Shown: positions 1-64,000 of the stretch, in pieces
Position numbering within the stretch: position 1 is the first letter of the stretch
Layout of the letters: each line of letters opens with the position of its first letter
Origin: a virus
DNA length: 64,000 nucleotides
Virus record (IMG/VR): IMGVR_UViG_3300034107_000725
Location: 62,001-126,000 of that record
Reading direction: 5' to 3' (one strand)
The notes under the pieces: model-generated
Seen by the model: only the letters and a program-made list of their open reading frames with translations
Database searches by the model: none
What the model was told of the DNA's origin: nothing
Position numbers and translations under genes: made by a program

Positions 1-756
1 ATTCTCGTCACCTCTGTTATTGCACCTGAAATGGAGTTGCCGTTAAATCTGGGCAACCGCAGATCCGCATTCACAATTCGTGAGCGACTGATTCAAACCG
101 TCAGCACACTACACTCGCTAACCGTACAGCAGGGTGATGCTCAGATCTATTTCTGCGATGCCTCAGAGCCTGACTACAGTGAGTTCTTTGATCAGTACTA
201 CCCCAACGTAAAATATCTGCACTTACAGGCAACAGATCCCACATTGGCTGCTGAAGTCAGAACTGTGGCAAACAAGAGTATTGGCGAAGCTCATATGGTT
301 CTGTCCCTGTGGGACGTCTATCGCAAGGAACTACTGGAGGCGGATTTTATCATCAAGGCCACAGGTCGGTATTTTTACGAGAACCTGCACAACGAGTACT
401 TCACCGCAGAGAATCTTGACAAGTTTTTGTTTACCTACCACTCCACTGATCAGCGACCTTGGATTGACCATGAGGGCTTCGACTGGTCGCTGGCCAAGAA
501 TTTACTCAACCCAACAGAGTATCGGCACGTCTTGAAGACGACTCTCTACGGATTTGGACGGAAACAGACGCTGCGATACTTTAAAGCAGTCAAAGAACTC
601 ATGTTCAAGCTCTATCGTCCGCAGTACACGTTGTACGATGTCGAAAACTTATTGGCTTGCGAATTAGGTTACGAACTGGCCAGCAATCAGTTTGTTCGCG
701 TGAATTGGCAGTACTTAGGCTGGAACAGTGTCAGTGGAGAATTTATTAAAATATAG
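1..756 (+). CDS. Glycosyltransferase-like protein, 5'-truncated by window edge
   Basis: The reading frame is open from base 1 (ILVTSVIAPEMELPLN...), so the ATG at 31 is probably internal and the gene begins outside the window. The start ILVTSVI followed by a segment naming a set of residues around CDASEPDYSEFF resembles the first strand of nucleotide-diphospho-sugar glycosyltransferases of the WavE/GT-A type, but no clear D-x-D motif was located, so the assignment is weak. The visible part is 251 residues and ends with an aromatic-rich C-terminus. It lies upstream of several small genes and belongs to the same accessory block as the glycosyltransferases and sulfotransferases downstream. It could equally be a polysaccharide-modifying enzyme of another family. 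Confidence 0.5.
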   Translation: MLVTSVIAPEMELPLNLGNRRSAFTIRERLIQTVSTLHSLTVQQGDAQIYFCDASEPDYSEFFDQYYPNVKYLHLQATDPTLAAEVRTVANKSIGEAHMVLSLWDVYRKELLEADFIIKATGRYFYENLHNEYFTAENLDKFLFTYHSTDQRPWIDHEGFDWSLAKNLLNPTEYRHVLKTTLYGFGRKQTLRYFKAVKELMFKLYRPQYTLYDVENLLACELGYELASNQFVRVNWQYLGWNSVSGEFIKI

Positions 757-816
757 TTGTACTCTTTAGGGGGACTCGTTATAGTTTCAAAACCAATCAC
801 CCCTGGAGTCAATCAC

Positions 817-1020
817 ATGACTGATGACTATCCCGTGTCTGATGTTTGCTTCGTGGCTTGGCGGGTTCTGTTCGATCCGCCCGTCCCTTCTGAGTTGTCT
901 CGCTCTTTGGCTTTCTGGCACTTGGAGCTACAGGCAGGAAATCAGACAGCACAACAAGCCGGGTATGTTACGGACTACACGAAGTTACGTAGCTACTCTC
1001 GCAAGGCTAAACAAAAATGA
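817..1020 (+). CDS. Small hypothetical protein (67 aa)
   Basis: I chose the ATG at 817 because GGAG at 805-808 sits eight bases upstream; the frame is open further upstream but without a ribosome site. The product is soluble, with tryptophan and proline in the first half (WRVLFDPPVPSELSRSL) and a basic C-terminus (SYSRKAKQK). The stop codon overlaps the ATG of the next gene in an ATGA arrangement, which indicates translational coupling. No family was recognised. Confidence 0.6.
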   Translation: MTDDYPVSDVCFVAWRVLFDPPVPSELSRSLAFWHLELQAGNQTAQQAGYVTDYTKLRSYSRKAKQK

Positions 1021-1313
1021 ATGAAGAGATACACCCAAAGCGGGCAGCCATCCTGGAGCACATCGAAGCTCAGGAGCTGGAAGACGTAGTCTTGTTGGAT
1101 GGGCTCGACACGGCCATTCTTGGTCTGGTCAAGCTGCACCCCAACGGAGCTACCGTCGTGGCCTATAGCATCAAAAAGATTTTGACTAGCTTGGTCGCTG
1201 ACGGCATGGACGAGGACGAAGCATATGAGTACTTCAATTTCAACATTGAGTGCCTGTATGTGGGTCTAAATACTCCAGTCTTTGTTCAGGATGAGCAGGA
1301 CTTCACTCTTTAG
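1017..1313 (+). CDS. Conserved phage-type hypothetical protein (98 aa)
   Basis: This is an acidic protein of 98 residues that starts in an ATGA overlap with the preceding gene; the ATG at 1021 is out of frame. The organisation LLDGLDTAILGLV, then a SIKKILTSLVADGMDEDEAYEYFNFNI helix pair, then VGLNTPVFV looks like a small hypothetical protein common in phage genomes. I know no function for that group. It is followed after 18 bases by a gene for a secreted protein with its own GGAG ribosome site. Confidence 0.6.
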   Translation: MNEEIHPKRAAILEHIEAQELEDVVLLDGLDTAILGLVKLHPNGATVVAYSIKKILTSLVADGMDEDEAYEYFNFNIECLYVGLNTPVFVQDEQDFTL

Positions 1314-1331
1314 TCGTATAGGAGACACTAT

Positions 1332-1820
1332 ATGCGACATCAGAAAGGTTTCAACATGCGGAAACTCGTGCTGGCAACAGGTATTTTCTTCGGCGGTATG
1401 GCAACAGCTCAGGCTGTTCAGCCTTTACATGCTGATTTGAATCCCGCGAACTACACGCCATATGTTGACTACTACGACACCGGGTCGCAGCAGACGTTTT
1501 ATTACGACAGTGCTGCTGGCTCATTCTTTGTACGACTTGCACCGGCGACGCAGCCTTTGGCTACAACGACGGTACCAGCAGGTTATGAGCTGGTCTATGG
1601 TGGCAATGACCAGTCGGCTTGTCAGGCCAAAGCAAACTACTTGGCAGCCACCGGCGTGCTTAGCCACGGAAACTACACCATTGGTGCCTTTGAAGGAATC
1701 GGTGTAGGTGGCAATTCGCTATGCAACACATGCGTACCCGGCGGAGCCATGTCTCTGTCAGGTGATGCTTCGGCTCTGTCTGCCACCGGTATGTGGTACA
1801 GGGTGCGGGCGTGGAGATAA
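1332..1820 (+). CDS. Secreted small protein with Sec signal peptide
   Basis: The N-terminus has a textbook Sec signal: basic MRHQKGFNMRK, hydrophobic LVLATGIFFGGMA and a likely cleavage site after TAQA. The mature part is about 130 residues, with many Tyr, Thr and Gly, and four cysteines clustered in the second half, including C-x2-C (CNTC), that could form disulfides outside the cytoplasm. GGAG at 1321-1324 supports the ATG at 1332; a second start at 1356 (MRKLV) would also give a working signal. Export of a phage protein suggests action on the envelope or on superinfection, but this is inference. No family was recognised. Confidence 0.65.
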   Translation: MRHQKGFNMRKLVLATGIFFGGMATAQAVQPLHADLNPANYTPYVDYYDTGSQQTFYYDSAAGSFFVRLAPATQPLATTTVPAGYELVYGGNDQSACQAKANYLAATGVLSHGNYTIGAFEGIGVGGNSLCNTCVPGGAMSLSGDASALSATGMWYRVRAWR

Positions 1821-1831
1821 GGAAACAGCTA

Positions 1832-1898
1832 CCACTCAACAATTCTCTCTTCATTCTAGTACCGTCAAATTTGATGGGTTTAGAATAAGGTTGAGTGG
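1832..1898 (+). ncRNA. Three-tier hairpin upstream of tRNA-like element
   Basis: A long imperfect inverted repeat fills the first part of the 1821-2083 gap. The outer arm CCACTCAAC (1832-1840) pairs perfectly with GTTGAGTGG (1890-1898). A middle arm ATTCTA (1853-1858) pairs with TAGAAT (1881-1886). The inner arm CCGTCA (1862-1867) pairs with TGATGG (1872-1877) around an AATT loop. There is no T-tract after it, so it is not a plain intrinsic terminator. It is followed within 11 bases by the tRNA-like fold and may be part of the same transcript. Confidence 0.5.
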
Positions 1899-1908
1899 CA
1901 GTTAAAGA

Positions 1909-2041
1909 AGAGTCGCGTGCGGGTAGGAACCGCAACCTAGCTTTGTTTTGTATTTCAAAGCCAGGTCTTCATCAGCTCAATCACGTCAAGCACCTTCGTG
2001 ATAGTGTTGATGAAGAGGAGGTGCAAATCCTCCCGGCTCTT
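1909..2041 (+). ncRNA. tRNA-like structured RNA with enlarged arms
   Basis: The element has tRNA geometry. A 7-bp acceptor-like helix pairs AGAGTCG (1909-1915) with CGGCTCT (2034-2040). Two bases later comes a D-like arm (TGCGG/CCGCA, loop GTAGGAA with the GG expected at 18-19). Directly before the 3' acceptor strand is a 5-bp T-like arm (GGAGG/CCTCC, loop TGCAAAT; T54, C56 and A58 positions fit, position 55 is G). The anticodon arm is a 10-bp helix with one mismatch (1936-1945 with 1956-1965) and a 10-base loop containing GTA. The variable region (1966-2016) is a 15-bp two-part hairpin. There is no encoded CCA. A canonical tRNA would be about 75-95 bases, so this is either a tRNA with insertions or a tRNA mimic. 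Confidence 0.5.
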
Positions 2042-2083
2042 TTCGGTTTCAATTCCGGATTTTGACTCAAACGAGAGGCTCGT

Positions 2084-2932
2084 ATGACAGTAGAAGAACT
2101 GAAGTGGAAGAAGTTCCCAGTATCGAACGACGGATTCGTCTGCTTGGTCGACGTCATGGGCGACGACGCTGCGGTTGCTCAGGCGGCACGAACAAGCTAC
2201 GGTATCGGAACCAAAGCGGTATCGGACGATCGAAGCCTACTCCGGTACCTGATGAGACACTACCACACGACACCTTTCGAGATGGTAGAGCTTAAGTTCA
2301 TGGTACGAGTGCCGATGGACACATGGCGTCAGTGGATTCGCCATCGCACGGCCAGCGTGAACGAATACAGCACACGATACTCAGAAGCGATTGACAGTCA
2401 GCAGACGACGATGGCTGCGGACTGGCGTACTCAGAGTACAGATAACAAGCAGGGATCGAATGGTTATATACCTGCTCATCGGGGTCAGGTGCTGTCGATG
2501 CAGGAATCCGAACTGCATGAGTTGTCCAGATCCATATATCAACAGCGGTTGAACTTTGGCGTAGCCCGTGAACAGGCTCGTAAGGATCTACCACTCTCGA
2601 CGTACACGGAAGCCTACTGGAAACTTAACCTGCACAATCTTCTGCACTTTCTCTACCTGCGTATGGAAGAGCACGCTCAGAAAGAGATTCGTGACTACGC
2701 TACGGTCATTGGCGAGAAGATCATCAGTCAGATTTTGCCAGACACGTGGGAAGCCTTTGAAGATTACCGCAGGAAAGCGGTGCACTTCTCTCGGCTAGAG
2801 ATCATCGCGTTGAAAGAGATACTGGAAACCGTAGACATCCCGGACGGTCTTGTAGACATCTCGACTGAGCACATCAAGAACAAACGGGAACGCACTGAAG
2901 CCATCACCAAGATCCGAAGTCTACTGAACTGA
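2084..2932 (+). CDS. thyX: Flavin-dependent thymidylate synthase ThyX
   Basis: ThyX makes dTMP from dUMP using methylenetetrahydrofolate, FAD and NADPH. The signature RHR-x7-S is at residues 87-97 (R87, H88, R89, S97) within RHRTASVNEYSTRYS, and a second family block, RMEEHAQKEIRDYA, is present further on. The protein is 282 residues, somewhat longer than the usual 210-250, with a C-terminal helical extension of roughly 50 residues. GAGAGG lies just upstream of the ATG. The gene follows the structured RNA gap and opens a run of closely spaced genes. With the class II ribonucleotide reductase at 13953-16226 it gives the phage its own deoxynucleotide supply. Confidence 0.95.
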   Translation: MTVEELKWKKFPVSNDGFVCLVDVMGDDAAVAQAARTSYGIGTKAVSDDRSLLRYLMRHYHTTPFEMVELKFMVRVPMDTWRQWIRHRTASVNEYSTRYSEAIDSQQTTMAADWRTQSTDNKQGSNGYIPAHRGQVLSMQESELHELSRSIYQQRLNFGVAREQARKDLPLSTYTEAYWKLNLHNLLHFLYLRMEEHAQKEIRDYATVIGEKIISQILPDTWEAFEDYRRKAVHFSRLEIIALKEILETVDIPDGLVDISTEHIKNKRERTEAITKIRSLLN

Positions 2933-2941
2933 GATCAATAC

Positions 2942-3613
2942 ATGGCACTGCAACGGCTGATTGTTGGCTGGTCTCGGGGTGGCTTAGGCTACATCACCCA
3001 GCTCTTGACCAGAGCAGGGCTGGAAGTTGGCAACACATTTGACCACACGACGAGCACAGACAACTTGAATGACCGGGTAGCCAGAGCAAAACCGTTCGAA
3101 GTATCACCGTTTGTTGTTCCGTTTTTGTCTAACCCAGCCTTTCATTCGGTTCCAGTAACCTTTGTGTTACGGGATCCGATGAGAGTCTTTAACAGCCTGT
3201 ACTTTCACGGACTGTTTCACTCTGAAAAGTTCTCAGAGGTTAGACATTCAGCGGAACTTCACTTGCCACACATTCGCAGCCTTCAGGGGCGTCCTGCTCA
3301 GACGATCATAGCTTACCTGGATACTTGGTTGCGGCTGGCCAGCCACCATCGTCCAGGCATACCTACACTCCGGGTGGAGTCAGGCCCCATGCTGTTGCTA
3401 AAGTCGTTAACTGGATATGTGCCAGAGTTACTACCATACTGCCCGCCAGACGTGAATGCGTCGTATTGCAGGCAGACAACCTTACCCGACCAGTTACCCA
3501 ACGTAGCTCGTGAACGCATGTCTGCGTTGCTGCTTGAGCTGGGCTATCGTGAGGATTACTGGAGACCCTGGGGCGGACACGCTCATTACGTTACACCAGA
3601 ATGGCACTGCTGA
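2942..3613 (+). CDS. Sulfotransferase family protein
   Basis: This is a 223-residue protein with the layout of PAPS-dependent sulfotransferases. An N-terminal strand and P-loop-like 5'-phosphosulfate segment occupy residues 6-17 (IVGWSRGGLGY). The 3'-phosphate segment VLRDPMRVFNSLYFHG starts near residue 75, with R77 as the expected ligand. It probably transfers sulfate to a sugar hydroxyl, since neighbours are glycosyltransferases; the acceptor cannot be read from sequence. The start is nine bases after thyX, and the stop overlaps the next gene (TGATG), so it is co-translated with the glycosyltransferase that follows. It is one of three divergent sulfotransferases in the first 10 kb. Confidence 0.75.
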   Translation: MALQRLIVGWSRGGLGYITQLLTRAGLEVGNTFDHTTSTDNLNDRVARAKPFEVSPFVVPFLSNPAFHSVPVTFVLRDPMRVFNSLYFHGLFHSEKFSEVRHSAELHLPHIRSLQGRPAQTIIAYLDTWLRLASHHRPGIPTLRVESGPMLLLKSLTGYVPELLPYCPPDVNASYCRQTTLPDQLPNVARERMSALLLELGYREDYWRPWGGHAHYVTPEWHC

Positions 3614-4788
3614 TGGAACCGATCATCGTCAACCGTTTTAAGCCTTATCGCAAGATGCGGTGGTGTCGGTCCAACTATCTTTGGCTTGAAACCAATCCTT
3701 ATCTGGAAAAGTATCAAATCAAGGTACACCACGGCGAAGCAGGCCCACAGGAGGTTTTGGTTATACCTTGCCCACACTTGCCGGGCCGTGAGGCTATGGT
3801 TCATGCAGATTACGGACTATGGATACAGCAAGGGCATCTAGGCACGTTTGACTATGGGGATACGCCCATGGTTTGCGACAGCTCTCTGGACTATGCTCAC
3901 TTAGATCCGGCTATCCGATCGTTAATAGGACACCCACAGATACGGGCTTACTTACCGAACACGGATTTTCGGGATCGTACAGTACAGCAGCGAAAAAGCT
4001 GGGGCGGCGAATACTATGGAACGGTACACGTCCGACGAAGACTGTACAACATGGGACCTGATGTGCGGGAAGAGCGTGGACCGTTATCGGCGGAAATTGC
4101 AAACAAGATTCAACCGCTGAACCGTCCGCCTACTCCGCCGTTCTCGGATGAGATCTTTGAGTATATTGCCAGCAAGATCAAGCCGCTTAACCAGCGGCCT
4201 GTGGATCTTTTTTTTAGTGGTCGGACAAGATATCACAAAGACCGCTACGGTAATTATCCAACGGCACACCGCAAAGAATTGGAAGACATGTGGGAGACGT
4301 TGCCAGGTCAGGTCAAAGTCCTTCGTACTTACGATAACTACGACGGAACACTGAAGGACGGCAAACCAATTGAAAAGTACAGTTATCCGTATGAGTATGT
4401 GGACGCCTTGCTTCAAGCCAAAGTGGTAATCAGTCCGTGGGGTTGGTCCCCCTGGTGTATTAGAGACATAGAAGCCCTGGCTTGCGGCTGTATCGTAGTG
4501 AAGCCTGAGTGCAGCAACATGTTGGTTTTTCCAGATATCTACGATCCCAGGAAGCAATTCCTGGTCTGGTGTGACATCACGTTTGCCGGGCTCGCGGATC
4601 AGCTCAACTACATCTACACACACATTGCCGAGATGCAAGACAGGGTAAACCGAGGACGAGAGTTCGTAACCGATGCTCTGTATCCCAACGACAAGTTGTA
4701 TGCAAGCTGGACAAGGGACATACGACAAACACTGGAAAGAGCCTTGGAAAAGCCATCATATACTCAGGCAAAGCATATCGCCCTTTGA
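3601..4788 (+). CDS. GT-B/exostosin-like glycosyltransferase
   Basis: This 395-residue protein has the C-terminal donor-binding half typical of GT-B enzymes. VVISPWGWSPWCIRDIEALACGCIVV, in the middle of the C-terminal half, places an acidic pair (RDIEAL) and a Gly-rich turn where nucleotide-sugar binding is expected, followed by FPDIYDP and WCDITF. The N-terminal half is tyrosine- and histidine-rich. Overlap with the preceding sulfotransferase is 13 bases from ATG 3601 or a TGATG coupling from ATG 3613; neither has a convincing ribosome site, so the start is uncertain. Pairing with a sulfotransferase suggests that a glycan is built and sulfated. Confidence 0.7.
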   Translation: MALLMEPIIVNRFKPYRKMRWCRSNYLWLETNPYLEKYQIKVHHGEAGPQEVLVIPCPHLPGREAMVHADYGLWIQQGHLGTFDYGDTPMVCDSSLDYAHLDPAIRSLIGHPQIRAYLPNTDFRDRTVQQRKSWGGEYYGTVHVRRRLYNMGPDVREERGPLSAEIANKIQPLNRPPTPPFSDEIFEYIASKIKPLNQRPVDLFFSGRTRYHKDRYGNYPTAHRKELEDMWETLPGQVKVLRTYDNYDGTLKDGKPIEKYSYPYEYVDALLQAKVVISPWGWSPWCIRDIEALACGCIVVKPECSNMLVFPDIYDPRKQFLVWCDITFAGLADQLNYIYTHIAEMQDRVNRGREFVTDALYPNDKLYASWTRDIRQTLERALEKPSYTQAKHIAL

Positions 4789-4950
4789 CCCAAGTTTCTT
4801 TAAATACTAGACGTAAGTTACAATGTTTTATGGTCATACGGTCGCATAAGGATGGCGACTATTTAAGCTATGAACTGTTTTTCAACCGCAGTGGTTTCAT
4901 TACTCAGAATTTGACCGTCACACACACTACCCGTCATGGAGGATTAGTGT

Positions 4951-6285
4951 ATGCAACCTCGGAAACCTTCCGACGTCTCGACAGAGCAAATGTTCGAAAC
5001 CGCGTTACGCCACAAAGGTAACTTGGTGACTGCAGCAGCAGAGCTCGGCTTAGCCAGTCGATCTGTTATTTGGACTCGACTGAACAGGGCAGGAATGCTT
5101 GCAAAGCTACGCGAGTCTACCGGACAAACGCACGTTGTCTCTAAAAAGGAAAACATCAAGATCAAGGAGCAGGCAGACTCCGCCGAGATTGAATACCTGG
5201 GCGACCAGATTCATACAGCGGAAGAACTGCTGGCAAAATCCGGAATTAACATGGACCTTTATGAGGTCGAACGTATCACAGTCAACAACTGGGAAGTAGC
5301 CGGAGCCAAGAAGCAGACAGATGGCATCTGGAAGACTGGATTACGTCAGATCAAGGTTTCACTTCGACGTAAGAGAGACGAGACTATTTCTCTGGAGCGA
5401 TTGCTACAGGACCTGAAATCAAACTCGCCTATTGCTAAAGCCTACGACTATCCAAAACCGTTAGCCCAGACTTATCGACGGGCTTTGGAAGTCTCCATCA
5501 TGGATCCGCACTTTGGTATGCAGTGCTACCAGGGAGAAAGCGATCATGATTGGAATCTGGAAATCTGTAGCAACATCTGTATGTGGGCTATCGATTCGCT
5601 GATTAAACGAGCAGAGGGTTATGGTCAGTTTGAGGAGATCGTCTTTCCTTTCGGTAACGACTTTCTTCACCATGACAACATGATGCACACGACGACCAAA
5701 GGCACGATACAACCGGAAGCCATGGCGTTCCAGTACGTGTATGAGCATGCGATACGCTTGGCAGTGACCATGGTAGATCGACTGGCTCAAATCGCTCCAG
5801 TGCGTGTAATTCAGGTTTCAGGAAATCACGATTACGTGGCTTCTTTTAGCCTTGGACACGTGTTGAAAGCGTACTATAGAAACAACGAGAATGTTTCGGT
5901 GGAGGTGAATCCTTCGCCGTACAAGTTCTACAAGTTCGGAGCAAACCTGATTGGCTTTGACCATGGTCACCATATCAAAGCTGGGAAACTGGCAGGGCTC
6001 ATGGCTCAACACTGTCGTGAGCACTGGGCGACCACCAGCTTTAGAGAATGGCATCTGGGCGACCAACACCGCAAGGGCACAGGCAGTCCCGTGGTTATGG
6101 AAGAGCAGGGAGTGAGCGTAGAATACCTACCAGCTCTGACACCGCCTAACGGCTGGCACAAGCTCAAGGGCTTTAACTGGCAACAACGCGGGGCGATGGG
6201 TTTTGTGTGGGATCACGACGAGGGACCGATTGCACGGTTACAGGTCAATCTTGACAGTTACACCGGCAAGCCTATGGGTACTTGA
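4951..6285 (+). CDS. HTH-metallophosphoesterase fusion
   Basis: The 444-residue product has two parts. Residues 8-55 look like a Fis/transposase-type helix-turn-helix (LRHKGNLVTAAAELGLASRS). Residues about 178-420 are a calcineurin-like phosphoesterase with the metal-binding series D-x-H (185-187), GND (235-237), GNHD (291-294), GHH (339-341) and GDQH (370-373). Such enzymes hydrolyse phosphomono- or diesters with two metal ions. The attached HTH suggests a nucleic-acid substrate. GGAGG at 4939-4943 supports the ATG at 4951. The 160 bases upstream hold no credible gene. Confidence 0.8.
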   Translation: MQPRKPSDVSTEQMFETALRHKGNLVTAAAELGLASRSVIWTRLNRAGMLAKLRESTGQTHVVSKKENIKIKEQADSAEIEYLGDQIHTAEELLAKSGINMDLYEVERITVNNWEVAGAKKQTDGIWKTGLRQIKVSLRRKRDETISLERLLQDLKSNSPIAKAYDYPKPLAQTYRRALEVSIMDPHFGMQCYQGESDHDWNLEICSNICMWAIDSLIKRAEGYGQFEEIVFPFGNDFLHHDNMMHTTTKGTIQPEAMAFQYVYEHAIRLAVTMVDRLAQIAPVRVIQVSGNHDYVASFSLGHVLKAYYRNNENVSVEVNPSPYKFYKFGANLIGFDHGHHIKAGKLAGLMAQHCREHWATTSFREWHLGDQHRKGTGSPVVMEEQGVSVEYLPALTPPNGWHKLKGFNWQQRGAMGFVWDHDEGPIARLQVNLDSYTGKPMGT

Positions 6286-6319
6286 GGTGAGAGTACCATG
6301 ATTACCAAGGAGGGTAACT

Positions 6320-6652
6320 ATGGCTCGACGAGAGTTTGATCATGTGTTACGGATGATCCGCAAGGAATGTCCAATATCAGTACCGATTCGAGTGGTTAGT
6401 CGAAACCTGGAAACCGAGCGGTTGTGCGGGAGTTGCACAACCTATGTGTTCGAGGATAGTTCGATTGAGAAGTTTCTAATTGAGATCGATAACTCTCTGA
6501 CTCGTATTTCTGCGGTGGATACCTTGTTACACGAATGGGCTCATGCGATGGACCAAGATCGCAACGGAGTAACAACAGATTCCCACCGAGATAGTTGGGG
6601 ACTTTGCTATGCGGAGGCATGGCGGGCTTACACAACTAAGATACCGGAATGA
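6320..6652 (+). CDS. SprT-like zinc metalloprotease-fold protein
   Basis: The 110-residue protein carries the zinc-protease helix LLHEWAHAMD with H71, E72 and H75; a third ligand could be H89 in the downstream SHRDSWG segment, followed by a YAEAWRAY helix. This spacing matches small SprT/WSS1-type domains in phages. Two cysteines (C36, C39 in LCGSC) are too few for the zinc ribbon of full SprT proteins. GGAGG at 6309-6313 lies ahead of the ATG. The gene is the last before a strong intrinsic terminator. Whether it cuts protein-DNA crosslinks, as SPRTN does, is unknown. Confidence 0.7.
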   Translation: MARREFDHVLRMIRKECPISVPIRVVSRNLETERLCGSCTTYVFEDSSIEKFLIEIDNSLTRISAVDTLLHEWAHAMDQDRNGVTTDSHRDSWGLCYAEAWRAYTTKIPE

Positions 6653-6674
6653 CCGGTGTAAAATTTAACAGGCC

Positions 6675-6711
6675 AAAAGAGTTATCCCGCCGGGTGACTC
6701 TTTTTTTTTTT
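6675..6711 (+). terminator. Intrinsic terminator
   Basis: AAAAGAGT (6675-6682) pairs with ACTCTTTT (6697 onward) around a CCC/GGG-containing interior, and the 3' arm runs straight into an 11-base T-tract (6701-6711). It closes the thyX-to-metalloprotease block. Confidence 0.85.
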
Positions 6712-6722
6712 ATGAAAGAGGG

Positions 6723-6751
6723 TTGACGGTGTAACCCAAAGGGGTTACAAA
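6723..6751 (+). promoter_or_regulatory. Sigma70-like promoter with embedded palindrome
   Basis: TTGACG (6723-6728) is followed after 17 bases by TACAAA (6746-6751). The spacer contains a perfect inverted repeat, TGTAACCC (6730-6737) with GGGTTACA (6742-6749), in the place where a repressor would block RNA polymerase. It lies just after the terminator at 6675-6711 and before the glycosyltransferase at 6794. A near copy of the TCCGGA motif in reverse orientation (6762-6776) follows. Confidence 0.45.
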
Positions 6752-6793
6752 TTGATTTGTCTAATTCTGGATTTTAAAACCAAGGATCCACTC

Positions 6794-7612
6794 ATGCCTG
6801 CTCCACTGGTCTCTTGTATTCTGCCTTTCGCAAACGCACAGCGAATAACCCTGGTTCGTAAGGTAGTTAACAACTTTATACGGCAGCACTACACTCCTTA
6901 TGAGTTGATTATCGTCAACAGCTCTGGGACCAAGGTGCTGACCAACAACGACATGGACACCCCGGAAATGCGGGATGCCGGTTGTCGTATTACTGAAATA
7001 GTAGCCTCCTCGGGGCTGAACGCCTCGACTATGAAAAACATAGGGCTGAAGAACGCGATTGGTGACTGGGTGACCTGCATCGACGATGACGATTACTACC
7101 ACCCGACTCGGTTAATGTTTCAGATGGCTCATCGCCGTGAGCATAACCCTTGCATGCTGAAGTATCAGCTGCGGGTAGATCTCTCAGAGGCTTTAAGCAG
7201 TACGCTTGAAAGTGACCTGCAAGCGGTGCAACCTAAGCTCCACTTGTTAAAACGGGAAGACGGTATTCCATGTACCATGCTGTTCCCTAGGATTGAAATC
7301 TCTACAGGGCATAACTGGATATTCGACGAGCGACTCAATACCGGAGAGTACGGAGAGCTATTAACTCGAATGCATCGGCGAGGGCGGAACGGCGTTGTGT
7401 GCGACAACATGCACAGTCCGTTAATCACTGGTTTACATTGGCCGATGCTGTCCATTGCTGTGTATCACGGTGGGAATGAATTGACTCGAGAGCAGTTCTT
7501 TCCGCAGTCTGATCCACTGGTTGGGCAATTTGGCGTACCAACGGGACTCAATCCCACAGACATGGAACAGCTTAAGATCGTTCTGCAATCATATAATTTT
7601 CAAATTCTCTAA
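6794..7612 (+). CDS. Family 2 glycosyltransferase
   Basis: This is a 272-residue GT-A fold enzyme. VSCILPFANAQRITLVRKVVNNFIRQ at the N-terminus is the first strand and helix of GT2 enzymes, and the metal-binding acidic cluster CIDDDDYYHP has Asp at residues 97-100. GT2 enzymes transfer a sugar from a nucleotide sugar with inversion. The ATG at 6794 was chosen because AAGGA (6782-6786) precedes it; an upstream TTG frame extension has no ribosome site. It is the first gene after the terminator and promoter region and is followed by a sulfotransferase gene. Confidence 0.85.
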   Translation: MPAPLVSCILPFANAQRITLVRKVVNNFIRQHYTPYELIIVNSSGTKVLTNNDMDTPEMRDAGCRITEIVASSGLNASTMKNIGLKNAIGDWVTCIDDDDYYHPTRLMFQMAHRREHNPCMLKYQLRVDLSEALSSTLESDLQAVQPKLHLLKREDGIPCTMLFPRIEISTGHNWIFDERLNTGEYGELLTRMHRRGRNGVVCDNMHSPLITGLHWPMLSIAVYHGGNELTREQFFPQSDPLVGQFGVPTGLNPTDMEQLKIVLQSYNFQIL

Positions 7613-7636
7613 TGTGTTTTAGCTAAGGACGTGACG

Positions 7637-8407
7637 ATGGCATGGTACAACCAGGAAAAACCTGACACGATGAATTTTGTCGTAGCAGGTAATTACCACT
7701 CAGGTTATGGTTTGCTCCAGGCGGCATTGTCCGCTCACCCTAGCGTTGTTTGTCACGGGGACGTACTGCACACGGAAGATAAGATTCGGCAAATCGAGCA
7801 TGAGAGCTATTTTGGCGATTCAGGTAGAGTGCCGGATTGGTACGTCCCAACACATTTGAGTGCAGAGCAGTATCTAAACAACAAGATCTTTGACAACACC
7901 TTGCACCAAGAGCGAGCAGTCGGCGTAAAGATCAACTACTGCAACTTCGTCCAGCACGATTTGTGGGACTATGTTGATCAGAAGTGTCGTCAGGGTGACT
8001 TCTATCTTGTACACGTCGTGAGAAATCCCATCGCTTGTTACGTAGCCTGGAAGCAAGCTCAAGGTAACAATGGATTGTTAGGTCCTGCGGTTCGCAGTCA
8101 TACAGTGTTTGTGGAGCCTCAAGAGCTAACCCAGTTTGTGCGGGAGCACGAAGCAGTGAAGCTCAAGATTGATCGGTTGTGTTCCTCGCGTGCAGTGATA
8201 CTTTATCACGAGATGCTTTTGGACTTTCGGGGCACGCTGGAGAAGTTGCTTCCTTGGATGGAGCTACCGTTTAGCTCTGCTTGTGTCATTAACCAGGCTC
8301 GGGTAAAACGACGAGACATTCGTAGTCGGGTTTCCAACTGGTCGCAGCTCAAGACTGCACTACCTCGGGACGTATTGGCATACCTCGAAGACCCTACGCT
8401 TTTTTGA
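7637..8407 (+). CDS. Sulfotransferase family protein
   Basis: This 256-residue protein follows the sulfotransferase plan. The 5'-phosphosulfate loop is VVAGNYHSGYGLLQAAL (residues 15-31); the 3'-phosphate segment is LVHVVRNPIACYVAWKQ, with R129; and NWSQLKTALP near the C-terminus matches the region that contacts the adenine and closes the site. The ATG at 7637 is set by AAGGAC (7625-7630). It differs clearly from the other two sulfotransferases here, so the three probably act on different positions or acceptors. It follows the GT2 gene by 24 bases. Confidence 0.75.
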   Translation: MAWYNQEKPDTMNFVVAGNYHSGYGLLQAALSAHPSVVCHGDVLHTEDKIRQIEHESYFGDSGRVPDWYVPTHLSAEQYLNNKIFDNTLHQERAVGVKINYCNFVQHDLWDYVDQKCRQGDFYLVHVVRNPIACYVAWKQAQGNNGLLGPAVRSHTVFVEPQELTQFVREHEAVKLKIDRLCSSRAVILYHEMLLDFRGTLEKLLPWMELPFSSACVINQARVKRRDIRSRVSNWSQLKTALPRDVLAYLEDPTLF

Positions 8408-8421
8408 TCCTCAAGGACACT

Positions 8422-8643
8422 ATGACAAAGCCAAAGAAGGAAAATCCACCGTTGACGGATCGCGAGTGGCAAGTTGTACGACTGATTCAACAGAATAAGA
8501 AGTACAGAGAGATTGCAACAGAATTGGGATTGGGCTACGAGACTGTGAAGACTTATGCCACGCGTATTCGTCGCAAGCTCAATCTGACGTCTAAAGTGGC
8601 GGTTGCGTTGTGGGCACAAGAGAAAGGAAAGTCTGATGGATAA
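8422..8643 (+). CDS. Solo LuxR/GerE-type HTH protein
   Basis: The 73-residue protein is almost entirely a GerE domain: PPLTDREWQVVRLIQQNKKYREIATELGLGYETVKTYATRIRRKLNL contains the scaffold helix, the IATELGLGYETVKTY turn and the recognition helix. It has no receiver or ligand domain, so it would bind DNA constitutively or work as a partner of a host regulator. AAGGAC (8413-8418) sets the ATG at 8422. Its last codons overlap the start of the next gene (ATG at 8636). It lies between sulfotransferase genes and may regulate this accessory block. Confidence 0.85.
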   Translation: MTKPKKENPPLTDREWQVVRLIQQNKKYREIATELGLGYETVKTYATRIRRKLNLTSKVAVALWAQEKGKSDG

Positions 8644-9205
8644 ACTGAAGCAGTTGGCGACCATCGGCGGCAAGCAACAGTGGTCACAGTACCAAGAAGC
8701 GGTAAGAAAAGAGCTGTTAGCGGGACGACACGACAATTCGATTGCGATAGAATTCCCGGAAGAGCCTATCCGTTATCCTTGTCTGGTGGCATCCAAGGCA
8801 AACGAAATTGACATCACACAGCCGGGATCCTTTGCCCGCATAGTTGTGTCTTGTTGCTACGTTTATCCAGAAGATGCCAGGCATCTGCTAGAAGTTGCAA
8901 GCCGCTCAAATCCAAACTGGAATCCTATGGTCACAACGAAAGTTGAGACATTTCTTGATCTACCTCGTGAACTGGCTGGCGTCGTTGATTACGACGATGA
9001 CGACTACAGTCCAACCGAGCTGGGCACTCTCACATTAGCTCTATTGCTGGAGTTAAAAGACATTGGAGCCTTGAAGCTGGATAAGTTGACACAGCGGATG
9101 GCTAAGGTAGACGATTGGCTGGTCAAACAGACGGCGGAAGAGCTTGAGTACGCACAAACGATTGAGATTGTAGAAAAGATTTGGGGAGACTCGGATGTTA
9201 GCTAA
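8636..9205 (+). CDS. Hypothetical protein (189 aa)
   Basis: The ATG at 8636 overlaps the end of the LuxR-type gene and has GGAAAG upstream. The product is soluble and acidic, with an early motif EFPEEPIRYPCLVASKANEI, an acidic stretch VVDYDDDDYSPTELG, and a helical C-terminal half rich in Leu, Lys and Glu. No family was recognised. The gene overlaps the following sulfotransferase by 11 bases, so the three genes 8422-9824 are translationally coupled. Confidence 0.65.
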   Translation: MDKLKQLATIGGKQQWSQYQEAVRKELLAGRHDNSIAIEFPEEPIRYPCLVASKANEIDITQPGSFARIVVSCCYVYPEDARHLLEVASRSNPNWNPMVTTKVETFLDLPRELAGVVDYDDDDYSPTELGTLTLALLLELKDIGALKLDKLTQRMAKVDDWLVKQTAEELEYAQTIEIVEKIWGDSDVS

Positions 9206-9824
9206 TCTGTTTGATCCGAAGTGGTGGTACATGGAGATTCCACGTACCGGATCGTCAACGCTAGATCGTGCTTTGTTTCAAGTGCTGCCAGGAGCAGTCA
9301 GCTTGTATCAAAAGCACTGGCCGATACTACCAACACCGTTTCTTGATCCTAACGCTCCGGATGTGACAGGGATTGTTTCGATTCGCAATCCCTACAGCCG
9401 GGCGGTTAGCTGTTGGCAGTTCTTTACAAAACCCGGGTCAATATCCTTCCGTGACTGGACGCGAGAGCGGCTAATTCAAGGTTTTGTAAACTTGCAGATT
9501 GAAGCTCGACCACAGAGCTTCTGGTTCAACCTTCACAAGTGGGAAGCGGTTATCCGACAGGACCACCTGGAAGACGATTTCTGGGCCGCGGTGCATTCGA
9601 TGTACCCGGACATACCTCGTAAAGACATCACAAGGTATAACGACATCAACGGCGACTGGAATAACCGGGCGGGTTTTAAAACATCCAGACCGAACCCGTG
9701 GCACACCTACTACTGCGAAGAATCTCTAAACAACGTAGCGGTTATCTACGACACAGATTTTGAATGTCTGGAGCAGTGGTACTCACGAGATTTTTCTGAG
9801 GCAATTTCTGGAAGTAAAAGCTAG
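9195..9824 (+). CDS. Sulfotransferase family protein (Sulfotransfer_2-like)
   Basis: This 209-residue protein has the membrane-sulfotransferase-type PAPS motifs: 5' loop MEIPRTGSSTLDRAL (about residues 13-27) and 3' segment SIRNPYSRAVSCWQFF (about 62-76). These are closest in pattern to carbohydrate sulfotransferases such as heparan and chondroitin types, but here without a membrane anchor. It begins inside the preceding gene and is the last gene before the structured-RNA gap. A glycan acceptor is likely given the neighbours; which one is not visible. Confidence 0.8.
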   Translation: MLANLFDPKWWYMEIPRTGSSTLDRALFQVLPGAVSLYQKHWPILPTPFLDPNAPDVTGIVSIRNPYSRAVSCWQFFTKPGSISFRDWTRERLIQGFVNLQIEARPQSFWFNLHKWEAVIRQDHLEDDFWAAVHSMYPDIPRKDITRYNDINGDWNNRAGFKTSRPNPWHTYYCEESLNNVAVIYDTDFECLEQWYSRDFSEAISGSKS

Positions 9825-9895
9825 ACAATCCAAATTGCCCGTGATAAACTTTCCTTCGTTGGTCATTAGGGAATCTTGTGAAACTGCCAACATCG

Positions 9896-9930
9896 AACCC
9901 CGTTGGACTGCAATTCCTTCGGGGTTTCTT
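9896..9930 (+). terminator. Likely intrinsic terminator
   Basis: AACCCCG (9896-9902) pairs with CGGGGTT (9920-9926) across a 17-base loop and is followed by TTCTTCTT. The stem is solid but the loop is long, so efficiency is uncertain. It follows the last sulfotransferase gene and separates it from the promoter at 9994. Confidence 0.6.
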
Positions 9931-9970
9931 CTTGTCTACTCAAATTCCCTGTTCAATTTTTTAATAAGTA

Positions 9971-9999
9971 TTCGCTATCATAGGTAGCTGCGATATAAT
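9971..9999 (+). promoter_or_regulatory. Sigma70-like promoter for structured RNA
   Basis: A perfect TATAAT at 9994-9999 has a weak -35 (TTCGCT, 9971-9976) 17 bases upstream, within an AT-rich stretch (9955-9970). The expected start is near 10005, exactly where the closing helix of the RNA at 10006-10206 begins. No reading frame starts for another 230 bases. Confidence 0.6.
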
Positions 10000-10005
10000 C
10001 CCGAT

Positions 10006-10206
10006 TGGTGACTTTGCCGCAGGTGTCGGCAGGTTAGGGGACTCGACGCAGCCAGGATAGCAGCGACACGGGTTAGGACGACTGCCTAAGTGAAAAACCA
10101 GCAGTTGGAGGTATTTCAGTCGCACCTTTTAGACTGGAAACAGCGAAGAGTCTTGCAACCCTTCGCACTGGACTTGAGGTAGGGGATCTCAAGGGGTCAC
10201 CATTTT
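10006..10206 (+). ncRNA. Structured noncoding RNA or long leader, GGA-rich
   Basis: The 415-base gap 9825-10239 has no gene but holds this compact RNA. TGGTGAC (10006-10012) pairs with GTCACCA (10196-10202), closing the whole element, and TTTT follows. Inside are GTGTCG/CGACAC (10023-10028 with 10065-10070), CGACTG/CAGTCG (10079-10084 with 10118-10123), GCGAAG/CTTCGC (10143-10148 with 10161-10166) and CTTGAG/CTCAAG (10173-10178 with 10188-10193). The last has GGGGA in its 9-base loop. Seven GGA triplets occur in about 200 bases. It does not show the signature sequences of RNase P, tmRNA, 6S, SRP RNA or the cobalamin riboswitch. It may be a CsrA sponge or a leader for the gene at 10240. Confidence 0.5.
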
Positions 10207-10215
10207 CCATCACTA

Positions 10216-10238
10216 CTTCTCTCAGGGACGTCGAGAAG
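10216..10238 (+). promoter_or_regulatory. Hairpin exposing a GGGA ribosome site before the 10240 gene
   Basis: CTTCTC (10216-10221) pairs with GAGAAG (10233-10238), leaving an 11-base loop that contains AGGGA (10224-10228), the only ribosome-site candidate for the ATG at 10240. GGA in a hairpin loop over a Shine-Dalgarno site is the classic CsrA target layout, and csrA is encoded about 1.0 kb downstream. Confidence 0.5.
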
Positions 10239-10239
10239 C

Positions 10240-10731
10240 ATGTCACAAGACCACCGTAATCAGCTCGATAAAGTCAAAGAACGAATTCAAAACCTACAGA
10301 CTGGATCTGCCCGAGTTCTCGGGCAAGACTCTGGGATCTGGGGAAGACAAGAAGAAATCATTGAACTACTGTCGACCGTGGCAGAAAATCTAAGTGATGT
10401 GTCGGAGATCAGAGGCCAAGAGCATATTCAGATCATCCAGCAAGTAGCTACGATCGAATCTAACATCGACCACATCAAACGCGATGTAGGACTTCTTTGC
10501 AAGTTGGTGAGAGACGGCAACGGACAGCCTTCGATCATTCAACGATTGGCGAACCTGGAAACAGTTGTACACAATCAAACACGTGACATCGAGCAAATCG
10601 GTCAGCATGCCAATTCGATCATGGCAGCTCGTATGCTTACCAAGTCGCAAATCATCACAGGCTTAACTGGCATGGTGATTACCGCTCTGCTTTCGTCATT
10701 AGCCCTGTTCGCGACTTTGCTGAAACCGTAG
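10240..10731 (+). CDS. Coiled-coil protein with C-terminal membrane anchor
   Basis: This is a 163-residue tail-anchored protein. Residues 1-135 are helical with heptad-like spacing (LDKVKERIQNL, IQIIQQVATIESNIDHI, LANLETVVHNQ) and no enzyme motif. Residues about 137-160 (ITGLTGMVITALLSSLALFATLL) form one membrane segment ending three residues from the C-terminus, so the bulk would face the cytoplasm. Its ribosome site is in a hairpin loop, and it follows the structured RNA, so it is probably post-transcriptionally controlled. Possible roles are an envelope anchor or a spanin/holin-type lysis accessory; neither is shown. Confidence 0.65.
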   Translation: MSQDHRNQLDKVKERIQNLQTGSARVLGQDSGIWGRQEEIIELLSTVAENLSDVSEIRGQEHIQIIQQVATIESNIDHIKRDVGLLCKLVRDGNGQPSIIQRLANLETVVHNQTRDIEQIGQHANSIMAARMLTKSQIITGLTGMVITALLSSLALFATLLKP

Positions 10732-10739
10732 GAGTTGCT

Positions 10740-11306
10740 ATGAGCCTGATCTCTGTCACTGATCTTCCAGACTATCGGCATCTTCTTTTATACGAAGTTG
10801 TCAAAGACACGGAGAAGCGAGCTGAAGTCAAGATGACAGGCTTGTTGCAGGCAACCGGAGGTTACCTGCTTGTTGGCGTTCCTACCGCTCTGGTTCGTGG
10901 TATCTTCGATGCCATGCATGAGCCGGGCATCTCTCTACCCAACGCAGTAGACGAAGAAGCCCTAAGGGCCGGTATCGTAGTGATGACCCCGGAAGAACTG
11001 AGTCAGATTGGTGGCCCGACCAAAGTCAGTGAGCGGGGTAAACACTTCACGTACCATCTCGGTAAGCTGGTCGAAGCTCCGGCTCGTGGTTGGCCTGGTG
11101 TGTCCACTTGTTGGCACTTACAAATAAAATCGCCCGAGCTAAACAAGCTCAGGCGAAGTTACGGGCTACCGTCTAAGTTGGAAGACGGCTCTGATTTTTC
11201 GATTGTGGTGGCCTGTCGTAAAATTGGCGTGTTGACCGCCAATTCTGTACGCAAAGTCACAGAGCAGCAGGCAGATCATCGTCTTCCTGATTGGACTCTA
11301 CCTTAA
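10740..11306 (+). CDS. Hypothetical protein (188 aa)
   Basis: The protein starts nine bases after the tail-anchored gene, with GGAG (10731-10734) as ribosome site. It contains a short hydrophobic stretch GGYLLVGVPTALVRGIF, a central helical part, and a C-terminal half with aromatic residues (RGWPGVSTCWHLQI) and a strand FSIVVACRKIGVLTANSV. No family was recognised. Its 3' end converges with and overlaps csrA by 50 bases, and the csrA terminator lies within its coding sequence, so the two messages are antisense to each other over about 190 bases. Confidence 0.6.
   Translation: MSLISVTDLPDYRHLLLYEVVKDTEKRAEVKMTGLLQATGGYLLVGVPTALVRGIFDAMHEPGISLPNAVDEEALRAGIVVMTPEELSQIGGPTKVSERGKHFTYHLGKLVEAPARGWPGVSTCWHLQIKSPELNKLRRSYGLPSKLEDGSDFSIVVACRKIGVLTANSVRKVTEQQADHRLPDWTLP
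11121..11155 (-). terminator. Intrinsic terminator for csrA
   Basis: On the minus strand a 10-bp stem with one mismatch (11155-11146 with 11140-11131), a 5-base loop and the tail ATTTTATTTG (11130-11121) form a typical rho-independent terminator. It lies about 100 bases past the csrA stop, inside the plus-strand gene 10740-11306. Confidence 0.75.
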
Positions 11307-11475
11307 GCAGCTGCTCAAGGGCTATCGCTTCCGCGACTTCCCTTCGATGCACAGGGATTTCAATCGGGGCTGTAATCCCCAATCGTACCTTGTCACCGCG
11401 GATGTCGACGATGGTCAAAACGATATCCGAACCGATGATGATTTCTTCGCCAACTCTTCGACAGAGAACGAGCAT
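11257..11475 (-). CDS. csrA: Carbon storage regulator CsrA
   Basis: This is a 72-residue CsrA/RsmA protein. The core MLVLCRRVGEEIIIGSDI and RLGITAPIEIPVHRREV align without gaps to the family, including L4, R6 and R7 in the first strand and V42 and R44 in the last, the residues that contact GGA in target RNA. The C-terminal tail is about ten residues longer than in E. coli. CsrA is a dimer that represses or stabilises messages by binding GGA in hairpin loops near ribosome sites. GGAAGGAGAG precedes the ATG. It is the only confident minus-strand gene in the window and carries its own terminator, which fits a separately transcribed moron-like cassette. Confidence 0.93.
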   Translation of the reverse strand: MLVLCRRVGEEIIIGSDIVLTIVDIRGDKVRLGITAPIEIPVHRREVAEAIALEQLLKVESNQEDDDLPAAL

Positions 11476-11556
11476 TCAAGACTCTCCTTCCGTGAAACTG
11501 AAAATGCTACCCAACGATTACACTAGCTTCTTTCTGGGGACAGGTCAATAACTCAC

Positions 11557-12063
11557 ATGAGCACACACGCACTGGAACAACGACTGATTCTCACTCCAAC
11601 CTCACAGAACGGGCATGCGGCACTGCATGATCTTTTTTTAAAATCTGCACAGTCTCGAATGGGTTGGTACATAGCAGGTTCTGAAATCGAGGGACAAGGT
11701 ATTTTTGCAGCTAAAGATTTTAAAACTGGGGATACCATCGGACTTGCGATGACACCTGACGGCGAAGATGAGTATGGTTCTAAAAAGTGGAATTTAACAG
11801 AGTTTGCCAGGTTCTGTAACCATCAGTGGAAATCTAACACAGAACTAAAGAAGCGGGACGGTCAATTTTATCTGGTGGCACTTAAGCCAATCGAAACTGA
11901 TGACGAGATCATCTCAAACTATGCCCAGGTTACTCGGGCTGTCGGCCCACACAGTCGCATGTTATGGGACGGTAAAGACATACCAACAAGTGACTTGCAG
12001 GATTATCTAGAAAAAGACGCAGAACTGTCTTCGAATTTGTTAGAATTCTATCCGCTTCCCTGA
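11557..12063 (+). CDS. SET-domain protein, putative lysine methyltransferase
   Basis: This 168-residue protein matches a minimal SET domain. GQGIFAAKDFKTGDTI (from residue 47) is the first SET strand pair, FCNHQWKSNTEL (86-97) holds the asparagine-histidine element that binds S-adenosylmethionine, and ALKPIETDDEIISNYAQV (108-125) is the E-x5-Y-type active-site end with Y122. No pre-SET or zinc cluster is present. SET enzymes methylate lysine in proteins; in a phage the target could be a host or virion protein. It starts 82 bases from csrA, divergently. Confidence 0.8.
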   Translation: MSTHALEQRLILTPTSQNGHAALHDLFLKSAQSRMGWYIAGSEIEGQGIFAAKDFKTGDTIGLAMTPDGEDEYGSKKWNLTEFARFCNHQWKSNTELKKRDGQFYLVALKPIETDDEIISNYAQVTRAVGPHSRMLWDGKDIPTSDLQDYLEKDAELSSNLLEFYPLP

Positions 12064-12087
12064 CAGTCCACCGTCTGAGGCTTAGTC

Positions 12088-12948
12088 ATGAACTTCGTGA
12101 GCACCGATCAGCTGTATAAAGATATGGCTGCATGGGAACGGCAATTGCCTGAATTTGATGCTGTTTGCGGTGTGCCTCGCAGTGGATTGATCCCTGCGGC
12201 CTACATCGCTACCAGGCGTAACATACGCATGGTACCGCTCAACGAATTGCTACAGAAGCCAGACGGGGCCATTGAACGCTCACCGTTACGAGACGTAAAT
12301 CCGGTAATGGTTTACAACAAGCCTTATGGCAATCGGCTACTCATCGTGGATGACTCATCGAGCAACGCCAGTGTCACGTTCACGGATTTGCGGCAGCGAC
12401 TGGCTCGGCAGACTTCGTTGCAAATTTCATACGGTTCGGTATACCGAGCTTCGGAAACCAGCAAGGTAGATTACTTCTATCGTGAAGTTCCGATGCCCAG
12501 GATGTTTGGCTGGAACTGGTATCGCCATTGTTACCTAGGCAACGCTATGTGTGACATGGATGGCGTGCTATGCGAAGACTGGAAGCGGCGATCAGAAGAA
12601 AACCATGATCCGGAGTTTGTCCGTCACGTGAATGAGGCAAAACCTTTGTACATTCCAGACGTACCGCTTAGAGCTGTGGTTACCAGTCGAATTGAGCGAT
12701 ACCGTAAGGAGACGATAGACTGGCTGGCTCGACATCGGGTTAAGTATGGCCGATTGATCATGCATCCGGCGGAAACACCAGAAGAGCGACGGGCTGCCAA
12801 GGATCATGCGATTCGTAAGGCTGAAGCCTACCGGTATGACAGCCAATCCTTTCTTTTCATTGAAAGCGATGTGAGACAAGCAGCTCAAATATTCGAGCTG
12901 ACACGAGCCCCCGTCTTATGTGTCGATACCATGACAATGTTTTCTTGA
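12088..12948 (+). CDS. Phosphoribosyltransferase-HAD domain fusion
   Basis: The 286-residue protein joins two enzymes. Residues 1-130 form a type I phosphoribosyltransferase: FDAVCGVPRSGLIPAAYIA is the N-terminal pyrophosphate loop region and LLIVDDSSSNAS (84-95) the PRPP-binding motif. Residues 152-286 are HAD-like: CDMDGVLCEDW has the D-x-D (156, 158) nucleophile motif and AVVTSRIERYR the second (threonine/serine) motif. Fusion suggests that a base or nucleotide is salvaged and then dephosphorylated, or the reverse. It precedes the ribonucleotide reductase by three genes, in keeping with a nucleotide role. Confidence 0.8.
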   Translation: MNFVSTDQLYKDMAAWERQLPEFDAVCGVPRSGLIPAAYIATRRNIRMVPLNELLQKPDGAIERSPLRDVNPVMVYNKPYGNRLLIVDDSSSNASVTFTDLRQRLARQTSLQISYGSVYRASETSKVDYFYREVPMPRMFGWNWYRHCYLGNAMCDMDGVLCEDWKRRSEENHDPEFVRHVNEAKPLYIPDVPLRAVVTSRIERYRKETIDWLARHRVKYGRLIMHPAETPEERRAAKDHAIRKAEAYRYDSQSFLFIESDVRQAAQIFELTRAPVLCVDTMTMFS

Positions 12949-12959
12949 AAGGAATATGC

Positions 12960-13472
12960 ATGAGTTTTTCTTACATCGAAGAAGATTTTCGCTACGCTAC
13001 GGGGCTTCAGGTCGACTGCTACTCTGAAGCAGAGCAGGAAGAGAAACCCCATATGGCGGGGTATGAGCTGATCCAGCTATTAGATCAGATGGACGGACAC
13101 TGGCTAAAAACACCCGCAGATAAGTGCGTGTTTTACATGCAGACTTTGCCGGGCACAGCTTACTGGCTGGTCAAGCACTGGGAACAAGCGGAACACAAGC
13201 CTCGATTTATATTGATCCTGGAGCGAGCGGTTAAAGGTAATCGAGTGTGGCAATACCTGTCGCAGCAGTCCAATGTTACGTTACATGAGCCAACACTGGA
13301 GGAACTTGATACCGTGACTTGCCAGGTCATAACCGTCCAGACAGAAATACAAAGTCGATTGGTATACAACAAACCTTCAATCATCTACGATCCCAGTCGG
13401 GCACTAAGTAAAGAGCCCGGTGGTGAGTATTTCATGAATTCAACAATATGGGTAACTCGCCATGGGAATTGA
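12960..13472 (+). CDS. Hypothetical protein (170 aa)
   Basis: The ATG at 12960 has AAAGGAA five bases upstream; an earlier frame-open ATG lies inside the preceding gene. The protein is acidic and soluble, with GYELIQLLDQMDGHWL, a YWLVKHWEQAEHKPRFILILERA segment like a Rossmann-type strand-helix, and TCQVITVQTEIQSRLVYNKPS. A nucleotide- or glycan-related fold is possible but no family was recognised. It overlaps the next gene by 11 bases. Confidence 0.65.
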   Translation: MSFSYIEEDFRYATGLQVDCYSEAEQEEKPHMAGYELIQLLDQMDGHWLKTPADKCVFYMQTLPGTAYWLVKHWEQAEHKPRFILILERAVKGNRVWQYLSQQSNVTLHEPTLEELDTVTCQVITVQTEIQSRLVYNKPSIIYDPSRALSKEPGGEYFMNSTIWVTRHGN

Positions 13473-13911
13473 AACAGCCGAAAACGTACCAGGCTGGATA
13501 CAGCAACTTGTACGAGACATAGGTGAGCAGCTGCATCCTTTGGGGTTTATGGGTCAACTTGGGTTTCGCTACCTGCCGCCAGCCGCTCAGGCAAACATAA
13601 CACACCGCTGGGTCATTGGAATTTATCCTGTGCCGTATGAGTTGTCAGGTGGCAAACGAGACGGCGTTGTTGTGGTCGCCGGGTTTTGTCTGGATCTTTT
13701 GAAAACAATGTCACAATTTTCTGACATCACAACTCTGGAATGGCGAGTGCCTCGAAGATATACTGACGGACTCTCCGGGCCGGAGTTCTGGTTAGAAGGA
13801 TGTTACCAGAACAAAGAATTGGTACAGCTGCATGTTTATGCGGATTGCCCGGCGGATGAACTACCTACCTTAGTACTGGATGTTGTCACTGGAACCTTAC
13901 GGGTCAAGTGA
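13462..13911 (+). CDS. Hypothetical protein (149 aa)
   Basis: This 149-residue soluble protein has an even spread of strands and helices, no signal or membrane segment, and an acidic C-terminal part (YADCPADELPTLVLD). It overlaps the preceding gene by 11 bases and lies immediately upstream of the ribonucleotide reductase, so it is in the same transcription unit. No family was recognised. Confidence 0.6.
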   Translation: MGIETAENVPGWIQQLVRDIGEQLHPLGFMGQLGFRYLPPAAQANITHRWVIGIYPVPYELSGGKRDGVVVVAGFCLDLLKTMSQFSDITTLEWRVPRRYTDGLSGPEFWLEGCYQNKELVQLHVYADCPADELPTLVLDVVTGTLRVK

Positions 13912-13952
13912 CATGTGTTGTCTGTAACTCTATATCAGCAGGAGTGGCATAT

Positions 13953-16226
13953 ATGCCTATCTCAGGGACGGATTTGGATAGTGGCTCAATTGAGAATCTA
14001 ACGGTTGCAAAGCGAGACGGCCAAGTCGTTGCGTTTGACCCCGTGAGGGTACAAACGGCAGTACAACGCTGTCTGGTGTTGGATTGTGCGTATGATGAGC
14101 AGGACGCCGACCATATCAGCACACTGATTCAGCAACAGGTTACAAACCTGGTAAAGCTAGAGCAGCAGCCAGTTGGCGTAGAGACGGTGCAGAACCTTGT
14201 GGAAAGCCAGCTCATGGCGGGTGGCTACTATCCAGTAGCAAAGCAGTACATTCTGTTTCGAGAAGCCAAGCGGCTACAGCGAGAAGAACAGCCAATTCCA
14301 GAAGCTGTTATCGAAGCATTCAAAGCAAACGATCAGTACTTCTCTAACGAGATTCAAAAGTTCCAAGCTCTCGATAAGTTTGCCCGGTTCGATCACGAAC
14401 TGGGAAGAAGAGAAACTTGGCCTGAGACAGTCAACCGTGTCTGTGAGTTCTTTAAAGTTCACTGCACGGGGCAGAACTTTACCATAACCGACCACGAGTG
14501 GGCTTATCTTAAGGACGGTTTACTGAACCTTGAAGCATCGCCGTCCATGCGTTGTGTTCAGATGGCAGGCCCAGCACTCAACCGATGTCACGTTGGCGTC
14601 TACAACTGCTCGTTCCAGTTCCTTCAGAGCACGACGGACCTGGCAGAAGAACTGTACGTTCTCATGCAGGGTACAGGCGTTGGGTTCTCAGTCGAAGCGG
14701 AATTCGCTGTTGAGAAGTTTCCAAGAGTGAAACGACAGAAGAAGACAGCCGAAGCGACAACATACGTCATACCTGATACCACTGAAGGTTGGTGTGATGC
14801 ATACAAGGCCGGTTTAGACGCCTGGTGGTCAGGGGAAGATCTACGGTTTGACTACTCCCAGATTCGTGAAGCAGGCACGCCGCTCAAGACCAAGGGCGGC
14901 AAGTCCTCGGGTCCTGGACCACTGAAGGATCTACTGGAGTTCGCACGGAAGAGAATTCTGGCCCGCCAAGGCCGATACCTGTCCAGTCTGGATCTGCACG
15001 ATATCAACTGCTTTGCTCACAGAATCGTCCGTATGGGCGGTGTGAGACGTGCCAGCGGTATCAGCCTGTCAGATCTTCACGACCACGAGATGCGGGATTG
15101 CAAGCAAGGTGAATTCTGGAATACGAACAGCCAGAGAAACCAGGCCAACAATTCCGCAGTTTATAACGAGAAGCCGGATCCGTTGGTCTGGATGGAAGAG
15201 TGGCTGACACTTGCCAAGTCCGGATCGGGCGAGCGGGGTATCTTCAACCGGGGTGGTCTCAAGAATCAGTTCCCCAAGCGACGCAAACACCAAGGGCATC
15301 TGTTTGGGACCAATCCATGCGGTGAGATCATTCTCAGACACAAACAGTTCTGTAACCTCTCAATCGCTGTCATCCGCCCGGAAGATACCTACGAAGACAT
15401 CGAACGCAAGACGATCATCGCTACGATCTGGGGCACACTTCAGTCCACCATGACCAAGTTCAACTACATTGGTGAAGACTGGAAAAAGAATAGCGAAGAA
15501 GAGCGGTTGCTTGGCGTAGATTTACTTGGCTTCTTAGACCATGCGTTATTTCAAGACAATGTCGTTGCTGCTGTAGTTCTGGACAGGCTACGAGCCAAGG
15601 TAATTGAAACGAACGTCCTTTGGGCTAAGCGGTTGGGTATCAATCCTTCTGCGGCTACAACCTGTGTGAAACCATCTGGAGACAGCAGCGTATTCTTTTT
15701 GACAGCTGCTGGATTCAAAGGGCACCACGGTGCTTACTATGTTCGCAGAGTCCGGGCCAACGACACTAACCCGGTCGCACAGATGTTGCAAGCAGAAGGC
15801 GTACCTTGTTTCAAGGACTACGACGGCAGCGGGCTGGTGTTGGAATTCCCGATGAAATCTCCGGCAGGTGGACAGCTGTTGGAAAATCAAACAGCTCTGA
15901 GTCAGTTAGAGCAGTGGAAGACCTTCAAAGTCCACTGGACTGAGCACAATCCAAGCGTGACGGTCTATATCCGACAAGAAGAGTGGCTTGCGGTGGGCAA
16001 GTGGGTGTATGATAACTGGGAGATCGTTGGCGGTTTGAGCTTCTTGCCTTACGACGGCGGTGTCTATCACTTGGCTCCGTATGAGGCGATTAGTCAGGAA
16101 GACTACGAGAAGCGAATGTCCACGTTCCCCAAAATCAACTGGGCAAAGTTGGTCCGCTACGAGAAATCGGATATGACTGACTTACACCAGCAAGTGGCCT
16201 GTGCGGGCGGGGCTTGCGAGATCTAA
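13953..16226 (+). CDS. nrdJ: Class II (B12-dependent) ribonucleotide reductase
   Basis: This enzyme reduces ribonucleotides to deoxyribonucleotides with adenosylcobalamin as radical source. Residues 16-108 form an ATP-cone regulatory domain. C219 (VYNCSF) and C467 (FCNLS) are the redox pair, NPCGEI carries the radical C456 and E458, GGVRRAS is in the barrel, and the C-terminus has the reducing pair C750/C755 (CAGGACEI), spaced as in the Lactobacillus monomeric enzyme. At 757 residues it is near the size of that monomer. GGAG (13941-13944) favours the ATG at 13953 over an upstream GTG. It ends at a strong terminator and closes the metabolic block. Confidence 0.9.
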   Translation: MPISGTDLDSGSIENLTVAKRDGQVVAFDPVRVQTAVQRCLVLDCAYDEQDADHISTLIQQQVTNLVKLEQQPVGVETVQNLVESQLMAGGYYPVAKQYILFREAKRLQREEQPIPEAVIEAFKANDQYFSNEIQKFQALDKFARFDHELGRRETWPETVNRVCEFFKVHCTGQNFTITDHEWAYLKDGLLNLEASPSMRCVQMAGPALNRCHVGVYNCSFQFLQSTTDLAEELYVLMQGTGVGFSVEAEFAVEKFPRVKRQKKTAEATTYVIPDTTEGWCDAYKAGLDAWWSGEDLRFDYSQIREAGTPLKTKGGKSSGPGPLKDLLEFARKRILARQGRYLSSLDLHDINCFAHRIVRMGGVRRASGISLSDLHDHEMRDCKQGEFWNTNSQRNQANNSAVYNEKPDPLVWMEEWLTLAKSGSGERGIFNRGGLKNQFPKRRKHQGHLFGTNPCGEIILRHKQFCNLSIAVIRPEDTYEDIERKTIIATIWGTLQSTMTKFNYIGEDWKKNSEEERLLGVDLLGFLDHALFQDNVVAAVVLDRLRAKVIETNVLWAKRLGINPSAATTCVKPSGDSSVFFLTAAGFKGHHGAYYVRRVRANDTNPVAQMLQAEGVPCFKDYDGSGLVLEFPMKSPAGGQLLENQTALSQLEQWKTFKVHWTEHNPSVTVYIRQEEWLAVGKWVYDNWEIVGGLSFLPYDGGVYHLAPYEAISQEDYEKRMSTFPKINWAKLVRYEKSDMTDLHQQVACAGGACEI

Positions 16227-16243
16227 CACTTGCGGTACGCGAG

Positions 16244-16279
16244 ATGGCTCCGGGTTTAAAGCTCTGGAGCCATTTTGTT
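16244..16279 (+). terminator. Intrinsic terminator after nrdJ
   Basis: ATGGCTCC (16244-16251) pairs with GGAGCCAT (16266-16273) and is followed by TTTTGTT. It separates the metabolic block from the polymerase/virion block. Confidence 0.85.
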
Positions 16280-16342
16280 ACGTGCATCCAAATGGTGTAA
16301 GCTAGGTTAATACTCAGACCCGCCAGGAGACATACAAAGCCC

Positions 16343-17422
16343 ATGGATGAGCTGAATTTAAACCTAGAACAGCTTTTAGACGTAAGTCTGCACTGCGACT
16401 TTCCAGGAACGATTAATCTACTGGTTGAGAAGTGTGCAGCACCTGCCGTTGATCTTCGACAAGCCATTGCAAATCTTTATACCAAAACAGACTTAGGTAT
16501 TTATTGGAATCCCGCACAAGAAAAAGCAGCTATCTACGCGAGACCTGTGATCGATCCTGAAGAGTTTGACTGGGGATTGCAGGTACTGACAGAGAAACTG
16601 GGTTCAGACCACGTGCGGCGTGAACCACTCACAGGATATGACTTGCAGGACTGGTGGGTCAAGGTTGCCTACTCGCCAATACTTCGGCGACTGGGTGAGC
16701 TGGCTCAGTTCTTTCCCTCTAAAGATATTCCAGGTTTTGGCGGACGACCGATTGCCTCAACAGTGGCCAGCGGTTTGCTAGGTGCCGGATTGGGATACGG
16801 GGCAGGCTGGCTGGGAGAGAAAGTCATTCCTCATTGGGCCCAGTCAGAGGGAACGATTCGCAAATGGACGACGCTGTTGGGCGGGCTGGGCGGCACTGCA
16901 ATGGGTGCAACTCCCGGCTTACTCAATCTGCAAGATGGCCGCAGCTTCAACGATCCTACGCTGTGGTCAAGTCAGGCGGACGAACCTTGGCAGGGCAATA
17001 TGGTTGGCAGTCGTTACAAGGATGCAGTCGATCAATTTGTAACCAAACAGGCATTTGGATCTGTAGGCGGCCCGTCTTTTGATGAAGTACCACTCGTTCG
17101 CATGGACGAGCTTGGCCGCGTGCTGTGGGGTACAAACGCGTCACCACAGACAACCGCGATGACGATGGGGGCAATGTACGGGGCGAACCAGATGCCAGAT
17201 CCCACTGCAAGTCCAGGGCAGGTCACACCACACCAGGTGGGTATGTTCGGTCTGGCCATGGGAGCGGCGGGAGGCGGTATACGAGGTTACTTGACCGGGC
17301 GGGCCGTAGGCGTAGGCCTAGGCCTATTGACAGGCATGCCAACCGCGACTCAGAATACGTTAGGTCAAACCGGGTTAGCCTTGGGTGTTGTGAATGCCTT
17401 GGTTCCTCGGCTGTTTAACTAA
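16343..17422 (+). CDS. Glycine-rich hydrophobic virion-type protein
   Basis: The 359-residue protein has a soluble N-terminal third (LNLEQLLDVSLHCDFPGTINLLVEK) and several Gly/Ala-rich hydrophobic segments: GLLGAGLGYGAGWLGEKV near residue 145, WTTLLGGLGGTAMGATPGLL near 175, and a C-terminal run around residues 298-350 (GMFGLAMGAAGGG, GVGLGLLTG, LALGVVNALV). Such segments can insert into membranes and are known from phage internal or ejection proteins. It carries K-x-A motifs (VEKCAAP, VTKQAF) also seen in neighbouring virion-type proteins. It is the first gene after the nrdJ terminator. The assignment to the virion is inference. Confidence 0.6.
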   Translation: MDELNLNLEQLLDVSLHCDFPGTINLLVEKCAAPAVDLRQAIANLYTKTDLGIYWNPAQEKAAIYARPVIDPEEFDWGLQVLTEKLGSDHVRREPLTGYDLQDWWVKVAYSPILRRLGELAQFFPSKDIPGFGGRPIASTVASGLLGAGLGYGAGWLGEKVIPHWAQSEGTIRKWTTLLGGLGGTAMGATPGLLNLQDGRSFNDPTLWSSQADEPWQGNMVGSRYKDAVDQFVTKQAFGSVGGPSFDEVPLVRMDELGRVLWGTNASPQTTAMTMGAMYGANQMPDPTASPGQVTPHQVGMFGLAMGAAGGGIRGYLTGRAVGVGLGLLTGMPTATQNTLGQTGLALGVVNALVPRLFN

Positions 17423-17432
17423 GGAGATTGAT

Positions 17433-17843
17433 GTGTCAGCTTCACTTAATCTTTCGCAGGCTGTTGATGCTGTGGTGGCTTCTTACAAAGCCAGCGTAGC
17501 TGATGGGCGTTTGACGTTTCACGAAATACTGACATTGGTCTATAACGCTACAGCTACTTTCGTGAAACTGGTAGAATCGATAGATCAGCGACCTGGCGAT
17601 ACCAAAAAACAAGTCGTGCTCAATGCAATTGACTTGTTTTATGCTACCGTTGTAGCTCCTATCGACATTCAAGGTATACCTAACTTTCTGGAAGGTGCCA
17701 TGGATGCCGTAATCAAGGCATTTATCTTGGCACTGGCTAGTGCCTGGATCGACGCTATCGTCAACATCTTTAACAAAATTGGCTGGGGTGCCGAGACTAC
17801 GCCTTCAGGGGCTGCGGCTTTGCAAGCTCCACTGATTTTTTAA
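17433..17843 (+). CDS. Small helical protein, GTG start
   Basis: The GTG at 17433 is chosen because AAGGAG (17421-17426) precedes it and the ATG two bases upstream is in a frame that stops quickly. The 136-residue product has amphipathic helices (LSQAVDAVVASYKASV, DAVIKAFILALASAWIDAIVNIF), the second hydrophobic enough for membrane contact. The stop codon TAA is the first triplet of the TAAAATCCGGAATTA motif. No family was recognised. Confidence 0.6.
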   Translation: MSASLNLSQAVDAVVASYKASVADGRLTFHEILTLVYNATATFVKLVESIDQRPGDTKKQVVLNAIDLFYATVVAPIDIQGIPNFLEGAMDAVIKAFILALASAWIDAIVNIFNKIGWGAETTPSGAAALQAPLIF

Positions 17844-17855
17844 AATCCGGAATTA
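17841..17855. promoter_or_regulatory. TCCGGA near-palindrome motif, copy A
   Basis: TAAAATCCGGAATTA is a near-perfect palindrome centred on TCCGGA. Its first triplet is the stop codon of the gene ending at 17843. An identical 15-mer with the same stop-codon arrangement lies at 55061-55075. Function unknown; candidates are a phage-polymerase promoter, a protein-binding site or a modification site. Confidence 0.45.
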
Positions 17856-17867
17856 AAGGAATACGAC

Positions 17868-18266
17868 ATGTCGCTGGTGATCGGTAATATGACTGGTGTG
17901 GTCTTCTTCGGACCCAGGGATCAACCTAAGGCGGTACGCTGGTGGGCTGAACGCGGACAACTACACTGGGAAGATTCCCGGACGAATGCATACGACACAG
18001 TGTCGGTTCGAGAATTCCTACTACGGCTACAGGGTATCAGTGATATGCTGTCCAATGGCCGTAAAAAAGAAAATCAAGGCTTCATGCACTCGGATGAAGT
18101 CGAGCGACATATGCGGTTTATCGAGGAAGCCTTAGAACTTGTACGGAAGGCCAAGGAACAAGGAATTCCGGAAGATCCCAAGGTACGAAGACACAAGGCG
18201 ATGGACCTCCCCGTCACAGTAGTGATGCCGTCTGCTTTGAACAGTGGTAAGGGTGTGACTTTCTAG
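17868..18266 (+). CDS. Hypothetical protein (132 aa)
   Basis: This 132-residue soluble protein has an N-terminal strand region (VIGNMTGVVFFGPRD) followed by WW-containing RWWAERGQLHWEDS and a charged helical C-terminal half (HSDEVERHMRFIEEALELVRKAKEQG). AAAGGA is the ribosome site. It follows the TCCGGA motif directly, so that motif lies in its leader. No family was recognised. Confidence 0.6.
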   Translation: MSLVIGNMTGVVFFGPRDQPKAVRWWAERGQLHWEDSRTNAYDTVSVREFLLRLQGISDMLSNGRKKENQGFMHSDEVERHMRFIEEALELVRKAKEQGIPEDPKVRRHKAMDLPVTVVMPSALNSGKGVTF

Positions 18267-18276
18267 GAGAGCAAGG

Positions 18277-18720
18277 ATGCAGACAAAAGAAGCGTTTAAA
18301 CTTGGATTTTTGGCTCGTTGTGTGGAAGAAGGCTTATCGCCAGAACAAACACACACGTTGGCCAAAATGGCAGCAGATCAGCTGGAAAAACGATCACTCA
18401 GTCCTAACCCACTAGGTTGGCTAACCGGACAGGTCACAGCTCCTGTCAAGAACATAACAGACGCCTATAAGGCGGTGCTTGACTCTGCTTCGTCTACTGT
18501 GCCCCTGGCGGCCTTAGCCATGGCGGTGCCTCCGGCTCTTGGCGGCTCTGCAGCTTGGCTCGCAAACCGAGCCACGGACACGGATGCCACAGATATTGAT
18601 CAGGTTAAGCAGAAAGAATTGTCGGATACATATCGTCGGATGGCGGCTCAAATGAACCGACAAAAGCAGCTGCGTAACTACAAGCAGGAACGCAAGCGAA
18701 CAGGTCGGGTCTACTTGTAA
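18277..18720 (+). CDS. Hydrophobic-segment virion-type protein (147 aa)
   Basis: The 147-residue protein has an N-terminal KEAFKLGFLARCVEEGLSPEQ segment, the K-x-A pattern LAKMAADQLEKRSLS, one hydrophobic stretch of about 22 residues (VPLAALAMAVPPALGGSAAWLA) and a highly basic C-terminus (KQLRNYKQERKRTGR). The short start and the helix-loop resemble peptides at the N-termini of other proteins in this block. It fits an internal or ejected virion protein; this rests on context. Confidence 0.55.
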   Translation: MQTKEAFKLGFLARCVEEGLSPEQTHTLAKMAADQLEKRSLSPNPLGWLTGQVTAPVKNITDAYKAVLDSASSTVPLAALAMAVPPALGGSAAWLANRATDTDATDIDQVKQKELSDTYRRMAAQMNRQKQLRNYKQERKRTGRVYL

Positions 18721-18728
18721 GGACTCAT

Positions 18729-19094
18729 ATGTCAAATAGCTTGGTGAAATTCACCAGCCGCAAGGATGGCAACGGCAGGGGTAATCTATACTGGGAACGG
18801 GCAGACGTGGATGGTCTACCGTTTCGAGGACACTCGGCTCCAACTTATCGAAATGAGGAGTTTGAGGATCGGGTTGTAAGGGTAGCTGATCCAAAGAATG
18901 GTACGTTCTACACCGGTGATCCGGAGCAAAACGCAGCTTATCTCAAGGTCATGGATGGAATTGCTAACTCTTGGTATCACATGGTATTTGTCGAGCGATG
19001 GCGAGCTGAAGGCGACAAGTACCATCATGTTTATGTAGAATGGCTGGAATACTTCCTGGAAGACGGGAAGCCCGCACCGTACGAGCCGAACTAA
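18729..19094 (+). CDS. Hypothetical protein (121 aa)
   Basis: The protein is compact, soluble and rich in aromatic residues (LYWERADVDGLPFRGHS, NSWYHMVFVERWRAEGDKYHHVYVEWLEYF). It has no membrane segment and no K-x-A motif, unlike its neighbours. GGA lies eight bases ahead of the ATG. No family was recognised; a small enzyme or chaperone is possible. Confidence 0.6.
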   Translation: MSNSLVKFTSRKDGNGRGNLYWERADVDGLPFRGHSAPTYRNEEFEDRVVRVADPKNGTFYTGDPEQNAAYLKVMDGIANSWYHMVFVERWRAEGDKYHHVYVEWLEYFLEDGKPAPYEPN

Positions 19095-19112
19095 TTCAAC
19101 AAGGATGTGACT

Positions 19113-20000
19113 ATGGACGTTCGAACAGCAAAGGCGTTGCTTAAACAGATTCAACAGGTGAAGCAAGCAGAGACCGGAAATGTCACGGTGGCGGGTTTAC
19201 CTGCACCAGCATCACCAACTCCAACTTCGTTTTCTTTTCTGGCTCGTAATATGCCAAATTTGTTACCTGGCAGCCTGCCTAAAGATTTGGCTAAGCAACA
19301 AAATACTAAGCTACAGTCAGATACTCAAAAGGCCATCATTAGAACTATGATGTTGGCAGCTGGCGGAGGTGCTGCTGTGCGTGGACTTACAGGCTTAACT
19401 AATATGCTAGGCGAATCACCACAAATTGCCTCAACAGGTCGTACTGTAGAAATGCCTGTCGCATATGCCGAGGAGCCGAAACGTAAAAAAAGGATGAAAC
19501 AAGCAGAGGCATTCAAATCGAGTGTCGACACTTATAACCAGGGAGCTACAAACAAAATTGGGTTGAACTACTACATACCGGGCATGCTGATCGGCGGCGG
19601 GTTAGCGGCTTACGGCGGCTGGAAGGGTGTAGACCATCTGCTAGATGCTCAACGGCGTAAGCATACAAATGAGGACATGGAAGCAGCAAAACAGGAATAT
19701 GAAGACGCTCTGCTCGGGGCATATAAAAAAGCAACGGATACGGCACTAGATCAAACCTTTGAGCGTTATGAAAAACAAGCATATCTTGAGAATATACCGG
19801 GAGCTTTACAAGGTGCCGGACTGGCTTACACGGCAGCGTCACTTCCAATCGGTTACATGATCGTTAATGACATGATGAAAAAGAACAGCAAACAAGCCTT
19901 GTTACAAAAAGCTCTGCAAGAGCGAGCTCGTCGTCAAGCCATGACACAGCCACCAGAAATTTATGCGATTCCACACTCACCCAACGAGGAGAGCGAATAA
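19113..20000 (+). CDS. Membrane-active virion-type protein upstream of RNA polymerase
   Basis: The ATG at 19113 is supported by AAGGA eight bases upstream; a GTG at 19107 is too close to it. The 295-residue protein alternates basic helical parts with three hydrophobic Gly/Ala segments (MMLAAGGGAAVRGLTGL, YIPGMLIGGGLAAYGGW, ALQGAGLAYTAASLPIGYMI). K-x-A motifs occur at QVKQAE, RMKQAE and YEKQAY. It ends three bases before the polymerase gene, so the two are co-expressed. A role in ejection or membrane passage of the polymerase is inferred. Confidence 0.55.
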   Translation: MDVRTAKALLKQIQQVKQAETGNVTVAGLPAPASPTPTSFSFLARNMPNLLPGSLPKDLAKQQNTKLQSDTQKAIIRTMMLAAGGGAAVRGLTGLTNMLGESPQIASTGRTVEMPVAYAEEPKRKKRMKQAEAFKSSVDTYNQGATNKIGLNYYIPGMLIGGGLAAYGGWKGVDHLLDAQRRKHTNEDMEAAKQEYEDALLGAYKKATDTALDQTFERYEKQAYLENIPGALQGAGLAYTAASLPIGYMIVNDMMKKNSKQALLQKALQERARRQAMTQPPEIYAIPHSPNEESE

Positions 20001-20003
20001 GCG

Positions 20004-23000
20004 ATGCAACCGCTCACGCCCAATCTGCTTGAGCCGGAATCCTCATCGCTGTTGACTCCGGCTGCATCTATCCAGCCGTTACCGCCTGCTCCCGATTATC
20101 GGGAGTTTGGTGATACGGTAAAAACGCGTTCACGTATTTATGACAACGTACTGAACGCGGCTAAGAACATACAGCCCGTGTCGAACGACCGCCACACACT
20201 TCGGTTGGCGGATGTGGATTACATGGATTCAGATCGGGTCAGCAAGCGGGATCAGAAGGCCGCTATTCTGAACGGCTTGACCCGCGGGCGAAGGCTACGT
20301 GGTACGTGGGAACTGGTGGACAACGCCAGTCAGCAGGTGCTTGATAGTAAGCGGTCTGTGCTTATGACCGTACCTCACCTCACCGAACGCGGTACGTTCA
20401 TTAACAATGGCACAGAGTACACATTAAAGAACCAACAACGCTTGCTCCCTGGCGTCTACACGCGGGAACGTGATAACGGTGAAATTGAATCACACGCAAA
20501 CGTCTTGCCGGGCAAGGGCGTGTCTCACCGTTATTTTCTAGACCCAGAAAAAGGGCAGTTCAAGATTCGCCTGGGACAAGGCACCGTCAGCCTGATGCCT
20601 TTGCTCAAGTCTATGGGTGCGACTTCAGAACAGATTAAAAATGCTTGGGGCAAAGATCTTTATGCCAGTAACTTCAACAGCGATGACGCTGGCGAACACA
20701 AGAAGCTCCGGGCCAAGTTTCTAAATGCTAAAGAGCTTCAAGGGGATGAGCAGGCACAGCGGGCAGCTCTTGTGCAAAAGTTTGCCAACATGGAGCTGGA
20801 CCCAGAAGTCACAAAGCGAACGCTGGGTAATCCACATGCAGGACTGACCCTGGACGCTGTGATGGATATTACCAAAAAGCTAATTCAGGTCAGTCGTCGG
20901 GAAGCCGAGCCGGATGATCGTGACGCGTTAACCTATCAGAGCTTCCTTGGCCCTGAAGATCTACTTGCAGAAAGAATTTCGCGAGATAAAGGTGGTTTAC
21001 GCCGTCAGCTTTTATGGCAAATGTCGGGGCAAGGCAACCTCCAAAAAATGCCATCTTCTGCCTTGCACAAGCAGCTTCAGGCTGCCATTATGGGTTCCGG
21101 GCTGGGTCAAGCGATCGAAGAAATTAATCCGGCAGAGCTGTACGACAAGTCAACAGCTGTGAGCCGCCTAGGCGAGGGCGGTATTCCTTCCACGGATGCT
21201 ATTCCTAAAGAATCGCGTAGCGTTCAGCCCAGTATGTTCGGATACGTGGACCCTGTGCGAACCCCAGAATCGGGCAAGGTAGGAGTGGACACCTACCTTG
21301 CTCGTGGGGCTCGCAAGGGTTCCGACGGCAAACTTTACGCTCAGTTTAACGACGTTAGAACCGGTGAAACCATTTACAAAACACCGCAAGCTGTTGCGGA
21401 TTTGACTTTGGGTTTTCCTGGAAGCATGCAGCAACTCGGGAAACGGGTAGCCGCTATGCGTAACGGAAAAATGGTCTACGTGCCAAAGCACGAGATAGAC
21501 TTAGAGTTACCAAGCATGGAAGAAGCGTTTAATCCGCTTTCCAACATGATACCTATGAAAAGCCAGGTCAAAGGTCAGCGACTGGTGATGGCGTCTCGAA
21601 TGACCACACAGGCGTTACCTATCGCAGGGGCCGAAGCTCCACTGGTTCAGTCGGCGATACCAGGCACAAACGGACAAAAGAGCTACGAAGAGCTTTATGC
21701 CGGTGCGATGGGTGCGTTACGTGCTCCGCAGGGCGGAACGGTGACCGGTGTAGACGATGACGGCATTCATGTGCGATACGAGGACGGTACTTCAGACACA
21801 CATGAGATGTATCAGAACTTCCCGTTTAACCGTAAAACTTTCATACATCAGACGCCAGTCGTAAGGCCTGGAGACCAGTTTGGTCCAGACCAGTTGCTGG
21901 CCCAGTCCAACTATACTGATAAGACAGGGGCAACGGCTTTAGGGCGTAACGCTCGTACTGCTTATGTCTCGTGGCAAGGCAAGAACTTTGAAGATGCCGT
22001 CGTAATTTCTGAAGGCTTTGCCCGGAAAATGGCTTCTGAGCACATGTATCAGAACAGTCTGGAAGTAGACGACAAGACTCAGCTGGGTAAGCATAATTAC
22101 ATTCAGAAGTTTCCTGGTAAGTTCGATAAGGCAACTTTGGCAAAAATGGATGATAGCGGCGTGATTAAGCCTGGAACGGTGGTACACTACGGCGATCCTC
22201 TCATTCTGGGAACTTCGCAGCGGGAAACCTCGTACAACAAAGTCCACAAAAAAGGACAGGCAGGACACACCGATGCAGCAATCATTTGGGATCATCACGA
22301 CGACGGGACCGTTACCGATGTGGTCATGGGCAAAACGGGACCGACTGTCGTTGTTAAAGCGACGTCAGCCATGCAAGTTGGCGACAAACTCTCTGGGCGG
22401 TACGGAGACAAAGGAGTCATTGCTGATGTCATCCCAGACCATCAAATGCCACATGATAGTGACAAACAACCCTTCGAAGTCCTGTTGAATCCACTTGGTG
22501 TCATCACCCGAACCAACCCGGCTCAGATGTCTGAGTTGTACCTGGGTAAACTAGCAGCCAAGCTGGGACGACCTATCAAGGTCCAAGACTTTGATTCAAG
22601 CAAAGACATGGGCGAATGGGTTTCACAAGAACTGGCCCGTGAAGGTTTGTCTGACTTGGAAGACATCAACGACCCGTCTAAAGATCAGAAGATCGGCGGT
22701 ATTGCTACGGGTCATCGGTTTTTTATGAAGCTGCACCACACGGCTGAGTCTAAGGGACAAAGCCGCGGTGGTGGAGCTTACACAGCGGATGATGCACCGG
22801 CTAAAGGTGGGTCAGAAGGCTCAAAGCGAATTGGGATGTTGGATACAAACGCCTTGTTGTCTCACGGAGCTACGGCAACGCTACAAGACGTGAGTGCAGT
22901 TCGTGGACAGAAGAATGACCAATACTGGATGCAGTTCATGTCCGGCTACAATCCAACAGCGTCCAAGGTACCGTTTGTGTATCAAAAGTTTGTCAATCAA

Positions 23001-24443
23001 CTCAAGTCTGCTGGTGTTAACGTCGTCAAGCAAGGCACACAGACAAACATCATGGCGTTGACGGATAAGGATGTGGATGAGCTGGCCGGTGATCGCGAAC
23101 TCCAAAACGCGGAAGGCGTAGACTGGAATAAGGGGCTCAAGGAAATTTCTGGCGGCTTGTTTGACAAGTCGAAGACCGGAGGTCACGGGGGCAATCGTTG
23201 GAGCTATATCAAGCTGCACGAGCCGTTGCCAAACCCGGTGATGGAAGAACCCATCCGGCGTATGCTAGGTTTGACACAGAAACAGTTTCAAGGCGTAATC
23301 TCAGGCACGGAACCGTTATCTAAGTACGGCACAGGTCCGCAGGCTTTACAAAAGGCCCTGTCCGGAATGAATGTTGATGCTGAGATTGAGAAAGCCCGTA
23401 ACGCTATTTCAGCGGGTCGGGCCTCAGACAGGGATGCGGCGGTGAGGAAGCTAGGATACCTGAAGAGTGCTAAAAAGCTGGGTCTCCATCCTGGCGATTA
23501 CATGCTTACAAAAGTGCCTGTTCTGCCTCCTATGTTTCGACCCGTCAGCATGATGTCAAACGATATGCCACTGATTAACGATGCTAACTACCTTTACAAA
23601 GAGTTATTTGAGGCAAATAACAACCTCAAAAGCATTCAGAGCGAATTAGGACATGAAGCATCCGGGCTGGAACGAATGGCGGCGTACAATGCCTTCAAAG
23701 CTGTCACGGGTTTAGGCGATCCAATTAGCCAGAAAAGTCGAGATAAGAACGTCAAAGGTGTGCTTCAGTCTGTGTTTGGTTCCAGCCCCAAGTTCAGTAC
23801 ACTACAACGCAAACTGATTTCCACCACTGTGGATAACGTCGGGCGGGCGGTGATCACCCCCAATCCGGATCTGGACATGGATTCGGTCGGCCTGCCCGAA
23901 GAGAAAGCCTTCAAGGCGTATGAGAAGTTCGTCACCCGGCGGCTGGTCCGTCAGGGTATGTCGATGAGAGTGGCTCGCGAACACATTGCAAACAAATCGA
24001 AGCTGGCACGCAATATTCTGCTTGAGGAGATGGATCATCGTCCGGTATACATCAGCCGGTCTCCTGTTCTTCACAAGTTTGGGATTTTGGCAATGAAGCC
24101 AAGACTAACCAAGGGTGATACACTTCAGGTTAGCCCTCTCATCGTTAAAGGCTTTAACGCTGACTTTGATGGCGATGCTATGAATTATCACGTACCGAGC
24201 ACAGAAAAGGCCCGACAAGAAGCTCTTGACCGACTTCTACCTAGCCGAAACTTGTTCAGTCTGTCAGACTTTAAATCCGTGATGCACGCTCCGGCAAACG
24301 AGTTTGTCGGCGGTTTGTACCACGCTACGAAATCCGTTAGCGATCGCCCTAAAAAGATCTTTCGATCGCTACAGGATGCTAAGCGGGCCTACGCACGGGG
24401 CGATATTTCTATCGACGATCGCGTGCAAATCCTAGAATCTTAA
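20004..24443 (+). CDS. RNA polymerase beta fused to N-terminal half of beta'
   Basis: The 1479-residue protein is a multisubunit-type RNA polymerase chain. Residues 1 to about 1015 are beta: FINNGTEYTLKNQQRLLPGVY, YVDPVRTPESGKVGVDTYL, VSWQGKNFEDAVVISEGF, VGDKLSGRYGDKGVIADVIP, LNPLGVITRTNPAQMSELYLG and the GGSEGSKRIGMLDTNALLSHGA block. From about 1045 it is beta': TKVPVLPPMFRPVSM, DNVGRAVITPNPDLDM, SRSPVLHKFGILAMKPRL, and NADFDGDAM at 1385-1393 with catalytic Asp 1387, 1389 and 1391. It stops about 85 residues after that motif. The bridge helix and trigger loop are on the chain at 26153. The organisation equals rpoB-rpoC1 fused, with rpoC2 separate. No sigma-like gene was recognised. Confidence 0.93.
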   Translation: MQPLTPNLLEPESSSLLTPAASIQPLPPAPDYREFGDTVKTRSRIYDNVLNAAKNIQPVSNDRHTLRLADVDYMDSDRVSKRDQKAAILNGLTRGRRLRGTWELVDNASQQVLDSKRSVLMTVPHLTERGTFINNGTEYTLKNQQRLLPGVYTRERDNGEIESHANVLPGKGVSHRYFLDPEKGQFKIRLGQGTVSLMPLLKSMGATSEQIKNAWGKDLYASNFNSDDAGEHKKLRAKFLNAKELQGDEQAQRAALVQKFANMELDPEVTKRTLGNPHAGLTLDAVMDITKKLIQVSRREAEPDDRDALTYQSFLGPEDLLAERISRDKGGLRRQLLWQMSGQGNLQKMPSSALHKQLQAAIMGSGLGQAIEEINPAELYDKSTAVSRLGEGGIPSTDAIPKESRSVQPSMFGYVDPVRTPESGKVGVDTYLARGARKGSDGKLYAQFNDVRTGETIYKTPQAVADLTLGFPGSMQQLGKRVAAMRNGKMVYVPKHEIDLELPSMEEAFNPLSNMIPMKSQVKGQRLVMASRMTTQALPIAGAEAPLVQSAIPGTNGQKSYEELYAGAMGALRAPQGGTVTGVDDDGIHVRYEDGTSDTHEMYQNFPFNRKTFIHQTPVVRPGDQFGPDQLLAQSNYTDKTGATALGRNARTAYVSWQGKNFEDAVVISEGFARKMASEHMYQNSLEVDDKTQLGKHNYIQKFPGKFDKATLAKMDDSGVIKPGTVVHYGDPLILGTSQRETSYNKVHKKGQAGHTDAAIIWDHHDDGTVTDVVMGKTGPTVVVKATSAMQVGDKLSGRYGDKGVIADVIPDHQMPHDSDKQPFEVLLNPLGVITRTNPAQMSELYLGKLAAKLGRPIKVQDFDSSKDMGEWVSQELAREGLSDLEDINDPSKDQKIGGIATGHRFFMKLHHTAESKGQSRGGGAYTADDAPAKGGSEGSKRIGMLDTNALLSHGATATLQDVSAVRGQKNDQYWMQFMSGYNPTASKVPFVYQKFVNQLKSAGVNVVKQGTQTNIMALTDKDVDELAGDRELQNAEGVDWNKGLKEISGGLFDKSKTGGHGGNRWSYIKLHEPLPNPVMEEPIRRMLGLTQKQFQGVISGTEPLSKYGTGPQALQKALSGMNVDAEIEKARNAISAGRASDRDAAVRKLGYLKSAKKLGLHPGDYMLTKVPVLPPMFRPVSMMSNDMPLINDANYLYKELFEANNNLKSIQSELGHEASGLERMAAYNAFKAVTGLGDPISQKSRDKNVKGVLQSVFGSSPKFSTLQRKLISTTVDNVGRAVITPNPDLDMDSVGLPEEKAFKAYEKFVTRRLVRQGMSMRVAREHIANKSKLARNILLEEMDHRPVYISRSPVLHKFGILAMKPRLTKGDTLQVSPLIVKGFNADFDGDAMNYHVPSTEKARQEALDRLLPSRNLFSLSDFKSVMHAPANEFVGGLYHATKSVSDRPKKIFRSLQDAKRAYARGDISIDDRVQILES

Positions 24444-24473
24444 CCAGATCAGATTGACAAGGAGATCATAACG

Positions 24474-25187
24474 ATGGGACTGAACCTCGAGCTTCTTAAA
24501 CAAGCCCGATATAACGTACGGGAGCTGGAAAAATCAGCATTTGTAGCTGCCGGTGACCCGTCAATGGGTGGAGATCCTGCGGCTATGGCTGGTGGCGGTG
24601 CTCCTCCTATGGACCCAGCTATGGCTGGCGGTGCCCCTCCAATGGATCCGGCGATGGCTGGCGGTGCCCCTCCAATGGATCCGGCGATGGCGGGTGGTGC
24701 TCCTCCTATGGATCCGGCGATGGCTGGCGGCGGCGATCCAATGGCTGCAATCATGCCGATGATTCAGCAAGCGGTACAGCAAGCAATGGCAGCCAACGGT
24801 GGCGGCGGTAGTGGTCCACAAGCAGGCGGGCCCGGAATCAAACCCAAGATCGACGTCAACGTCGAAATCATGCAGATGAAGAAGATGTTGGCCAAGATGA
24901 TGGACGCCATGGGAATCCACATGCCCGTAGCCGACATGGTGGCCACACCAGAAGATCTCAATCAGATTGCACAAGGTGGAGCCGGTTTCGCCGCAGCTAC
25001 GCCTGATAACGGTGGCGGACTGGGAGCCATCAAGCCGATACAGGCTATGAAGGCCGCAGAAGACTGGGAAAGCGGTGTAGCCTTTACACCTCCTTCCGAG
25101 AATTCATTCCAGCAGTCACACAACGTCACAAGAAGTACGGCAAACATGGCAACAGCGTTATTGCTGCGTAACCGTATGACGGGTTGA
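24474..25187 (+). CDS. Low-complexity Gly/Ala/Pro/Met repeat protein
   Basis: The 237-residue protein starts LKQARYNVRELEKSAFVAAGDPS, which contains two K-x-A motifs, then has about five units of A-M-A-G-G-A-P-P-M-D-P (residues 37-85), a Gly-rich linker and a helical part IMQMKKMLAKMMDAMG. It ends with a Ser/Asn-rich tail. The repeat echoes DPAAMGGDPEAMGGG in the scaffold-like protein at 37935. It lies between the two polymerase genes and may be a linker or scaffold within the virion. AAGGAG precedes the ATG. Confidence 0.65.
   Translation: MGLNLELLKQARYNVRELEKSAFVAAGDPSMGGDPAAMAGGGAPPMDPAMAGGAPPMDPAMAGGAPPMDPAMAGGAPPMDPAMAGGGDPMAAIMPMIQQAVQQAMAANGGGGSGPQAGGPGIKPKIDVNVEIMQMKKMLAKMMDAMGIHMPVADMVATPEDLNQIAQGGAGFAAATPDNGGGLGAIKPIQAMKAAEDWESGVAFTPPSENSFQQSHNVTRSTANMATALLLRNRMTG
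24582..24740 (+). repeat. 33-base tandem repeat inside coding sequence
   Basis: Four near-identical units of 33-36 bases (starts 24582, 24618, 24651, 24684) and a partial fifth (24717) encode A-M-A-G-G-A-P-P-M-D-P. Units 2 and 3 differ by one base, so they are recent duplications or are kept alike by recombination. Confidence 0.9.
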
Positions 25188-25203
25188 GCAGAAGGACAGT
25201 TCG

Positions 25204-25428
25204 ATGTTCTTTGTCGAGATATTGGAAAGTATCGGGAAGCCTCCCTTGCGGGTGGAGGCTTCTCAGGTGGTTATTCGAATGGCTGACGGTACTCCCGTCA
25301 GTGTAGCTGCGGTCTTTGGCACTGCAAGCAGTGTTTTGGTTTCACACTGTGAAGACCCAAACTTTAACGCAAACTTGCGTAAGCTGGGCATCAATGAAAC
25401 CGTTATCTCTACTAGACTGAAGGTATGA
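25204..25428 (+). CDS. Small hypothetical protein (74 aa)
   Basis: The protein is a compact beta-rich domain (MFFVEILESIGKPPLRVEASQVVIRMADGTPVSVAAVFG) with two short helices at the end. AAGGA (25193-25197) is the ribosome site, and the stop is one base before the next ATG, so expression is coupled. It lies in the group of three genes between the polymerase halves. It could be a small polymerase-associated subunit, but no similarity to omega or a known subunit was seen. Confidence 0.55.
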   Translation: MFFVEILESIGKPPLRVEASQVVIRMADGTPVSVAAVFGTASSVLVSHCEDPNFNANLRKLGINETVISTRLKV

Positions 25429-25429
25429 C

Positions 25430-26140
25430 ATGTCCGACCCGACACGATCTGCTGATAAGGCTTATTACGCTTCCCGAACTCCGTTAGATATACGGGGCAC
25501 TCGCGAAGGGCGATCAAATCCGCCAAAATTCCCAAGCTATCAGCACAAAGGTTACGACTCCACCGCGTCGTCTGACAAATACTATGCGGTGCAACCGGCT
25601 AAAGTGGATGCTCCTGTAGCTCAGGCCGTGCGGCAGAAACCTGCACGGAACACAGTAGCACAGAAAACCGAGCTGATTATCACAGATACGGATAATCTGT
25701 TACGGCGGTTAAGCGATATACTAAGAGATAACGATGTTGAGGTCGTTGTTAAAGGCGATGCAGAATTGATCCGACAGGCACGAATGATTTTGGATTTATC
25801 TGTAGGCCGAAACGAGTTTACACGACAGCAGGCAGACTCTGTGTCATTCGCGGTGGTTGAAGCAAAGATCACAGTACCCGACGTAGCGGTTGTGGACGTA
25901 GCACCAGAACCAGTAGTAGAGGTAGCCGCAGAGCCAGAGCCAGTAGCAGAACCGGAACCAGAAGTAATTCCGGAGCCCGTGATACGGGATGAAATTGCTG
26001 AACTTCTGGCAGCACCAACACCGGTTGTCAAAAAAAGTAAGCCTAAGCAGGTCAGACAGGCCAAGAAGCCCGAGGCTAAAACTATCACGGAAGATGACAT
26101 CGCTGCCGCTCTTGGCCTAGGCGATGATAGCGACGACTAA
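25430..26140 (+). CDS. Acidic Pro/Glu-repeat protein between polymerase genes
   Basis: The 236-residue protein has a Tyr-rich basic N-terminus (DKAYYASRTPLDIRGTREG), a small folded middle (LLRRLSDILRDNDVEVVVKGDAELIRQARMILD), a run of alternating Pro, Glu, Ala and Val from about residue 160 to 185, and a basic then acidic C-terminus (KKSKPKQVRQAKK, DDIAAALGLGDDSDD). The disordered acidic run may act as a tether. The position directly before the beta' C-terminal gene suggests association with the polymerase, but this is only positional. Confidence 0.6.
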   Translation: MSDPTRSADKAYYASRTPLDIRGTREGRSNPPKFPSYQHKGYDSTASSDKYYAVQPAKVDAPVAQAVRQKPARNTVAQKTELIITDTDNLLRRLSDILRDNDVEVVVKGDAELIRQARMILDLSVGRNEFTRQQADSVSFAVVEAKITVPDVAVVDVAPEPVVEVAAEPEPVAEPEPEVIPEPVIRDEIAELLAAPTPVVKKSKPKQVRQAKKPEAKTITEDDIAAALGLGDDSDD

Positions 26141-26152
26141 GAGGCTGTTTGC

Positions 26153-29100
26153 ATGCTGAATACGACTGTCGGCCAACTGTTGGTAAACGAATCACTGCCT
26201 GAAGACTTGCGGGACTATAACCGAGTCCTGGACAAGAAAGGTATGGGTGCGTTGTTACAGCAGGTGGCTCGACAGTATCCAGAAAAGTACCGTGAAGTGT
26301 CGTTTCAGCTGAGTCAGGTTGGGCAGAGGTCAGCTCAAGACCAGGGGGGTATGTCGTTCGGCATGCGTCACCTGAAACGAAGTAAGATCGCCAACGAAAC
26401 TCGGAAACGGATTCAGGGGCAGCTAGACAACATCTTGTCTGATGACTCGCTCACAGATCAGCAACGCAACGATCTGATTGTGAAAACAGTTGGACGTGAG
26501 AGCGAACCGCAGCAGAAGGCAGTGCTGGAAGAAGCCATTCAAGCCAAGAATCCGTTAGCAATGCAAGTGCTTTCAGGTAGCCGCGGTAAGCCTATGAATC
26601 TTGCCAGCTTGCTGGCAGCAGATATGCTGTACTCGGACCACAGGGATGAGGTTATTCCAATTCCGGTGCTTCGCAGTTACAGCGAAGGCTTGTCCCCGGA
26701 AGAATACTGGGCTGGAACTTATGGTGCTCGTCGCGGGATCATCGCAACTAAGTTTGCCACTCAGGAAGCGGGATTTCTGAGCAAACAGTTAAATCAAGCA
26801 GGTCACCGGCTGGTCGTAATGGGTGAAGAGGGTGACGAAGATCCGGAAGCACCTACTCGGGGTTTGGTCGTTGATACTGACGACATGGACAACGAGGGTT
26901 CGCTTTTGGCTCGGGACGTAGGACCGTACAAGCGAAACACCCCACTTACCCCCAAGATTCTCAAACAACTACAGCGACTTGGCAAAAACCGGATTTTAGT
27001 CAGGTCGCCGATGGTTGGTGGTTCTCCTGAGGGTGGTGTTTATGCTCGAGACGTTGGTATCCGTGAACACGGTACCTTGGCAGGGTTAGGCGAGCAGGTC
27101 GGACTTCAGGCAGCTCAGGCTTTGTCTGAACCGATTAGCCAAGGGCAGCTTTCGGCAAAGCACTCTGGCGGCGTTGCCGGGCAGGAAAAGGCGGTTGGTG
27201 GATTCCAATACATCAATCAGCTGATTCAAACGCCCAAGAAGATGCAGGGTGGAGCTGCTCACTCTACATTGGACGGTACGGTGCAGCGAGTAGAACCTGC
27301 TGCTGCCGGTGGGTTCAACGTAACGATTGACGGCAAGCCGCACTATGTAGGTGAGGGCTTTGGTGTCAAAGTTAAAAAAGGGGATAACGTCGAAGCCGGG
27401 GATGTGCTTAGCGACGGTATTCCCAATCCAGCGGTCATCACTCAGTACAAAGGTGTTGGTGAGGGTCGCCGTTACTTTGTCAACGAATTCCGCAAAGCTA
27501 TGTCAGCTAGCGGTATGCAGGGACACCGCCGCAACATTGAGTTGCTGGCACGCGGATTAATCAATCACGTTAAGCTCACGGAAGAGACTGACGATCATGC
27601 TCCGGACGATATCGTCCCGTATTCTACGTTGGAGCATACATACAAGCCACGGGAAGGCCATGAGCGTCTAACGCCCAAAAAAGCGTTGGGCCAGTATCTG
27701 GAACGTCCGGTGTTGCACTACACCATTGGCACTAAGATTCGCCCGTCGATGCTTAGAGACTTCGATGATTTCGGAGTCCAGGCAATCCCGGTGCATAAGA
27801 ATCCGCCACCGTTCGAGCCACATATGGTACGAGGTATGTACCAAATGCAGCACGATCCGGATTGGATGACCCAGATGTACGGTTCCGGACTCAAAAAGAG
27901 TCTGCTGGAATCCACAGCACGTGGAGCAACCAGCGAGGAACGGGGTACCAGCTTCATCCCCAGCTTGGCGTCAGGCACTGATTTTGGCGAAGTCCCAGAT
28001 CGTGCAGTGATTCAGCCTAAGCCTGCATATTCATTGCCTAAAGTATCCATTCCTGACTTGGAGCCTGAAAATTCAGGATCCACGTTCTTTGGAGGCCGAT
28101 ACAAAGTAGGCATGCAAAAAAGGGCGGTAGAAGCGACCCCACCCAAAGTCGAGGCTCCGGCCTCCACATCTATGTCGGCTCCTACCGCCCCTACTCCCTC
28201 CCCGTCGAATGCCGCAGAGTTGGGTAGCAATAATATTATGTCCCCGGCTACAACTGTCCAGCCCAAACTGGATACAGTGACTCAGCCGATTCAACCGCCA
28301 GCGGATATACCACAGGCAAGCCAGACTCCTAGAGCAAGCCAGACTCCTCCAGCCAGTCAACCGCCGCCAGCCAGTACACCAGCACAGGTTCGGGCAGATG
28401 TGATGCAGGCTTCAAGAACCGCAACTCCGCCTCCGATTCAAGAACCTTTGCCGCAGATTAAAAGACCGTCAACTAAGATGCCAGAGCTATCTACTGGAAC
28501 CGCATCCACTTCTCGGCTAACCAGTTCTCGGCTAGGCTCACAAACAGCAGGCATTCCATGGTGGCGGGCAACAGCAAAGCCGACAGACACGACATGGAAT
28601 AAAACAGAAAATACCGAATTCCATTCTCAGCCTAACTCTGTGTTAGGTGCGACACCGTCTGTGGCCAACCTGGCTGCGAGTCGTTCCTACGCACCAGAGC
28701 CTCCAGCTGCACCTGTAAAGGGTTATGCAGATTATGCTCAAGACGCCTGGGACGCGTTTAAAAACCCTGTAACAACGATTAGTAATCAACTCTACGGTAC
28801 GCCGGAACCTACTGCGGGTAACTCGTTTTCCGATGATGGAAATCTGTTGGCTCGCTCTGGGGTAAATATGGGTCTTAAACAAATGATGGGCCGCTCTGCC
28901 CCGGCTGCGATTACTGCAGCAGCTGAAGCTGCAGTTCCATTGTCTCGGGTGGGTCGATTGGCAGCCGGAGCTCGAGCTTTGTTGCCGGGGTTTTTACCTG
29001 GGGCCAGACTGGCAGCCGGAGGTGCCGCAAGTGCTGCGGGTGGTCTATCTTTGGCACCGGCAGCGATAGGCTTTGCTGCGGTTAACGCAGGCACTGAGCT

Positions 29101-29335
29101 GCTTGACGCAGGCGGTCTTTTGCCAGAATGGGCGGGTGGAGATGGTTGGGGTACTATGGGCTGGGATCAAACTGGCTTCGAAAACGACTTTAAAGATCGG
29201 AGTATACCGGGGGCTGCCTTACATACCGTTATGAACCCACTTAAAAGCATATGGGCTGGCGGTACACGACTAGGTGATGCAGGTTATAGGGGAACGAGCT
29301 GGCTGTACGACAAGTTTAGAGGCGGGGCAAAATAG
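26153..29335 (+). CDS. RNA polymerase beta' C-terminal half with virion-type extension
   Basis: Residues 1 to about 630 are the second half of beta'. SGSRGKPMNLASLLAADM matches the SGARG region, YSEGLSPEEYWAGTYGARRG and TKFATQEAGFLSKQLNQAG are the trigger-loop region (about 176-215), and HGTLAGLGEQVGLQAAQALSEPISQGQ (about 305-331) matches the conserved GEAVGxxAAQSIGEPGTQ block. After that the chain leaves RNA-polymerase homology. Residues about 650-780 are Pro/Ser/Thr-rich, and about 900-1000 are Gly/Ala-rich hydrophobic (ARALLPGFLPGARLAAGGAASAAGG, LAPAAIGFAAVNAG). K-x-A occurs at MQKRAVEA near the junction. Such a tail is absent from cellular beta' and points to packaging and membrane passage. 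Confidence 0.9.
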   Translation: MLNTTVGQLLVNESLPEDLRDYNRVLDKKGMGALLQQVARQYPEKYREVSFQLSQVGQRSAQDQGGMSFGMRHLKRSKIANETRKRIQGQLDNILSDDSLTDQQRNDLIVKTVGRESEPQQKAVLEEAIQAKNPLAMQVLSGSRGKPMNLASLLAADMLYSDHRDEVIPIPVLRSYSEGLSPEEYWAGTYGARRGIIATKFATQEAGFLSKQLNQAGHRLVVMGEEGDEDPEAPTRGLVVDTDDMDNEGSLLARDVGPYKRNTPLTPKILKQLQRLGKNRILVRSPMVGGSPEGGVYARDVGIREHGTLAGLGEQVGLQAAQALSEPISQGQLSAKHSGGVAGQEKAVGGFQYINQLIQTPKKMQGGAAHSTLDGTVQRVEPAAAGGFNVTIDGKPHYVGEGFGVKVKKGDNVEAGDVLSDGIPNPAVITQYKGVGEGRRYFVNEFRKAMSASGMQGHRRNIELLARGLINHVKLTEETDDHAPDDIVPYSTLEHTYKPREGHERLTPKKALGQYLERPVLHYTIGTKIRPSMLRDFDDFGVQAIPVHKNPPPFEPHMVRGMYQMQHDPDWMTQMYGSGLKKSLLESTARGATSEERGTSFIPSLASGTDFGEVPDRAVIQPKPAYSLPKVSIPDLEPENSGSTFFGGRYKVGMQKRAVEATPPKVEAPASTSMSAPTAPTPSPSNAAELGSNNIMSPATTVQPKLDTVTQPIQPPADIPQASQTPRASQTPPASQPPPASTPAQVRADVMQASRTATPPPIQEPLPQIKRPSTKMPELSTGTASTSRLTSSRLGSQTAGIPWWRATAKPTDTTWNKTENTEFHSQPNSVLGATPSVANLAASRSYAPEPPAAPVKGYADYAQDAWDAFKNPVTTISNQLYGTPEPTAGNSFSDDGNLLARSGVNMGLKQMMGRSAPAAITAAAEAAVPLSRVGRLAAGARALLPGFLPGARLAAGGAASAAGGLSLAPAAIGFAAVNAGTELLDAGGLLPEWAGGDGWGTMGWDQTGFENDFKDRSIPGAALHTVMNPLKSIWAGGTRLGDAGYRGTSWLYDKFRGGAK

Positions 29336-29416
29336 TGTTTGGGTTGCGATGTTAGCCCACGTCGGGCTAAACTGAGTTATCCATCTATCTCTTTTTGTAA
29401 AATCCAGGTGATCAGG

Positions 29417-29641
29417 ATGTTCAACGGAATAATGCTTGGCGGTATCAGCGAGAAGTATGCGGGTGCTTACCTCTTGCCTCCAGCCAAACGGAAGAAGAAA
29501 AAGCCACAACCCGATGAAGTTGATCCAGAAGTGCTGGATAAAGTGGCATCTGCCGTTGTGCGTAATCAACAGGCTATCATGCAACAACAACTGGCGGCAG
29601 GCGACCTGGGCGGCGGCTGGAATCCATACGACCAAGTCTAA
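29417..29641 (+). CDS. Small basic protein (74 aa)
   Basis: The ATG at 29417 follows AGGTG at 29407-29411. The protein has an N-terminal Gly-rich start (MFNGIMLGGISEKYAGAYLLPPAKRKKKKPQP), a basic run KRKKKK and a helix with VLDKVASAVV, which carries the K-x-A pattern. A stem-loop (TTAGCCC 29352-29358 with GGGCTAA 29364-29370) lies between the polymerase gene and this one. No family was recognised; a small virion component is likely from context. Confidence 0.55.
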   Translation: MFNGIMLGGISEKYAGAYLLPPAKRKKKKPQPDEVDPEVLDKVASAVVRNQQAIMQQQLAAGDLGGGWNPYDQV

Positions 29642-29691
29642 GCCAACATCACTTCTCTGGAACTGACGAGCTGTTGCTCACGGAAGGGACC

Positions 29692-32199
29692 ATGCAAACA
29701 CAACTGAATAAGACAGCCGCCCTCGGCGGCAGCGGCGGCGAAACCGAATTTGAACAGGCTTTTTCTAGCCTGGCCTATGCCTATCTACGGGATAAAGCCC
29801 CACGGTTGCTAGATTTCATGGTCGGTTTTCAACTAGTCGACCGCAATGAAGATAACACCAAAGCGATGGGTATCTTCGGATTTCAAGTTGGCAAGCAGTG
29901 GCTATATGCCCCAGTGTTCTTCTTAAACGGCGATCTCAAAGGTCACGAGTTGCTCTACATGAAGAACAACGACTCCTTTGTGCCGCTGAAGGAAAACTGG
30001 ATTAACTACATTATGAGCCGCAAGCCCCACATCTTGGGCGAGCAATCTGCCTCAAAGTTGCGAGAGCTTGGTGGCGTTTATCCGGATATCCGGACGCTTT
30101 CAATCCCACCTTCAATTGGTGGTGGCAAGCGTGCCAGTGATAACAGCTGGCTTCAAGGCGTGATGCCGATGCTGGCTGCTTTCAAAACCAAAGCGGCTAG
30201 CTCACTCTATCGTGGAGCAGGGAACCGCAAGCTCAATCAAGCTGCTGTAGTTGCCGATCCGTTCGGTGCCGCTTTGGCAAAGCAGGCTTCAATTCTGGAT
30301 TTTAACAACGTCATGCCACAGAGTCTGGAACTGATCAAGATGGCTCACGCTATCTCTGAACGGTACCCGACAATCAAACTGGCGATGCAGAAGTTCTACG
30401 GTGTAGACTGCTTCTCACGCTGGAGCAAAGACCTGCGTAACAACCTGGAGAAGGAAGCCAGCAACATTCTGCCCGTGCAGATTGCGGCCAAACCTTATAT
30501 GCCGGGCAATTTGTTGATCCCAACAGAACGACCAGCCGGACCAATCGATCACGTCAAGCAGGGCAAACTCAATCTGGATGCTCCAGAATACGTGTTTGAA
30601 CGTGGTGGATTTATTGTCGATACGCTTGATGTCAGATTCCAGGTTGAACGGGAATCTGCCGGTATTACAGACAGTCGTGCCGACGACGAAGTATCGAAGG
30701 CTTACAACACTCAAGTTGACGTGCGGATGACCAATCCAACCGAAACCAACTTGTACCGTGTGCTGGAACGTCCAGGCAAGTTCAGCAAGATGCTGGTTGT
30801 GATGCACGGCAGCAGCAACCGTGGACGAGAACCATTTGCCACGTTGGTACGACTGGAAGACAACGGCGACGGTGGTGATAAGGCCTGGCTCAACAGCCAT
30901 GCCACCAACATCTTTGCCGATCAGACCGCGGAACGCGATGAGTGGCGGGAATGGTTTGAAAGCCTGCCAGGCTCGGAATCGTTGCAAGACGGCGGTGAAT
31001 ACATCGCAGTTTCCGAGGATGGCTCGGGTACTGTGCCGTTCCATGTGCAGTCTAACTACGGCGACGGACGTCACCGTGTGGACTTCCGCACTCACGTCAA
31101 CTTCGACGAAGCTCGGCCCAGCACGATGCCTCGTTTGCAGAAGATCACCGATCCGTTTACGGAGGAAGGTTATCACATGCCGAGCACGTACGGTGCCATG
31201 CTGTACACCGATAAAGAGGGCAAGAAAGGTACACGGCTGCGAGCAATTGCCGGTGAGCTTCGCGTGCCTGACTCTTTCAAGTTCCTTAAGCTATCGGAAC
31301 CGCAAAAGCCCAGATCTGGCGAATTGATGCCTTGCTCCAATTACAACAGCCGCAGCGACATGCCGCCGATTCAGCTTGGTAAGATCGACGACATCCAGCT
31401 CTTCTTCTACGAAAAGACGGCTGGGTTGCAGTTGTTAAACAACAGCACAGACGTCTACATTGACTCGGTGCTGGGTTCAGAGCGGGTCAGTCTTAAAGAA
31501 GCCGCGTGGCATCTGGTAAGCGTGCATGGTCTTCGCGAGAAGGCAGCTCGTGAGCTGCTGGAACAGTCAGAACGTAAGGGCAAAACCAGTTACCGGATCG
31601 AGTATGCTCCGGGTTACGGCAATCAAAAGCAGGCTGGACCAAACGACAGCGTGCTGGCTGGCGGCCCAGATGCCCCAATCTTTGACGACTTTGCTGAAGA
31701 GCGAAGTGTTGAAAACTACGGGCCTCGTACTTCTGCTCCAACTCAGTACGGCGGTGAAGCTGCTTACCGTTTGAACCACTTGAGTGCAGATCAAACTGAC
31801 CCAGGTGTATGGAACCCATGGCAGAACTACGAAGCAGAAGACTTCCAGAAGAATGTACAGAAAGCTCAACAGGCTGGAGCACAGGGACAGAAGGAAGTCT
31901 TTGATACTTCGATGATCTCCGGTATGCTCAAGTCCGTTCGGCAGGATTCGCTGGTTGAACGTCACCTGGCTCCGCTGGTTGAATCTTTAGACGCCTTAGG
32001 CCGCCTGTTGATGAACTTCTACTGGCACGGCGAAGAGTTTGAAGATCGCTATGGTAAAAGCGATATGCCTGAGCTGGAAGATAGCCTTCGAAATTCCTTC
32101 GAGGCCTTGGGTGATGTTACGCTCTTCCTGAAAGAGAAAACTGTCGAATCGCCGTTTGATAGCGGTGATGTCAATCTCGAAGAAACTTCAAGGAACTAA
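29692..32199 (+). CDS. Large virion-type protein (835 aa), unidentified
   Basis: The ATG at 29692 is set by GGAAGGGA; a TTG further upstream lacks a ribosome site. The product is mixed alpha/beta without membrane segments. Its first 130 residues contain a compact aromatic domain (RLLDFMVGFQLVDRNEDNTKAMGIFGFQVGKQWLYAPVFF). K-x-A motifs are frequent (LNKTAALGG, GGKRASD, LAKQASI, LEKEASN, YEKTAGL). The C-terminal 150 residues are Gln/Glu-rich. It follows the polymerase genes and precedes head genes. It could be a large head-interior or connector protein; I do not recognise the family. Confidence 0.6.
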   Translation: MQTQLNKTAALGGSGGETEFEQAFSSLAYAYLRDKAPRLLDFMVGFQLVDRNEDNTKAMGIFGFQVGKQWLYAPVFFLNGDLKGHELLYMKNNDSFVPLKENWINYIMSRKPHILGEQSASKLRELGGVYPDIRTLSIPPSIGGGKRASDNSWLQGVMPMLAAFKTKAASSLYRGAGNRKLNQAAVVADPFGAALAKQASILDFNNVMPQSLELIKMAHAISERYPTIKLAMQKFYGVDCFSRWSKDLRNNLEKEASNILPVQIAAKPYMPGNLLIPTERPAGPIDHVKQGKLNLDAPEYVFERGGFIVDTLDVRFQVERESAGITDSRADDEVSKAYNTQVDVRMTNPTETNLYRVLERPGKFSKMLVVMHGSSNRGREPFATLVRLEDNGDGGDKAWLNSHATNIFADQTAERDEWREWFESLPGSESLQDGGEYIAVSEDGSGTVPFHVQSNYGDGRHRVDFRTHVNFDEARPSTMPRLQKITDPFTEEGYHMPSTYGAMLYTDKEGKKGTRLRAIAGELRVPDSFKFLKLSEPQKPRSGELMPCSNYNSRSDMPPIQLGKIDDIQLFFYEKTAGLQLLNNSTDVYIDSVLGSERVSLKEAAWHLVSVHGLREKAARELLEQSERKGKTSYRIEYAPGYGNQKQAGPNDSVLAGGPDAPIFDDFAEERSVENYGPRTSAPTQYGGEAAYRLNHLSADQTDPGVWNPWQNYEAEDFQKNVQKAQQAGAQGQKEVFDTSMISGMLKSVRQDSLVERHLAPLVESLDALGRLLMNFYWHGEEFEDRYGKSDMPELEDSLRNSFEALGDVTLFLKEKTVESPFDSGDVNLEETSRN

Positions 32200-32202
32200 G
32201 CA

Positions 32203-32856
32203 ATGGCTTCAGGTTATTCACGGGTTGTCCCGTTCTCTATCATCTGTGGCACTCCAGCTTGTATCGAGCTTCCAGCACCGCCTCGCGGCGTGCTGGAACG
32301 CTTAATCATTACACAAAAAGCTGGGGATCCAGAAGCCGCGATTATCAATGTTTATGATCGTAAAGGGGCTTGCATTGCCGCCAGCGATCTGAATGTGACT
32401 GAGTCCGGCCTAGTGGCTACCATAGGAAATGATACGGGGTTTACCGCCGTAGCGTTTTCAGCTGATCATCATTTGATTGTAGGCAATCAAATTGAGATCA
32501 AGGGCAGTGATGTGACAGACTACAACACCGACCATTTGATTGTGGAAGTGGCCGACACTGACATAGTGATTACGGATGTGGCCTACACTGCTAACGGTAC
32601 GGGAGGATTGTGGCAGACGCTACCATTCAATCCAACCAACAAGCCGATCACGCATTTGATGCTGACAGCTAACGTGACTAGCGGTGAAGATCTTGTGCTG
32701 TTCGATATTCATCGAGCTTACGAGAACAAAGACAATCAAAGCGAAACGATGCGATGCCGCCATTCGTCTCTCTGGTTGGAATTTCTAACCGTAGGTGCAG
32801 TGGAGCCCAGTGATTGGGAAGTTGCATACACCTGCCAGGCAGATACTGTAATTTAA
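32203..32856 (+). CDS. Beta-rich structural protein, possible decoration protein
   Basis: The 217-residue protein starts three bases after the preceding gene and is dominated by strand-forming, Thr/Val/Asp-rich sequence (VLERLIITQKAGDPEAAIINVYDRKG, HLIVEVADTDIVITDVAYTANGTGG) with few helices. This is usual for capsid decoration or tail-surface proteins. No known motif was seen. It lies upstream of the head module, so a head-surface role is the most natural guess. Confidence 0.5.
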   Translation: MASGYSRVVPFSIICGTPACIELPAPPRGVLERLIITQKAGDPEAAIINVYDRKGACIAASDLNVTESGLVATIGNDTGFTAVAFSADHHLIVGNQIEIKGSDVTDYNTDHLIVEVADTDIVITDVAYTANGTGGLWQTLPFNPTNKPITHLMLTANVTSGEDLVLFDIHRAYENKDNQSETMRCRHSSLWLEFLTVGAVEPSDWEVAYTCQADTVI

Positions 32857-32866
32857 GGGGAGCTGT

Positions 32867-33877
32867 TTGAAGGTCTACAGGGACATAAGACTCGCTGATC
32901 CATTTCTTCGTCCGTACTGGCGTCATGAACGCGTAGTACGGATGTTAGGTAGCGTGCCTCCAGCACGGTGTCGGCGATATGACGATATCTGGATTCAAGA
33001 GTACAAGAAGTTCTTATTTGCATGGCGACGCGGTGTAGAGCATCGCGAACGCCTGCTTTATGAGAACCCGGGCTTGTACTATGCTTACAACCTGTATGAC
33101 CGCATGCATATTGAGCCAGACATGGCTCTCATGATTGAAGCTCGCCTGTTAGCGGGAAGCACTCCGGAAATGATTGCAAACGAGTGCAAGACCATTCCGG
33201 AAACAATCGAGTGGTACGAACGTCTGTTTTTCAACGTATTGGACTTTCTACCTCATCACGATTGGATTCTTAAAAACGTACTCCTACCCGCGTCTGATCG
33301 TTTTGTCGACCCTTCGATTGACGCAGTCACGAGCCTGAGAAATCCCACGGAAATCGTGCGACCATACCTGGACATGACACTGAAATTTTTCGCTTACTTT
33401 GGCGGACCGCTCGTTTGCGATATCATGATAAGTGGATTTCGACGTAACAACCAGGTTCAAAATCCAGAAGATCTTACGGACTACTTCAACGATCATTTTG
33501 CCAGTCAGCTACAACGCCGCAGTGCTCAAGCTGCCGGACAGTTTGAAATCAACAAGTACAACATCATGGAGTTGTTCACAACTCACACGAGACTTATTGA
33601 AGTGCAAAGATCCGGCAAGAATCCCGAAAATCGACACAACGATTTTGAAATGAACATCAACGAAATGTTGACCGCAATTCCTTGGACTGCCGGTAAGGCC
33701 AGCAAGACTCTGTATGAAGGTTCTATGATTGGACTGTATGATGACAGTGCGATCGAACTGGATTCGGAAGAAACAATCTTAACTGGTGTAGGTATGGAAT
33801 TGGAATCAGCCAGAGAAGCCAAAGCCACTCGAGTTTACAGCCAGGGGGAGCCACAACGCGATGCAAAGTCTAAGTAA
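32867..33877 (+). CDS. Helical protein with HTH-like segment, TTG start
   Basis: GGGGAG (32857-32862) precedes a TTG at 32867, and no ATG with a ribosome site fits better. The 336-residue product is mostly helical. ALMIEARLLAGSTPEMIANECKTIPETIEWYERLFFNVLDFL has the spacing of a helix-turn-helix with recognition helix IPETIEWYERLFF, as in sigma-like and small-terminase domains. The rest has no recognised motif. A small terminase role was considered, but no large terminase is nearby. It overlaps the next gene by 17 bases. Confidence 0.55.
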   Translation: MKVYRDIRLADPFLRPYWRHERVVRMLGSVPPARCRRYDDIWIQEYKKFLFAWRRGVEHRERLLYENPGLYYAYNLYDRMHIEPDMALMIEARLLAGSTPEMIANECKTIPETIEWYERLFFNVLDFLPHHDWILKNVLLPASDRFVDPSIDAVTSLRNPTEIVRPYLDMTLKFFAYFGGPLVCDIMISGFRRNNQVQNPEDLTDYFNDHFASQLQRRSAQAAGQFEINKYNIMELFTTHTRLIEVQRSGKNPENRHNDFEMNINEMLTAIPWTAGKASKTLYEGSMIGLYDDSAIELDSEETILTGVGMELESAREAKATRVYSQGEPQRDAKSK

Positions 33878-35246
33878 ATCGGACGAGCAGAAACTACTGG
33901 ACGGAGTCAAACAGGCTGTAGCCTTGGTTGACGATAAGGGTCTGACACCAGATGCCGCTTTGCAAAAAGTAGCAGAAGACCTGCAATATTCCCCCGGTTT
34001 TCTTAAGGCCGCGTGTAACGCGTTCAACACTGGTCGACAGCTGGCTCAGTGGAATGAAAACGATTCTGTGTTGGACAAGCTGGCAAGTTTCCCGCTAGCC
34101 GACTACGACAACATCCACGATAAGATGTGGGGCAAAGCCCAAGAAAAAGTAGCTGCTGCTTCATTTACGCAGCCTAAGTTTCTAACTTACGACGAACAGT
34201 TTCGCCAGGAACTGTTGAATCGTGATCTGAGTGCCTTCACCAAGTCAGCTTCCGCTGAGCCTGAGTTAAGTCCGATGGCTGCCGACGAGCAGGCTGACAA
34301 TCGCACCAAGCGGGCTTACGCTAGTTACGATTACCTTAATCGACTAGCCGAAGAAGCTCGTAGAGAAAAGACTGCAGCTGCGTCTCAGCTCGAGAAGACA
34401 GTCGGGCAACTGGAAGATTACTTCCGCAAATTTGCACACGATCGCCTGTCACTGGCTCACGTGCAACACGCTGCTGCAACATACTACGGCACAGCAGGCA
34501 AAGCTCTGATGCACCACATCGCAGACCAGTTGCCCAACGAAAAACGTGCTTCGGATTACACTTCGTCCTGGAGTGGCTTTCAATTGGCAGTGGATCGCAC
34601 ACAAGAGCCTTACACTTTGATTGAGGCATCTATCAAGCGAGCTGCTGCGTATCAAATAGCCATAGATCAACTTAACGAAGCTCAAGAGAAGCTGGCTGAG
34701 GCAAAAAAGGCAGTTGCCCCTTTTTCTCAGCCCCGGTTCGAAAGCTCGAATGGGAGCCCAGTTACCCTGACTCCCTCCTTGCTTCCTGACGCCGGGGAAA
34801 AAGAAGCCAATACCGGGGTTAGTGCAGCGTTAGCTGGTGGGTTAGGTATGGGTACTGCCAGAGAGCTGGGTGAGTACGCCATACATGGTGCGGACAGCAG
34901 GATGCAAGGATTGCTGAACGAGCTAGACGATCCAAATCACCTTAACGAACTACGGAAGATCCGAGCTCAAACGGTACTTACTCAGTTGATGAGCGATCCG
35001 GAGAGCCCTATCAGTAGTTACGATCCGGAAGAAGTACTTTCTGCTTACAACGATATGATTAAGCTCTCGCCTAGGCTGGCTGATCAACCTTCGGCGGTTG
35101 GCCCACTGTTGAACAAGCGGTTATCGGGAAATATTGAACCGTTTGAACTCGGTGAGACTTTGAAACTGGAACAAGGGCTCAAGCAAACACAATCCACCCC
35201 GTCTTATATGGACTTGACGAAAAATGAAAACAGTATCGTTGGCTGA
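33861..35246 (+). CDS. Alpha-helical K-x-A-rich virion-type protein (461 aa)
   Basis: AGGGGGAG lies about ten bases ahead of the ATG. The protein is nearly all helical, rich in Ala and Lys, with one Gly-rich segment (VSAALAGGLGMGTARELG) near residue 320. K-x-A occurs at LDKLASF, FTKSASAE, RTKRAYA, REKTAAA, NEKRASD and IKRAAAY, the densest series in the window. It overlaps the following gene by 23 bases. The layout suggests an internal head protein processed or packaged like its neighbours. Confidence 0.55.
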   Translation: MQSLSKSDEQKLLDGVKQAVALVDDKGLTPDAALQKVAEDLQYSPGFLKAACNAFNTGRQLAQWNENDSVLDKLASFPLADYDNIHDKMWGKAQEKVAAASFTQPKFLTYDEQFRQELLNRDLSAFTKSASAEPELSPMAADEQADNRTKRAYASYDYLNRLAEEARREKTAAASQLEKTVGQLEDYFRKFAHDRLSLAHVQHAAATYYGTAGKALMHHIADQLPNEKRASDYTSSWSGFQLAVDRTQEPYTLIEASIKRAAAYQIAIDQLNEAQEKLAEAKKAVAPFSQPRFESSNGSPVTLTPSLLPDAGEKEANTGVSAALAGGLGMGTARELGEYAIHGADSRMQGLLNELDDPNHLNELRKIRAQTVLTQLMSDPESPISSYDPEEVLSAYNDMIKLSPRLADQPSAVGPLLNKRLSGNIEPFELGETLKLEQGLKQTQSTPSYMDLTKNENSIVG

Positions 35247-36396
35247 CATTTCGTACGAGCAAGGCCTACAACTATTGGCACTGCGAAAGCAGGCCATGGA
35301 CGCTGGGCAAGTTCGTCGCATGACTCCGGAAGCATTGGCAAACACTTTTCCGCTTCGCAGCATCGGTCAAGCCACGATCGAAAAGCTAGCTGAAGGTGGA
35401 TTTTTGGATAGTCTAAAATCCGGAATTAAGAATGTTGGTGATAAGTACCAAGGCATAGATCCATCAGTTCGCAAAGCCTTACTGTCTACTGTGGCTGGAA
35501 CTGGATTAGGAGCTGCAGCCGGAGTCGGTTCAGCATACCGTAGGGGCGATAAAAACTACGGACGGAACGCTCTGCGTGGTGGTATTGCCGGGGCTGCTGT
35601 TGGTGGTGGTCTTGGTCTTGCCTTAAATCCGCAGCTGGCAAATAAGATACAGGAAAAGACTAAACCGGTAGTGGACAATCTGGATGCTAAAACGCAGCCA
35701 GGAGATCCCGCAGCTGCTAATTTACAAAGCAAGGCCACAAGCATTAATCCAGAGCTTGCAGGTCTGGCGACCGGGCTTGGTTCTGGTGGAGCCGCTATCG
35801 AAGGAATTCGTCGCGTGCATAATTATAAATCATACGATCCACAGGCGATGGCCAATCATCTTTGGGAAAAAGCTCAGACGGGTGCGGTTGGAGCTACTGA
35901 CGCTAAAGGCAAGATGAAACCTTCTAAGTTTTCGATGGAAGGTTTATCCCGTATGCTGGGTTATTCTCAGGCAGAAACCGTGGGTCGGGGTGGAAAGCTG
36001 GGTAAGGCCGAACTGTTACGCGAGCTCATCCAGAAGGGGCATGTGAATTCAGAAAGGCTTGCAACTTTACTAGAAAAAGCCGACCACGGTGCTAACGTCT
36101 TTGGAAAGATGAAATCCGGACCTACGTTTTTTAATTCAAAAACACCGGACACTAAATCGATGCTATCGTCCGTCGTGGGTAAAGAAGGATTACAAGAAGC
36201 GATGGAGGCGGCTGAACGCACTGGGTTTAGATCTGCTAAAGGTTCACTACGTCCTAAAAAGGTCGGGATTGCGGGTCTTTTGGCTACGTTGGGCTTAGGT
36301 GGCGTGGGCTACGGCATAAAGAATTATCGAGCCGATGCCGCTGTACGAAACCAAGCACTTGAAGCGGTCAAAAATCAAATCACAGATAAACCCTAA
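35224..36396 (+). CDS. Glycine-rich membrane-active virion-type protein
   Basis: This 390-residue protein has several hydrophobic Gly/Ala segments (LSTVAGTGLGAAAGVGSAY, ALRGGIAGAAVGGGLGLAL, LAGLATGLGSGGAAIEGI, GIAGLLATLGLGGVGYGI) between basic helical parts, plus K-x-A at LRKQAMD and IEKLAEG near the start. The segments look like glycine-zipper membrane helices and match those at 16343, 19113 and the beta' tail. A copy of the TCCGGA motif (35414-35428) is embedded in the coding sequence. A role in genome or polymerase ejection is inferred. Confidence 0.55.
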   Translation: MKTVSLADISYEQGLQLLALRKQAMDAGQVRRMTPEALANTFPLRSIGQATIEKLAEGGFLDSLKSGIKNVGDKYQGIDPSVRKALLSTVAGTGLGAAAGVGSAYRRGDKNYGRNALRGGIAGAAVGGGLGLALNPQLANKIQEKTKPVVDNLDAKTQPGDPAAANLQSKATSINPELAGLATGLGSGGAAIEGIRRVHNYKSYDPQAMANHLWEKAQTGAVGATDAKGKMKPSKFSMEGLSRMLGYSQAETVGRGGKLGKAELLRELIQKGHVNSERLATLLEKADHGANVFGKMKSGPTFFNSKTPDTKSMLSSVVGKEGLQEAMEAAERTGFRSAKGSLRPKKVGIAGLLATLGLGGVGYGIKNYRADAAVRNQALEAVKNQITDKP

Positions 36397-36408
36397 GGTA
36401 CACCGCTC

Positions 36409-37893
36409 ATGGCTTTGATCAAATTTGTCTCGCCTTCGGGCTGGGATTTTGAGCAACGGATTGTCTCACCGATCAAGATGAGCAGTCGAGGTTTGATTGG
36501 TGAGGATCGCCGGGAATTCCTGAAGCGAGCCAGCCATGCGTTTTTGCCCCAACTGGACAACGTCAAGTTTGCCAAGGACGAAGTCCCGGTTCACTTGATT
36601 GCTCTTGGAGCCAGCGAAGCCTACGGTCCCAACCGTAACGGTGACGGCTTTAAGGAAGCGACCTGTCGAGAACACCACCACACGTTTACCAAGTTTGCCA
36701 AGTTCTTCCGTAACCATAAGAACAAAGCCGAGCGTGGTGATCCGTACTACGGCTACGTCAAGGCATCAGCTTACAACGAAGACATGCGTCGCGTTGAGTT
36801 GCTGTGTGCCCTAAATGCCGAAAAGTCAGCCGCAAATCGCAACGGTGGATTTGTTGCAGACACTGAGTTGGAAAAGATTGCACGTGGCGAAGACATGGCT
36901 GTCAGTATGGCCTGTCGTGTGCCACATGACGTCTGTTCCTTCTGCAAGCACGCTGCAAAAAATCGATCTGAATACTGCACTCGCGAGAAATGTGCTGCCG
37001 GTGGTTGTCAAAGTAATCTGACACGATTAGTGAAGGTCGGTAGTGATCTTCACCACCTGCACGTTGACAATCCTAATCCAACGTGGTTCGATATTAGCCG
37101 TGTCTTTCGTCCAGCTGACCGTATTGCTTACGGGGCTAAAGCGGACTATCTAACCAAAGCTGCTGCGGATTCTGGAATTTTTGAGTTGCAAGATTACATC
37201 AAAATGGCGGAGAATTCTACCGCACCGCTTGATGTGATTCTGTACCAATCCGGTCACCACGGTTTCTGGTCTGAGAAGTTCGCAGCTCAAGTAAAACTAG
37301 GATATGGACTAGCTGCACTTGAAAAATACGAAACAGCAAGAGATGCTAATACATATCGAGCCCACGCAACTGCCGATTTTCCAATCGAAAAGATGGCAGC
37401 GTTCGGCTCCTCCCAATGCGATACTCAGTTGGCTGCGATGGCCGATCGAAAAATCATCTTGAGTTTGAAGGATTACGCACGATTGGCAGGCCGAGAAGAA
37501 CATGTTAAAAGTGCTGCTGCTTTCTTACCGGGGATCTATTCTCATATGACCACCGATGAGTCGTTACCCCTCAGGGTCGAAAGCGGCATGTGCTCGTTTA
37601 TCGAAAAGACAGCCAACGAAAGCTCTCGTATGCTCGCGGCTACACTTCATGCAGAGTACTCTCTGCAGAAGGAAGCAGTTGAGGATCGGGGCTTTCTGAG
37701 TTGTATCCGGGGGCAGCCTGCTCCCGTGATTGTCCCGTATGAAAAGTCAGCCACTTGTGACGAACACGGTGAAAGGCTTGCCAAGGATTACGCTATGTAC
37801 AAATTGGCAGCCCTCTGGCGTGTCGCCGCAGTGGATACAGACTTTCCATTGACAGTGAGTTTGAGTCTCCGTCAAAATCGAGTTTTTCACTAG
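36409..37893 (+). CDS. Prohead maturation protease (T4 gp21-like)
   Basis: The N-terminal 200 residues match the T4 gp21/U9 group of capsid proteases. The block VHLIALGASEAYGPNRNGDGF (61-81) is followed by the catalytic histidine in FRNHKNK (H103), then YGYVKASAYNEDMRRVELL and the catalytic serine in EDMAVSMACRV (S166). A cysteine cluster follows directly (C176, C179, C190, C195, C200), a zinc-knuckle-like addition seen in some large phages. The C-terminal 290 residues, with K-x-A sites (YIKMAEN, YEKSATC, IEKTANE), probably belong to the prohead core and are removed. It is the first gene of the head module; the major capsid protein lies 4 kb downstream. Confidence 0.8.
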   Translation: MALIKFVSPSGWDFEQRIVSPIKMSSRGLIGEDRREFLKRASHAFLPQLDNVKFAKDEVPVHLIALGASEAYGPNRNGDGFKEATCREHHHTFTKFAKFFRNHKNKAERGDPYYGYVKASAYNEDMRRVELLCALNAEKSAANRNGGFVADTELEKIARGEDMAVSMACRVPHDVCSFCKHAAKNRSEYCTREKCAAGGCQSNLTRLVKVGSDLHHLHVDNPNPTWFDISRVFRPADRIAYGAKADYLTKAAADSGIFELQDYIKMAENSTAPLDVILYQSGHHGFWSEKFAAQVKLGYGLAALEKYETARDANTYRAHATADFPIEKMAAFGSSQCDTQLAAMADRKIILSLKDYARLAGREEHVKSAAAFLPGIYSHMTTDESLPLRVESGMCSFIEKTANESSRMLAATLHAEYSLQKEAVEDRGFLSCIRGQPAPVIVPYEKSATCDEHGERLAKDYAMYKLAALWRVAAVDTDFPLTVSLSLRQNRVFH

Positions 37894-37934
37894 AGAACGA
37901 GCGGAACTCTAAGCCGTTTAGCAAGGAGTGCGAT

Positions 37935-39272
37935 ATGAGCAATTCTGCAGTACAGTCGATGCGATCCATCGACCGATTTTTGCAGGAAGTCGCCGCAACC
38001 GAAAAGCGAGCTGCTGAAGCCAACAGTGAGCGAGGCAGTATCGGCGGAGCGACGACCCACCCTGTGAAAGATGTGGACGATCAAACGGAAGACGCCCAAG
38101 AAGGTTCTCGTTCAGCGGAAAACACCGCTGATGTGAAAGCCGATCAAGGCCCAGCCGCTGTTGATAACACACCTGAAAATGTTGCGGACAAAAAGGCAGC
38201 GGCTAAGCGAGCTTCGGCCCGCAAGCAAGCTGTCGACGGCAAGTCTGAAGACGGTGCGATTAACCCGCCCGGCACAGCTGAAGACGACCAACTTCAAATC
38301 GGCACACGTAAATCAACCACAGGTCAAGATCCTGCCGTAGAAACCTCTTCAGCTAAGGCTGAGAAGGAAGACGCAGCGGGTGGCCGCCTGGGCAATACAG
38401 CTCACCCTGCTCGTACCAACAATGGTGAGCTGGATGGTTACAAGTATGCCGAAATGCCGCTGGATCAGCTCGCTAAAGTTGCTTCCGACATGGGCAACAA
38501 CTTGTTGGCTCAACTGGCTAACTTGCAGAAACAAGCTGCAGGACTGGTCGGCGGTCAAAAAAAGTTGGACATGAACGGCAACGGTAAGCTCGAAGGTTCA
38601 GACTTTGCCTCGATGCGAAATCACTCGCAAGAAGAAGGCGAAGAGGATGAAGACGAGAAGGAAGCCGCAGATCTGGCCGGTCAAGCCGGTTGGGAACTTG
38701 CAGGTCTTCTGAGCGGTAACTTCGATAAGAAGGCTGCCGATTCCCTGGTGCGTAGCACTTTGGAAGAAATCATTAAGACTGCTTCCGATGATGCCGACAA
38801 GGTTGCTTCCTTCCTTGTTAGCTACGAGGAAGAACTCGTAAAAAAAGCTGGAGGTGAAATGCCCGCTGGCATTGATCCCGCAGCCATGGGCATGGGCGGT
38901 GCTGGTCCTGATGAAATGGCCGGTATGGACCCTGCAGCTATGGGTGGTGATCCTGAAGCTATGGGCGGTGGTGACGCTGGTGGGGATCAGGTCGCTCAGT
39001 TGGCCGCCCTGCTGGAACAGCTTGGCATTTCACCTGAAGAACTTGAAGCAGCTATGGCTGCCGAAGGCGGTCCCGGTGAAGCTGGTGGTGCCCCTATGGG
39101 CGGCGAACCTATGGGTGAGCCTGCTCCAGAACAGGCAAGTGAAGCTCCTGGCATGGAAGTTGAGGCTTCTGCAAAGCGACATGTCGCTAAGCAAGCTACT
39201 GCCAAAAAGGGTGCTGCTAACAACTTGGTGCGGGATTACATTCAGGAAATCCTGGAACGGTCTCGTCATTAA
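37935..39272 (+). CDS. Scaffold/core-like acidic low-complexity protein
   Basis: This is a 445-residue Ala/Glu/Asp/Gly/Lys-rich protein located between the protease and the capsid genes, where a scaffolding or prohead-core protein is expected. K-x-A is repeated (TEKRAAE, LQKQAAG, FDKKAAD, IIKTASD, LVKKAGG, KQATAKKGA). The middle has a Gly/Met/Asp repeat (DPAAMGMGG, DPEAMGGGD) that echoes the protein at 24474. EE/DD runs are common (EEGEEDEDEKEAADL). It ends KKGAANNLVRDYIQEILERSRH. AAGGAG precedes the ATG. Confidence 0.65.
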   Translation: MSNSAVQSMRSIDRFLQEVAATEKRAAEANSERGSIGGATTHPVKDVDDQTEDAQEGSRSAENTADVKADQGPAAVDNTPENVADKKAAAKRASARKQAVDGKSEDGAINPPGTAEDDQLQIGTRKSTTGQDPAVETSSAKAEKEDAAGGRLGNTAHPARTNNGELDGYKYAEMPLDQLAKVASDMGNNLLAQLANLQKQAAGLVGGQKKLDMNGNGKLEGSDFASMRNHSQEEGEEDEDEKEAADLAGQAGWELAGLLSGNFDKKAADSLVRSTLEEIIKTASDDADKVASFLVSYEEELVKKAGGEMPAGIDPAAMGMGGAGPDEMAGMDPAAMGGDPEAMGGGDAGGDQVAQLAALLEQLGISPEELEAAMAAEGGPGEAGGAPMGGEPMGEPAPEQASEAPGMEVEASAKRHVAKQATAKKGAANNLVRDYIQEILERSRH

Positions 39273-39326
39273 TTCTAGGCTAGCATTCTGCTAGCTCCAT
39301 CTGAGGCAACTCACGGAGGTTTCCGT

Positions 39327-39767
39327 ATGAATACGAAGCTCGCAGCCCAGACGATTGAATTCATCGCCGCTTCGTCGGCGTTGAATGACCGTCTGATGGG
39401 CGAAGTGCAAGCTCATCGTGCTCGGGAAAAGCAGGCGGCTGCGAAGCGGCAGGCAGTTCTCGATCTCATGGTGAGCACAGGAAGTGTTGCTCCACATCAA
39501 AAGCAGGCAGCTGCTGGGATGTTGGGTGATCATAGTCAGAGTCTGGACCTACTGGTCAACGCAATCAACAAGATGCAGTCATACAAGGCAGCATCCGAAA
39601 AGGCGGCGTCTGACTTAGGACAGGCTGTGTCGGATCGGGAGTCTGGCGTTAAGTCAGCTTCCACGGTTCGTGACAGTTTGAACGATCCCTATGTCGGACG
39701 ACTGACTTCTGAGAAGAAGGCGTCGGACGTGGCAATTCTGGCGGTTCTGAACGCTCCGCGTTCTTAA
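39327..39767 (+). CDS. Small helical virion-type protein (146 aa)
   Basis: The 146-residue protein is Ala/Lys/Ser-rich and helical, with K-x-A at REKQAAAK, HQKQAAAG, SEKAASD and VKSAST. GGAGG is the ribosome site. It is similar in style and size to the product of 41759-42154. It lies in the head module just before the putative decoration and capsid genes. It may be an internal or core protein. No family was recognised. Confidence 0.6.
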   Translation: MNTKLAAQTIEFIAASSALNDRLMGEVQAHRAREKQAAAKRQAVLDLMVSTGSVAPHQKQAAAGMLGDHSQSLDLLVNAINKMQSYKAASEKAASDLGQAVSDRESGVKSASTVRDSLNDPYVGRLTSEKKASDVAILAVLNAPRS

Positions 39768-39820
39768 CTTTCACACTCTAGGTCTATGTCAGGCCTTAAA
39801 TCGGTATCAGGAGGATTCCT

Positions 39821-40348
39821 ATGGCTGCTCCGCGGCAAATGACTGCCAACACTTTGAATGCGTTAAAAGGTTGGCCGCAGATGAATGCGGTCGATTACCA
39901 CGCGGCAATCGACTCGACGGTCACCACTCCTGTGCTTGCAGGCTCAGTGGTGCACGTAAACAGCTCAGGCAACTTTGTTCCGGGCGTTGGCAATCTAAAT
40001 GTCATGCCTATGTTCATCTTCAACAGCTCGGATGACCCAGATGTCTCCAATGATGGCGGCGACGCCTCAACGGATCCTGGCGTATTCATCCCTATTAGCC
40101 CAACTGGCCAGGCAATGGCTTTGGTGGCTATTGGGGCTTACGAGTTGGTAAGCACAGCTTACGTGGCTGGTTCTTACTTGCCTAACGCTCCGCTTACATC
40201 GGCTACCACCGGTGATAACAAAGGTAAGCTCGTAGCTGGCAACATGTACACCAACATGATCGTGGGATTTGTATCTCGCGGCGTTGTGGACAATGGTTAC
40301 GGTAAGAATGCTTTGGCATTCTGGCCCTTCCCTATTTTCCCTGATTGA
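39821..40348 (+). CDS. Putative head decoration protein
   Basis: This 175-residue beta-rich protein has Ser, Thr, Gly and Val-rich sequence and few charged residues (STVTTPVLAGSVVHVNSSGNFVPGVGNLNVMPMFIF). It lies immediately upstream of the major capsid gene, where decoration or head-stabilising proteins are usually encoded, and the N-terminal pattern fits the small barrel folds of such proteins. AGGAGG (39808-39813) is a strong ribosome site, in keeping with a structural protein made in quantity. It lacks the K-x-A motif of its neighbours, so it may not be processed. The identification rests on position and composition. Confidence 0.55.
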   Translation: MAAPRQMTANTLNALKGWPQMNAVDYHAAIDSTVTTPVLAGSVVHVNSSGNFVPGVGNLNVMPMFIFNSSDDPDVSNDGGDASTDPGVFIPISPTGQAMALVAIGAYELVSTAYVAGSYLPNAPLTSATTGDNKGKLVAGNMYTNMIVGFVSRGVVDNGYGKNALAFWPFPIFPD

Positions 40349-40373
40349 TTTTCCAGACCCGTACCAGACTCGC

Positions 40374-40401
40374 AGTTGATAAGCCACAGGCTTAATCAAC
40401 T
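40374..40401 (+). promoter_or_regulatory. Stem-loop ahead of capsid gene
   Basis: AGTTGATAAGCC (40374-40385) pairs with GGCTTAATCAACT (40389-40401) through a 12-bp stem with one bulge and a 3-base loop. There is no T-tract, and the capsid ribosome site AAGGAGG follows within 15 bases, so it looks like an RNA-stability or processing hairpin rather than a terminator. Confidence 0.6.
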
Positions 40402-40421
40402 CAAACAAGGAGGTTTTCTTA

Positions 40422-41369
40422 ATGGCTAGCTCCACTATGATGACTCAGGAAGAAAGCAAACTCCTGAGCCAAACGATCTTCGAGAAGCTCGCTTCTCGGG
40501 ATTCGGGCCTGGAAAAGCAAGCAATTGACGCAGTCAATGATTTTACCCGCACCAAAATGCGGGAAGATGGCTTTTTCCGCCGAATTATGCCGCCAATCCC
40601 AATCTCCAACGACGATCTCGATCGTCAGGTAGATACGGACAAGCCGGTAAAGATCGTGGACAAAGAACCGAACAGCCCTGCCGCTGTTTCGATTCCTTTT
40701 GCCACACTGCCGACGAACCTGTACATCAAGGGTGACCGTTACAAGGTGACCTTCGATCGTATCGTGACACCTAAGTTCACGAAGGACGTCGATGAGCTTC
40801 GTACCTGGTACATGGATATCCGTCAGGTTCTGAGCGATAACGCCATCAAAGACATGCTGGCTGAAGAAGATGGCAAGTTCATCTCCGCAGTCAACACGGC
40901 TCTGGTTGGCCCTGGCCTGGTCGTCCCGACATCGGGCACGATTCAGTATCAGGAAATCTCAGGCGGTATCACCCGTGATACCCTGTGGGATAGCCTCAAA
41001 ATTATGCCAAACACGCCTTCGAACTTGGAAGTTCACTGCGTGCTGCTTAACAACATCACCATCAAAGAAGTTGCGAAGTTTACTCGTAACGAAATGGGTG
41101 GCGACCTCAGCGAAGAGATCATGCGTAACGGCTGGACTCTGAGCGAGTGCATGGGTGTTAAGTGGGTGATTACGATCAAGAAGGGTCTCGTGCCAACAAA
41201 CACGATGTACCATTTCGCTGATCCTAAATTCATTGGCAAATCGTATATGCTCGAGGATACTACAATGTATATCCGTCGGGAGGCATATTTTATCGAATTC
41301 TTCGCGTACGAGTCACTGGGCGGTACGCTCGGTCACACGTCTGGCCTTGCTCGCGTTGACTTTACCTGA
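40422..41369 (+). CDS. Major capsid protein (HK97-like)
   Basis: The 315-residue protein has the length and context of an HK97-fold major capsid protein: an N-terminal helical arm with K-x-A sites (FEKLASRDSGLEKQAID), then a mixed alpha/beta body with SIPFATLPTNLYIKGDRYKVTF, a central helical stretch DIRQVLSDNAIKDMLAEEDG and a C-terminal P-domain-like part VKWVITIKKGLVPTNTMYHFADP followed by YIRREAYFIEFFAYE. The N-terminal arm is probably cut by the gp21-like protease. AAGGAGG and flanking RNA hairpins indicate high expression. Confidence 0.75.
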   Translation: MASSTMMTQEESKLLSQTIFEKLASRDSGLEKQAIDAVNDFTRTKMREDGFFRRIMPPIPISNDDLDRQVDTDKPVKIVDKEPNSPAAVSIPFATLPTNLYIKGDRYKVTFDRIVTPKFTKDVDELRTWYMDIRQVLSDNAIKDMLAEEDGKFISAVNTALVGPGLVVPTSGTIQYQEISGGITRDTLWDSLKIMPNTPSNLEVHCVLLNNITIKEVAKFTRNEMGGDLSEEIMRNGWTLSECMGVKWVITIKKGLVPTNTMYHFADPKFIGKSYMLEDTTMYIRREAYFIEFFAYESLGGTLGHTSGLARVDFT

Positions 41370-41385
41370 TAAAAATTTCATAGGT

Positions 41386-41427
41386 AAGACGTTGCTCCTG
41401 GTTTATGCCAGGAGCCTGTCTTCCTTT
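41386..41427 (+). terminator. Strong stem-loop after the capsid gene
   Basis: GCTCCTGG (41394-41401) pairs with CCAGGAGC (41408-41415), extended by AAGAC (41386-41390) with GTCTT (41418-41422), and followed by CCTTTG. The stem is strong but the tail is not pure T, so it may be a partial terminator or a 3' stability element that raises capsid mRNA level. Confidence 0.6.
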
Positions 41428-41441
41428 GAGGAGCCACACTC

Positions 41442-41714
41442 ATGGCAGTAGCTTTTCCAGGTGCATATGTCGATCAGAGTATCACGGAACGTGGACCGTA
41501 TGATCAAACGTCAGAAGCTGTGGATGTCGGGAATCCCCCGGATCTCGGCTATGACCGTAGCTACGCGGTAGGCAGAGCCACTACACGTACACTGGATCTT
41601 TCTGGTCAGCAGACAGACCCTAAACCCTTCCCACCCAACAGATGGGTTGTAGGTCGTGACCCTTACGCCGTCGGTGGCGGTGTATACAGTTACCTCCTGA
41701 ACTCTGGCGGTTAA
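41442..41714 (+). CDS. Small structural-region protein (90 aa)
   Basis: This is a 90-residue Pro/Gly/Tyr-rich protein (AFPGAYVDQSITERGPYDQ, FPPNRWVVGRDPYAVGGG) with little predictable helix. GAGGAG precedes the ATG. Its location after the capsid gene suggests a head or connector component. No family was recognised. Confidence 0.55.
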   Translation: MAVAFPGAYVDQSITERGPYDQTSEAVDVGNPPDLGYDRSYAVGRATTRTLDLSGQQTDPKPFPPNRWVVGRDPYAVGGGVYSYLLNSGG

Positions 41715-41731
41715 CACCGTCGTTGTGGTTT

Positions 41732-41746
41732 TAAATTCCGGAATTT
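41732..41746. promoter_or_regulatory. TCCGGA palindrome motif, copy B
   Basis: TAAATTCCGGAATTT is a variant of the 15-base motif found at 17841 and 55061. It is a perfect palindrome over AAATTCCGGAATTT and lies 18 bases after a stop codon and 13 bases before the next ATG. Confidence 0.4.
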
Positions 41747-41758
41747 GGAGTATTCACT

Positions 41759-42154
41759 ATGTCAAAGAACACGCAAGCTCTGCCCAACGCGGCTGACGCT
41801 TACAATCAGTTGTTCGATGGCGTGCATGCTCAGGTCTTCCTCGGCAAGTTGGCCAGCTACGGTATTCAGCCTACGACTGAAAAAGAAGCTGCTGACTTGT
41901 TTGCGTTGGCCGGGCAACTTCGGCACGTCGATAGCCCTGTGAAGCAAGCCGCTGAACAGAGCCGTTTTGGAGGAGCCGTCTCGGCTCTTGATTCTGTGCT
42001 TGGTCACTCACCCGCAGCCCAACAGCATCAAGCTGCTGCCTACGGTGAAGCGATTAAGCAGGCAGCTGCTGACCTGATGCAAGACTCCAGCGTGTACAAC
42101 GCTGTGCTCTCGCTGAAGGCTCACGAAGCTGCTATCTTGGCTGGCGGTAACTAA
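41759..42154 (+). CDS. Small helical virion-type protein (131 aa)
   Basis: The 131-residue Ala/Gln-rich helical protein has K-x-A at EKEAADL, PVKQAAEQ and AIKQAAAD. It resembles the product of 39327-39767 in composition and size. TTGGAG is the ribosome site, and the TCCGGA motif lies in the leader. It is probably an internal head protein; no family was recognised. Confidence 0.55.
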   Translation: MSKNTQALPNAADAYNQLFDGVHAQVFLGKLASYGIQPTTEKEAADLFALAGQLRHVDSPVKQAAEQSRFGGAVSALDSVLGHSPAAQQHQAAAYGEAIKQAAADLMQDSSVYNAVLSLKAHEAAILAGGN

Positions 42155-42167
42155 GGGAGCCCGATTC

Positions 42168-42509
42168 ATGCAAGATACAAGCTGCCTCTATTCCACCATC
42201 AAGAACACCTCTGGCGGCATCAAGAACTTCGGTTTCTTGCCTCCTCACGGTCGCACTTTAGCGAACAACGAAGAGTTCACCATCTTTGGTGACGTTCGTC
42301 AGGCTCTGGGCGGCAACCGTGGTAACGAACGCAGTGTTCAACGTCGCGATACCGCTGCGTTCGAAGCTGCCGTAGCCGCAGGCAATCTGACCATCTTGGA
42401 AACACCTTCTTTGGTTATCAAGGATACGGTGACGAACAATTCCAAGACGCTGCAATCAGCTAACGGTGTGCTTTCCGTTGTTGACCCATGCTGGCTTAAC
42501 TCCATCTGA
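42168..42509 (+). CDS. Hypothetical protein (113 aa), head module
   Basis: The product is a compact beta-rich protein (MQDTSCLYSTIKNTSGGIKNFGFLPPHGRTLANNEEFTIFG), a pattern seen in phage head-completion or decoration proteins. It ends DPCWLNSI with a C-terminal cysteine. It is the last gene before a strong terminator, so it closes the head transcription unit. AGGGAG is the ribosome site. Confidence 0.55.
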   Translation: MQDTSCLYSTIKNTSGGIKNFGFLPPHGRTLANNEEFTIFGDVRQALGGNRGNERSVQRRDTAAFEAAVAAGNLTILETPSLVIKDTVTNNSKTLQSANGVLSVVDPCWLNSI

Positions 42510-42551
42510 GTTTGAATCATTTAAATTCAGAAAAGCTGCCGGTACAATTCG

Positions 42552-42590
42552 AGGTCGGTTGGTTACAATGTGGCCAACCGACCTTGTCTA
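42552..42590 (+). terminator. Intrinsic terminator closing the head module
   Basis: AGGTCGGTTGG (42552-42562) pairs perfectly over 11 bp with CCAACCGACCT (42574-42584), followed by TGTCTATT. A GTG frame start at 42570 lies inside the hairpin and was rejected as a gene start for that reason. Confidence 0.75.
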
Positions 42591-42608
42591 TTGATAGAAA
42601 GTGCCAAT

Positions 42609-43853
42609 ATGCTGCTGAGCCTGTTCACTCCAACGCATAAGCCAACCTACTTACCAGAAGCCTACCATTCGCTAAAGCAGCAGAATCTTAAGGACTGGGA
42701 ATGGGTCATCCTTCCCAACGGCAACAACGTCGTAATCCCTGAAGAGATCCAGCGGGATAAGCGAGTTCGAATTGTCACAGGTGGGGAGCACCTACATAAC
42801 GTAGGGGCTTTAAAGCGAAAAGCCTGTGACGCTGCCAGCGGCGATGCGTTCATCGAATTTGATCATGACGACATGCTGGTACCGGGTGACTCGCTCGACA
42901 TCATCCGAGACAAGTTTATAAAAGGTGCCGGGTTTGTTTATTCCGACACCGCTGTCTTTAGATTCAAGCAGGAAATGGGATCAGACGGACAGCTAAAGGA
43001 CGTACACAGTCCTTACACGTATTCTCAGCAGCACGGCTGGGAAAGCTATCCAATCACAGCCAACGGGCTGGATTTGTTGGCGACCAAGTGTTTTGAAGTG
43101 TCGCCAAGGTCCCTGGCCGAAATTTACTACTGCCCGGACCACGTGAGAAGCTGGTCACGTAAGGCTTACTATGAAGCTGGCGGCCACAATCCAGAACTTT
43201 CGGTTTGTGACGATCATGAGCTCATGATCAAAACGTATTTGACCGGTGCTCCGTTTGTGCACACAGGTGGCTGTCAGTATCTGTACCGCATGTTTGATCA
43301 CAACACGGTCATTATGCGGAACAAGCAGATTCAGGATATCACCCGCACACTGAGGGAAACACATGTACAAGGGTTGATCAAATCCTGGCTTAAACGTAAG
43401 GACTTTGCCGAATTGGATCTGACTACGCTGAGACAGTCCGGCTGGGAGCCCGATCGACATTTGCTTCAAGGTTTTGGAAAAGACCAATATGGTCATATAA
43501 TAGCAGATACCGAACTGCAAAAGTTCACAGGTATTCAGGTCCGGGAATTCATGAATGAAGCCTACGAAGCTCTGGTTCCAGGCGGTTATCTTTCCATCAC
43601 AGTCCCTGAAGTCCATTCTGGTATGGGCTATGGTGATGTAGAGTGGCAGAGCCATTTTAGTGCGGTCAGCATGAATCCATACACTCGTGTGACATCTGCC
43701 CGCAATAATGGTAAAGTAAACTGTCGGTTCCAGCAGATTAACTGCTTGGAGGTATATCCTTCAGAATGGCACCGCGACAATGGGTTTAAGTTCCTGCGAT
43801 TTGAGCTGGCTGCTCTCAAGGGACAAAGACACCCAGGACTTCAACATATTTGA
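42609..43853 (+). CDS. GT2 glycosyltransferase with C-terminal methyltransferase-like part
   Basis: The ATG at 42609 lies after the terminator. Residues 1-270 form a GT2 domain: LLSLFTPTHKPTYLPEAYHSLKQQ, then VGALKRKACDAASGDAFIEFDHDDML with the acidic cluster D85-D88. From about residue 290, FMNEAYEALVPGGYLSITVPE matches the C-terminal half of class I S-adenosylmethionine methyltransferases, but the N-terminal SAM-binding glycine motif is missing, so this part may be a relic or a structural domain. It is directly upstream of the collagen-like fibre gene and is a prime candidate for fibre glycosylation. Confidence 0.8.
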   Translation: MLLSLFTPTHKPTYLPEAYHSLKQQNLKDWEWVILPNGNNVVIPEEIQRDKRVRIVTGGEHLHNVGALKRKACDAASGDAFIEFDHDDMLVPGDSLDIIRDKFIKGAGFVYSDTAVFRFKQEMGSDGQLKDVHSPYTYSQQHGWESYPITANGLDLLATKCFEVSPRSLAEIYYCPDHVRSWSRKAYYEAGGHNPELSVCDDHELMIKTYLTGAPFVHTGGCQYLYRMFDHNTVIMRNKQIQDITRTLRETHVQGLIKSWLKRKDFAELDLTTLRQSGWEPDRHLLQGFGKDQYGHIIADTELQKFTGIQVREFMNEAYEALVPGGYLSITVPEVHSGMGYGDVEWQSHFSAVSMNPYTRVTSARNNGKVNCRFQQINCLEVYPSEWHRDNGFKFLRFELAALKGQRHPGLQHI

Positions 43854-43905
43854 TGACTTCATGCTCGTCTCTCGACTGACAACAACGTACCAAGGATGGA
43901 ACTAA

Positions 43906-52997
<9,092 letters not shown>

Positions 52998-52998
<1 letters not shown>

Positions 52999-54071
52999 TG
53001 ATTGAAACACTCTTACGTCAACGTAGTCCTGCTGCAGGAAATCCCGGCAACCAGTATCTGGCTGTCGGGATGTCTGTAGCTCCATTTATCGCAATCTATA
53101 AGAGAAACGGAGATACATTTACTCGGCTTGCTACGCCTGCGTCTGTTCCCATATATGCCGTTACAGGCGTTGCTTGGAACGGATACGACCATTTAATAAC
53201 GGTACACGCAGCATATCCGTATGCGACAGTGTATAAGGTCAATCGATTTACTGACTCATTTACGAAGCTGCCAGACTTCGTCACCAATCAAGGTTACGCA
53301 GACACAGGAGCCGTTTCAATTACTACGATCTCTGGTACTACATATATGGCTTTTACTTTTTCTCTAGTGCCTTATCTTAAGTCTTTCATTATTTCCGGCG
53401 ATACTTTTGGTCAATGTTCCAATCCGGCTTTGCCGCTCTCGCCTGCTACAGGTAGCAGTGCAGGTAATGACATTAAGTACAATCTTAATTCTGGTTCAGG
53501 TAACTGGTTTGCTGTCGGTACTCAAGGCCGACTTTACATATATCGCACGGCTAATCCGCCGGTACAAGTAACACACAGTATGACGGCTGGCGGTGGTTTT
53601 CAGGGAAGAAACGCGGTGCTTCCAAGCGTAAATGACGACTTTATGATGTACAATGCGGCTAGTACTCTTTATTTGTATACAATAACAGGGGGACCTTCTA
53701 CGCCTACTTTTGGCACTAACACGCCTTCCAGTATTTCCCACGGTGGAACTTGCTTCTCCTTAACACAGGATAGCTACTGGTCATGTTTTATAGCGGCAGG
53801 TTGTGGCTCATCCCCTTTCCTTAAAATTTATGATTGTTATGGCCAGTTTATTAGTCAGTGGACTACATATACACTATCGGCCAATCCGCCTAGTCACGTT
53901 GTGGATTCTTGTTTTACTTACGAATCTGATCCCCTACTTGCCTGTGCCCACGCGGCTTCACCGTATATCTCGTTTTACAGACGAAGTGGAACTTCTTTCA
54001 ATAAACTCTCCGATCCCGCTGTTCTACCTAATGGGGCAGCTACCAGTATTGCGTTGAGTGCCACCTTCTAA
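52998..54071 (+). CDS. Beta-propeller tail protein
   Basis: The 357-residue protein contains repeats of about 45-60 residues with the pattern YLAVGMSVAPFIAIYKRNGDTFTRL, HLITVHAAYPYATVYKVNRF and LACAHAASPYISFYRRSGTSF. That is a blade motif in which each unit has hydrophobic-aromatic residues and a Y-K/R-x-x-G-D-x-F turn. A six- or seven-bladed propeller is likely. Such proteins occur beside tail fibres as receptor-binding or fibre-tip partners. Its ATG overlaps the fibre stop (TGATG), so the two are made together. Confidence 0.75.
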
Positions 54072-54088
54072 CTCTTCAAGGATACTTC

Positions 54089-54619
54089 ATGCGTTACAGT
54101 CGAATCGTCGACGGACTACCCACACCACCCCAGCTGCTTCCAATGTCGTTTGCGGATGTCTCCAACTTCCACACGTTGCCTGACGACACGCTGGCAACGT
54201 ATGGCTGGTATCCCTACACTCACACATGGCCTCCCAGCTATGATAAAGCGACGGAACGGCTGGTACAGAACTTCAGCTTTGACGGGACTACCGTAAATAC
54301 AAGCTGGCAGACAGTTCCGCTCACCCCAGAAGAGTTGGCAGATATCGCCAAGCAGACGATTAAAAGTCTGGGACAAGCAGTCAAAGATCACCTGGATGCT
54401 ACGGTGCAGGCTAGGGATTACGATTCCATCATTAGTGCTTGCACCTACGCCACGTCTTCCGTGGATCACTATCGGGACGACGGGCTGGCCTGTGTAAACT
54501 GGCGAGATGCTGTGTGGTTAGAAGTATATATGATTATGGCTGAGGTTGAAGCCGGGACACGGCCAGTACCCTCAGTTGAATCCCTTATCGCTGAACTTCC
54601 GGAGCTTGTCTGGCCATGA
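54089..54619 (+). CDS. Fibre-assembly-like protein
   Basis: The 176-residue protein has an N-terminal domain (LPDDTLATYGWYPYTHTWPP) and a C-terminal helical region with AVKDHLDATVQARDYDSIISACTYATSS and CVNWRDAVWLEVY. This pattern is common in small phage proteins encoded beside tail fibres, of the DUF4376 or tail-fibre-assembly type. A chaperone or fibre-associated role is likely. It overlaps the following membrane protein (ATGA). Confidence 0.6.
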   Translation: MRYSRIVDGLPTPPQLLPMSFADVSNFHTLPDDTLATYGWYPYTHTWPPSYDKATERLVQNFSFDGTTVNTSWQTVPLTPEELADIAKQTIKSLGQAVKDHLDATVQARDYDSIISACTYATSSVDHYRDDGLACVNWRDAVWLEVYMIMAEVEAGTRPVPSVESLIAELPELVWP

Positions 54620-54843
54620 CATTCGCCAAAGCTGCCCGCAACTTCATCATCCTGATCTCTATAGCTATCGGTTTATTGCTGGTCGATCTTTACTTTTGGT
54701 CGCAAGGTCAGCAAACTTGGTCGGAAGCCATTTGGGGTGTCAACCAACGTACCTTAGGGCTGGCAGTTGGTGTGGGGATAGTCCTCGGCCACTGCTTTAC
54801 AGTTCCACGATCTGGAGGATCTGATGCTAATCAATCAAGCTAG
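54616..54843 (+). CDS. Two-helix membrane protein, holin candidate
   Basis: This 75-residue protein has two hydrophobic stretches: FIILISIAIGLLLVDLYFW (about 10-28) and TLGLAVGVGIVLGHCFTV (about 46-63), with a short polar loop between them and a polar C-terminus. Size, topology and a position after the fibre genes match small phage holins. No endolysin was recognised nearby, so the lysis assignment is tentative; an inner-membrane anchor is an alternative. Confidence 0.5.
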   Translation: MTFAKAARNFIILISIAIGLLLVDLYFWSQGQQTWSEAIWGVNQRTLGLAVGVGIVLGHCFTVPRSGGSDANQSS

Positions 54844-55063
54844 TCCTTACACACTGAAGCAACTCGACTTCATCATTGCTCAACTGCAAGCAATTCGGGC
54901 AAGTCTGGTTCCAGCCGTCAACCCAGGTGCAGTCATGCCAGTAGGCGTGCCTGCAAACACCAGTGCTGGCTCAGTGATACTGCCGTCTATAGGTGTAACA
55001 AGTGTTGGGAAACTGTTACCTGCAGCTCCTACACTTCCGACTGCACCAAAACCTGTAGTTTAA
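54824..55063 (+). CDS. Small Pro/Ala/Val-rich protein (79 aa)
   Basis: GGAGG (54812-54816) sets the ATG at 54824, inside the end of the preceding gene. The first 25 residues are helical (ASPYTLKQLDFIIAQLQAIRASL); the rest is low-complexity (VNPGAVMPVGVPANTSAGS, LPAAPTLPTAPKPVV). The stop TAA is the first triplet of a TCCGGA motif. No family was recognised. Confidence 0.55.
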   Translation: MLINQASPYTLKQLDFIIAQLQAIRASLVPAVNPGAVMPVGVPANTSAGSVILPSIGVTSVGKLLPAAPTLPTAPKPVV

Positions 55064-55075
55064 AATCCGGAATTA
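55061..55075. promoter_or_regulatory. TCCGGA near-palindrome motif, copy C
   Basis: TAAAATCCGGAATTA is identical to copy A (17841-17855) and again uses the preceding stop codon as its first triplet. The next gene starts 38 bases downstream. Confidence 0.45.
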
Positions 55076-55112
55076 GCCACTCACCTCACGATTCTCTTGT
55101 AGAAGGCATCAC

Positions 55113-56756
55113 ATGTCATTCCGGTTCCACCTGCTTGGGCTGCCGCACACGGTTTCCAGCCCGGAGTATGTCGCTTGTGCTTACACTCAAAAGGTCGTTA
55201 AGTTTGCCAAGATGATGAAGGCCCGTGGCCACCATATCATCCACTACGGACACGAAGACTCTCAGGTAGACTGCCACGAGCACGTCACGGTCACGACCAA
55301 TCGGGATCTGGAAATTGCGTACGGCAACTACGACTGGCGAGCTGGCTTCTTCAAGTTTGATGTCAACGACCACGCCTACCAGACGTTCTACAGAAACGCC
55401 ATCGTTGAGGTCGGCAAGCGAAAGCAGAATCGCGACTTCATCCTGCCGTTCTGGGGTTCCGGTGTTCGACCTGTCTGTGATGCCCACCCAGACATGATCT
55501 GTGTTGAACCGGGCATCGGTTATGCCGGTGGACACTGGGCTCGTTGGAAAGTGTTCGAGAGCTATGCCATCTACCACGCTTACTGTGGAATGCACAACGT
55601 CAGCACCTGTCGTCAGGATTGGTACGACGTGGTTATCCCCAACTACTTCGATGTCGATGACTTTGAGTATTCAGACGAGAAGGACGATTACTTCTTGTAT
55701 CTGGGTCGGGTCTACGACGGCAAAGGCGTGAACATTGCGATCCAGGTCACCGAGAAGATCGGAGCCAAGTTGATCGTGGCAGGCCAGAAGGAAGAAGGCT
55801 ACGCTCTACCACCACACGTTGAGTACGTCGGCTATGCTGACCTACCAACACGTAAGCGACTCATGAGTCGGGCCAAGGGTAGCTTTGTGCCGAGCATGTA
55901 TGTCGAACCATTCGGCGGCGTTCAGGTTGAGAACCTACTCTCCGGTACGCCTACGATCACGACTGACTGGGGAGCTTTTGTGGAAAACAATCCACACGGA
56001 GTTACAGGTTATCGTTGTCGTTCGTTCGAAGACTTCGTCAACGCTGCCCTGAACGTCGACAAGATTAACCCGGCAGACTGTCGTAAGTTCGGCGAACAGT
56101 TCTCACTGGAAAACGTCGCACTCAGGTATGAGAAGTATTTCCAGGACGTCATGAACGTCTACACGGGTCAAGGCTGGTATCAGATTGGCATACCGTGCGA
56201 CTATCCTACGATGGAAACAGAGGAAGGCCCGTTCGCCAAGCGGCTGGCCGAGTATATCTCCAGCCTTTATTTCTACGGCAGGCAATTTCAAGGCACGGTC
56301 GCGGACATTGGCTGCGGTCCGGGCATCTACACACAGGCGATGCGGGAACTGGGGATTGAAGCCACCGGCTATGACACGGATGCTCGGATCAAGGGTAAAC
56401 CAAATCTAGAGCAGATCTCTCTCTTCGATTTAGATACTCCTGCTGACATAGTGCTTTGTCTGGAAGTGGCAGAACATATTCCAGAGGCTGAGGCGGACGG
56501 TGTGGTTGCCAGTATGGTTCGCAACCTGAAATCGGATTCAACAGCTGGGCTCATCATCTGGACAGCTGCTCAACCAGGACAAGGCGGACACGGGCATATC
56601 AACTGCCAACCGCCGGAATACTGGGACGCCAAGTTTGAAGCTCAGGGCATGACGAGGGAAACCTCATTTGAAGACGATCTGCGAACATTTGCTCGCGACG
56701 GATATCACATGGGTTGGTTCGTCAATAACCTGAGGGTTTATCGTCGTGCCGAATAA
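55113..56756 (+). CDS. GT-B glycosyltransferase fused to methyltransferase
   Basis: This is a 547-residue two-domain enzyme. Residues 1-365 are a GT4-like glycosyltransferase: [20 protein letters not shown] near 198 is the donor-domain start and [23 protein letters not shown] near 260 is the donor-binding motif with Glu. Residues about 390-540 are a class I methyltransferase: [15 protein letters not shown] is motif I and [17 protein letters not shown] is motif IV. The fusion would add a sugar and then methylate it, which caps the glycan. It lies just downstream of the fibre gene group, overlaps the next glycosyltransferase by 11 bases, and forms the fibre-decoration candidates with it. Confidence 0.85.
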
Positions 56757-58368
56757 GCTCCAGACTCACACCGTTGAACAACCGGATAGCGATATCACCG
56801 CGTTCATTCTGAGCTGCAACCGACTCGACCTGCTATCACGCACGGTCGAGTCGTTCTTACAGACTCGGGACATGCCAACCAAGATCGTAATCCTGGACGA
56901 CAGCGGTGTGGATGGTGTGTTTGAACTGCTGGTTCAGCGTTACGGACAGATCGCAGATATCGTTTGCTTCCCAGAGAACCGTGGTCTCTGGTGGGCCAAG
57001 GATTTCATGATCTCGTACTGCTTCACCAAGTACATCTTTTACATAGAAGATGACTGGCTGTTCTTGCAGCCCGGTTACCTGATTAGATCTAAAGCGATCC
57101 TTGAAAAGGATCGTACAATCGGTTCGATTGATCTTTCGTGGCGGACGTTTGAAGAAGAGGGCATGGACGCTTACGACCCTGAACTGGTCGACGATGCCTA
57201 CTTCCACAAAAAGCCTTGGCAGATTACCGAAGGACACTTGCACTGGTTCTGCTGGCAGGGCAGTCCGAATCTAAAACGTCGGGAAGACCTGATCCTGCTG
57301 GGCCGGGTTGAGAGCTATTACACCGAGTGGAATATCGATCGCAAGTTCTATGCCCTGGGTCTAAGAGGTGTTTATCTCAAGGACCGGTATGTAACACACC
57401 TGGGCGACTTCGCCAGCTTGATGGTGAACAAACGCCCGAACGAGCAGAACACTCCAGAAATCTTATATCCAGAAGAGCTGAAGGCTAACAGGTTATTCCC
57501 GGCTTTCGACTACTACGGATTAGATCAGGTGGCTTTAGACATTCGCGGAGATGTTCCAAGGCATCGACAAAATAAGCAGGTGCTGGTGACTTGTGTGCTC
57601 GACATCGGGCGAGAAGCCTACGATCGCCGAAGTTTCCTGGATCACTACATCGAAGGTTTGGAACAGCTGATTGAGCTAAACCGACCGCTGGTTATCTTTG
57701 TAGACGATCGGTACTACATAGATGTCTTAAAGCTCACGGGCGGTCGTCCGATAAAGGTCATCTCGGTTGCTCCGGAACTGATCAAGTGGCGACCCATCTA
57801 TCCACGACTAAAGGAAATCTGCGAGTCCAAGCAGTGGGCATCACAATCAGACTGGATGCAGGGAAGCATCATCCAATCCCCTGATTACATAGGATTGACG
57901 CTGCACAAGATGGAACTGTTGATGCACTGCGTCAATCACAGCGTATTCCGTTCTGACTCTTATTACTGGGTTGATGCCGGTATGTGTCGCAGCTACCACG
58001 TGAGCAATCTTCGTGGCTGTGATTTTGACAAGCTGCCAGCGACGCGATTCTTTATGACTACGTTTCCGTATCCCATGCCAGAGTCTGTTCCAGAGATGCA
58101 CGGCTATTCTCGTAACGGATTTCTGGAACTTTGCGGGCGTATTCCAAACACAGTTTGCAGGGCTACCATTTTCGGTGGCACCAAGCAGGCTATCTCTGAC
58201 GTGTATGTGCAGTACAATGAGTTCTTGAAGCAATCACTTGCAGCAGGGTATATCGGAACAGAAGAGGCAATTTTCTCTGGGTTGGCTATCACCCGCCAGG
58301 AACTGTTCAATCTGGTCCCTATGCATACCGGCGACATTCGGAACTATCTCAACACGTTACGCCACTGA
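56746..58368 (+). CDS. GT2 glycosyltransferase fused to HtrL/YibB-like domain
   Basis: Residues 15 to about 270 form a GT2-like domain ([37 protein letters not shown] with the acidic cluster near residue 102). Residues about 280-540 resemble the HtrL/YibB family, found in lipopolysaccharide loci: [45 protein letters not shown]. That family is thought to be glycosyltransferase-like, so this would be a double glycosyltransferase. The start overlaps the preceding GT-methyltransferase, so both come from one message. Confidence 0.75.
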
Positions 58369-58395
58369 CACCTTCCCGCTTACGGAGTCATACGG

Positions 58396-59367
58396 ATGTT
58401 ACCGGACGGAACCTCACCGCTCACATTACCTACGGAAACGCTGACCGCAGAACAGCAGAACACCATCCGACCAAAACAGACGGTCATAGACGGTTGTCCT
58501 GTTCTTCCAAAGCTCCAATGTCATGAAGTTCAGATGGGCCAAGACGCTCGACTGATCTGGAACTTTAAGAATCCACAGGGTGAATTCGTGGATTTAACAG
58601 ATGCTTTAAGTTACTCCAGTGCTTCTGGAGCCACATTTGACGCAGTCGGAACACCTGGACAAGGTGTGACGCTTCGTATGCGTGAACTGAGCGGTGCAGA
58701 TTACCGTGACGAGATCTATTCAATCAACGTCACGGTGTTGGATGCAGCTAGCGGTTTGGTACGAGCCGACTCGTTACCCGATGCTATCGTTCGAGCTCCT
58801 GGTGTTTACATGGAAGAGTGGGGTGTGTTTACGTCAGAAGGTCGCATGTTGTTTAGCAACCAGTGCTGCACCTTCGTGCGTCGTGGTTTGTTTGGTGTAG
58901 ACACTGATCCAACCAAGCGAAATCTAGGCCCACCGACACTGGAAGAGATTCGCATGGCACTGAGAGACAACGCCCCGCAAGATAACATGTTGCTCGACGA
59001 AGTGGAGTTTGATGCAGCTGAGATCGCTCAGGCGGTTCTGCGGCCCATTCAGTATTGGAACGAAACCCCACCACCCATCCAACCTATGCTGACAACCAAG
59101 ACGTTTCCATTTCGGGAAATGTGGATGCTTGGGATTCAGTCTTACCTGTTCAGCATGGCCGCCAACCATTACAGACGAAACCAACTTGCTTACTCAGCTG
59201 GTGGCATGTCTGTGGATGATAAGAATAAAGAACAACAGTATCTGGCTGCCGGTAACATGCTACAGCAGCAGTTCCGCGAGATGCTGAGAGCCAAAAAGAT
59301 TGAGATCAACATCAGTCTGTTTTCGGGTAGCTTGGGCTCACCATACGGCAGCATGTTCTATTCCTGA
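58396..59367 (+). CDS. Structural protein upstream of the sheath (323 aa)
   Basis: CGGAG lies ahead of the ATG. The 323-residue protein has an N-terminal beta region (DARLIWNFKNPQGEFVDLTDALS) and a helical C-terminal half with QQYLAAGNMLQQQFREMLRAKKIEIN. It lies with three more small proteins directly before the sheath gene, the place for neck, head-completion or tail-terminator proteins. No specific family was recognised. Confidence 0.55.
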   Translation: MLPDGTSPLTLPTETLTAEQQNTIRPKQTVIDGCPVLPKLQCHEVQMGQDARLIWNFKNPQGEFVDLTDALSYSSASGATFDAVGTPGQGVTLRMRELSGADYRDEIYSINVTVLDAASGLVRADSLPDAIVRAPGVYMEEWGVFTSEGRMLFSNQCCTFVRRGLFGVDTDPTKRNLGPPTLEEIRMALRDNAPQDNMLLDEVEFDAAEIAQAVLRPIQYWNETPPPIQPMLTTKTFPFREMWMLGIQSYLFSMAANHYRRNQLAYSAGGMSVDDKNKEQQYLAAGNMLQQQFREMLRAKKIEINISLFSGSLGSPYGSMFYS

Positions 59368-59387
59368 GCACAAAAGGAGTCTGGGCC

Positions 59388-60305
59388 ATGCCGGAAGGAA
59401 TGGTAAATTTACCTACCAATATTATCAGCAACGAGAACTTTGCAGTCTCTTGCGAACCTAATCAGTGCGTACCTGACTGTGCCAACGTATTTGAAATGGT
59501 ACACGTCTCGTATCTGATTCGCGGCGGCACGCGTGTTATGTGGACGTTGACTGACTCGTTTAATGATCCAACTCCGTGGTTGTTTCAGCTGCAAGCCAGT
59601 CGAGTGGCAAACCAAAACGCGGACGACTGGGAAAACATCGGGCTGCCTGTAGAGAATTCCTGCTACGCGATTGATGCGACAAAGCAAAACTACGCAAAAG
59701 CCCCACAAGATGCTCACTATCGGATTAAACTGACTACCCCGCAGGCAACGTATTACTCCAATCCTACGGCGGCGGCTGGCATTTTAATGCCCAGAGACTG
59801 GCGACTGGCTCAAGAAATTATACGTAAAGAGCGGATACGTTTCAGATACAGCTCACAGGATGGTTATCTGCTGAAACGTCGAATTACAGGTGCAGACTGT
59901 CCGAGGTGTCTGGACTTACAGACGATGGAAGTTACCGATCCTTACTGCACACAATGTTGGGGCACAGGTAAAGAATGTGGTTACTACTATCCACTGGGCT
60001 GCATCTGGGCCGACTTGTCGCCCGTTACTCGCAAGAAGAACTTGGATGACCAAGGCATGCGAGGTACGGTTCAAGACGTCATAGTTGCCGGACGCATGTT
60101 GATGCTTCCGCTGCTTGACGAAATGGATGTCTGGGTAAGCCGAAAGACAGATGATCGTTACTATATTCAGGCCATCAAGGGTGTGGCGGAAATCCGGGGT
60201 GTCCCGCTTATTGCCACCGTAGAGATGCGGCCAGCACCCTACACGGATGTGATCTACAACATTCCTATTCCGCAACAAGACGCTTGGTTACAACAAACTT
60301 GCTGA
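59388..60305 (+). CDS. Connector-region protein with four-cysteine zinc-ribbon motif
   Basis: This 305-residue protein has a C-P-R-C (residues 170-173) and C-T-Q-C (187-190) pair 13 residues apart, followed by GTGKECGYYYPLGCIWADL with further cysteines. A zinc-binding knuckle in a connector or neck protein is the likely reading. The rest is beta-rich (SYLIRGGTRVMWTLTDSFND, LIATVEMRPAPYTDV). Gene order places it between head and sheath genes. GGAG precedes the ATG. Confidence 0.55.
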   Translation: MPEGMVNLPTNIISNENFAVSCEPNQCVPDCANVFEMVHVSYLIRGGTRVMWTLTDSFNDPTPWLFQLQASRVANQNADDWENIGLPVENSCYAIDATKQNYAKAPQDAHYRIKLTTPQATYYSNPTAAAGILMPRDWRLAQEIIRKERIRFRYSSQDGYLLKRRITGADCPRCLDLQTMEVTDPYCTQCWGTGKECGYYYPLGCIWADLSPVTRKKNLDDQGMRGTVQDVIVAGRMLMLPLLDEMDVWVSRKTDDRYYIQAIKGVAEIRGVPLIATVEMRPAPYTDVIYNIPIPQQDAWLQQTC

Positions 60306-60313
60306 GGTAATTG

Positions 60314-60601
60314 ATGCCATACATTCCACGATCCATAGCTCCAAGTGGTATGATTGATCCAGCGACTGTGCCTCGAGCTCCGCGATCTGCAGCTGCTAAG
60401 CCACCCGTGGCTTACGCTGGCGGGGGTAAAGACAATCCAACGACCAAGTCTGACAGTGGCCGCCAAAAGATGGTTAATCGAATCAACATGGTTGACTGGG
60501 ACGTGGAGCCTGTCAAAGTTTACAAACAACTGACTGACAAGGAGCTGGATATCGATGAGCACAGCCGAATGGTGTCCCCCGGCAGGAACTCCGCCCAGTA
60601 A
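60314..60601 (+). CDS. Small basic protein (95 aa), connector region
   Basis: GAGGTA lies just ahead of the ATG at 60314. The 95-residue product is Pro/Lys/Ser-rich and probably disordered at the N-terminus (PRSIAPSGMIDPATVPRAPRS), with a short helical C-terminus (VYKQLTDKELDIDEHSRM). It overlaps the next gene by 47 bases in another frame. Gene order suggests a tail-completion protein. No family was recognised. Confidence 0.55.
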   Translation: MPYIPRSIAPSGMIDPATVPRAPRSAAAKPPVAYAGGGKDNPTTKSDSGRQKMVNRINMVDWDVEPVKVYKQLTDKELDIDEHSRMVSPGRNSAQ

Positions 60602-61289
60602 AGATGCTTGCAAACCTCAAAGCACAATCGATGTTGATTATCTGTGCGACAACGGTTGGCAACCGTTACTCATCACAGGGTTCCTCCGCGACTTGTTGAT
60701 TCGCCAGTGGGCGAATCCTCAGAACATCATAAGTCCTGAGATGAAACAATACGTATGGAGCGAGCAAGCGTCTTCCGGTATATTAATTGAAAGCGTGTAT
60801 CGTTATCGTGCAGACCTCGTCGAGAAGCGTCCAGCGATCATGATTAAACGTAACTCGTATCGGAACATGCAAACCGGGTTTGCCGGTCAGTCGATAGGAG
60901 CGGGCATTGCGGCATATCCAAACGAAAAGGGTGCGATCAGCCGCCACTCGACCCTGATGATAGGGTCGCACACTCTTTTCTGCATCCACGCAACGGGTGC
61001 TTCAGCAGAGATACTCGCGTCGGAAGTTGTCACTCACCTGATTGGCTGCTTATATCCGATTCGCATGCATCTCGGACTGAGACAATTCTCAGTAACAGAA
61101 GTCGGTGCGATCCAAGAGCTTGAAGAGTCTCGGGAGCACTATGTGGTTCCAGTCACTGTCGGATGGGGTTACGAACACGTCTGGGAGTTGAAGCTGGAAT
61201 CACTTCCACTGCAAGCTGTTTCACTTACAGGGCTGCTTGGTCCGGACGCAAATGATGTTGCTCTGGGCACAAGCTATCAAGGCCCGTGA
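60555..61289 (+). CDS. Tail-terminator-like protein (244 aa)
   Basis: This protein is mixed alpha/beta with a long central strand-helix part (HTLFCIHATGASAEILASEVVTHLIGCLYPIRMHLGLRQFSV) and a C-terminal strand pair (YVVPVTVGWGYEHVWELKLE). This is consistent with the tail-terminator or completion fold that precedes sheath genes. Its start lies within the previous gene (47-base overlap). The family is not certain. Confidence 0.5.
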   Translation: MSTAEWCPPAGTPPSKDACKPQSTIDVDYLCDNGWQPLLITGFLRDLLIRQWANPQNIISPEMKQYVWSEQASSGILIESVYRYRADLVEKRPAIMIKRNSYRNMQTGFAGQSIGAGIAAYPNEKGAISRHSTLMIGSHTLFCIHATGASAEILASEVVTHLIGCLYPIRMHLGLRQFSVTEVGAIQELEESREHYVVPVTVGWGYEHVWELKLESLPLQAVSLTGLLGPDANDVALGTSYQGP

Positions 61290-61322
61290 TTTCCGAGTAT
61301 CTAGGCTATGGAGGCCTGACAC

Positions 61323-64000
61323 ATGGCGACGTATGTTTTACCTCAGGTTCTGGTTTTCCAGGACTTCACGATTCAACCCGCTGTTGCTGCCAATCCCCTG
61401 TCTGCTCACATTGCAGGCGGTCACGCTTACCTGGTTCGCGAGAGCGAAACCAACGAACGTGAATTTGGAAACATTGGCTTGTACGACAACGCTGTCGACA
61501 ACTCAACGCTTTGGCCAAATCGCCCCGCTGGCGGCATTGTAGACCCAACCTACACAAAGCTCTTCGTCGAAAACGCACTGCTAAGATATTTCGACGACGC
61601 ACTTAGCGGCGGCGACACCATTAGCGTTGTAGGCGATTATCCTAACCGGATTGAGGCTTACAATACCATCTTTGCCACAGGCAATGGGTACAACCGTTCC
61701 AGCACTCTTTACGACCGGGACGTGCAGATTGGCGACGTGATTCGCGTTCGCGGTGTGTGCTCGGTTGGCGGCGTTGAGCATGTCCTTTGGACCTACGTCC
61801 GTGGGTTGGTCGCTAACACAGTTGCCGCAGGTATTGCCGCAGCAACTGTCGACGCAGCTAACGAAGGTACTTACAATCCTACGGCTACGGCTGTTCAGAC
61901 TGACGGGGCTTTGAACTGTGTCCACGCAACCGCAACCGGTACAAACTATGACGGTTTGCCAAGCGGACACCTTGGAGAAATTTACACGATTCGTGTAACG
62001 GACAGTTCCATCAGTGGTGACTTTACAACGGCACGCTTGCGTGTGATCTCTGGCAGTGGTACTGACGATCAAATCACAGTCACACCTGCCGCAGCAGGGG
62101 CAGAAACGACAATTGGTACTCGCGGGTTGACTGTGACCTTCCTCAAATATGGGGGTGGTAACAGCTGTTCGCTTTCCGCGGCTAACGAAGACATCTCTGC
62201 CGACGACCTGATTGCCGGGCAGGAATTCCAAGTTGCGGTGTCCCAAGATTTTGATCCGACAACAGTGACGTCCAACACTGGTGGTACTTACACTGGAAGT
62301 AACGACACTACGTACATCATAAAGGTTACCAAAGGCGGCAAGTTCGCTGGCGGTGCTCCTGAGATCACAGTCACCACCACCAACGGTGTAGACCAGAGCG
62401 GTCCTCACATCGTTACAGGTACTGGTTCTGCAATCGCCATCGGTACCCAAGGCGTCACCATTACGTTTGGTACTTCTGCGGGTCTCGCCCTAGGCGATCG
62501 TTTCTACATTGGCGTGACAAGCGTTACGGCTGCCGAAATCAACACCATAGTGCTAGGTCACAACCTAGACCCAGATTTCATAGACGGTGATGAAGTCAGC
62601 GTCGAGCTTTACATCCGCAAACCTTTGCTGGAAGTAACAGCTAACCGTACTGGTATGGCTCCGTTAACCAACTGGGAACAGTCGGAAACCGAGATCACTG
62701 TCAAGTCCGGTATCGTTGCTTACGACGCCAGTTGGACCGACGAAGGCCAACCACTGCCGCTGGATGTTTACTCCTCCGCGACTCTGGACTACGGTAACCT
62801 GTATGTTCAGTATCGTGCCTGGTTGCCAACACTGGCCAGTCAAGTCAACAGCATCATCGACGTCGCAACCATTGACGATATCTCCGGTGCTCTCACACCT
62901 GACAACCCGCTGAAGTGGGGCGTGTTCAAGGCTCTCACCAACAGCAACGGCACTCCTGTGCTTTACACAGCTGTGCTCAATCCTGACGACGTCAACACCT
63001 GGGACGAAGTGCTTGAAGTCCTGCTGTCTCGCGACGACGCTTATGGTTTGGTACCACTGACCCGTAATCCAACGGTGATTGGGCTGTACCAGGCTCACGT
63101 GAACAGCTGCTCGTCTCCAACTGAAGGTCTGTGGCGTGTGGCCTGGGTTAACCTGAAGGGTATTCCGGAAATTCCGGTAGTGTCTGCAGGTTCTACCGTG
63201 GCTAACCACTTGATCGCAACAACCACGGACGGACAAGTAGCCTTGGCCGTGTTTGAAGACGACCCACAAACCACCGGTTCACAGTACACCATCTGTCGTG
63301 TACCTACGGCCAACGTCAACTTCCTGACAAACGATGTCATCCCTGGTGACATTGTGCGTGCTCTTTACACCGGCGATGGTTTTGGTAACTACACCTACAG
63401 CGAATTCGTTGTAGATGAAGTGCAGTCAGAAAACCAACTTCGGGTTAAGACTGGCCCAGATGCTCCACAAAGCATTCCGGCAAAGATTGAGATCTGGCGT
63501 AACCTGTCAGCAACTCAAGAAGCCATTGAAATTGGTCAGACTGCTGGTGCTTACTCTAACCGGCGTGTTCGTGCCACCTGGCCCGACCTGATCGAATCTG
63601 ACGGCCTTGTTCAAGAAGGTTACTTCCTGAACGCTGCCTTGGCTGGGCTATCCTCTGGTGTGCTGCCACAACAAGGTTTGACCCACCTGTCCATCTCGGG
63701 CTTCTCCAGTACACAGCGTACGAACGATAAGTTCAACCGCCCACAACTGAATCAAATGGCTCTGGATGGCGTCTGGATTGTAGAGCAAACCATCTCAGGT
63801 CAGATCTACACCCGACACGCTCTGACCACTGGCGTCTACAGTGACATCAACCAACGTGAAGAAATGCTGACCCGTAACGTGGACAGCATCAGCTACCGCT
63901 TCAAGGATTTCTTTGCCCCATACATTGGTGTTACCAACGTGACTCCAAGCATGGAAGCTCAAATTCGTCTAGGATTAGGTGCATTGATTTCCACTCTGCA
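61323..64000 (+). CDS. Tail sheath protein, 3'-truncated by window edge
   Basis: GGAGGC (61310-61315) precedes the ATG, and the frame runs open for 892 codons to the edge. The C-terminal part matches contractile-tail sheath proteins: AGLSSGVLPQQGLTHLSISGF, QLNQMALDGVWIVEQTISGQIYTRHALTTG and LTRNVDSISYRFKDFF. Residues about 150-410 hold inserted immunoglobulin-like repeats (GGTYTGSNDTTYIIKVTKGG, TIGTRGLTVTFL, AIGTQGVTITFG), probably exposed on the tail. It shows that the phage is a myovirus. The next genes outside the window should include a tail tube protein. Confidence 0.85.
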   Translation, partial: MATYVLPQVLVFQDFTIQPAVAANPLSAHIAGGHAYLVRESETNEREFGNIGLYDNAVDNSTLWPNRPAGGIVDPTYTKLFVENALLRYFDDALSGGDTISVVGDYPNRIEAYNTIFATGNGYNRSSTLYDRDVQIGDVIRVRGVCSVGGVEHVLWTYVRGLVANTVAAGIAAATVDAANEGTYNPTATAVQTDGALNCVHATATGTNYDGLPSGHLGEIYTIRVTDSSISGDFTTARLRVISGSGTDDQITVTPAAAGAETTIGTRGLTVTFLKYGGGNSCSLSAANEDISADDLIAGQEFQVAVSQDFDPTTVTSNTGGTYTGSNDTTYIIKVTKGGKFAGGAPEITVTTTNGVDQSGPHIVTGTGSAIAIGTQGVTITFGTSAGLALGDRFYIGVTSVTAAEINTIVLGHNLDPDFIDGDEVSVELYIRKPLLEVTANRTGMAPLTNWEQSETEITVKSGIVAYDASWTDEGQPLPLDVYSSATLDYGNLYVQYRAWLPTLASQVNSIIDVATIDDISGALTPDNPLKWGVFKALTNSNGTPVLYTAVLNPDDVNTWDEVLEVLLSRDDAYGLVPLTRNPTVIGLYQAHVNSCSSPTEGLWRVAWVNLKGIPEIPVVSAGSTVANHLIATTTDGQVALAVFEDDPQTTGSQYTICRVPTANVNFLTNDVIPGDIVRALYTGDGFGNYTYSEFVVDEVQSENQLRVKTGPDAPQSIPAKIEIWRNLSATQEAIEIGQTAGAYSNRRVRATWPDLIESDGLVQEGYFLNAALAGLSSGVLPQQGLTHLSISGFSSTQRTNDKFNRPQLNQMALDGVWIVEQTISGQIYTRHALTTGVYSDINQREEMLTRNVDSISYRFKDFFAPYIGVTNVTPSMEAQIRLGLGALISTL

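Follow-up and report, generated by a model that had tools for sequence, protein, structure and literature searches.

A phage RNA polymerase in which β is fused to the first part of β′ and the remainder of β′ is encoded separately

Organisation of the polymerase locus

The window analysed here is a stretch of 64,000 nucleotides, corresponding to bases 62001–126000 of a 193,990-base virus record. Two uninterrupted open reading frames within it encode the polymerase chains (Table 1). Pfam matches on chain 1 run from Rpb2_3 and Rpb2_6 (residues 598–927) to Rpb1_1 and Rpb1_2 (residues 1330–1408), and chain 2 matches Rpb1_5 (residues 179–360) and, weakly, Rpb1_4. Together, the intact frames, the Pfam matches and the alignments described below bear out the proposal of the initial annotation that β is fused to the first part of β′, the rest of which is separate.

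Table 1. Features of the polymerase region, in window coordinates.
Feature	Position	Strand	Evidence
Chain 1, β plus N-terminal β′ fusion, 1,479 aa	20004–24443	+	Pfam; end-to-end alignment
β part of chain 1, residues 1–1010	20004–23033	+	Aligned to E. coli β ~20–1336
β active-site motif GDKLSGRYGDKGV (E. coli K1065/K1073 region)	22380–22418	+	Alignment
N-terminal β′ part of chain 1, residues ~1020–1479	23061–24440	+	Alignment
Catalytic NADFDGD motif, chain 1 residues 1385–1391	24156–24176	+	ORF translation; alignment
Small gene 1, 237 aa, Gly/Pro/Met-rich	24474–25187	+	Iterated HMM search; intergenic survey
Small gene 2, 74 aa	25204–25428	+	Iterated HMM search; intergenic survey
Small gene 3, 236 aa	25430–26140	+	Iterated HMM search
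Chain 2, remainder of β′, 1,060 aa	26153–29335	+	Pfam Rpb1_5; E. coli β′ alignment from ~571
Bridge helix region, chain 2	26675–26797	+	Phage alignment; E. coli alignment
Trigger loop, chain 2	27077–27187	+	Alignments
Chain 2 C-terminal extension, ~420 aa	28061–29332	+	Alignment; intergenic survey
Arash virion protein gp218 homologue	29674–32199	+	phmmer
Arash virion protein gp222 homologue	36409–37893	+	phmmer
Major capsid protein homologue (Arash gp226)	40422–41369	+	phmmer; weak PHROG major head protein match

Residues ~35–1010 of the β part align end to end with E. coli RpoB ~20–1336. Where E. coli β has H526 and R529, the window protein has K and A, from which resistance to rifampicin is predicted. 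The start of β′ is recognisable directly after β (IMALTDKDVDELAG..GLFDKSKTGG, compared with IKIALASPDMIRSWSFG..GLFCARIFGP in E. coli), and the alignment shows that the first zinc finger region (E. coli β′ ~C70–C88) is absent from chain 1. The chain ends at the equivalent of E. coli β′ ~553, 88 residues past NADFDGD, in good agreement with the initial estimate that β′ is cut ~85 residues beyond this motif. Chain 2, on which NADFDGD is not found, starts at the equivalent of β′ ~571 (NTTVGQLLVN, compared with DTTVGRAILW in E. coli) and closes with an extension that is of low complexity, then hydrophobic, and poorly conserved. The phage alignment retains NADFDGD, the lysine motif of β and the catalytic His of the trigger loop; of 98 phage rows, 97 have this His and one has a gap, and the position equivalent to E. 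coli R933 is mostly Ser in chain 2 rows.

The three small genes that had been placed between the two chains are indeed located there. Most of the main clade of related phages carries two conserved gap genes, of ~240 and ~80 residues. Small gene 1 is kept between both chains, and small gene 2 immediately upstream of the gene for the C-terminal part of β′ (β′C), in most of this clade, and small gene 3 occurs only in the sub-lineage of the window. Searches of the PDB and PHROGs returned no relative of small gene 2, and a polymerase-subunit role for its product is a conjecture from gene position. The genome has few intergenic regions, and these yielded no convincing promoter motif. Other genes in the window include a B12-dependent-type ribonucleotide reductase with an ATP cone (13908–16226), a few genes upstream of the polymerase, and a glycosyltransferase (PHROG 3408, 689 bits) fused to a methyltransferase-like C-terminal part (55113–56756).

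Distribution and probable history of the fusion and the cut

Scans of viral contigs with single-sequence queries returned 27 chain 1 loci and 7 chain 2 loci; with alignments as queries, over 550 chain 1 and over 165 chain 2 related stretches were recovered. Of 105 representative phage loci, 103 have β and N-terminal β′ (β′N) in one open reading frame; in the two exceptions the frames are broken throughout. The break point, which the initial annotation suggested checking in related phages, recurs there: in 82 of 85 representatives the distance from DFDGD to the end of chain 1 is 85–94 residues, the exceptions being L239, where it is 128 residues, and L174 and L116, which have inteins after the motif. 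The aligned start of chain 2 is likewise shared by most representatives. The same layout is present in the cultured Salmonella phage Arash and in Vibrio phages D69, D148 and D181, where the polymerase is annotated merely as β/β′ or as hypothetical. Fusion plus split is the rule in a large clade of mostly uncultured phages. The initial description of the arrangement as unusual is apt for known polymerases, among which it is rare, but not for this clade and its sequenced isolates. Two family members (L243, 504–4940; L244, 7890–9281) come from MAG contigs whose labels are Methylococcales and Planctomycetaceae; these are either stray phage contigs or hints of the host.

The conservation of both the chain 1 end and the chain 2 start across representatives bears directly on whether the break is a frameshift or an assembly error in an otherwise ordinary polymerase gene, fused or not. 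Broken frames do occur in some relatives, for example L225, L232 and L164. However, this cut recurs, complete with a stop and a start of its own, in more than 80 diverged representatives and four sequenced isolates, and ~1.7 kb with three genes separates the two chains here. An artefact of this kind was therefore ruled out, and we attach a negligible probability to it.

A scan seeded with two single-chain members, L022 and L020, gave ~25 further loci, most of which encode the entire β–β′ in one chain of 2,050–2,160 residues. The L022 chain is continuous across the cut site (..YTDVVKVGGHETTIGRL..) and aligns in a single stretch to E. coli β′ 409–823. PHROGs 24349 and 25354 were also considered as unsplit phage relatives and were set aside, since their lengths and cellular hits indicate that they are probably cellular sequences in phage records.

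The main tree was calculated under the LG+C20 mixture model (quick search, SH-aLRT support) and rooted on bacteria, with no archaea or cyanobacteria included. In this tree, whose outgroup is bacterial only, all phages form one clade on a long stem (support 100), comprising a fused-split clade with Arash and D69 inside it (support 98) and a single-chain clade (support 94). A FastTree analysis of 123 rows agreed with this, support being low (0.35) solely for the joining of Arash/D69 to the rest. The three architecture states require two changes on the LG+C20 tree. The simplest history would be one fusion and then one split, and this order is favoured because its reverse costs one more change on the bacteria-rooted tree.

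The fused-split and single-chain clades are sisters, so that either could be the older, and split phage enzymes have been argued to be ancient relics (PMC7824862). A split ancestor, from which the single-chain clade arose by re-joining, would however need three changes (cut, fusion and re-fusion) instead of two, and the β′ of the bacterial outgroup is uncut; we consider this order unlikely. With fusion placed first, the cut looks derived on the bacteria-rooted tree, which bears on the relic-versus-derived debate over split phage polymerases. Moreover, the early-branching Arash, D69, L183 and L238–L241 are without the two conserved gap genes, which on the mixture tree suggests that the gap genes arrived after the cut.

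Comparison with known polymerases and a working model

A cut in β′ is known from cyanobacteria, and a β–β′ fusion from Helicobacter and Wolinella (PMC3294249). In the rpoB–rpoC1–rpoC2 arrangement of cyanobacteria and plastids β′ is cut after the barrel as it is here, but β is separate. The phage cut falls between E. coli β′ ~553 and ~571, before the TTVG segment, whereas the cyanobacterial cut falls after it; rpoC2 starts ~12–22 aligned residues further on, as judged from PDB profile coordinates rather than a residue-level alignment, and the two cuts are thus close but not the same. The initial reading of the chains as rpoB plus rpoC1 and as rpoC2 is accordingly an approximation. It is very unlikely, in our judgement, that the phages acquired an already split, cyanobacterial-type polymerase to which β was fused afterwards. 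Both cuts do lie in the same post-barrel stretch of β′, and a cyanobacterial-type origin has been proposed for phiKZ-type enzymes (PMC7598289); the conserved TTVG segment, however, separates them, and in a tree without cyanobacterial sequences the clade nearest to the fused-split one has no cut. In Helicobacter and Wolinella β is fused to the start of β′ as here, but β′ is whole. Their fused polymerase is a cellular enzyme with alpha.

Both subunits are split in the phiKZ/AR9 polymerases (PMC7598289). These resemble the present enzyme in having no alpha, a post-barrel cut in β′, an SNF2-type helicase linked to the polymerase genes (PMC7824862) and, if the packaging proposed below is correct, a virion polymerase. 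They differ in that their β is also cut, while here it is whole and fused, and in that there are two multisubunit polymerases per genome, against one found in the 194-kb record, which is possibly incomplete. phiKZ gp80 and gp74 have no recognisable profile similarity to either chain; of the alignments envisaged initially, that with E. coli β/β′ was obtained, but the phiKZ proteins were too diverged for residue-level placing. In crAss-like phi14:2 gp66, P23-45 gp64/gp96 and YonO both barrels lie on one chain, and some of these enzymes are in the virion (PMC10770324). They are very diverged, whereas the enzyme described here can be aligned end to end with its bacterial counterparts β and β′, and its strong profile matches to these place it outside the highly diverged single-subunit clade.

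The mReC Caudovirales are tailed phages whose multisubunit polymerase branches deeply and is readily aligned with cellular ones (PMC7481178). They are described as having separate β and β′, of at least 800 residues and with NADxDGD in β′, while in the window phage NADFDGD is on the fused chain. As in the mReC phages, the present sequences form a deep clade apart from cellular polymerases (support 100, with a bacterial outgroup only). Neither of the mReC markers, PF07068 (capsid) and PF03237 (terminase), was found in this genome, whose terminase matches PF05876, and PF07068 was found in 0 of 25 relatives, both PF07068 searches being without a positive control. Chain 1 by itself could satisfy the criteria of the mReC paper, and the fused-split family may therefore include some mReC contigs.

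Arash gp206 and gp216 (OQ632216) show the same organisation as the window, with a β–β′N fusion (1,525 aa), a separate β′C (606 aa) and the same break region. Identity is ~30%, other genes occupy the gap, and β′C has no long C-terminal extension. Both the Arash paper and the record call these proteins β and β′, not fusion plus split (PMC10585845). The arrangement, which the initial annotation allowed might already be known, thus exists in cultured phages, but no paper describing fusion plus split was found in the open-licence literature as searched. It represents a third way of re-cutting a cell-type polymerase, and the family allows comparison of an uncut single chain, a fused-and-cut form and further broken forms.

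A homologue of the Arash sigma factor gp10 lies at 139070–139804 of the record (Sigma70_r3, 29.7 bits, cut-off 25.3), and 21 of 25 related genomes likewise encode a sigma homologue. No member of the alpha family PF01193 was found in any of 16 genomes (controls positive in 13 of 14). Capsid, portal, terminase and sigma genes are common to this phage and Arash by phmmer. An SNF2-type helicase, which adjoins β′C in Arash, is encoded elsewhere in this genome; a RapA-like role has been suggested for a comparable helicase in phiKZ-type phages (PMC7824862). Proteomics of Arash virions gave 3,516 spectra for Gp206 (the most of all proteins, with 128 unique peptides), 1,210 for Gp216 and 467 for the sigma factor Gp10, and the helicase gp217 was likewise found in the particles (PMC10585845). 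By our own arithmetic these correspond to ~2.3 (gp206), ~2.0 (gp216), ~2.0 (gp10) and ~2.4 (gp217) spectra per residue, a crude measure whose near-equal values give a crude hint of a 1:1:1 ratio of gp206, gp216 and gp10.

The Arash virion proteomics, the co-occurrence of sigma and the failure to find alpha together favour a packaged, alpha-free holoenzyme. Most likely, the enzyme is a virion-packaged, alpha-less and sigma-dependent polymerase, its virion location here being extrapolated from Arash at ~30% identity. Non-virion polymerases do exist in phiKZ-type phages (PMC7598289), and the Arash preparation also contained many non-structural enzymes, for which the authors allowed carry-over (PMC10585845), so the enzyme might instead be a middle or late polymerase made during infection and left unpackaged. 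That reading appears improbable: no protein of the Arash particles was detected more than Gp206, the polymerase genes sit among homologues of virion proteins, and one PF00562 place and one β′C place were found in the 194-kb record (which may be incomplete), arguing against a second polymerase of the same type as the virion one.

In the packaged, sigma-dependent model the two chains would assemble into a single alpha-free RNA polymerase core of the cellular type. The two double-psi barrels that make up the active centre are both on the chain 1 polypeptide, which would hold the catalytic halves in a fixed 1:1 ratio without an alpha scaffold, and chain 2 would dock on chain 1 to supply the bridge helix, the trigger loop and the remainder of β′. 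The phage sigma factor would direct this core, and the enzyme would be packaged in the particle, enter the cell with the DNA and transcribe early genes. In evolutionary terms, an ancestral phage would first have joined a bacterial-type β/β′ pair end to end, the fused chain then being cut once in the loop after the β′ barrel and other genes settling in the gap. Taken as a whole, from the alpha-free two-chain core to the fusion and later cut, this model is considered probable. The cultured relative Arash opens a fused, alpha-free virion holoenzyme to biochemistry.

Inteins and further breaks in related polymerases

In L043 (2642–5758 / 6159–7907), L045 (341–3487 / 5401–7161; = L166) and L094 (1–5199 / 5231–6985) chain 1 is in two pieces, which end and begin with typical split intein halves (..G/CF..TRNHE..ADGSRKLAGDL.. 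and ..VYDITV..HLY..GVLVSN/SKR..). From these halves, β–β′N is probably rejoined by protein trans-splicing in the three loci. Contiguous inteins are present in polymerase chains of L016, L018, L019, L024, L151, L174 and L231, with at least five or six in L024. No intein scar was seen at the β′N/β′C cut, as neither chain 1 ends nor chain 2 starts carry intein halves.

A different type of interruption, with a stop between two Gly codons, is seen in L024 (11304–11340; = L333, L214), L047 (6490–6525; = L332) and L114 (2972–3010; = L331; identical in L329, L330). Here an intein at GDKM/C and the sequence SGRYG are followed by an immediate stop (TAG/TGA), 2–4 bases and a second Gly codon with DKGV. 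The frame offset differs among the three types (five contigs, three sequence types), and no listed start codon opens the DKG-containing frame in L047 or L114. A Gly-to-Gly codon hop would restore SGRYGDKG exactly, and such a putative hop resembles T4 gene 60 bypassing.

It is possible, though on balance doubtful, that a single chain was cut at a fixed loop, that two new small genes in the cut joined the enzyme, and that sub-lineages rebreak chain 1 and repair it by a split intein or a Gly-stop-Gly ribosome hop. If true, one essential enzyme would have been repeatedly fragmented and rejoined by different means. In one further relative, L025 (81–4322, 5879–7009, 10840–13896), β′N is cut again near its start, with the β/β′ junction still fused.

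Follow-up and report, generated by a model that had tools for sequence, protein, structure and literature searches.

A glycosyltransferase cassette that recurs beside collagen-like fibre genes in phages: a putative fibre glycosylation locus

We observed that two adjoining genes, one for a GT-B glycosyltransferase fused to a methyltransferase and one for a two-domain GT2-HtrL protein, make up a widely found phage cassette, and our comparisons support its recurrence with collagen-like fibres well above chance. In the window (the whole stretch of 64,000 nucleotides analysed, from the 194-kb virus record of a large aquatic phage), this pair lies downstream of a long collagen-like fibre gene. We give about an even chance to the reading that 43906-58368 is a cassette for a putative fibre glycosylation, in which a collagen-like fibre of the virion comes with enzymes of its own for building glycans. 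As the initial annotation had described, three glycosyltransferase genes flank the fibre gene, one upstream and two downstream. The genes of the locus are as follows.

42609..43853, + strand: GT2 glycosyltransferase ending in a methyltransferase remnant without SAM motif I (PF00535, E=2e-6; alignment; fold match)
43906..52998, + strand: collagen-like fibre, 3030 aa (Pfam Collagen, E=1.2e-169)
52998..54071, + strand: 357-aa protein with repeated motifs, in a 1-base overlap with the fibre stop (no family match)
54089..54619, + strand: 176-aa protein, by eye only like tail-fibre assembly (DUF4376-type) proteins (no family match)
54616..54843, + strand: 75-aa ORF, possible membrane protein with one strongly hydrophobic segment (maximum KD19 2.43)
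54824..55063, + strand: 79-aa ORF rich in Pro/Ala
55113..56756, + strand: GT-B glycosyltransferase (phrog_3408, E=3.6e-207; GT4-like) fused to a class I methyltransferase (E=9.9e-9)
56746..58368, + strand: two-domain GT2 + HtrL/YibB protein (GT2, E=4e-7; HtrL_YibB, E=2e-8)

The two enzyme genes share 11 bases, the GT2-HtrL gene starting before the GT-B-methyltransferase gene ends. The repeated motifs of the 357-aa protein suggest a beta-propeller. Since the fibre gene sits between a probable major head (capsid) gene (phrog_2522 match, E=2.8e-4, with a relative) and neck/tail-type genes, the label 'tail fibre' is unproven; the structure model of the probable major head protein failed (pLDDT 33).

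The Gly-Ala-Thr/Ser fibre described earlier was recovered as one ORF with 23 Pfam Collagen stretches and matches to PHROG tail-fibre families, and 1608 of its residues fall within runs of five or more Gly-X-Y triplets, as against a mean of 24 and a maximum of 102 in 500 shuffles. With these long tracts in a predicted structural protein, its sequence is that of a phage collagen-like fibre. The non-collagenous parts are an N-terminal anchor (aa 1-45), a 432-aa central domain and a C-terminal domain, and the fibre also holds five copies of a module of ~115 aa, found elsewhere only in HTVC010P and DSL-LC01; HTVC010P had no annotated glycosyltransferase near it. For the repeats, a poly-glycine-II bundle was considered as an alternative to the triple helix.

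At the X position, Ala makes up 50%, and at the third (Y) position Ser makes up 36% and Thr 33% (together 69%). Pro is nearly absent, as had been noted (1.6% overall), and Lys is at 1.1%. To our knowledge, most bacterial collagens are not glycosylated, and since Thr at the third position also stands at about their average, it is no specific sign of glycosylation, as it had first been taken to be. That average is 31.6%, or ~32% (PMC8968730), so that the excess of Thr over ordinary bacterial collagens that would mark a BclA-type protein was not found. It is Ser at Y that is unusual in this fibre; Thr is not enriched. The idea that a Pro-poor fibre needs sugar also found no support, since just 2 of the 12 Pro- and charge-poorest survey fibres (one of the 12 left out of the glycosyltransferase scan) had a GT2 or GT-B gene within 5 kb, and we rejected a low content of Pro and charges as a sign that a glycosyltransferase lies nearby.

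We further examined the three enzymes. For the upstream protein, called GT2-methyltransferase-like at first, the GT2 part stands and the methyltransferase part does not. Its predicted fold matches GT-A enzymes, e.g. K4CP and WrtF, with polysaccharide-type and protein-type enzymes matched alike, which is uninformative on the acceptor. The glycine-rich SAM motif I (VDIGGG) is present in the S-CRM01, L017 and L020 homologues and gone from 5/5 members of the lineage, so that the C-terminus lacks the motif of an active SAM methyltransferase and appears to be a remnant. A GTG start at 42570 was also considered for this gene; the homologues do not support it. Because three close relatives (L013-L015) carry the upstream GT2 in the same place without this fibre, it probably lies outside the fibre system, and we dropped it as a fibre partner.

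Both downstream enzymes proved to be the fusion and the double enzyme that had been proposed. The GT-B can be assigned to PHROG 3408 by whole-domain similarity and by its E-x7-E catalytic motif (EPFGGVQVE at 265-273, invariant residues in the alignment); it also matches Pfam Glycos_transf_1 (E=1e-12), and the fused methyltransferase has an intact SAM motif, DIGCGPG. Viral relatives of the GT-B number at least 569, while the prokaryotic matches were 2 among 85,000 genomes, both on MAG contigs. Its methyltransferase partners are of at least three unrelated kinds, namely the fused one, that of L004/L008 and that of L007, and within the lineage the GT-B occurs only in the two genomes with this fibre. 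Homologues of GT2-HtrL (45-55% identity) adjoin the fused GT-B-methyltransferase, or lie one gene off, in 9/30 dereplicated loci, and stand beside a GT-B without the fused methyltransferase in 0/14. An exact-pattern search of viral contigs for GT2-HtrL came back empty, which is misleading, as homologues were seen beside the GT-B relatives.

We then compared the 44 dereplicated GT-B loci among the matches listed with 120 random viral loci as control. At distances up to 2.5 kb from the GT-B, the density of collagen-like genes was 9.0 per 100 kb, as against 0.77 in the control, an enrichment of about twelve-fold that falls off within 5 kb (density 5-10 kb away, ~2 per 100 kb). When only dereplicated loci flanked by 5 kb or more to each side of the GT-B were counted, 7/17 had a collagen-like gene, compared with 6/120 controls (Fisher P=1.4e-4). 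The collagen gene stops 38-59 bp ahead of the GT-B in L004, L007, L379 and L348, and begins 52 bp past it in L329. Glycosyltransferase genes are here tied to a structural gene, as in a virion-protein glycosylation system. The initial annotation had proposed a dedicated fibre-decoration locus and a check of the linkage in related phages; the two downstream enzymes do recur by collagen-like fibres, whereas the upstream GT2 occurs in relatives with or without the fibre.

These figures bear on the possibility that fibre and enzymes are only neighbours in a hypervariable cassette, with separate roles. Such regions collect both glycosyltransferases and fibres, ~ten glycosyltransferase-like genes are scattered across the 194-kb genome, and fibres near to and far from glycosyltransferases did not differ significantly (P=0.10, in a set that includes the wrong-frame ORF L084). 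However, an enrichment that fades within 5 kb, gaps of a few tens of bases, and a recurrence that spans different fibres and methyltransferases speak against it, and we consider it improbable.

The composition of the fibres also follows the type of cassette. In the five GT2-HtrL-linked fibres (window, L329, L344, L351 and L356), Ser is 19-36% at Y and Pro 0-5% at X. Such a Ser-rich, Pro-poor fibre was present at 5/5 loci that have both GT2-HtrL and a collagen-like gene, and at 1/15 other GT-B-linked loci (Fisher P=3.9e-4), in a test that ignores phylogeny; L344, L351 and L356 are relatives of one another (72-82% identity in GT2-HtrL), and the match may amount to some three independent cases. 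This composition was seen in 2/96 survey fibres. Among the GATGATG survey fibres, sampled independently with a pattern that itself favours Thr, the Ser/Thr share at Y was higher in those with GT2/GT-B within 5 kb (0.66 as against 0.53, P=0.002) and their charge content was lower (0.015 as against 0.069, P=0.0003), again without regard to phylogeny. Together, the data support that one cassette type, GT2-HtrL, matches one unusual fibre composition.

Several observations count against fibre glycosylation. The fibre anchor is 62% shared with the 512-aa fibre of L016, the only other carrier found, and L016 has the GT-B without the methyltransferase or GT2-HtrL. L317, L366, L367 and L357 have GT2-HtrL but no collagen-like gene. 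Against fibre glycosylation are also the GT-B relatives beside non-collagen fibres (S-CAM7, ACG-2014f, S-CBWM1), beside nucleotide-metabolism genes, or without any collagen-like gene (G005, a 153-kb contig), and these phages' second fibre, which is Pro-rich and Ser/Thr-poor and is nonetheless followed by a GT9 enzyme.

The main rival is that the enzymes add and methylate sugars on host LPS or exopolysaccharide during infection, to block superinfection or keep progeny from re-adsorbing to debris; receptor-binding and receptor-modifying genes would then be exchanged together in a host-recognition cluster. HtrL/YibB is an LPS-region gene, the GT9 enzyme is heptosyltransferase-like, and these phages have more glycosyltransferases elsewhere; the non-collagen neighbours of the GT-B relatives fit as well. 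Fibre-cluster glycosyltransferases of pelagimyophages and cyanophages (PMC7029224) and jumbo-phage clusters (PMC7824862) have been interpreted so. However, one GT-B is used, at 64-77% identity, by phages of very different kinds, marine Synechococcus phages among them, across which host glycans would be expected to differ; the excess by collagen-like genes is specific and cassette type fits fibre composition; and the three enzymes lack membrane segments (hydrophobicity over any 19 residues ≤1.28), with no membrane-embedded Gtr enzyme of the gtrABC kind recognised in the cassette. We hold host-surface modification to be quite possible, at a probability well below even.

Another reading is that the enzymes glycosylate or methylate DNA bases, shielding them from host nucleases; this is a classic role of phage glycosyltransferases. 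GT2-HtrL weakly matches a glucosyl-HMC glucosyltransferase family (E=0.03), and some GT-B relatives lie near nucleotide-metabolism genes (thymidylate synthase, dCMP deaminase). Set against this, the cassette lies inside a structural module and is linked to fibres, and the thymidylate synthase/hydroxymethylase family gene expected of T4-type DNA glucosylation is absent from this genome (G000); we regard this role as very improbable.

If the fibre is the acceptor, soluble GT2-HtrL and GT-B would move sugars from host nucleotide-sugars onto Ser/Thr of the Gly-Ala-Ser/Thr tracts in the cytoplasm, before or during fibre trimerisation, and the fused methyltransferase would cap the glycan by O-methylation, giving a hydrated, stiff, Pro-free fibre. 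The lack of membrane segments in the three enzymes supports soluble action; we infer the acceptor, the order of transfer, the part played by methylation and any stabilising or masking effect. More tentatively, and rather unlikely in this full form, there may be a widespread phage-specific O-glycosylation for collagen-like fibres, in which interchangeable subtypes (swapped methyltransferases, a second GT-B, GT2-HtrL) fit the repeat sequence and methylated Ser/Thr glycans replace proline/hydroxyproline in stabilising the fibre. If the fibre is indeed glycosylated, phages have a collagen glycosylation of their own. That would account for the cohesion of Pro-free collagen-like fibres, or for their escape from proteases and host defences, and would supply a soluble pair of enzymes with which glycosylated collagen could be made in bacteria. 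With the conserved cassette one can test concretely what the many fibre-cluster glycosyltransferases do, most of which are at present assumed to modify LPS; should the acceptor be the host surface, the cassette still stands as a widespread and recognisable phage module.

BclA tracts, by comparison, are rich in Pro and Thr. Hydroxyl residues are abundant at Y in BclA-type bacterial collagens as in the phage fibre, and their glycan is thought to aid hydration and stability (PMC8968730); the phage fibre is instead Ala-Ser/Thr with hardly any Pro, and its enzymes are different and phage-specific. In a search limited to the GDP_Man_Dehyd family of deoxysugar biosynthesis, no such gene was found in the record. 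The prophage fibres EPclA/EPclB are likewise collagen-like without hydroxyproline, but were unglycosylated as recombinants, with stability credited to Pro at X and charges (PMC3368898), both scarce here. Mimivirus L230, a collagen lysyl hydroxylase/glucosyltransferase, glycosylates the virus's own collagen-like proteins, acting on hydroxylysine via its hydroxylase domain (PMC9614988); the phage fibre is poor in Lys, and the cassette had no lysyl hydroxylase Pfam domain. In mycobacteriophages, phage-encoded glycosyltransferases target virion proteins (Freeman et al. 2023, Cell Host Microbe, cited in PMC12619734); the targets there are capsid and tail-tube subunits, with no mention of a collagen-like fibre, GT-B-methyltransferase or GT2-HtrL cassette. 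Glycosyltransferases also stand beside fibre genes in pelagimyophages and jumbo phages, read as modifying LPS/O-antigen or capsule, with no collagen specificity or cassette described in the sections available (PMC7029224, PMC7824862). The view of such a locus as new or little described is therefore partly right: virion glycosylation, L230 and fibre-cluster glycosyltransferases were known, and new here is the downstream GT-B-methyltransferase and GT2-HtrL pair as a widespread phage cassette.

The window covers bases 62001-126000 of a virus record of 193,990 bases. We observed that the fibre-region genes sit between a probable major head protein and neck/tail-looking genes, in this order:

40422-41369, probable major head protein (phrog_2522, E=0.0067; E=2.8e-4 with a relative)
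42609-43853, GT2 enzyme
43906-52998, collagen-like fibre, 3030 aa
between the fibre and the next listed gene, a 357-aa protein, a 176-aa protein and two small ORFs
55113-56756, GT-B-methyltransferase fusion
56746-58368, GT2-HtrL two-domain protein
from 58396 onward, neck/tail-looking genes with conserved synteny

The fibre gene overlaps the 357-aa gene by 1 base, and the two genes of the cassette (GT-B-methyltransferase and GT2-HtrL) overlap by 11 bases. Elsewhere, 20004-24443 and 26153-29335 match multisubunit RNA polymerase beta-type phage families, and for one of these genes the nearest annotated phages (Vibrio phages D181/D148/D69 and Salmonella phage Arash) are at ~29% identity; possibly the record comes from a group that encodes an RNA polymerase of its own. 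A ribonucleotide reductase with an additional NrdD-like N-terminal match (13908-16226), a tandem repeat (24593-24744; 33-base unit, 4.6 copies) and more glycosyltransferase-like genes (GT2, GT9), at 6752-7612 and, outside the window, at 34.8, 159.7 and 188.8 kb of the record, were also seen.

The collagen signal of the fibre is far beyond chance, with 1608 residues in Gly-X-Y runs against a mean of 24 in shuffles. Ala makes up 50% of X, Pro 1.7% of X and 0.2% of Y, Ser 36% and Thr 33% of Y; 3.4% of residues are charged. The initial annotation had pointed to third-position Thr/Ser as the O-glycosylated site of BclA-type collagens; since bacterial collagens average 31.6% Thr at Y (PMC8968730), Thr alone is no sign of glycosylation. 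The unusual trait is Ser at Y, for which 96 other phage fibres have a median of 0.017 and a 95th percentile of 0.10.

Four related IMG/VR genomes have the region in common with the window. At three loci (L013-L015), a homologue of 58396-59367 directly follows the upstream GT2 gene, and the entire 14.5-kb insert is absent. The same site in a further relative (L016) holds a 512-aa collagen-like fibre, its N-terminal anchor 62% like that of the window fibre, and a GT-B (75%) without the methyltransferase. Within the lineage, GT-B occurs only in the two genomes carrying this fibre. Thus GT-B is inherited along with the fibre, whereas the upstream GT2, earlier proposed as a third fibre-decorating enzyme, is probably separate from them. 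In the C-terminal methyltransferase part of this GT2, motif I has been lost; S-CRM01, L017 and L020 retain the motif.

In all five genomes of the lineage the tail module ends with another collagen-like gene, whose product is Pro-rich and has little Ser/Thr at Y (0.09-0.15). Wherever the contig continues, the gene is followed by one for a GT9-containing protein of ~650 aa whose C-terminus is GT-A-like by eye. Metagenomic contigs of the lineage break or wrap within this second collagen-like gene (L049, L050, L052, L053, L060-L069), which probably leaves repeat-rich fibres under-represented in assemblies.

A profile search with GT-B gave at least 569 viral relatives and, in addition, two in genome contigs (both MAGs); 58 of the best 80 also covered the methyltransferase part. 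After dereplication at 85% GT-B identity, 89 loci became 44. A collagen-like gene lay within 5 kb of GT-B in 19/36 evaluable loci, short loci being counted only if a match was seen. In an unbiased set, restricted to loci with 5 kb to either side of GT-B, the count was 7/17, against 6/120 random viral loci (Fisher P=1.4e-4; the controls include many prophages). Collagen-like gene density was 9.0 per 100 kb within 2.5 kb of GT-B, ~2 at 5-10 kb and 0.77 in controls. Methyltransferases of at least three unrelated kinds adjoin GT-B. GT2-HtrL homologues were next to, or one gene away from, the fused GT-B-methyltransferase in 9/30 loci and beside GT-B alone in 0/14, in varying gene order. L344 and L351 have a collagen gene followed by GT2-HtrL, GT-B-methyltransferase and T4-type neck genes (head-tail adaptor Ad2 and head closure Hc2 in L351; assigned by sequence similarity in L344), a position parallel to that in the window, which hints at a head/neck fibre.

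In L317 (8906-9965), two genes adjoining a GT-B-methyltransferase/GT2-HtrL cassette are sulfotransferase-like by eye; one was examined for a family match and none was found. Synechococcus phage S-CAM7 (L002) has a 2OG-Fe(II) oxygenase (19814-20410), a possible hydroxylase partner, between GT-B and the tail-fibre gene. HtrL/YibB homologues of the GT2-HtrL protein also lie near a >3000-aa virion protein (phrog_10938) in Xanthomonas phage XacN1 (L312/L315) and Stenotrophomonas phage RAS14 (L316); in XacN1 one also adjoins GT9 and carbamoyl-transferase genes, after baseplate genes.

Each of the five fibres that have GT2-HtrL close by (window, L329, L344, L351, L356) has 19-36% Ser at Y and 0-5% Pro at X, as against 1/15 other GT-B-linked loci (L330; Fisher P=3.9e-4), although three of the five GT2-HtrL sequences are closely related and independent cases are nearer three. 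This composition occurred in 2/96 survey fibres. The non-repeat parts of the window fibre had no detectable similarity to the other four.

We also evaluated collagen-like fibres independently of GT-B, using a DNA pattern for GATGATG; 91 loci found with it carried collagen ORFs. Among the 36 contigs that reached 28 kb or more, 12/34 GT2/GT-B genes had the collagen gene within 5 kb (5.2 expected, P=0.002). With 50 shorter contigs added, 15/86 fibres had such a gene within 5 kb, so it is absent near most collagen-like fibres. The 15 fibres that have one were richer in Ser/Thr at Y and carried fewer charges; within large contigs the near-far difference was not significant (phylogeny uncorrected in both).

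The analysis shows the linkage, the conservation of the cassette, its match to fibre composition, intact motifs and the lack of membrane segments, whereas acceptor, sugar and function are inferred. In the favoured reading, to which we give an even chance, the soluble enzymes of the cassette would put sugar on fibre Ser/Thr, perhaps adding a methyl cap. Modification of the host surface, the standing reading of such genes (PMC7029224, PMC7824862), is the main rival and less likely. One well-conserved GT-B in very different phages argues for a phage-borne or universal acceptor. Some GT-B members have no fibre nearby or adjoin non-collagen fibres, and a 153-kb contig (G005) has a GT-B member and no collagen-like gene; collagen is therefore not the sole acceptor, if it is one at all.

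The locus had been called new or little described. In the literature, incompletely covered, we found no description of a recurrent GT-B-methyltransferase/GT2-HtrL cassette beside collagen-like fibres, and to that extent the claim holds; taken singly, its elements are already known, namely glycosylation of virions, glycosylation of viral collagens, and fibre clusters that contain glycosyltransferases.
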